From a virus, in the IMG/VR virus record IMGVR_UViG_3300048550_000446, positions 1-20,945 of that record: 20,945 nt of DNA; one strand, 5' to 3'. How positions within the stretch are numbered: position 1 is the first letter of the stretch; the number at the start of each line of letters is the position of its first letter. The notes under the pieces were generated by a model, which saw only the letters and a list, made by a program, of their open reading frames with translations, did not search any database and was not told where the DNA came from. Below are positions 1 through 20,945 of this stretch, piece by piece. Position numbers and translations under genes: made by a program.

Positions 1-126
1 CATGTATATAAACCAGCATCGTTCAAATCTCCTGCAAAACATATTCGTTACAATTTGTTGGTTGATAACTCCCGCGAAGAATGTCTGTCCCGTTGTGATT
101 GGGCAGGAGGTTATCTTTACATGTAA
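1..126 (+). CDS. C-terminal end of a hypothetical protein (5' clipped)
   Basis: Frame 1 is open from the first base and ends at TAA 124-126, giving 41 residues that end GGYLYM. There is no in-frame start, so the gene begins before the window. The composition (mixed charged and aromatic residues, two Cys in EECLSRC) looks like a real protein tail. A competing frame at 2-133 begins with ATG but gives a low-complexity, shifted-looking product, so I prefer frame 1. I do not recognise the family. Confidence 0.55.
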   Translation, partial: HVYKPASFKSPAKHIRYNLLVDNSREECLSRCDWAGGYLYM

Positions 127-138
127 AGTGTAAGGAAA

Positions 139-184
139 TCAAGGGGGAATAAACCAGTTGACGTACTGGCACAACACCCCTTGA
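139..184 (+). other. Nested stem-loop between the first two genes
   Basis: An outer 8-bp arm, TCAAGGGG (139-146), pairs perfectly with CCCCTTGA (177-184). Inside it CCAGT (154-158) pairs with ACTGG (165-169) around a six-base loop. The arms are exact, and no T-tract follows (the next bases are AAATTG), so this is not a standard intrinsic terminator. It may be an RNA-processing or translational control element for the gene starting at 216 or 237. Function is inferred only from the pairing. Confidence 0.5.
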
Positions 185-215
185 AAATTGCCCGAATCTG
201 TGCCATACTTACAGT

Positions 216-449
216 ATGGAAAACAAAGCAAACGACATGAAGACCCAATTCATTTCTCTCATCAAAAACAACGCATTTATCGATGCTATTAGTCAACTTC
301 CTCAGTTCGTTGATGATACAAATGCTGACTGCGATCTTGCCTATGATTGGGTGTGTGAAATGGCAAATTGTTCCTCCTTTGTTTGTGATAAAGAAGCATG
401 GGATTATTTCTACAATATGTTTGATTCCACTCAAACACTTGATGCTTGA
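216..449 (+). CDS. Hypothetical small acidic protein (77 aa)
   Basis: An open frame of 77 residues ending TGA 447-449. It is rich in Asp, Asn and aromatic residues and contains three Cys (DCDLAYDWVCEMANCSSFVC has four within residues 39-57 counting the first), with no membrane segment visible. I do not recognise the family. Two starts are possible: Met1 at 216 and an in-frame Met at 237 (MKTQFISL). Neither has a clear ribosome site. A weak sigma70-like pair, TTGAAA (181-186) and CATACT (204-209) with 17-bp spacing, would place the transcript start almost on 216 and so favour 237, but that promoter is only a 4/6 match at -10. A minus-strand frame across the same bases is a shadow. The next gene starts 39 bases downstream. 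Confidence 0.65.
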   Translation: MENKANDMKTQFISLIKNNAFIDAISQLPQFVDDTNADCDLAYDWVCEMANCSSFVCDKEAWDYFYNMFDSTQTLDA

Positions 450-488
450 TATTAACAACAACTCACCAAACTTTTTTCTCTCTAAATT

Positions 489-668
489 ATGACTACTTCA
501 AATCCTTACGTCAACACCCTCATCGAAATGGGTTATGATAAACAAGACTGCCAAGTCGCGTCTACTATGTTTCAAAAGAAAACTTTCCCTTGTGTTATCT
601 ACGGTCGTCAATTTGACACTGAAGAGCAATACTTTGCTGAACTACATGAGTATATGAATGGCATGTAA
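489..668 (+). CDS. Hypothetical small protein (59 aa)
   Basis: ATG at 489 opens a 59-residue frame to TAA 666-668, beginning MTTSNPYVNTLIEMGYDKQD and ending LHEYMNGM. It looks soluble and has no recognisable motif beyond a segment rich in Tyr, Phe and Glu near the end (EEQYFAELHEYM). There is no Shine-Dalgarno sequence. The leader is pyrimidine-rich (CTTTTTTCTCTCTAAATT directly before ATG), the pattern shared by its neighbours. The shared leader style and correct spacing between neighbours are the main support that it is real. Family unknown. Confidence 0.6.
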   Translation: MTTSNPYVNTLIEMGYDKQDCQVASTMFQKKTFPCVIYGRQFDTEEQYFAELHEYMNGM

Positions 669-669
669 T

Positions 670-699
670 TGAAGCGTTTATAACACTTTAATCGCTTCA
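670..699 (+). other. Intergenic hairpin
   Basis: TGAAGCG (670-676) pairs perfectly with CGCTTCA (693-699). TTA/TAA pairs further in can extend the stem past one T-T mismatch. It begins two bases after the stop of the 489-668 gene and is followed by a C/T-rich stretch (CTTCCTTTACTAAATCTTTTCTC) leading to the next ATG. The missing uninterrupted T-run makes it a weak terminator at best. It could instead separate or protect the two messages. Confidence 0.45.
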
Positions 700-722
700 C
701 TTCCTTTACTAAATCTTTTCTC

Positions 723-980
723 ATGGCATCCTTTTCTTACACTCTTAAATCACTTCAACAGCGTGTAAATACTCTCATTGATCAACAAGGACCAGACGCA
801 CCTGCTGCTTACTGGATCTACACTAATGAAGACATTTTTACAATCGATGATAACGGTGATGAAGAATATCAACCAATTGATGTATGTGAAGAAGTCCTAT
901 CTGACATCCAAGATGTTGATTACATCCATACAGTAATTGTTGACGCCATTGAAGATTCACTTAAAGATAAAGCAAAATGA
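723..980 (+). CDS. Conserved-looking acidic hypothetical protein (85 aa)
   Basis: 85 residues from ATG 723 to TGA 978-980. The N-terminus is helical and amphipathic (SYTLKSLQQRVNTLIDQQG, residues 5-23). The middle is strongly acidic (NEDIFTIDDNGDEEYQPID, residues 35-53), and the C-terminal half again looks helical with many Asp and Glu. There is no membrane segment or known catalytic motif. It has no Shine-Dalgarno sequence and is preceded by a C/T-rich leader containing CTAAAT. Its stop overlaps the next start (ATGA, 977-980), so the two are probably translationally coupled. It resembles the small acidic hypotheticals of cyanomyoviruses, but I cannot name a family. Confidence 0.75.
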   Translation: MASFSYTLKSLQQRVNTLIDQQGPDAPAAYWIYTNEDIFTIDDNGDEEYQPIDVCEEVLSDIQDVDYIHTVIVDAIEDSLKDKAK

Positions 981-1141
981 GATTAATCCTCGCGACTATC
1001 ATTATCATCATTGGTGCTAACATTGGCATCAACGCTATTAACTCCATTTCAAAACTACAAGATGCAAAACTACAACGACTCTGCCAAATTGATCCAACCA
1101 TCTCAACAGATTGTTCAACGTTATTACAACAACAAAAGTGA
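977..1141 (+). CDS. Small membrane or exported protein (54 aa)
   Basis: ATG at 977 overlaps the previous stop (ATGA), and the frame runs 54 residues to TGA 1139-1141. Residues 2-19 are a strongly hydrophobic segment (RLILATIIIIIGANIGIN) starting right after Met-Arg. This fits a single N-terminal membrane anchor or an uncleaved signal-like helix. The rest is a short Gln/Lys-rich cytoplasmic or periplasmic tail with two Cys, ending LLQQQK. The coupling to the upstream gene and the clean membrane segment support it. Its 3' half overlaps the 1062-1226 frame by 80 bases. Possible roles, such as a spanin-like or superinfection protein, are speculation. Confidence 0.6.
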   Translation: MRLILATIIIIIGANIGINAINSISKLQDAKLQRLCQIDPTISTDCSTLLQQQK

Positions 1142-1226
1142 TGCTGACTGGGATGATATTCTCTCTCCCGATGATTACGAAGAATATCTAGAAAGGAGAC
1201 AATACGAGAAAATGATGCGTCGATAA
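1062..1226 (+). CDS. Hypothetical acidic protein overlapping the preceding gene
   Basis: The frame ends at TAA 1224-1226. The start is uncertain: I place it at ATG 1062 (54 residues). The frame can be extended only with a GTG at 1011, and there is a TTG at 1089. The C-terminal half, SDADWDDILSPDDYEEYLER and the following RRQYEKMMRR, has a strongly protein-like charge pattern: an acidic stretch, then a basic helix. It lies outside the overlap with the 977-1141 gene, so the frame is unlikely to be noise. The N-terminal third, inside the overlap, looks less convincing (Gln/Asn rich). Function unknown. Confidence 0.5.
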   Translation: MQNYNDSAKLIQPSQQIVQRYYNNKSDADWDDILSPDDYEEYLERRQYEKMMRR

Positions 1227-1257
1227 AGTATAACTAACACAGACGCACTTTTCTACA

Positions 1258-1473
1258 ATGGAAAGATTTTATCCTGGTCAACTTGTCATCTTTCAAGGTC
1301 AACAAGGTTATGTTAATTTCATCTCCGAATATTACATTACCGTTTGTGTTAGAGAGTATAACAAACCTCCAGTTGCTGCGGAACACAGTAGAAACAAACT
1401 TAATCAGGTCTGTCTCTGTATCTACCCAGATAGATGGAACCAAGTGTTAGAAACCTCCCAAAACCCTAAATGA
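1258..1473 (+). CDS. Conserved-looking hypothetical protein (71 aa), possible small beta-barrel
   Basis: 71 residues from ATG 1258 to TGA 1471-1473. The first half, MERFYPGQLVIFQGQQGYVN and onward, has the look of a small SH3/KOW-like or Sm-like beta-barrel: a PGQ-V-x-F turn, Gly turns, and alternating hydrophobics through FISEYYITVCVREY. It is followed by a basic stretch and a short strand (QVCLCIYPDRW, residues 49-59). I recall similar proteins in cyanomyoviruses, but I have no function for them. There is no Shine-Dalgarno sequence; the leader is ACGCACTTTTCTACA. An opposing minus-strand frame at 1234-1443 is a shadow. Confidence 0.75.
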   Translation: MERFYPGQLVIFQGQQGYVNFISEYYITVCVREYNKPPVAAEHSRNKLNQVCLCIYPDRWNQVLETSQNPK

Positions 1474-1476
1474 TAC

Positions 1477-1516
1477 TTTTCCACAACTATTGCGGAAATT
1501 GTGGAAATGTGGAAAA
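1477..1516 (+). other. Hairpin with a duplicated TGTGGAAA arm
   Basis: TTTCCACAA (1478-1486) pairs perfectly with TTGTGGAAA (1499-1507). A second copy of the right arm, TGTGGAAAA (1508-1516), could instead pair with TTTTCCACA (1477-1485). The same left arm therefore has two mutually exclusive partners. The element begins four bases after a stop codon and is followed by an A-run, not a T-run, so it is not a normal terminator in the + direction. Confidence 0.45.
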
Positions 1517-1587
1517 AAACCTATTTGTGTGTTTAATCCCTCTCTAAATGTCTCAGAGAATTGTAGTCTTAGCACGTTTCCTAACGA

Positions 1588-1887
1588 ATGTCAACCCTCC
1601 AAGAATATCGGACAATCTGTGAAGAACTCGCACTTGACAAAGTATCAGAAACATGGTACAATAACCTTGTAGAGGTTCAGAAACAGATGCTGTATCAAGT
1701 TTATGACAACTCGGACAAATGTAGAGGGACATTTGAGTCAATCTACGACATGGAGATTTTCATGGATAGTATAAGAAACCTCAGAAATGAGAGTTATCCA
1801 AATACCCCTAGAATGTCCACCTTTGATTATATCAAAAGTATCGGATGGAGAATGGATATCAAGACAGTTGATAAACTGGCACAATAG
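1588..1887 (+). CDS. Hypothetical protein (99 aa)
   Basis: 99 residues from ATG 1588 to TAG 1885-1887. It looks soluble and mostly helical: EYRTICEELALDKVSETWYN near the N-terminus, then NLVEVQKQMLYQVYDNSDKC, then an aromatic-rich segment, and a basic C-terminus (DYIKSIGWRMDIKTVDKLAQ). No catalytic motif or domain is recognised. It is preceded by a 114-base gap holding a hairpin and a TCTCTAAAT element 40-odd bases upstream, and there is no Shine-Dalgarno sequence. Two overlapping shorter frames at 1490-1672 (+) and 1553-1741 (-) are shadows. Confidence 0.75.
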   Translation: MSTLQEYRTICEELALDKVSETWYNNLVEVQKQMLYQVYDNSDKCRGTFESIYDMEIFMDSIRNLRNESYPNTPRMSTFDYIKSIGWRMDIKTVDKLAQ

Positions 1888-1894
1888 ACCTTCC

Positions 1895-1976
1895 ATTGCC
1901 TCTCAGATCGTGTATATTAAAGGAGTGGAAGGGAAGCACCCCTGACACACTCTAAACACTCTCTAATTGCCTCTCA
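1895..1976 (+). repeat. 11-bp direct repeat ATTGCCTCTCA bracketing a leader
   Basis: ATTGCCTCTCA occurs at 1895-1905 and again at 1966-1976, 71 bases apart. The second copy ends on the A of the ATG of the next gene. Between them are an AAAGGAGTGGAAGGGAAG purine tract (about 1919-1936) and two ACACTCT repeats (1947-1953, 1956-1962). The duplication of the start-codon context suggests a translational or transcriptional control site, or a short tandem-duplication relic. Both readings are inference. Confidence 0.5.
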
Positions 1977-2299
1977 TGCGTAAGATCGAAACCCAGATGA
2001 ATTCAGCACTTTCCAATAGCAAGTCTTGGCAATCTGGTAACACTTCGGTTTCATTCAACGAAGAAAACAACACCTCAGTTGTTCGTCTTCATGGTAACAA
2101 GATTGCAGTGCTCGGAGATGATTTTCTTGAGATCTTTGATGGCGGTTGGCAGACAACTACAACCAAAAGTCGTCTGAATGCCATTATCAACGAGTTCTGC
2201 AATGCTGCCACTGATGGTGTCTATCAGCGCAACTTTCAGTGGTATCTGAGTGATAACGGAGTCGAGAGAGATTTCGAGAATGGTTACATCTTCGCTTGA
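1976..2299 (+). CDS. Conserved-looking hypothetical protein (107 aa)
   Basis: 107 residues from ATG 1976 (MRKIETQMNSAL) to TGA 2297-2299. The N-terminal part is helical. It is followed by alternating beta-like strands (NTSVVRLHGNKIAVLGDDFL, then EIFDGGWQTTTTKSRLNAII), and the end is aromatic (YQRNFQWYLSDNGVERDFEN). The segment VRLHGNKIA...LEIFDGGWQTTTTKSRLN looks like a compact beta fold that I have seen in small phage proteins, but I cannot name the family with confidence. A TTG nine bases upstream could extend it by three residues; ATG 1976 is preferred. The stop codon lies inside the -35 box of the promoter at 2296. Confidence 0.8.
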   Translation: MRKIETQMNSALSNSKSWQSGNTSVSFNEENNTSVVRLHGNKIAVLGDDFLEIFDGGWQTTTTKSRLNAIINEFCNAATDGVYQRNFQWYLSDNGVERDFENGYIFA

Positions 2300-2324
2300 C
2301 AATCTCGACAATCTGATGTATACT
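2296..2324 (+). promoter_or_regulatory. Near-consensus sigma70-type promoter
   Basis: TTGACA (2296-2301, 6/6 match) and TATACT (2319-2324, 5/6 match) are separated by exactly 17 bp. The -35 box overlaps the TGA stop of the preceding gene. It points to the downstream block starting at 2467. The predicted start, about 2331, falls within the left arm of the hairpin at 2324-2349. Host sigma70-type promoters of this quality usually drive early expression in T4-like phages. Confidence 0.75.
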
Positions 2325-2349
2325 GAGGGGGTGCTAATATGCCCCCTTA
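2324..2349 (+). terminator. GC-rich hairpin, probable terminator of the upstream unit
   Basis: TGAGGGGG (2324-2331) pairs with CCCCCTTA (2342-2349), an eight-pair stem with one G-T wobble and a ten-base loop. It is followed by TTTAATACC, a short and imperfect T-tract. It starts 25 bases after the stop codon of the 107-residue gene. Because the promoter's start point lies at the end of the left arm, RNA from that promoter would lack most of the stem and would not be terminated here. Confidence 0.55.
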
Positions 2350-2364
2350 TTTAATACCTATATG

Positions 2365-2394
2365 ACAGTTAATTAATGTTATAATAACAGTTAA
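2365..2394 (+). promoter_or_regulatory. TATAAT box flanked by ACAGTTAA repeats
   Basis: ACAGTTAA occurs at 2365-2372 and 2387-2394, 22 bases apart. A perfect TATAAT lies between them at 2380-2385, inside a small palindrome GTTATAATAAC (2378-2388). No good -35 lies 15-19 bases upstream. This suggests either an activator-dependent promoter with two binding sites or an operator over a -10 box. The repeat and the box are seen; the regulatory role is inference. Confidence 0.4.
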
Positions 2395-2396
2395 AT

Positions 2397-2424
2397 TGGC
2401 CCCCTTAAATATAAAAAAGGGCCA
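2397..2424 (+). other. Leader hairpin upstream of the 2467 gene
   Basis: TGGCCC (2397-2402) pairs with GGGCCA (2419-2424), and TT/AA pairs can add to the stem past a two-base bulge. The loop contains TTAAATATAAA, which resembles a T4-type late promoter core (TAAATA at 2406-2411). No T-tract follows. It would sit in the leader of the gene at 2467. Confidence 0.4.
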
Positions 2425-2466
2425 CTACCCTAACCTACAAAGGTTCCCAGACGCGAGAGAAACAAC

Positions 2467-2586
2467 ATGAGGGATATAAAAAATTTTTCTAAGGTAACAC
2501 GAAGGGAGGAAGTTGAATATATTTGGATGTGCTTGAATGAAAGTGCAAAGATTATTCTATCAAATCTAAAAAATTTTCGGAGGTAA
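2467..2586 (+). CDS. Hypothetical very small protein (39 aa)
   Basis: ATG 2467 to TAA 2584-2586 gives 39 residues beginning MRDIKNFSKVTRREEVEYIW and ending SNLKNFRR. It is basic and predicted helical, with a repeated KNF motif near each end. Its last codons (CGG AGG TAA) contain the GGAGG ribosome site of the next gene, which starts five bases after the stop, so the two are coupled. There is no strong ribosome site of its own (GCGAGAGAAACAAC precedes it). It is short enough that a leader-peptide role is possible. Function unknown. Confidence 0.5.
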   Translation: MRDIKNFSKVTRREEVEYIWMCLNESAKIILSNLKNFRR

Positions 2587-2590
2587 AAAA

Positions 2591-2809
2591 ATGGACACTA
2601 AGATCCGCTCAGAGAGACAGGACACCCGAGTATGGTGTCTAGAGCAGTTAATTCGTTTAGAGGGGTTTCTAGACCCTCGTATGTACGAATGTGCTGACTA
2701 TGCAACATCCTCAGGCACTGTGAAAGATCCTAATGATCTATATACACTATGGGTTGAGTGGAAAGGCAATAATCCCACAGACAATCCGCAATTAAGAAAT
2801 AGGTTATAG
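2591..2809 (+). CDS. Hypothetical small protein (72 aa)
   Basis: 72 residues from ATG 2591 to TAG 2807-2809. A strong ribosome site, CGGAGGTAAAAAA, precedes the start. The first 30 residues are charged and helical (TRVWCLEQLIRLEGFLD), and the C-terminal half carries a Trp pair (LYTLWVEWKGN, residues 50-60). No known domain is recognised. Eleven bases with GGAGGAGG separate it from the next gene, so it sits in the middle of a tight operon. Confidence 0.8.
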   Translation: MDTKIRSERQDTRVWCLEQLIRLEGFLDPRMYECADYATSSGTVKDPNDLYTLWVEWKGNNPTDNPQLRNRL

Positions 2810-2820
2810 GAGGAGGTATT

Positions 2821-2985
2821 ATGTCCAATAGATTCACAGTTACTATTGATGAGGATGAGTTTGGTGAATTAATTCTCCCTATTCCCGATGAAATCTGTGA
2901 AGAACTTGGATGGGATATTGGAGATACTTTAGAGTATGGTATACAGGAAGATTCTTTTACATTGAGGAAAGTTAAAGATGAATGA
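2821..2985 (+). CDS. AbrB/SpoVT-like small protein (54 aa)
   Basis: 54 residues from ATG 2821 to TGA 2983-2985, behind an excellent ribosome site (GGAGGAGGTATT). The pattern FTVTIDEDEFGELILPIPDE, then LGWDIGDTLEY and a final hydrophobic strand (SFTLRKV), matches the swapped-hairpin fold of the AbrB/SpoVT/MazE family: a strand, the L-PIP turn, a short helix, the LGW-x-x-GD-x-L core and a last strand. In bacteria such proteins bind DNA as dimers, often as antitoxins or transition regulators. This copy is acidic, so its DNA-binding role is uncertain, and no obvious toxin is adjacent. Its last bases overlap the next gene by eight. Confidence 0.75.
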   Translation: MSNRFTVTIDEDEFGELILPIPDEICEELGWDIGDTLEYGIQEDSFTLRKVKDE

Positions 2986-3178
2986 CAATGCACTAAATCA
3001 TGCTGATGTAATGGCAGGTTATGATCCATGGACTGATAATGATGCCGCACACACAGCATTATTAGAGTCAATCAAGAATTTGTCGGAGAGAATAAAAGAA
3101 TTAGAACAAACTCTCAAGGCAGTTAAGATATTATCCGAAGATAATTATCGACAAATCCATCCAAATGATGTAGAATAA
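2978..3178 (+). CDS. Coiled-coil hypothetical protein (66 aa)
   Basis: 66 residues from ATG 2978, overlapping the previous gene by eight bases, to TAA 3176-3178. The N-terminal 25 residues are Asp/Asn/His rich (YDPWTDNDAAHT). Residues 27-52 form a clear heptad helix (LLESIKNLSERIKELEQTLK and onward), so it probably dimerises or trimerises. The C-terminus is polar. Small coiled-coil proteins of this kind are common in T4-like structural regions, but no specific role can be read. The overlap indicates translational coupling. Confidence 0.75.
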   Translation: MNDNALNHADVMAGYDPWTDNDAAHTALLESIKNLSERIKELEQTLKAVKILSEDNYRQIHPNDVE

Positions 3179-3201
3179 GCAAGTTCCACAATTAATAGAC
3201 T

Positions 3202-3348
3202 ATGGCAAGAGCAAAAGTTGGTATCAGTGGTCAGGAATTTTTCCCCGCCAAACCGAAGACCACTCGTCAGGGAAGTTCTAAGAACACAAAATACGCTCCC
3301 ACGAGTCGTAATAGTGCTAAGAAGCGTTATCGGGGACAGGGGCGATGA
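3202..3348 (+). CDS. Very basic small protein (48 aa)
   Basis: 48 residues from ATG 3202 to TGA 3346-3348. It starts MARAKVGISGQEFFPAKPKT and continues as a low-complexity chain rich in Lys, Arg, Ser, Thr and Asn, ending KKRYRGQGR. The net charge is strongly positive with almost no acidic residue, so nucleic-acid binding or disorder is likely. The stop overlaps the next start (ATGA, 3345-3348). Similar short basic proteins occur beside the 217-residue gene in cyanomyoviruses as I recall them, which I cannot verify here. Confidence 0.7.
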   Translation: MARAKVGISGQEFFPAKPKTTRQGSSKNTKYAPTSRNSAKKRYRGQGR

Positions 3349-3998
3349 ATTTATTCTGTAATCTTCCTGCTGAGAAAGTATGGGTTCGTAAGGAATACCT
3401 AAGAGATCATCAGGATGGTCACGGAGAGTTTGTAGAGGGCGTCTGGATCACTGCTAAAAGCATACCCGGACGTGCTTTTTATTTTGAGACCTATCTACCT
3501 GAATATGGTGCAATGTTTGATAAGTTGCCCATTAGTGCATTTGTACGAGCACCAAAGACACCAGAACCTGATATGTCATTAGAGAACCTACAATTTTGGA
3601 ATTGTATGGACTATGGCGTTGCATGTATGAACAAAGGGTTCATCAGTTCAATGGATTGTGAGTTACGAACAAGAGATCATGGACTGGTAAGGGGTCAATA
3701 TTTGTTTACCCTAGACAACTACCACGCGAATCCAGACGTTGTAGATAATAATGTGAGTGAAGTTCCACAGGAGCACAAATCACATAACTGTGTTGCACTG
3801 GAGAATGGTCAATTTGCATTATACCCTAATAATCGAATGCGTTTGTATGATCTTTCTATTACACCAGAAGAACCAAAGGTTCCAGACTTCAAAGTAAGTA
3901 CGATTGAGTATCAAGTAGAGGCAGGTATTGAATGGGGACGATTAGGTGACACAGATGATTATTTTTGGGAAACGGCAAAGGAGAAGGAAGCTAGCTAA
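3345..3998 (+). CDS. Conserved cyanomyovirus-type protein (217 aa), function unknown
   Basis: 217 residues from ATG 3345 to TAA 3996-3998, coupled to the preceding gene by ATGA. The sequence is aromatic and His/Asp rich with many short beta-type stretches (FVEGVWITAKSIPGRAFYFE at residues 29-48; LYDLSITPEEPKVPDFKVST near 167-186), suggesting an all-beta globular protein. There is no signal peptide or membrane helix. I recall closely similar proteins just upstream of gp25 in T4-like cyanophages annotated only as hypothetical. The position before the baseplate genes fits a virion or assembly role, but that is inference. Its stop codon is embedded in the late-promoter-like GCTAAATAC. Confidence 0.85.
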   Translation: MNLFCNLPAEKVWVRKEYLRDHQDGHGEFVEGVWITAKSIPGRAFYFETYLPEYGAMFDKLPISAFVRAPKTPEPDMSLENLQFWNCMDYGVACMNKGFISSMDCELRTRDHGLVRGQYLFTLDNYHANPDVVDNNVSEVPQEHKSHNCVALENGQFALYPNNRMRLYDLSITPEEPKVPDFKVSTIEYQVEAGIEWGRLGDTDDYFWETAKEKEAS

Positions 3999-4001
3999 AT
4001 A
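3995..4001 (+). promoter_or_regulatory. Late-promoter-like CTAAATA
   Basis: CTAAATA at 3995-4001 shares the TAAATA core of the T4 late promoter TATAAATA. It overlaps the stop codon (TAA 3996-3998) of the 217-residue gene and sits upstream of the mini-ORFs, gp25, gp6 and the giant gene, which is where a late baseplate promoter is expected. The first two bases of the T4 consensus are not matched, so the call rests on position as much as on sequence. Confidence 0.5.
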
Positions 4002-4009
4002 CTACTGGG

Positions 4010-4081
4010 ATGGCAACCCCATTAAAAGTTCCGATACACTATATCGGAGTAAAAAATGGGAATGAATCATGTACCGGATAA
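4010..4081 (+). CDS. Mini-ORF (23 aa), possibly a broken or frameshifted N-terminus
   Basis: ATG 4010 opens a 23-residue frame starting MATPLKVPIHYIGVKNGNES and ending at TAA 4079-4081. Its last 26 bases overlap the frame at 4056-4199, which is in the +1 frame relative to it. The sequence looks like a genuine protein N-terminus, not chance, but it is very short and its ribosome site is weak (CTGGG directly before ATG). It may be a real small gene. It may also be the N-terminal part of a longer ancestor that continues in the next frame through one indel or a +1 shift. Confidence 0.35.
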   Translation: MATPLKVPIHYIGVKNGNESCTG

Positions 4082-4199
4082 CGTTCCGGCACTTATGGAG
4101 AAAGATTTTGGCACTGTAGTGCTTATTACAGACCCAAAATCCGATTATTTGATGAAAAAAGCGGCCAAAAAGGTAAAAAATAACAAAAAAATTGACTGA
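4056..4199 (+). CDS. Small basic hypothetical protein just upstream of gp25 (47 aa)
   Basis: 47 residues from ATG 4056 to TGA 4197-4199, with a good ribosome site (CGGAGTAAAAA before ATG). It begins MGMNHVPDNVPALMEKDFGT. A hydrophobic strand (VVLITD, residues 21-26) is followed by a Lys-rich C-terminal helix (MKKAAKKVKNNKK). Its stop shares a base with the start of gp25 (TGATG), so it is probably needed for coupled translation of gp25, which lacks its own clear ribosome site. Function unknown. The upstream mini-ORF may belong to the same ancestral gene. Confidence 0.65.
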   Translation: MGMNHVPDNVPALMEKDFGTVVLITDPKSDYLMKKAAKKVKNNKKID

Positions 4200-4615
4200 T
4201 GGCACAAAAATCGGTAACGGGTAAGGATGTCAGTGTTTCTAAGGATTTTAAAGACATTGACATGAGTTTCTTAAAAAATCCATTTACTAATGATATTAGT
4301 GTTGTTAGAAACGAGGATGCTATTAAGCAAGCTTTGAAAAATATCATGCTTACCAAGACTACCGAGAAAGTGTTTGACCCTGAATTCGGTACTAATATCT
4401 GGGTATCCTTGTTTGAACCTATGGATGATATTACTGCCGATAGAATTGAACAAGAAATTATGAATGTAGTCGGGCAATATGAGACACGAATCACAATGCA
4501 AGACGTTGCCGTTGAACCTATTACCAGAGAAAACGCTTATCACATTTTTATCACCTATCGTATCATCGGTAGTCCGATGACCGAAACCGTTTCGTTTGTG
4601 TTAGAGAGGCCATAA
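4199..4615 (+). CDS. 25: Baseplate wedge subunit gp25 (GPW/gp25 family)
   Basis: 138 residues from ATG 4199 to TAA 4613-4615, close to T4 gp25 (132). The GPW/gp25 fold covers roughly residues 33-130. It contains VRNEDAIKQALKNIMLTKTT (36-55), the family's turn FDPEFGTNIW (59-68, with P61 and F63-G64), and a C-terminal pair of strands (AYHIFITYRIIGSPM). It shares ancestry with contractile-sheath baseplate proteins such as phage P2 gpW and T6SS TssE. In the virion it forms part of the inner wedge near the tube-sheath junction, interacting with gp6 and gp53. The gene overlaps gp6 by one base (TAATG), matching a conserved structural operon. Start chosen by length and coupling with the preceding gene. 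Confidence 0.95.
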   Translation: MAQKSVTGKDVSVSKDFKDIDMSFLKNPFTNDISVVRNEDAIKQALKNIMLTKTTEKVFDPEFGTNIWVSLFEPMDDITADRIEQEIMNVVGQYETRITMQDVAVEPITRENAYHIFITYRIIGSPMTETVSFVLERP

Positions 4616-6624
4616 TGATACCTAATAATTTAACAGGACTGGATTTTGTAGATATTAAGGCATCAATTGTCTCATATCTTAAAACCAGACAAGAATTTAC
4701 CGATTATGATTTTGAAGGATCATCTTTATCATATTTGGTAGATTTGCTTGCGTATAATACTTACTATACTTCATTTAATGCCAACATGGCAATGAATGAA
4801 GCATTTTTGCCGTCTGCAACTGTTAGGGATAATGTTGTAAATGTTGCAAAACTTTTAAATTATGTGCCTCATTCTAAAGTTGCTGCCGCAGCAGTTGTAA
4901 ATGTAAGCATACAAACGTCTCTTACTAATGGTGTATATCCTAGTTCACTGACCATTAGGAGGGGTCCTGTTGCTTCTGGGGGTAATTATGTATGGAATTG
5001 CCTTCAAGATACTACTGTTGAGGTAAACCCAACTACAGGGGCAGCATTTTTTGAGAATTTACAAATTAAAGAAGGTACAATTGTCAATTTCTCTTACATT
5101 GTTAATACATTCCAAACACAAATTTATCAGATTCCTTCATCCGATGCTGATATTTCTACACTTGAAGTAACAGTAAAACCTAACGAATCTTCAACTACAA
5201 GCGATATTTACAATCGTGCTGGTAATATTACTGATATTACTCCAACATCAAGAGTTTATTTTGTAAATGAGGGTGAAGATCAACGTTTTGAGGTGCGTTT
5301 TGGAGACAATAGTATTGGTAGATCACTTACTGATGGTGAAGTAATCAACTTTTCTTATCTTGTTAGTGATGCTAATGGGGCAAATGCTGTCCAAAAATTC
5401 CAATGGATTGGTCAATTTACTGATAGTGCAGCAATTCAGTACGCTCCGGCACTAGCACAGGTCTCAACAGTGACTGCATCTAGCGGTGGTGCGGAAGCAG
5501 AGAGTGTAGAATCAATCAAATATAACGCTCCACGCTATTATTCTTCTCAATATCGCGCTGTTACAGCACAAGATTACGCAATTTTAACAAAAAGTGTCTA
5601 TGATAACGCAGAATCTGTTGTTGCATACGGTGGAGATAGTCTAAATCCTCCAGTTTACGGAAAAGTTTACATTGCAGTGAAGACTAGAACCGGTTCTTTG
5701 CTTAATGACGCCACTAAAAAGCAAATTGCTACGGATTTACGCAAATATGCGATGGCATCTATCGATCCTGTGATTGTTGATCCGGAACAACTGTATATTT
5801 ACAACAAAATTTTCGTACAATACGACACTGGATGCGGATCTGACACCTCTACAATCAAAACAGAGGTTCAAAACGCAGTTTCTGAGTGGGCAACTCAAAC
5901 TGCTATCAATAATTTTAATTCTACATTCCGAGCTCAATCGTTTGAGAAGGCAATTACACTTGCAAGTAAGTGTATTACTGATGTTTCTCTGCAAACGACT
6001 ATTCTTCGGTATATTAAACCGCAAACAAATCAGACAAACAGTTATGTAATCACTACAGGAGCACCACTTTATAATTCTGCACCCAGTGTATCCTCTACAG
6101 ATGGTGTAAAGGAACCTATTTTACTGTCGGGTGTCTTCAGAACAGCAGATCGTCCTGGTGTAAACCAACAATTTGAAGATGATGGTTTTGGAAATCTTCG
6201 GATGTTCTATAATACTGGTACTAGAAAGGTATTTACTAATCTAACTGCCGGAACTGTAAATTATGATAGTGGAACTATTGTATTTGGTCCTGTGAATATT
6301 GTTGGATCGGGTTCAAATATTGCTGATACCGGTATTCAACTCACAAATAGTATTACTGGCACTGGTAATATTACTGATCCATCAGCATTACCTACGGATC
6401 TTCAAATTCCAGTACAATTTATCCCAGCAAACGCAGGATCAATTCCTTCTGCTACACCAGGAACTGTACTGAACATCATTTCTCCCGAAGTTTCAATTCA
6501 ACCGTTGGGTACTATTCCACCTCCATCTATCCCTCTAAATAGTTTGACACCAAAAGTATTTGACCAGACTCCTACAGTTATTGCTGTTGCTTCTGCGCTG
6601 AATACAGGGTCACTTAACACATAA
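4615..6624 (+). CDS. 6: Baseplate wedge subunit gp6 (baseplate J-like)
   Basis: 669 residues from ATG 4615 to TAA 6622-6624; T4 gp6 is about 660. The N-terminus carries the gp6 signature, EGSSLSYLVDLLAYNTYYTS (residues 34-53), followed by MNEAFLPSATVRDNVVNVAK (residues 60-79). The middle has a beta-domain turn (RFGDNSIGRSLTDGEVI, about residues 228-244), then the baseplate-J-like segment (APRYYSSQYRAVTAQDYAIL near 305-324). The C-terminal third is rich in Ser, Thr, Pro and Gly. Gp6 dimers join neighbouring wedges into the inner ring and rearrange when the sheath contracts. It is one base from gp25 and 18 bases before the giant gene, in the same frame as the latter but separated by a true stop. 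Family assignment is firm. Confidence 0.95.
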   Translation: MIPNNLTGLDFVDIKASIVSYLKTRQEFTDYDFEGSSLSYLVDLLAYNTYYTSFNANMAMNEAFLPSATVRDNVVNVAKLLNYVPHSKVAAAAVVNVSIQTSLTNGVYPSSLTIRRGPVASGGNYVWNCLQDTTVEVNPTTGAAFFENLQIKEGTIVNFSYIVNTFQTQIYQIPSSDADISTLEVTVKPNESSTTSDIYNRAGNITDITPTSRVYFVNEGEDQRFEVRFGDNSIGRSLTDGEVINFSYLVSDANGANAVQKFQWIGQFTDSAAIQYAPALAQVSTVTASSGGAEAESVESIKYNAPRYYSSQYRAVTAQDYAILTKSVYDNAESVVAYGGDSLNPPVYGKVYIAVKTRTGSLLNDATKKQIATDLRKYAMASIDPVIVDPEQLYIYNKIFVQYDTGCGSDTSTIKTEVQNAVSEWATQTAINNFNSTFRAQSFEKAITLASKCITDVSLQTTILRYIKPQTNQTNSYVITTGAPLYNSAPSVSSTDGVKEPILLSGVFRTADRPGVNQQFEDDGFGNLRMFYNTGTRKVFTNLTAGTVNYDSGTIVFGPVNIVGSGSNIADTGIQLTNSITGTGNITDPSALPTDLQIPVQFIPANAGSIPSATPGTVLNIISPEVSIQPLGTIPPPSIPLNSLTPKVFDQTPTVIAVASALNTGSLNT

Positions 6625-6642
6625 CTTTCTTGTCTAAGTAGG

Positions 6643-9600
6643 ATGAATATTAATAAGGTCTCTCAGTCTCTGTTATCTCAATCTCCAGAGTTTGTACAGT
6701 CCGAATATCCATTATTCAATAAATTTCTTGAGTATTACTATAAATCTCAGGAAAAAACCGGTTTAGGTCAAAATATTCTTAATAACTTTTTGAGTTATTT
6801 GGATATTGATCACCTTGACGTAAAGATTCTTGATGGAAAAACTACGTTAGCGCAAGATATTACTGATATTTCTAATCAGATTGTAGTTGAGTCTGTTGAT
6901 GAGTTTTTAGATCAGAATGGTTCTATTTTAATTGGTGATGAAGTAATTTATTATGAAAGTACGACATCTTCTCCTAATATTGCTCTCAGTCCCGGTATTT
7001 CTTACAGTCAAGTAAAATTAAAGTGGACTAATCTTGCGACGATTGTAGATCAGTTTGATGGTACTAGGAGAGATTTCCAATTGATCTCTCAAGACAATCC
7101 TATCACTGCTCCTAGTCCTCAACATTTGATTGTAAGTAATTACAATGAAGTTTTGATTCCTGTTGTTGATTACGTTATTCAGGGAGATAGAATTGTATTT
7201 ACAGAAGCACCTAGAGCAAAGGTTGCTTCTGACGATACTACTACTACCTTTATCACTTACTTTATTGGTTTTACTGAAAATCCAATTGTTCCCATTGACA
7301 ATCTTGCACCTTCCTTTGGTGATGGTAAAACAATATTTTCCTTAACTAGAGGTGGAGTTTCATATGAACCCATCATTGACGAGTATGTTGTTGCTGTTTA
7401 TGATGGTCGTCATTTAACACCAAAGGTAGATTATTTTCTCGATGCTGATAAAATTATATTTAATTTTGTTCCTATTGTAGGTAGATCTATTTCACTTTAT
7501 GTTATCGAAGCACCCATCCCCTCTTTTGGTGGCGGTGCTAAGGGTTATGCTCGTATTGATGATAATGGACAACTAACAAAAATTGCAACTTCGGATCTGG
7601 GTACAGGATATAGATTTGAATATCCCCCAAAAATTTCCATCAACTCGGAAAATGGTTTTGGTGCTGCAACAGCATCTTTAGTTGATGGTATTAAAAATAT
7701 TTTGCTTCTTGATGGGGGAACTGGGTATAGTGACACCAATCCTCCTATTGTTGAAGTTCAAGCACCGAATAAAGAGGGTTCTGAAGTATCTAAAATTAAG
7801 GCTACGGTAACTAACGGTAGCGTAACTGCTTTGGAGATGTTGAGTTCCGGTAGCGGATATACATTCACTCCTAGAATTACATTTAAACAACCTGGTGGTG
7901 CTATTATTGCATCCCCTACTATGGCTAACGGATCTGTAGTTGGATCTCCTGTAGTTACTCATCAGGGCGAAGGATACGCCACAAGACCGACGATTTATGT
8001 TGATGAACCAACTGGTGCAAACGCTATTAAAGCGTCCTTCCAAGCGATTTTGAGTGAGGATGGGCGTCTTACAGGTCTTACTGTTCTTAATCCTGGTCAG
8101 GGGTATGAAGTACCTCCTAGAATTGCTGTAGTTGATCCAGTTGGTGCTCAAGTATTGCAGACATTTGTTGATGGTAATGGTCGTGTAACTGATATTGAAT
8201 TGTTAGATGGAGGTTCTGGATATGAAGAAGTTCCTTCAGTTTATGTTGTAGATCCTAGATCCGATGATCCTGGTCAAGGAGCGACGGCAAGTGCTTCTAT
8301 CTTTAATGGTAGAATTACTGATATTAACGTGACTAATTTCGGTTCTGGATATAGTGCGGATTTTCCTCCGACTATCGTTATTCAATCTCCCCCTTCAGCA
8401 AGAGCATCCGCAGAGGTTGGACTAAATGAAGTTACAGGTTTTAAAGTATTCAAGACTGGTTCGGGTTATAGTAAGGCTGCTTTCAATGGATGTGCCAGAG
8501 GTGTCTCTGCTATCACCGACTACGATCAAGTAGGAAATGCATCATTTTCTAATTACACATCATCTTCCGCAGCAACTGAAGGAACACAGGTCAAATGCTT
8601 AGATTCTCTCTTTGTTAAGAGAGTGCTTGACAAATATACGGAACAATATTTACCTGATGTTCCGGAATTAGATTATAAAAAGATTGATGTGCGTACTGCC
8701 ATCAGAACGATTAAGGATTTTTATTCAAGTAAGGGTACAGAATTTAGTATTGCTTATCTGTTTAAGTTGCTTTATGGGGAAAATGTAACTATTTCCTACC
8801 CCAAAGATCAAATTATCAAGCCTTCTGCGGCAACTTGGTCTATTGATACAATTCTTCGCGCAACTTTGGTGTCTGGAGATCCCGTAAATATCAAAGATGC
8901 TCTACTTACTCAAGAGTCTGATATTGCCGACTCAAATGTCCGTAGTGCTAGTGCTCTAGTTGAGAACTACATTTCAATTAAAACTTCGGAAGTTGATATC
9001 TATGAGTTAATTTTATCCGAAGAAACGATCAGTGGAAAATTTACTGTACCTTATAAGACGAGACTTGCGGAACCTCTCAATGAAACCGACAGTATTATTA
9101 CGGTTGACTCTACTATTGGTTGGCCAGAACGTAACGGTGAGTTCCTAATTGGAGGAACTGAACTTGTAAGATATAAGGAGAAATCGTTAAACCAGTTCAT
9201 TGAGTGTACTCGTTCCGTTAACGATGTAAGTTCTGTTTGGGATTCGGCAACAGAGATATCTTCCAACTTCACAGTGTACTTAAACAAAGACACTGCTGAA
9301 GAAGTAGTCATGAATATTGTCGGTATTGTTGATGCTCAACAAACAGTTTTGACAGATACAGGTTCTTATTATCTACCTGGTGATAAACTTTCTGTGTCTA
9401 AACTTGGAGGAACTACAACTATTCCCCAATTAACTACTTGGTTGTATAATGTTAAAAAACTTGTTACTGTAGAATCCATTACTTTTGGAGGTGTTAATGA
9501 TCAATCAGCAACTGTTACTTGTTCTTCTCCTCATGGTTTGTTGGTAGGTGATCAGGTTACTGTATATGGTGCCAATCCAATTCTGTATAATGGATCTTTC

Positions 9601-12600
9601 TTTGTAACATCTAGAGATTCTCAGACCGTTTTTCAATATCAATTACCGCAACCTGCTGCTGTAGTTCCTCAAGGTAATATCTTGATCTCTGTTGACCTCA
9701 ATAAAGGCAAGTCTATTACTCAAGCAATTCAGAATGCTATTGGTCCATATACCACTAATATTCAAAATACCTTCTTTAATGACAATTATGTATATGTTGC
9801 ATCTACGGGTATTCCTAACTATGAAATTGGTCCCTTCGTCGGTTCTGCACTTTTACCCGGCAACCAGCGTAAACTTAATAGATTTGAGTTAAATCCTACT
9901 ACAATTTCAACTAAAACCAGTGTTGTACCTGGTCCTATTGGTACATGGATCAATGGTGTATCTGTTTGGTCTTACAAATCGGAACTTAGTAAGACTTTTG
10001 GTGCTGTAACTAATATTAATATTTTAAATTCGGGTAATAATTATGATGCGGCGAGTCCTCCGGTTCTTGCTGTTTCTGGGGGTTTTGGTGCGGGAGCAGA
10101 AGCATCTGTCGTTGTTGACGGATCGTTGTTTGAAGTCGAAGTCACCAATGGAGGTTCTGGGTATACTTCATCTCCACTAGTCTCTATTGTAGGTGGAGGA
10201 GGTGCAGGTGCTGCTGCAACTGCAATTATTACTAAAGGTTCGGTTTCTAGAATTTTAATCAATCAAGGCGGTTCTGGATATACATCTCAACCTCTTATCA
10301 CTATTGTCGGTGGAGGTGGCACTGGTGCTGCTGCAACTGCTTCAGTTCGTGGTCCTATTAAGTCGGTTAATATTGATGCTGGTGGTGCATCATATACAGA
10401 AAAACCATCTGTTGTTTTGAGTTCTGGTCAAGGTGCAGTTGCACAAGCAATTGTTAATAATGGTAGAATTATCTCTATTGCTATTATTTCTGCTGGTTCT
10501 GGTTATACTACTGCACCGGAAATTGGCATTCAGGGTGAAGGTTTTGGTGCAATTGCTAGAGCGACTATTGATACCGATGGTGAAAATGCCGGTAGAGTTA
10601 CTGGAGTTGAAATTATTAACAAAGGTATTGGATATATTCAAGGAACTACTAATATTACGTTAACATCTGTTGGTTCTGATGCAACTTTTGATGCAGATGT
10701 ATTCCAGTGGAATTATAACTTGCAAGAGACTACTGAGTTTGATTCCGCGAAAGGTGCTATTTTCACTGGATTTAATATTCAATATGGTGGTGAATATGCA
10801 CACCTGTCCAATCCCCAAAGATTGAGATACATTCTCGGTGATAGTTTATACCAAGATACGGTTACCAATCAAATCAAAGAACAGGATGCTCAATTAGAGC
10901 ACTCTCCTATTATTGGTTGGGCATTCGATGGTAATCCCATTTATGGTCCATATGCATATTCGGATCCTACGGATCAATCATCCGAAATCCAAAGAATGGG
11001 AAGTTCCTATTCTTTAAAACCCGAATTGGTATACAATGACATCACAAATCCATATCCAGTAAGAACTGCAGGTCCTTTGTTAAATGATGAACCTGCTGGT
11101 AAGTTTGTTGAAGATTACGAGTATGTTTTTGGTTCGGGTGATCTGGATCAATATAATGGTAGATTCTGTAAGACTCCAGAATATCCTAGTGGTAGATATT
11201 GTTATTTTATAACTATCGATGCTTCTGAAAGTGGTAATCCAGTATTCCCTTACATTCTAGGACCCCAATATAACTCTGTAGTAGATATTTGGAACTTGAA
11301 TGATGATGCTGTTCAGCAAAATATTCCTACTGGTGTTGTCAGATATCGCGATCCTTATGAGAATGTTGATATTGATATCGAAAGAATTCCCAATGCTTCT
11401 ACAAATTCAATCACTACAGAAAGTGGTGAACTGCTTCTGTTTGAACCTGAAGATGAAAATAGAGATGGTGTAATCAGTCAGGATGAAATTGACGATCCTG
11501 AAGGAATACTTGAGGAATCTCCTCTGCAGTTGTTTGATTACTTCCCTAAAGTTAAATTTGACTCTAAGGTTGATATTGAAGTTGAAACCATCACTAAGTT
11601 TGAAGATGCATCTGTAACTGGATTTACTATCGAAAATGCTGGTGAAAACTATCAGGTTAATGATAGATTACTCTTTGATAATACGGATACGGATGGTACT
11701 GGTGTTTCTGCCAGAATATCTAAAATTAAGGGCGAAACAATATCTTCTTATAATTACGAGACCATTGAAGGTGTTAATTATGGCATCTTAAAAACATCAA
11801 CACCTCATAATATTAAGGTTGCTGATCAAGTCTATGTTGATTATACTCCATTGATGGATAACACCAATAAGGAGTTTATTGTCCGCCAATACAAAGGTAT
11901 TGAGGAAATTGTAGTTACTCAAAGTGGTAGCGGATATAATACCGACATTCCACCTACAATTGTTATCGATGGTGATGGTGTAGATGGTAGAGTTGAAGCA
12001 GTTGTTGATGCTGTTGGTGCTATTAAGACTTTTAATATCCTTAATTCTGGTTCTGGATACACTCAGAATCCTCGTGTTATCCTTTCTCACCCTCAGGTAT
12101 TCAAAAAAGCAGATTATTATACAACATTAGTTGAAAACTATAATTGGGTAAAAGTTGTTGATATTTTAGTCAATGATCAAAAAGAATCTTATGTTTGCGG
12201 TTCTACCTATGATAGTGCAAATAATAATGTTGCTTTCTTAGCTAAATTATCAGCAACTGGTGTTAAAGAATGGGAAAAGATGTTGGAGACTACGATTCCT
12301 GCTTCTGGAACGTTTACAGAATTCCAACGTATTATTAAAGATGGTTCGGATATCTACGTTGCTGGTATTAATAAACCAAATGCTACAGTTCTTGATTCTT
12401 ACAACCCGGATATTATTGTTGCGAAATATGCTGAAGCGACTAATGGTTTAAGTGCAACTCTTACTTGGCAGAAAGGATATGCCGGTATTTCCGGTTCTAC
12501 TAGATCCGACAACATTAGTGCATTCAAGCAGTTAAATGAGAATAGATTTGTTCTTGGAGGTTTTACTAATACTAACTCTGGTGCTCCTTGGGATGCGTTC

Positions 12601-15600
12601 TTAGCGATCATCGATACTGCTGGATTCTTCGTTGCTAAGAGAAAACTTGCTTCGGACAATCAATCCGAAAAGATTACTGATATTGCAATCCATGAAGGAA
12701 ATATCTACTTCACTATGGAGACTTCCTCTTCACAGTCTTCCAATGATGTTAACGTATCTTTCGGTAAAGCAATTCCTGCTACTGCATCTATTTCTATTGA
12801 TTGGATCAGAGAAGTTCAAAACACTACATATTCTTTCTTAAATTCATCTTTATGTGTCGATGAGTTTGGTGAATTCTATGTCCCATGTACTCTTAGATTG
12901 AAATCTGATGATACTACAAGAGATAGTGTTTGGGTTGGTAAGTTTGATAGTGCTGGAACATCTATTTGGAATAAGCAATATCAAGTCGGTTCCCAGATAG
13001 AATTAGTCGATAGATGCTCTGTTGATATTTTTGGCGATCTTACCATTGCCTATACCAAAGTCAATACTTCTGACACAAAGAGAACTATTAATAGTCTAAA
13101 GATTAAGTATGATGGAACCATGCTTAAGAATACTGAGAATGTGTTCAATGCTGTTACTCAAAATGCTACATCTACCTGCATTGAAGGTATTACCGTTCAT
13201 GCACTGACAACAGATAGCTCTGGTGATGTTTATACCTTTGGTCAAACTCAATGGAATAGAAATGAAGCTGTAATTCCATTTACCACAGATGCTAGCGATA
13301 TTACAAGTCACCATACACCTACTGCTGTAAGTGCTAGTGGCGGTCATACCATCGCTGATGGTATGTTAAAAATCTACGGTCATGCCTCTGGTAATAATGC
13401 AACATGGGATAATTCTTATCTCAAGATTCCTGCATCTAGTGTTGCTAACAAATTGAATGGTGATTGGACTTTACAGTTCTTTATCTACAAGGACTCTACC
13501 AAGTCTCAGACACTTTCTCAAAATGTTCAGACATTAATTGGTATTGGTGGTGCTCAAGATGCTACTGGAGGTCTTTGGTTAGGATATGACACTGGTAACA
13601 CAGGAAAACTCCAGATGGTTATCAGTAATAGTACCACAGCATTAAATGTTGCTGGTTCTGGATTAAGTTCTGCTTTAACCAGCATGTATGCTGATAATAC
13701 ATGGCAAGTAATTAGCTTAACCAAGCAAGGAACATTATTTAAGGCATGGGTTAATGGAATTGAAGTTCTTACTGGTAATGTAACTAACACCGACTTTTCT
13801 AATAAAGATATCTACATTGGCAACCAAGTCGGTTGGGGTGCTACTGCTACAGATTTTGCTTCCACATATCAAGGTCAATTCTACGTTGACCATCTGTTCT
13901 TTAAGAATCGTTATATCGCACCTTCTGTTCCGAGTGATATTACTGTGCTTCCTACAACTGGAGCATTTGCAGAAAACTTTGATTGGGTAGACGATGCTTG
14001 GTTTACTACAAATCTCAATCGTTATGATTATATCGATTATGTTGGATATGGATTAAAGACCGACAAGAACTCTGATGCGGTTAATGTTGGTGCTATTGGA
14101 TCTCAAGCAAACACCAAACTTGATATTACTAGAAATGTCATCACTTCTATAACTGGTGTTGATCTTACACTTTCAAATGCTGGTTATGCTTTAGGTGGAG
14201 AAGGATTCCAATCTCTTGATTTTAATGATGCAAATAGCAATCTTTCTCAAGATACAGAATCTTTAGAAATTACTCAGGATATCTGGGGGTCTCGTACAGC
14301 AACAGTTCCTTCACCCGGATCCCAAAAAGTTAAGGCAACTGCTGTAGTTAAAGATCGTTATTTCTTCAAAGTATGCAATACTATTAAAATTGATAATGTT
14401 CAAAGATTAACGATTAATCAACCGTTCGATTTTACTATTGGTTCAAAATTAACCTTAACTAATGGTAGTACATTTATTAATAGCGGTTATATTATTGATA
14501 CAGATACAACATCAAATAGATATGTCTATGTTGCTGTCAACAATAATGAATGGACTAATGACTTGGATACTGGTCATCTTGCAACCGAGAGATTTGATGA
14601 GCAAGATACTTATGGTATTAGAGGTCCAGTTCCTAATGATGTTAATGTTATATCAAAATATACTTTCTCTCAAGTAGTTAACACCACACCTGGTACTTTT
14701 GATATTGCTCTTAGTAGCTATGATGCTCCTCCGATTGTTGGCGGAACTAATAATTTACACGAATATTCATATTTTAGACCTTACAATGATGAAGATTATT
14801 CTGTGAGAATTGATGAAATTTCTGGTAGTTCTCCTTATATTGTAGGTTCTGTTGTAAGTCTATCTGATGCTACAGTCACCTATAACGCATCTTACAATAC
14901 AATTAATATTCAAGGATTGACAGGTGTCGCTAAAATTACATTAATCACCAATCTGAATAAGATTCTTCAAGTAGATGCTGTTTCTAATAGTGATTTGGTC
15001 TATGTTATTACTGATACTAGCCATTATCTTTCTGATGGTGAAGTTATCTATGTTGATGGTAATCCATCCGAAGAAGTTGGCAATCCTGCAGTTGTTTATG
15101 ATGAATATGACGGTGCATTCCCTGTTCATAATGTAATTAGTGTTAAGGAATTTACTTATAAACTGGACAATATTGCCGTTTCTTCTCCTGCCACAAATGC
15201 ATCTACAGTTGGAATATATGTTAAGTCACCGACTCTTAAGATGTATTATGGACACCAGTATATCTTTGATTTAAGTCACTCTTCCTTAGTTGGTGGAAAC
15301 TTATCTTTCTCTAAGGATAGCTTGAATAAGTTGGAGTATTCCTTTAACTCTATTGAGCGTATTGGTACTCCTGGTGTAACTGGTGGGGGTCAACCAAATC
15401 CATCTGTTAAGTTAAAGGTAGATAGAGATATTGTCACCAATATTTCATACTATTTCGATCCATCTAGAACAGGATCTGATTCTCCTGTAATTGAAGGTTC
15501 TTATTTAGACGTTGTTGGTTCTCCTTATGAGGGTTCCTTTACTGTAACTAGCACTTCTGGTGCTACTATTACAAGAGGTGCTGACATAATGAGATTCCCT

Positions 15601-18600
15601 CTGGTCAATGAACCCGAAGGAAACGCCGATGTAATTAACGCATCTTATTCTACTGCTTCTGAAGCTGCAGTTGGTTCTATTCATGAAGTTCGTATTGTCA
15701 ATAAAGGCGGTTTCTATACTAAACTTCCAATCGTTACTGGTATTCAGTCCAACAGAAAAATTGAAAGAATTCAAATTAATGAGCCAGGCACCGAATATGC
15801 ACCAGGACAATACAACAATGTTCCTATTCAAGGTGATGGTGAGGGTGGTCTTGTTAATATCACTGTTGAAGATACTACTGATGATGAGGGTAACACTGTT
15901 CCTGGACAAATTACTTCTGCTATCATAAATTCGTCTGGTAAGGGATATACCACCGCATTTATTGATGTTCAGTCTATTAATGGGATTCTTGGGTCTAGTC
16001 TTGCTGGATCCGGTGCTGAGTTGGTAGTTGTTATCCCACCCTTTGGTACTGGAGCTTCTATCTTCACTAAAGGTCAAGAAGTTGGTAAAATTAAGAAACT
16101 TAAAAATAATAACTTTGGTTATGATTATCCTCACGATTATACCCTTAGACCCGAAATCACTTTCCCACTGAACTGTCAATTAACTTCTACGAGTATTTTG
16201 GACAGTATTACAGTAACCGATCCGGGTTCTGGATATTCTCAAGCACCCGCAGTTATTATTACGGGTGGTGGCGGATCTGGTGCTACAGCAGAGGCAACTA
16301 TTGCTAATGGTAGACTCGATCAAATTGCAGTTAAAGATCCTGGTGCTGGTTATTCTTCTACTCCAACCGTCGCTCTTAGATCTTCATTTAACTATGTTGT
16401 TAACCTTGATCTTGGATTATTACAATTTGCATTCCCTCACGGTATCATTAATGGTTCTGAAGTTACTCTGAATGTTGTAGATACTGGTGAGGGAGCAGAA
16501 TTCCCACTGTCTGCAGGTGCTTTAGGTAGGTTAAATGGTAATACCACTTATTATGCAATTGCTGGATCTGCACAATCCCTTGATGATGATCAATTAAAAT
16601 TAGCAATCACAGCAACAAACGCCGAACTTGGTGATGCAATTAGTTTCGTTAATGGTGGCATTGGTCGTAATCAAGTATTGACCGAATCATTTGGTGGTAC
16701 TGCAACAGCAAACGTAATTACATCTACTTTCCTTGAAGGTGAACTTGTATATCAAGGTTCGAGTATCGAAACTGCAACCGCGACTGGATATGTTTCCACT
16801 AACAGCGGTTGGCAAGTTGGTCCCAGAATCCTTAAGGTCGTTGATTATGAAGGGGAGTTTGTTTCTGGACAAAGTATTACTGGTATTATTTCCAAGTCTT
16901 CTGGTATCATTAGTGACTTGAAAGTTGCTAAAGGTGTTCTTGAAATTGGTTCTATTACCAAAACTACTGGTCAATTTATTGATGATGTTGGTAAACCTTC
17001 TGAAATTATTCAGAAAGTACAGGATTCCTATTTCTATCAAGACTTCTCTTATGCTGTTAAGTCTTCTGTATCCGTAAGTGAATGGAAAGATGTTCTTATC
17101 AAGAACGTTCATCCCGCAGGATTCAAGGTGTTTGGTGAATTGAATATCAATGATTATGGTTATATCCCCAATAAAGAAACATCCTTTGAGTTAACAAAGT
17201 CTGTACAGTTAGCACAAGAATCAGTTGTTCCTAATATTCAGAGTTTTGCTCTTGTTGAACCGATTTATCAAGAGTTTAATAATACAGAAGTTCTGTTCCG
17301 TCAGAAGAGATTAACATCTTCAGAGAACATTTTAACCTCTGTTGTTCAGAGATTGGACGATATTTCTGGATTGTTTGATGGAGAAAGAATCTCTTTCCCC
17401 TTACAAGTCAATGGTGAGAACATTATTGCTGCATCAAATCAGTTAATGATCGTTCTTAATGGTGTTGTTCAGACTCCAGAAACTGCGTTTAAGGTGGAGA
17501 ATGATTCCATTGTATTCTCAGAACCTCCCAAACCCCCTGCTAGTGTTAAGTATGCTGAGATTACTATCTCACAACTTCCACAATCAATCTTTAACTTTAC
17601 TGATATTAGCGGCATTTTCCCGAATATTGGAGATACTATACAAGGTATTGTAAGTTCGGCTAAAGCAACAATAACTAAAGTTGAAGGTAGCAATCTTCAA
17701 GGTTTTATGACCGAAGGGACATTCCAGGTTGGAGAGTTGATTACTGGTAATGCTACTGGATTTAATGGTGATTTTGCTACTATCACCCCTGTAACCAATA
17801 ATGGTTTATTTGCTTTCAATGAAACCATTTCCAATTTGGATGGTGATACTGCAAAGGTTGAGGAAATTAATCTTGAAGGTGGTCAGCAAGAACCTTTGGG
17901 TACTTTAAGATATGGCATCGGTACTTCCACAACATCATTTGAAGTTCTGACTTCTGATGCTTCTCAGTTTGCTGTTAGTGATAACATTCAGATTGCGTCT
18001 GAAATTATGACCATTAGTGCAGTTACTGCTGGCAGTGAATCTGGAATTATTAATCTTCAGGTAAGTAGAGCACAACTTGGAACTGCCGCTGTTTCCCACT
18101 TACAGGCTGCTCCTTTATATGGTACTGATATTGAGATTGGTAATAATCTGATTCTTAGTAAAACCGCTGGAACATATCAATCTACACCAGGATTGTTTGA
18201 TATTGCATTAAATGACATTATTATTGGTGCTAAATCTGGAGTTGTTGCTACGGTTACTGCTACAAGTCCTTATCAAGATCCAGCAACTCAACAGTTTATT
18301 AGTCAGGTTAATATTTCACCTGGAGCAAGTTTCTCCGGTCTTCTGTTCAACAGAATTACTAGTATTAACTATCAAAACGTTGTTCTTGATGATATTTCTG
18401 CATCTCAAATTAGTATTGTTGATTTTGATGATAATACGACTCCGTTTGATTCCAACTTCCCAGCAAATGAAATTATCAACAATATTGTAATTGATGTTGT
18501 TAATGTTAATGGAACTTTCCAAGAAGGTGAAAAAATTAGAAATAAGAGAGTCGAACTTTCAAATACTGTTGGTGATTTTATTACCGATGAAAATACTTCC

Positions 18601-20945
18601 GTTAGAAAACTTACTCACGAGAAAAATACTCTTGGATCTGGATTCTTCACTGCCGGTCAGGTTATTAGAAATACTACATCTAAGGCAGAAGTTATTGGTT
18701 ATAATCAAGCAAGAAAAACTGTTTACTTGGGTAAAGTAGCAAGATCTCAATATACTGGAGAGGATTATCATGTTTCTACTTTTAATGAAGAAGCACAACT
18801 TGATACGTCCACAAAGAGATATGGTCTATCTTCACTACTCTTAGCGCGTGCATATCATCAACATACTTTCGTTAGTGGTGTTGCAGATGCTATTACCTCT
18901 AATACTAATGTCACATATACTGCAGCAACTGGAACAACATATGATCCAGTAACTGGTGTATTGGTTCTTGAGATTGGTGCTCATGGTCTTTCGACCTCAG
19001 AAACAATTACAATTGCTGATAATGGATTAGTATTTACATGTGGCGCTGATGCTCACGGATCAAATCACCCATATCCCCGTTCCACAGATCCTGCTTCTGG
19101 TTCAACTATTGCAATTTCTGCTACTAGTGCTACTACTATTACAGTCAATGTAGGTGCCGCTAATGGCACTTCCGACTTCTTAAGTATTCCAACCTCTACT
19201 GAGTTTGGATTCGGCACTGGAAACTTCACTATTGAATTCTGGATGCGTGCTGGTAATATCTCTGGTACTAAAGCATTGGTTGATTTTAGATCTACTGCTA
19301 CAGAACTTGCTCCTTATTTGTATCTTGATGGTATGAATTTGAAGTATTACAATAATGGTAGTGTTGTTATCACTGGCGCTACAAATCTTGGACACTCCAC
19401 TTGGTATCATGTTGCTCTTTCTAGAAGTGGGAACAGCACTAAGTTATTCTTAAACGGTGTTCAAGAGGGTAGCACATATTCTGATGGTAGTGATTTTGGA
19501 ACTACCAAACCAATTAAATTTGCTGGTGATTATGCAGGTGCTAACACGTTCTCTGGTCATTTGGATGAATTGAGAGTATCTTCGGTTGCTCGTTATACTG
19601 CCGATTTCACTGCTCCTACTGGATTATTCCAAGGCGATGCTGATACTAAACTTCTTTTACACTTTGATGGTGTTGATGGACAGGTTCACACTGATGATTG
19701 GTCTGGTACAGCATCTTGGACTGAAGGTGATGATTTCTGTAATGATGCTCTGAGAGAAACTCAAAGAAACACAGGTGGTAAGCACATCTTTGTTGAATCT
19801 TCTGCGGATGCTATTGCTGTAAATGGTACTAACGAACAAGTTACCGCAGCAACTTATAACCAAGTGACGGGTGATCTTGTTCTGACTATTGGTTCTCATA
19901 GTTATACAACTTCAAATACAGTTGTCATTGCAGCAAATGCTCTTACATTTACTTGCTCTAAAGATAATCATGCAACCAATCACACATATCCTAGATTAAC
20001 CGATCCCGCATATGGTTCTACTCTTACTATTTCTGCGGTTACAGGCACTACACTTACAGTTAATGTTGGTGTTCCTACATCCGGATTTGTTGGGAAGACA
20101 CACAGATATATTGATGCTTCCAGATTAATCTCCGAAAACAGATCGCTTATTGCTAAAGAATCCGTTTATCTGATGAGACAGAGATATCCAAATCTTGTCA
20201 TTCCTGGCGATAGATTCACACCAACAGATGCAACGTATGATGCAACTACTGGATTGTTAACAATGGCAGTTAGTGCAAATACACTGACTAACGGTGGTAA
20301 GATTACACCTAGAAATGCAACATATGATGCTGCAACTGGTGATATGACTATTGCAGTAACTAATCATGGATTGAGTGTTGGTCAAAGAGTTAATATTAAA
20401 GTCAACTCTATAACATTTACTTGTGATCAAGATAGCAATGGATCAGAACATGAATATCCTCGTCCTACAGATCCTGCTGCTGGAGATTGGATTACTATTA
20501 CTAGTGTGCCAAATGACCATGAATTTGTAATTAATGTTAGTGCATCTCCTTCAGGTCAGCAATACACTCACAATTTTGTTTCCGCTGAAACTGGTGCTAT
20601 TACAGTAGAAAGAGATCGCATTAAGATCAATCCTAATGCATTGACATTTACATGTTCTAGTGATAATAATCAGACTGAGGTAACATATCCCCGTCCAAGA
20701 GATCCTGCTACTAAGTTTAATGCACTGCCTGTTGTTGATGCATCTTCTACGTCAATTACAGTTAATGTAGGTACATCTCCGTTTGTTTACTGGACACCTA
20801 CTGGTGCAACGTATGATGCTGCAACTGGTGATTTTGTAATGACCATTCCAAATCATACAATTAATGCTGGAACTAAATTAAGACTTGCTAATCTTGGATT
20901 TACATTCACTTGCAGTCAAGACGCTAATGGTTCTCAGCATCAGTA
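6643..20945 (+). CDS. Giant modular virion protein, baseplate/fibre-like (3' end beyond the window)
   Basis: The frame opens at ATG 6643 (first in-frame start after the gp6 stop) and has no stop through 4767 codons to the window edge, about 0.5 MDa so far. The order seen: helical N-terminus (residues 1-60, QSPEFVQSEYPLFNKFLEYY); beta modules ending in a hairpin domain (223-289); eight GxGY repeats (307-616); second helical block (651-732); HGL module (about 947-1006); GxGY repeats (1127-1346); YHYH domain (1420-1545); EF-hand loop (1604-1615); two GxGY repeats (about 1750-1816); seven-unit propeller-like region (1836-2210); LamG-like domain (2241-2424); beta-rich linkers with further GxGY repeats (to about 3246); LamG-like domain (4176-4326) inside Cys-containing tail repeats. 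It lacks polymerase, protease or nuclease motifs. Its place after gp6 is that of T4 gp7, so a wedge-attached start extended into a host-contact fibre is my inference. Giant structural genes are known in cyanomyoviruses. Codon use resembles gp6, so it is not a foreign insert. Confidence 0.9.
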   Translation, partial: MNINKVSQSLLSQSPEFVQSEYPLFNKFLEYYYKSQEKTGLGQNILNNFLSYLDIDHLDVKILDGKTTLAQDITDISNQIVVESVDEFLDQNGSILIGDEVIYYESTTSSPNIALSPGISYSQVKLKWTNLATIVDQFDGTRRDFQLISQDNPITAPSPQHLIVSNYNEVLIPVVDYVIQGDRIVFTEAPRAKVASDDTTTTFITYFIGFTENPIVPIDNLAPSFGDGKTIFSLTRGGVSYEPIIDEYVVAVYDGRHLTPKVDYFLDADKIIFNFVPIVGRSISLYVIEAPIPSFGGGAKGYARIDDNGQLTKIATSDLGTGYRFEYPPKISINSENGFGAATASLVDGIKNILLLDGGTGYSDTNPPIVEVQAPNKEGSEVSKIKATVTNGSVTALEMLSSGSGYTFTPRITFKQPGGAIIASPTMANGSVVGSPVVTHQGEGYATRPTIYVDEPTGANAIKASFQAILSEDGRLTGLTVLNPGQGYEVPPRIAVVDPVGAQVLQTFVDGNGRVTDIELLDGGSGYEEVPSVYVVDPRSDDPGQGATASASIFNGRITDINVTNFGSGYSADFPPTIVIQSPPSARASAEVGLNEVTGFKVFKTGSGYSKAAFNGCARGVSAITDYDQVGNASFSNYTSSSAATEGTQVKCLDSLFVKRVLDKYTEQYLPDVPELDYKKIDVRTAIRTIKDFYSSKGTEFSIAYLFKLLYGENVTISYPKDQIIKPSAATWSIDTILRATLVSGDPVNIKDALLTQESDIADSNVRSASALVENYISIKTSEVDIYELILSEETISGKFTVPYKTRLAEPLNETDSIITVDSTIGWPERNGEFLIGGTELVRYKEKSLNQFIECTRSVNDVSSVWDSATEISSNFTVYLNKDTAEEVVMNIVGIVDAQQTVLTDTGSYYLPGDKLSVSKLGGTTTIPQLTTWLYNVKKLVTVESITFGGVNDQSATVTCSSPHGLLVGDQVTVYGANPILYNGSFFVTSRDSQTVFQYQLPQPAAVVPQGNILISVDLNKGKSITQAIQNAIGPYTTNIQNTFFNDNYVYVASTGIPNYEIGPFVGSALLPGNQRKLNRFELNPTTISTKTSVVPGPIGTWINGVSVWSYKSELSKTFGAVTNINILNSGNNYDAASPPVLAVSGGFGAGAEASVVVDGSLFEVEVTNGGSGYTSSPLVSIVGGGGAGAAATAIITKGSVSRILINQGGSGYTSQPLITIVGGGGTGAAATASVRGPIKSVNIDAGGASYTEKPSVVLSSGQGAVAQAIVNNGRIISIAIISAGSGYTTAPEIGIQGEGFGAIARATIDTDGENAGRVTGVEIINKGIGYIQGTTNITLTSVGSDATFDADVFQWNYNLQETTEFDSAKGAIFTGFNIQYGGEYAHLSNPQRLRYILGDSLYQDTVTNQIKEQDAQLEHSPIIGWAFDGNPIYGPYAYSDPTDQSSEIQRMGSSYSLKPELVYNDITNPYPVRTAGPLLNDEPAGKFVEDYEYVFGSGDLDQYNGRFCKTPEYPSGRYCYFITIDASESGNPVFPYILGPQYNSVVDIWNLNDDAVQQNIPTGVVRYRDPYENVDIDIERIPNASTNSITTESGELLLFEPEDENRDGVISQDEIDDPEGILEESPLQLFDYFPKVKFDSKVDIEVETITKFEDASVTGFTIENAGENYQVNDRLLFDNTDTDGTGVSARISKIKGETISSYNYETIEGVNYGILKTSTPHNIKVADQVYVDYTPLMDNTNKEFIVRQYKGIEEIVVTQSGSGYNTDIPPTIVIDGDGVDGRVEAVVDAVGAIKTFNILNSGSGYTQNPRVILSHPQVFKKADYYTTLVENYNWVKVVDILVNDQKESYVCGSTYDSANNNVAFLAKLSATGVKEWEKMLETTIPASGTFTEFQRIIKDGSDIYVAGINKPNATVLDSYNPDIIVAKYAEATNGLSATLTWQKGYAGISGSTRSDNISAFKQLNENRFVLGGFTNTNSGAPWDAFLAIIDTAGFFVAKRKLASDNQSEKITDIAIHEGNIYFTMETSSSQSSNDVNVSFGKAIPATASISIDWIREVQNTTYSFLNSSLCVDEFGEFYVPCTLRLKSDDTTRDSVWVGKFDSAGTSIWNKQYQVGSQIELVDRCSVDIFGDLTIAYTKVNTSDTKRTINSLKIKYDGTMLKNTENVFNAVTQNATSTCIEGITVHALTTDSSGDVYTFGQTQWNRNEAVIPFTTDASDITSHHTPTAVSASGGHTIADGMLKIYGHASGNNATWDNSYLKIPASSVANKLNGDWTLQFFIYKDSTKSQTLSQNVQTLIGIGGAQDATGGLWLGYDTGNTGKLQMVISNSTTALNVAGSGLSSALTSMYADNTWQVISLTKQGTLFKAWVNGIEVLTGNVTNTDFSNKDIYIGNQVGWGATATDFASTYQGQFYVDHLFFKNRYIAPSVPSDITVLPTTGAFAENFDWVDDAWFTTNLNRYDYIDYVGYGLKTDKNSDAVNVGAIGSQANTKLDITRNVITSITGVDLTLSNAGYALGGEGFQSLDFNDANSNLSQDTESLEITQDIWGSRTATVPSPGSQKVKATAVVKDRYFFKVCNTIKIDNVQRLTINQPFDFTIGSKLTLTNGSTFINSGYIIDTDTTSNRYVYVAVNNNEWTNDLDTGHLATERFDEQDTYGIRGPVPNDVNVISKYTFSQVVNTTPGTFDIALSSYDAPPIVGGTNNLHEYSYFRPYNDEDYSVRIDEISGSSPYIVGSVVSLSDATVTYNASYNTINIQGLTGVAKITLITNLNKILQVDAVSNSDLVYVITDTSHYLSDGEVIYVDGNPSEEVGNPAVVYDEYDGAFPVHNVISVKEFTYKLDNIAVSSPATNASTVGIYVKSPTLKMYYGHQYIFDLSHSSLVGGNLSFSKDSLNKLEYSFNSIERIGTPGVTGGGQPNPSVKLKVDRDIVTNISYYFDPSRTGSDSPVIEGSYLDVVGSPYEGSFTVTSTSGATITRGADIMRFPLVNEPEGNADVINASYSTASEAAVGSIHEVRIVNKGGFYTKLPIVTGIQSNRKIERIQINEPGTEYAPGQYNNVPIQGDGEGGLVNITVEDTTDDEGNTVPGQITSAIINSSGKGYTTAFIDVQSINGILGSSLAGSGAELVVVIPPFGTGASIFTKGQEVGKIKKLKNNNFGYDYPHDYTLRPEITFPLNCQLTSTSILDSITVTDPGSGYSQAPAVIITGGGGSGATAEATIANGRLDQIAVKDPGAGYSSTPTVALRSSFNYVVNLDLGLLQFAFPHGIINGSEVTLNVVDTGEGAEFPLSAGALGRLNGNTTYYAIAGSAQSLDDDQLKLAITATNAELGDAISFVNGGIGRNQVLTESFGGTATANVITSTFLEGELVYQGSSIETATATGYVSTNSGWQVGPRILKVVDYEGEFVSGQSITGIISKSSGIISDLKVAKGVLEIGSITKTTGQFIDDVGKPSEIIQKVQDSYFYQDFSYAVKSSVSVSEWKDVLIKNVHPAGFKVFGELNINDYGYIPNKETSFELTKSVQLAQESVVPNIQSFALVEPIYQEFNNTEVLFRQKRLTSSENILTSVVQRLDDISGLFDGERISFPLQVNGENIIAASNQLMIVLNGVVQTPETAFKVENDSIVFSEPPKPPASVKYAEITISQLPQSIFNFTDISGIFPNIGDTIQGIVSSAKATITKVEGSNLQGFMTEGTFQVGELITGNATGFNGDFATITPVTNNGLFAFNETISNLDGDTAKVEEINLEGGQQEPLGTLRYGIGTSTTSFEVLTSDASQFAVSDNIQIASEIMTISAVTAGSESGIINLQVSRAQLGTAAVSHLQAAPLYGTDIEIGNNLILSKTAGTYQSTPGLFDIALNDIIIGAKSGVVATVTATSPYQDPATQQFISQVNISPGASFSGLLFNRITSINYQNVVLDDISASQISIVDFDDNTTPFDSNFPANEIINNIVIDVVNVNGTFQEGEKIRNKRVELSNTVGDFITDENTSVRKLTHEKNTLGSGFFTAGQVIRNTTSKAEVIGYNQARKTVYLGKVARSQYTGEDYHVSTFNEEAQLDTSTKRYGLSSLLLARAYHQHTFVSGVADAITSNTNVTYTAATGTTYDPVTGVLVLEIGAHGLSTSETITIADNGLVFTCGADAHGSNHPYPRSTDPASGSTIAISATSATTITVNVGAANGTSDFLSIPTSTEFGFGTGNFTIEFWMRAGNISGTKALVDFRSTATELAPYLYLDGMNLKYYNNGSVVITGATNLGHSTWYHVALSRSGNSTKLFLNGVQEGSTYSDGSDFGTTKPIKFAGDYAGANTFSGHLDELRVSSVARYTADFTAPTGLFQGDADTKLLLHFDGVDGQVHTDDWSGTASWTEGDDFCNDALRETQRNTGGKHIFVESSADAIAVNGTNEQVTAATYNQVTGDLVLTIGSHSYTTSNTVVIAANALTFTCSKDNHATNHTYPRLTDPAYGSTLTISAVTGTTLTVNVGVPTSGFVGKTHRYIDASRLISENRSLIAKESVYLMRQRYPNLVIPGDRFTPTDATYDATTGLLTMAVSANTLTNGGKITPRNATYDAATGDMTIAVTNHGLSVGQRVNIKVNSITFTCDQDSNGSEHEYPRPTDPAAGDWITITSVPNDHEFVINVSASPSGQQYTHNFVSAETGAITVERDRIKINPNALTFTCSSDNNQTEVTYPRPRDPATKFNALPVVDASSTSITVNVGTSPFVYWTPTGATYDAATGDFVMTIPNHTINAGTKLRLANLGFTFTCSQDANGSQHQ
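7561..8490 (+). repeat. GxGY solenoid-like repeats, cluster 1 (eight units)
   Basis: Residues 307-616 of the giant protein. Eight copies of a G-x-G-Y turn (LGTGYRF, GGTGYSD, GSGYTFTPRI, GEGYATRPTI, GQGYEVPPRI, GSGYEEVPSV, GSGYSADFPP, GSGYSK), mostly followed by a Pro-containing strand and then a G-rich turn. The Tyr codons are at 7609, 7726, 7858, 7975, 8104, 8221, 8350 and 8467, so spacing alternates 39, 44, 39, 43, 39, 43, 39 residues. The pattern fits a beta-solenoid or beta-prism whose true unit is a pair of about 82 residues. The fold is inference. Confidence 0.8.
8593..8838 (+). other. Second helical block of the giant protein
   Basis: Residues 651-732: a run of amphipathic helices (LDSLFVKRVLDKYTEQYLPD, then DVRTAIRTIKDFYSSKGTEF, then SIAYLFKLLYGENVTISYPK), unlike the beta-rich surroundings. 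Together with the helical N-terminus, it looks like one conserved wedge-attachment region interrupted by the repeat array. I recall the RTIKDFYSSKGTE-type motif from other cyanophage structural proteins, which I cannot verify here. Confidence 0.6.
9481..9660 (+). other. HGL-type small beta module
   Basis: Residues about 947-1006 contain VTCSSPHGLLVGDQVTVYGA followed by NGSFFVTS and a final Phe-x-Tyr strand. The pattern S-P-H-G-L-x-x-G-D-x-V then N-G-x-F is a small beta module often repeated in phage and marine viral structural proteins. A relic with TPHNIKVADQVYVD lies near 11800. HGL also appears in the C-terminal repeats. Confidence 0.55.
10021..10680 (+). repeat. GxGY solenoid-like repeats, cluster 2 (six units)
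   Basis: Residues 1127-1346. Six units with turn Tyr codons at 10042, 10162, 10279, 10393, 10504 and 10633, spaced 40, 39, 38, 37 and 43 residues. The first full units are the most alike (GGSGYTSSPLVSIVGGGGAG and GGSGYTSQPLITIVGGGGTG), each followed by AAATA. They look like recent duplicates. Spacing here is nearly constant, unlike the alternating cluster 1. Confidence 0.8.
10900..11277 (+). other. YHYH domain in the giant protein
   Basis: Residues 1420-1545. The signature is IIGWAFDGNPIYGPYAYSD (from 10909), then a Tyr/Pro-rich core, KFVEDYEYVFGSGDLDQYNG (11101 on), TPEYPSGRYCYF, and a closing PVFPYILGPQY. This matches the YHYH domain, a family of unclear function found in secreted, often marine, proteins and in cyanophage structural proteins. 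Ligand binding outside the particle is an inference. Confidence 0.8.
11452..11487 (+). other. Canonical EF-hand calcium loop
   Basis: Residues 1604-1615 read DENRDGVISQDE, with D1, N3, D5, G6, I8 and E12 in the exact positions of an EF-hand/dockerin calcium loop. It is a single loop in a non-repeated linker after the YHYH domain. Calcium binding is inferred from the motif. Confidence 0.65.
11890..12090 (+). repeat. GxGY repeat pair, cluster 3
   Basis: Two units (GSGYNTDIPPTIVIDGDG, Tyr at 11935; NSGSGYTQNPRVILSH, Tyr at 12058), 41 residues apart, directly before the propeller-like region. Confidence 0.7.
12148..13270 (+). other. Seven-unit beta-propeller-like region
   Basis: Residues about 1836-2210. 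Seven successive units carry an aromatic-centred strand after a G/N/D turn (SYVCGS, IYVAGI, RFVLGG, IYFTME, FYVPC, LTIAYT, VYTFGQ). Most are followed by a strand naming a sample-like pattern (AFLAKLSATGVKEWEK; DAFLAIIDTAGFFVAK; VWVGKFDSAGTSIWNK). The central residues lie at about 12190, 12355, 12547, 12706, 12877, 13042 and 13231, spaced 53-64 residues. The xFLAKLxxxGxxxW form resembles SBBP-type propeller blades. Seven units fit a closed propeller. Confidence 0.65.
13363..13914 (+). other. LamG-like (concanavalin-type) domain 1
   Basis: Residues 2241-2424: DNSYLKIPASS, then DWTLQFFIYKDST, GLWLGYD, DNTWQVISLTKQGTLFKAWV (from 13696) with NGIEV, and QGQFYVDHLFFKNR. This order (F-strand, W-x-x-I/V-S-L-T-K, W-V-N-G, Y-x-D-x-L) is typical of LamG-like jelly rolls. 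It likely binds sugars or proteins at the cell surface (inference). Confidence 0.7.
15690..16380 (+). repeat. GxGY-type repeats, cluster 4
   Basis: A degraded set (GGFYTKLP, GTEYAPGQ, GKGYTTAF) is followed by two clear units (GSGYSQAPAVIITGGGGSGA, Tyr 16234; GAGYSSTPTVALR, Tyr 16351, 39 residues later). A YDYPHDYTLRPEI segment lies between them at about 16123. The clear units resemble cluster 2. Confidence 0.65.
18931..20945 (+). repeat. C-terminal FTC...YPR repeats (at least five)
   Basis: Units of about 75 residues share the pattern TYDxxTG, a strand with HGL or similar, FTC-x-x-D, H-x-YPR-x-x-DPA, then a Thr/Ser-rich end VNVG. They lie at 18931-19155 (75 residues), 19846-20070 (75), 20314-20541 (76), about 20566-20772 (divergent start), and 20803 to the window edge. 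A half unit (ATYDATTGLL...) lies at 20227-20313. The Cys codons are at 19039, 19954, 20422, 20653 and 20911. Copies 1 and 2 are separated by a LamG domain. Confidence 0.85.
19168..19620 (+). other. LamG-like (concanavalin-type) domain 2
   Basis: Residues 4176-4326: FGTGNFTIEFWMRAG, KALVDFRS, LKYYNNGSVV, STWYHVALSRSGNSTKLFLN (from 19399), GVQEGS, SGHLDELRVSSVARYTADF. This is a clear LamG/laminin-G-type jelly roll with the classic WYHVALSR and LDELRVS strands. It sits between two C-terminal repeats. Cell-surface glycan or protein binding is inferred from the fold. Confidence 0.85.

Follow-up and report, generated by a model that had tools for sequence, protein, structure and literature searches.

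The giant reading frame that follows gp6 in the 20,945-nucleotide stretch of viral DNA analysed here (the window) very probably encodes gp7, the baseplate wedge subunit of a marine T4-like cyanophage. In this reading, the gp7 core is split into three segments, the sequences inserted between and after them loop out as appendages, and the protein would be present in six copies per virion. Sequence comparisons indicate that the giant protein is gp7 itself, rather than a protein that only occupies gp7's place. That the giant gene exists and that its product occurs in virions was already known, as was the wedge label given in some database records. In the searchable literature, which leaves most subscription journals outside it, neither the split core nor the size series was found described.

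The gene (6643..20943; all window features described here are on the plus strand) starts at an ATG at position 6643, with 18 bases separating it from the gp6 stop codon. As the sequence-only reading of this DNA had claimed, the frame is open to the window edge, with 4767 codons and zero stops. The chance of such an open frame in random DNA of the same composition (37.8% GC) is ~10^-143, and over this length the remaining two forward frames contain 200 and 637 stops. The window record ends inside the ORF, at base 20945. The earlier reading had suggested obtaining sequence past this point to find the stop, and an overlapping IMG/VR contig (3300048549_001018, or L005) supplies it: L005 matches window positions 17375-20945 with 99.9% identity over 3571 bp, the frame is continuous from the window, and the in-frame stop at L005 position 9398 corresponds to window coordinate 26772, ~5.8 kb beyond the edge. 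The full-length product, a composite from two contigs, is 6709 aa and 722 kDa, in line with the earlier estimate of a chain of ~0.5 MDa or larger. A search for DNA tandem repeats found none.

A gp25-like baseplate wedge gene (4199..4615; PF04965 GPW_gp25, E 2.3e-16) is followed by a gp6-like baseplate wedge gene (4615..6624; PF21379 Gp6-like_1st, E 2.1e-18), and the stop codon of the giant gene on L005 is followed by a 406-aa gene with the T4 gp9/gp10 N-terminal domain and then by a large ORF, annotated in syn9 as a putative fibre. Hence, the order is that of a T4-type gp7, gp25-gp6-gp7-(gp8)-gp9/10, and the earlier placement of the frame in the gp7 slot, immediately behind gp6, stands. In Syn9, S-RIM2 and L005, the giant gene adjoins the gp9/gp10-like gene with no gp8 between them; after the shorter gp7s of P-HM2, S-CREM2 and HTVC008M, gp8 comes next. 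Upstream of gp25, a 217-aa ORF at 3345-3998 has zero Pfam matches.

What identifies the protein as gp7? It carries a core made of three segments. Segment A comprises the N-terminal helices (residues 1-60; 6643..6822) and matches its profile at i-E 8.8e-32, the window being in the training set. Segment B (residues 635-741; 8545..8865) contains DFYSSKGTEFSIAYLFKLLYGE, and segment C (residues 3448-3513; 16984..17181) contains QDSYFYQDFSYAVKSS...VHPAGFKVFGE. PF23786 (Baseplate_wedge), a single 284-aa model, matches the protein in two separate pieces at a distance of 2730 residues: positions 175-221 of the profile fall in segment B, at residues 678-724, and positions 235-280 fall in segment C, at about residues 3458-3499. 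Cyanophage profiles built for each segment were compared with six T4-type gp7s by profile-profile alignment (hhalign). Segment B aligned with the T4 gp7 family at 96.2% probability and E 2.4e-9 (T4 residues 727-758), segment C at E 1.7e-5 (T4 861-891), and segment A weakly, at E 0.05, in a collinear position (T4 643-672, inside the N-terminal helical segment at T4 643-689). Thus, two of the three segments (B and C) are individually significant and all three are collinear. The joined core reached E 3e-10, and the reversed controls did no better than E 0.04. Segment A also matches residues 1-59 of the compact gp7 of Desulfovibrio phage 7757 at E 4.2e-6, and that compact protein matches T4 gp7 residues 642-894 at E 1.4e-7. 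Profile searches of the whole PDB (177,635 sequences) gave gp7 as the first hit for segment B (E 1.2e-5) and T4 gp7 as the first hit for segment C (E 0.025).

The gp7 match of the first 750 residues, a check proposed by the sequence-only reading, was weak: residues 1-760 hit gp7 at E 0.031, although gp7 was the sole hit in the PDB. The weakness is explained by the position of part of the core 2700 residues downstream. Searching the PDB directly with the giant protein by itself gave zero matches, and none of the T4-group Pfam models Gp7_5th, Gp7_6th and Gp7_helical matched it. These three domains are likewise absent from the Desulfovibrio phage compact gp7, so they are treated here as a trait of a subgroup rather than as defining the wider family. 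Structure prediction gave no confirmation of the core. In an AlphaFold model of residues 1-760, the core helices have low confidence; a Foldseek search with this model found no significant match in the PDB and, among viral models, solely orthologs and repeat-sharing proteins. AlphaFold modelled the 300-aa minimal core poorly (pLDDT 47.5), and that model was for this reason left out of the fold search. T4 gp7 (PDB 5IV5, 5HX2) and the window protein have in common segments B and C, their order, and a position between gp6 and gp8-10, and they differ in where the remaining sequence lies. T4 gp7 has 1032 aa, with ~640 residues of domains before the core and roughly 100 residues (domain V) within it, whereas the window protein begins at the core, carries ~2706 residues at the domain V site, and adds a long tail.

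The window gene is an unexceptional member of the phrog_701/syn9 gp101/T4-GC969 family. The profile of phrog_701 (cyanophage virion structural protein, 6136 columns) matches residues 1-4071 at E 0, and position and length class are shared with syn9 gp101 and with S-SM1 T4-GC969, an ortholog assigned by locus tag. The N-terminus of the giant protein is present in 406 phage records, and the gene comes after gp6 in every T4-like cyanophage isolate inspected. Length varies widely among these: shorter versions occur in S-CREM2 (1937 aa), MA01 (1942), S-SSM7 (3007), S-RSM4 (3515) and P-HM2 (4454), and longer ones in syn9 (6076), S-SM1 (6180), S-RIM2 (6378) and S-SZBM1 (6619), with P-SSM7 and P-TIM40 above 7000. 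Family records mostly read “structural protein”, “hypothetical” or “putative fiber”, not gp7. The proteins of P-HM2 and S-SSM7 and S-SZBM1_208 (6619 aa), labelled “baseplate wedge initiator”, carry core segments A, B and C in the same order, next to gp6.

Published proteomics place orthologs in virions. S-SZBM1_208 (724.20 kDa) yielded 71 peptides at 13.5% coverage (PMC9146016), S-CREM2 ORF122, recorded as “baseplate wedge protein, intermediate”, yielded 91 unique peptides (PMC10665884), and S-SM1 T4-GC969 was also detected (PMC3037559). Hence, the earlier suggestion that the giant protein may be a baseplate protein is strengthened, given that the gp7 core itself is present and that orthologs occur in purified virions.

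The same core is found in far smaller proteins. An IMG/VR scan with segment C found at least 572 relatives, and the best 80 loci, chosen by segment C similarity, were examined; the size distribution among them is thus no census. In all 64 environmental ORFs from these loci that carry the three segments, the order is A-B-C. The B-C gap is 9 to 1740 residues in these ORFs and 2700-3025 in truncated cyanophage loci. The smallest core-bearing ORF among the 80 best loci has 300 aa (L325 and L344), and in L344 it sits between gp6 and gp8, in the synteny gp25-gp6-X-gp8. Further compact gp7s have 586 aa (Desulfovibrio phage 7757, with A, B and C nearly contiguous) and 1016 aa (HTVC008M). Profiles built only from cyanophages match the compact gp7s at E 1e-5 to 1e-23, and a profile of the compact family hits gp7 alone at significance in the PDB (E 3.7e-10 and 1.2e-8). 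The PF23786/compact gp7s (300-600 aa), from marine phages and others, have the same core in a contiguous or nearly contiguous form, with a B-C spacing of 9-314 residues in compact gp7s as against 2706 in the window protein. That one core, in one order in 64 of 64 ORFs, recurs from 300 aa upward argues that insertions at fixed points enlarged gp7. There are three such sites: the A-B junction, the B-C junction (the T4 domain V site) and the C-terminus. We infer that growth went from small to large. It is tentatively suggested, as a possibility that falls short of an even chance, that marine T4-like phages use gp7 as an expandable platform: two slots in the core and the C-terminus would accept host-contact modules, and what was a structural clamp would thereby have turned into the main host-facing baseplate protein, ranging from 300 to >7000 residues around one conserved core.

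What do the three sites hold in the window protein? Insert 1 (residues 61-634, ~575 aa; 6823..8544) lies between A and B and includes beta repeats of ~40 aa with a G-x-GY motif at residues 319-610. An AlphaFold model of this array has a pLDDT of ~90 over residues 350-610, which supports the solenoid repeats seen earlier. In P-HM2, S-SSM7, MA01 and S-CREM2, the A-B spacing is only ~70-80 residues. Insert 2 (residues 742-3447, ~2706 aa; 8866..16983) separates B from C, at the place of the roughly 100-aa domain V of T4 gp7. It contains further repeats, a YHYH domain (residues 1356-1527; 10708..11223; PF14240, E 6.7e-31), an EF-hand-like calcium loop and a first LamG/concanavalin-like domain (residues 2257-2404; 13411..13854; PF13385, E 1.7e-6). 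The C-terminal extension is roughly 3200 residues in total; its part in the window (residues 3514-4767 of 6709; 17182..20943) includes a second LamG/concanavalin-like domain (residues 4174-4317; 19162..19593; PF13385, E 7.2e-21). S-CREM2 has no such extension, its protein ending 5 residues past its segment C match. Pfam thus agrees with the sequence-only reading on the YHYH and LamG domains. The EF-hand fared less well: the loop ENRDGVISQDEI at residue 1605 (11455..11490) is visible by eye as a sequence pattern and has no Pfam hit. The propeller-like fold placed at residues 1820-2200 has no match in Pfam or the PDB and is unproven. A FlgD_tudor Pfam hit (E 0.00089, under the cut-off) was set aside as chance, and a similarity to Phycobilisome at residues 1637-1681 of the L005 protein (E 0.0019; 18.6 bits against a cut-off of 22.2) is probably chance as well.

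How might such a protein work? A core of roughly 190 residues, presumably ancestral, would be assembled out of three separated segments and would pair with gp6, a pairing shown in T4. The ~575- and 2706-residue inserts and the ~3200-residue tail would loop out from the periphery of the wedge as beta-rich, lectin-domain-bearing appendages, probably directed outward. The T4 tail has six gp7 copies (PMC3004832), and T4 gp7 sits in a (gp6)2-gp7 unit (PMC6300606); TssG of type VI secretion systems has an equivalent place in the (TssF)2-TssG trimer and is likened to gp7 by position (PMC6300606). By analogy with T4, one copy would be expected per wedge and six per virion, ~4.3 MDa in total. The appendages may sense or stick to the host surface and relay this to baseplate switching. 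Homology and published proteomics speak strongly for the role as a wedge clamp; host contact through the lectin-like domains, the only features of receptor-binding type, is plausible from domain content.

There are four other ways to account for the giant frame. An assembly or sequencing error could have joined several genes into one, as the sequence-only reading itself had considered, and the metagenome contig does stop within the ORF. This explanation is already refuted by several observations. An independent relative with 90-92% DNA identity (G002) has 6759 consecutive codons without a stop, all on one contig. Against the 90-92% relative, dN/dS is 0.077 over 3697 codons and 0.026 to 0.115 per block, showing that the gene is under purifying selection. 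Isolates with the gene after gp6 have complete proteins of the same length class (6076 to 6619 aa), with P-SSM7 and P-TIM40 longer, and the 724-kDa ortholog yielded peptides. The huge open frame is, therefore, a real gene. Alternatively, a polyprotein could be made as one chain and then cut, freeing gp7 and several appendage proteins. The extreme size and the modular, mosaic inserts are in keeping with this, and peptide coverage of just 13.5% leaves room for cleavage of S-SZBM1_208. However, the core segments flank insert 2, so cleavage there would split the wedge protein, and S-SZBM1_208 was reported as a single 724-kDa entry. We consider a polyprotein very unlikely.

The other two explanations concern the division of labor at the baseplate. 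A fibre or adhesin gene could merely occupy the gp7 slot, the gp7 role being held by another protein such as VrlC. Many records carry the labels “putative fiber” or “structural protein”, the protein has YHYH and LamG domains, and gp7 has been stated to be absent from cyanomyophages and pelagimyophages, with VrlC as its replacement (PMC7029224). This statement is contradicted by Pelagibacter phage HTVC008M, in which I899_gp055 (L367:6823-9873; 1016 aa) lies in the gp6-gp8 interval and bears the gp7 core. P-HM2 likewise has a gene with the core in this interval, and in both phages VrlC sits further downstream, past gp8, as a gene of its own; a profile search found segments A-C neither in HTVC008M VrlC nor in the VrlC part of P-HM2. 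In these two phages, VrlC is not the carrier of the core in gp7's place. A fibre in the gp7 slot is highly improbable. The last explanation is that this is a true gp7 whose inserts took over several T4 rim functions (gp8, gp9, gp11, gp12, long fibres). The lack of gp8 directly after the gene in Syn9, S-RIM2 and L005, its presence after shorter gp7s, and a published list of genes that cyanomyoviruses lack (g10, g11, g12, g34, g35 and g37; PMC2984593) all favor this. Nevertheless, large fibre genes still adjoin, no Pfam match to gp8, gp9, gp11 or gp12 above the cut-off was found in the inserts, and gp8 may sit elsewhere in these genomes. A takeover of rim functions is unlikely. The earlier proposal that the protein has absorbed the tail-fibre function is not supported, since the gp9/gp10-like gene and the fibre gene follow directly downstream.

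What are the implications of a giant gp7 with a split core? The assignment would identify which cyanophage gene is gp7, correct the literature on the supposed absence of gp7, and expose wrong database labels. For example, HTVC008M I899_gp055 is annotated “head closure Hc2”, a label that may have spread via the G-x-GY repeats common to phrog_460. Conversely, SSSM7_103, SShM2_094 and SSZBM1_205 are labelled “gp7” or “baseplate wedge initiator” and have no core; these core-less genes of S-SSM7, S-ShM2 and S-SZBM1 lie at L166:30069-39074, L172:38622-40343 and L366:14260-16107. The split core would also provide a clean system in which to ask how a load-bearing part of a six-fold machine tolerates insertions more than 10 times its own size, and it opens the question of whether gp7 insertions determine which cyanobacteria get infected.

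Conservation is high to about residue 3600, falls in the tail, and climbs again over the last 340 residues. This conserved C-terminal end suggests a fixed binding partner; in the composite, residues 6370-6709 are conserved at 76-90% to syn9, far above most of the preceding tail. Diverged repeats of ~90 residues with the pattern TFTCSxDxNxxxHxYPRxTDPA run through window positions 19600-20943 and L005 positions 3570-5000, and they also match several other cyanophage gp7-slot proteins.

Follow-up and report, generated by a model that had tools for sequence, protein, structure and literature searches.

Alternating spacing of GxGY units inside a putative gp7-type baseplate wedge protein of T4-like marine cyanophages

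The window analyzed here is the whole source record, a virus fragment of 20,945 bases, and all features described lie on its plus strand. A gene for a gp25-type baseplate wedge or sheath initiator protein (4199..4615; Pfam GPW_gp25, E 2.3e-16) is followed by a gene for a gp6-type baseplate wedge protein (4615..6624; Pfam Gp6-like_1st, E 2.1e-18). Directly downstream of gp6, in the position of gp7, a giant open reading frame (6643..20943) runs for 4767 codons and is still open, with no stop, where the record ends. PHROG 701 ("virion structural protein") spans this giant ORF, and the Pfam baseplate wedge family (Baseplate_wedge PF23786, E 1.7e-8) falls on its residues 678-724. Upstream of gp25, an ORF of 217 aa (3345-3998) matches PHROG 3704, labeled ferredoxin, and had zero Pfam matches at E 0.1. 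Further along the giant ORF, a Laminin_G_3 or concanavalin-like domain (E 7.2e-21; residues 4174-4317, window 19162-19593), probably a sugar-binding part, lies near the open end. Also late in the giant ORF, window positions 19057-19100 and 20440-20483 share 80% DNA identity, which may point to another family of repeats, unlike the first, at about residues 4139-4613.

We found a gp7 signature, DFYxxKG...LFKLLY, at residues 689-719 (8707..8799), aligned to residues 730-760 of T4 gp7. Alignment with hhalign against six T4-type gp7s gave a short match of 31 columns at 52% identity (E 1.3e-8, probability 95.6%), blastp gave 61.5% over 26 residues at the signature, and a PDB profile search put a gp7 chain first (E 0.045). 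With an E limit of 10, 1933 phage records matched a 114-residue stretch that follows the array of GxGY units described below; they extend from cyanophages at the top to gp7 genes in T4-like phages that infect enterobacteria and other hosts, and many of the matches are weak. Together with the gp25 and gp6 neighbors, the signature identifies the giant ORF, at the level of sequence, as a baseplate wedge protein of the T4 gp7 type, from a T4-like (marine) cyanophage. The helical, V, and VI Pfam domains, which are present in T4 gp7, were not found in the giant ORF at E 0.1, and we therefore use the label gp7-type rather than treat it as a full T4 gp7. The N-terminal 110 residues were rejected as a T4 gp7 match (probability 0.3%). 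Among the relatives, S-RIM8, P-HM1, and P-HM2 carry the annotation gp7 and S-H38 that of baseplate wedge initiator; the others are not so annotated. A passage in PMC7029224 describes T4 gp7 as absent from cyano- and pelagimyophages and replaced by VrlC. In Stenotrophomonas phage YB07, a 503-aa protein after gp6 (L181 2749-4260), annotated hypothetical, has just ~60 residues between a DFYxxRG signature and a helix-like stretch at its N-terminus, and is a minimal form of the gp7 core.

An AlphaFold2 model was built for residues 1-760 from 62 sequences (mean pLDDT 72, pTM 0.58), with pLDDT of about 90-95 at residues 340-600, which hold the array, and <50 at residues 1-63 and 658-760. Residues 1-60 (6643..6822), presumed to be part of the gp7 core bundle, were modeled as helices at 4-13, 16-21, 23-35, and 42-52, at pLDDT <50, and this region aligned to P-HM1, P-TIM68, ACG-2014f, and S-PM2. 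With both the signature and the N-terminus in these low-scoring parts of the model, their placement in the wedge rests on sequence.

Comparison of twelve cyanophage gp7s showed that five (P-HM1, P-HM2, P-TIM68, ACG-2014f, and S-PM2) lack the block that contains the array. Laboratory cyanophages that carry the array include Syn19 and S-RIM8. P-HM1 residues 34-132 align to residues 5-106 of the window protein and P-HM1 residues 132-413 to residues 610-886, so that both pieces meet at P-HM1 residue 132; P-TIM68 and ACG-2014f behave in the same way. For S-PM2, residues 5-120 of the window protein align to 6-121 and residues 614-1197 to 113-688. The gp7 signature stands at residue 192-215 in the five block-less proteins and at 690-704 in six block-bearing ones, and the signature search pattern had no match in the seventh, ACG-2014d. 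The ~500-residue block (residues about 107-609; 6961..8469), missing as one piece from P-HM1 gp7, is therefore a clean insert relative to its sisters. On a tree of the twelve cores, which has long branches for ACG-2014f, S-PM2, and P-TIM68, array presence maps as one change (support 87/97, 88% of bootstrap trees); one gain or loss suffices, which is not proof of a single event. Fold matches that span model range 64..657 (for example, 8rk3_b, Z 9.3, rmsd 2.3, 75 residues aligned), together with the P-HM1 alignment, suggest that the block interrupts one small beta domain, whose putative pieces are residues 61-106 (6823..6960) and 614-657 (8482..8613).

Two further proteins bear on this region. 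S-PM2d081 (L175 5531-14677; 3048 aa, annotated hypothetical) occupies the place of gp7, flanked by gp6 and the gp8 region, and lacks the array block but retains the region of a second GxGY cluster; a passage in PMC9910659 names it among very large proteins mutated by day 39 of co-culture. For the XM1 gp7 orthologue, PMC10457771 defines domain I as residues 1-79 plus 107-133, with an unresolved stretch, 80-106, said to bind the tail spike. By analogy, this stretch would parallel the array block in position, inside the same N-terminal core domain.

The inserted block opens with what appear to be two fibre-anchor-type beta domains. Residues 132-210 (7036..7272) are likely the first, as judged from model strands, an apparent sequence resemblance to the domain that follows, and one weak fold row (6qx4_A, 132..209, Z 3.9). 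Residues 214-291 (7282..7515) matched 7rfo_C (Z 8.9, rmsd 1.8, 67 aligned), 7boz_a (Z 6.3, rmsd 2.6, 70 aligned), and the T4 baseplate chain 5iv5_B (Z 5.2), and recovered the fold of the T7 gp17 N-terminal domain at a model pLDDT of only about 65-80.

Behind these domains lies the array, with GxGY tyrosines at residues 323, 362, 406, 445, 488, 527, 570, and 609 of the giant ORF. The preliminary description gave the Tyr intervals over eight units as 39, 44, 39, 43, 39, 43, 39, which is exact as written. The seven spacings can be arranged in 105 distinct orders, 3 of which alternate strictly, a chance of ~0.03. Conservation is a stronger argument for the alternation than this calculation. In an alignment of 62 rows (A1), comprising the window and 61 of 80 IMG/VR loci (the 19 omitted, largely near-duplicates, were chosen by eye), interval 2 is 44 and interval 7 is 39 in every row, and the remaining intervals are mostly 39 when odd and mostly 42-48 when even. 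Strict alternation, in which every odd interval is shorter than every even interval, holds in 57 of 62 rows (all except L007, L005, L014, L079, and L066), a count that measures conservation and not 57 independent trials, since the rows are related by descent. The 80 IMG/VR relatives together show 26 spacing patterns, mostly variants of 39-44-39-42-39-(42 to 48)-39, some of which include a turn missed by the pattern search. The six isolates that were aligned share 43-64% identity with the window and alternate without exception, with odd intervals ≤41 and even intervals ≥42; in one, S-H38, the intervals are 39, 45, 40, 44, 41, 48, 39. Relatives of the array came from 306 records of phages, with names given as Synechococcus, Cyanophage, or Prochlorococcus and in a single case as Marine. 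No DNA-level tandem repeats were found, which argues that the units are old.

The model places the variation in spacing at one point in the unit. Each unit is predicted to have three strands, a-b-c, in which a hairpin joins a and b, followed by the GxGY turn and a short strand c. By these model strands, the Tyr-to-c segment has 5-7 residues, strand c 4-5, and the segment from a to the next Tyr 22-27, and the c-to-a loops after units 1-7 have 4, 11, 2, 11, 5, 11, and 6 residues; the odd intervals sum to 39 despite differing component lengths. As modeled, the alternating part of the Tyr spacing is the loop from c to the next a. Odd loops are all shorter than even loops in 62 of 62 rows of the alignment, with strand borders taken from the window's own model. 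The predicted long loops, of 11 residues each, follow unit 2 (7759..7791), unit 4 (8002..8034), and unit 6 (8251..8283), the last being 11 residues in the window and an indel hotspot in relatives. These loops also hold the extra 4-5 residues that had been reported between units, a description that is correct when the unit is read as strands a-b-c; the extra residues fall in the middle of the GxGY-to-GxGY interval.

Because the loop lengths alternate and fold-match borders span two units, the folding unit in the model is probably a pair of ~82 residues in the frame 2+3, 4+5, 6+7. Putative sandwich 1, units 2+3 (residues 339-415, 7657..7887), comes from the model strands and the loop lengths. 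Putative sandwich 2, units 4+5 (residues 418-497, 7894..8133), is modeled and has a VIA fold match over 418..501 to 1eut (Z 3.4). Putative sandwich 3, units 6+7 (residues 503-580, 8149..8382), is modeled and has VIA matches over 501-503..582-585 to seven chains (8wa2_A, 5mf1_B, 8rw9_H, 7t17_A, 9eq4_H, 7mrq, and 6y5f_B; Z 3.1-3.6). All eight matches are weak (Z 3.1-3.6, 68-77 residues aligned, rmsd 3.0-3.8), and their borders near 418, 501, and 584 fall after units 3, 5, and 7. Several of the eight chains are Ig- or FN3-like domains; the Ig-like fold is a Greek-key sandwich with two sheets and 7-9 strands. The guide of the fold-comparison tool itself states that Z <8 may mean only a common arrangement, and the two-unit matches, at Z 3.1-4.4 with the second cluster included, may reflect only a common sandwich arrangement. 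Foldseek against the PDB returned nothing at E ≤0.001 for the models of the array and of the second cluster; against predicted viral structures, its top matches were cyanophage relatives. Sequence searches of the array found no relative of solved structure at E 1 and no Ig-type Pfam family at E 10, a search in which HMMER filters lose weak matches. The sole Pfam match on the array at E 10, RHS_repeat (E 0.0089), was below its cut-off and taken as chance.

A pair of ~82 residues had been proposed as the true building block, and the alternation of lengths, the loop lengths, and the borders at 418-501 and 501-584 all favor it. The preliminary description had further set a fold of separate domains against the pair; the model suggests tandem two-unit domains, which supports it. 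Unit 1 (residues 300-334, 7540..7644) at the array start and unit 8 (residues 587-615, 8401..8487) at its end have no partner in this frame, and this counts against our preferred explanation.

The pair had also been described as made of unlike units, with odd units expected to align better with odd and even with even. That preference was not seen in three forms of test. With ungapped profiles, the proportion of splits at least as good as the odd/even labeling was 0.11-0.66 over nine measures; with global profile alignment of single units it was 0.20-0.86 over four measures; and with loops cut out, 17 of 35 label splits were at least as good. A comparison of two-unit stretches is uninformative, as neighboring pairs share one unit. 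What remains of the claim is a weak even-even preference: likeness among odd units is absent, and none of the 35 possible triples shows closer mutual likeness than units 2, 4, and 6, whether the loops are kept or removed. Likeness at lag 2 versus lag 1 was 41 versus 35 by single-unit profile alignment and 38 versus 34 with loops cut.

The same unit type recurs downstream in a second cluster of six GxGY-type units (9967..10677), directly after which comes a YHYH domain (PF14240, E 6.7e-31; residues 1356-1527, window 10708-11223). This cluster was said to lack the alternation, and its near-uniform spacing of 39, 39, 38, 37, 43 in 67 of 68 rows, a count that takes looser turns as well as GxGY, bears this out; its c-to-a loops are uniformly short. 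It was also said to use the same motif in a different architecture. We could not uphold this, as the best fold rows of the cluster model (pLDDT 90) likewise cover two units (model residues 161..243; Z 4.4, rmsd 3.1, 71 aligned). With matches at two units and no alternating loops, the second cluster indicates that alternation is unnecessary for pairing. Its sole sequence match of solved structure, thioredoxin reductase (E 0.71), is at chance level, and its Pfam matches at E 10, FlgD_tudor and DUF4342, were both below their cut-offs and taken as chance. A profile of 18 units of the ORF recovers the eight array units, the six of the second cluster, and pairs at 1765/1806 and 3198/3237, these being the very units from which it was built.

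These results can also be read without pairs. Each unit of 39-44 residues could be its own repeat in a continuous beta solenoid or ribbon, where the alternation of loops would be minor geometry, such as that of two faces. The lack of a general odd/even sequence preference agrees with this, as do the uniformly short loops of the second cluster in the same unit type, and a sheet could run on through the short c-to-a links that follow units 1, 3, 5, and 7. The fold matches, however, end at two-unit borders, and no solenoid is among the fold-match rows listed, and we regard this reading as unlikely. A pairing in the frame 1+2, 3+4, 5+6, 7+8 would use all eight units; each pair would then contain a short interval, and the long loops would be flexible linkers from one domain to the next. 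Tolerance of indels is typical of long linkers, and the loop that follows unit 6 is an indel hotspot. Borders near 418, 501, and 584 instead put the long loop inside the matched domain, which makes this frame very unlikely. Finally, that the alternation is only a leftover from copying of an ancestral 82-residue pair, with no structural role today, would fit the likeness of units 2, 4, and 6 but is highly improbable, given that the odd units are unlike, that lag 2 likeness is barely above lag 1, and that lengths are held at only 43-50% sequence identity.

An ordinary structural cause probably underlies the alternation. We favor an explanation in which the array is a run of eight beta units (strands a-b, GxGY turn, strand c) inserted in a gp7-type wedge protein, where units 2+3, 4+5, and 6+7 would each pack as one six-stranded sandwich of ~82 residues. 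The c-to-a connection within a pair, after units 2, 4, and 6, would cross over and need 11 residues; successive pairs would be joined, after units 1, 3, 5, and 7, by a tight link of 2-6 residues. Tyr spacing would then alternate, though unit sequences do not, because the two connections are not equivalent. The array would form the second part of the ~500-residue block, behind the two fibre-anchor-type domains, and the block would interrupt the small beta domain that separates the DFYxxKG helix of gp7 from its N-terminal helices. The core of the (gp6)2-gp7 wedge would hold both the helices and the signature, and the block would project from it, the two anchor-type domains first and the paired sandwiches beyond them. 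The array would thus most likely be an arm on the baseplate rim, acting at adsorption as a spacer or adhesive, either in contact with the cyanobacterium or positioning, holding, or substituting for fibre parts. As a whole, we consider this explanation moderately probable.

A variant follows from the shared point at which the block departs from the gp7 core and returns to it. Units 1 and 8 could combine as a fourth sandwich; the array would then close into a loop or double back, as an arm clamped to the wedge. We think this quite unlikely; if true, alternating loop length would be a code that sets which neighbors pair.

T4-like cyanophages are described as abundant in the ocean (PMC3037559), and according to a review they lack g10, g11, g12, and fibre genes (PMC2984593). 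A gp7 signature in the giant structural protein would restore a conserved wedge to these phages, and a clade-specific block in a gp7-type protein would be a testable candidate for host contact. The alternating spacing offers a simple sequence rule with which to seek half-domain pairs in other phage repeat proteins, and, with the nested insertion in the gp7 core, would be useful and testable. Searches of open PMC papers listed none whose title or abstract described this array, this giant protein, or Ig-like domains of the cyanophage baseplate.

In its DFYxxKG...LFKLLY signature, its gene order after gp6, and its N-terminal helices ahead of a helical core, the giant protein resembles T4 gp7 and orthologues such as XM1 gp17. 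T4 gp7 has 1032 aa with its extra domains N-terminal to the signature, whereas here ~500 residues lie inside the core and thousands after it. Cyanophage proteins annotated as gp7 or as virion structural protein (PHROG 701) belong to the same family and stand in the same place, and the six array-bearing isolates examined keep the alternating spacing as in the window. Residues 214-291 are like the anchor domains of the T7 gp17 N-terminus and CBA120 TSP4 (Z 6-9) but are internal, just ahead of the array. The putative sandwiches are like the Ig- and FN3-like domains of phage structural proteins in their ~82-residue size and weak sandwich-type fold match, and unlike them in that each putative domain would be made of two like half-domains with a GxGY turn.
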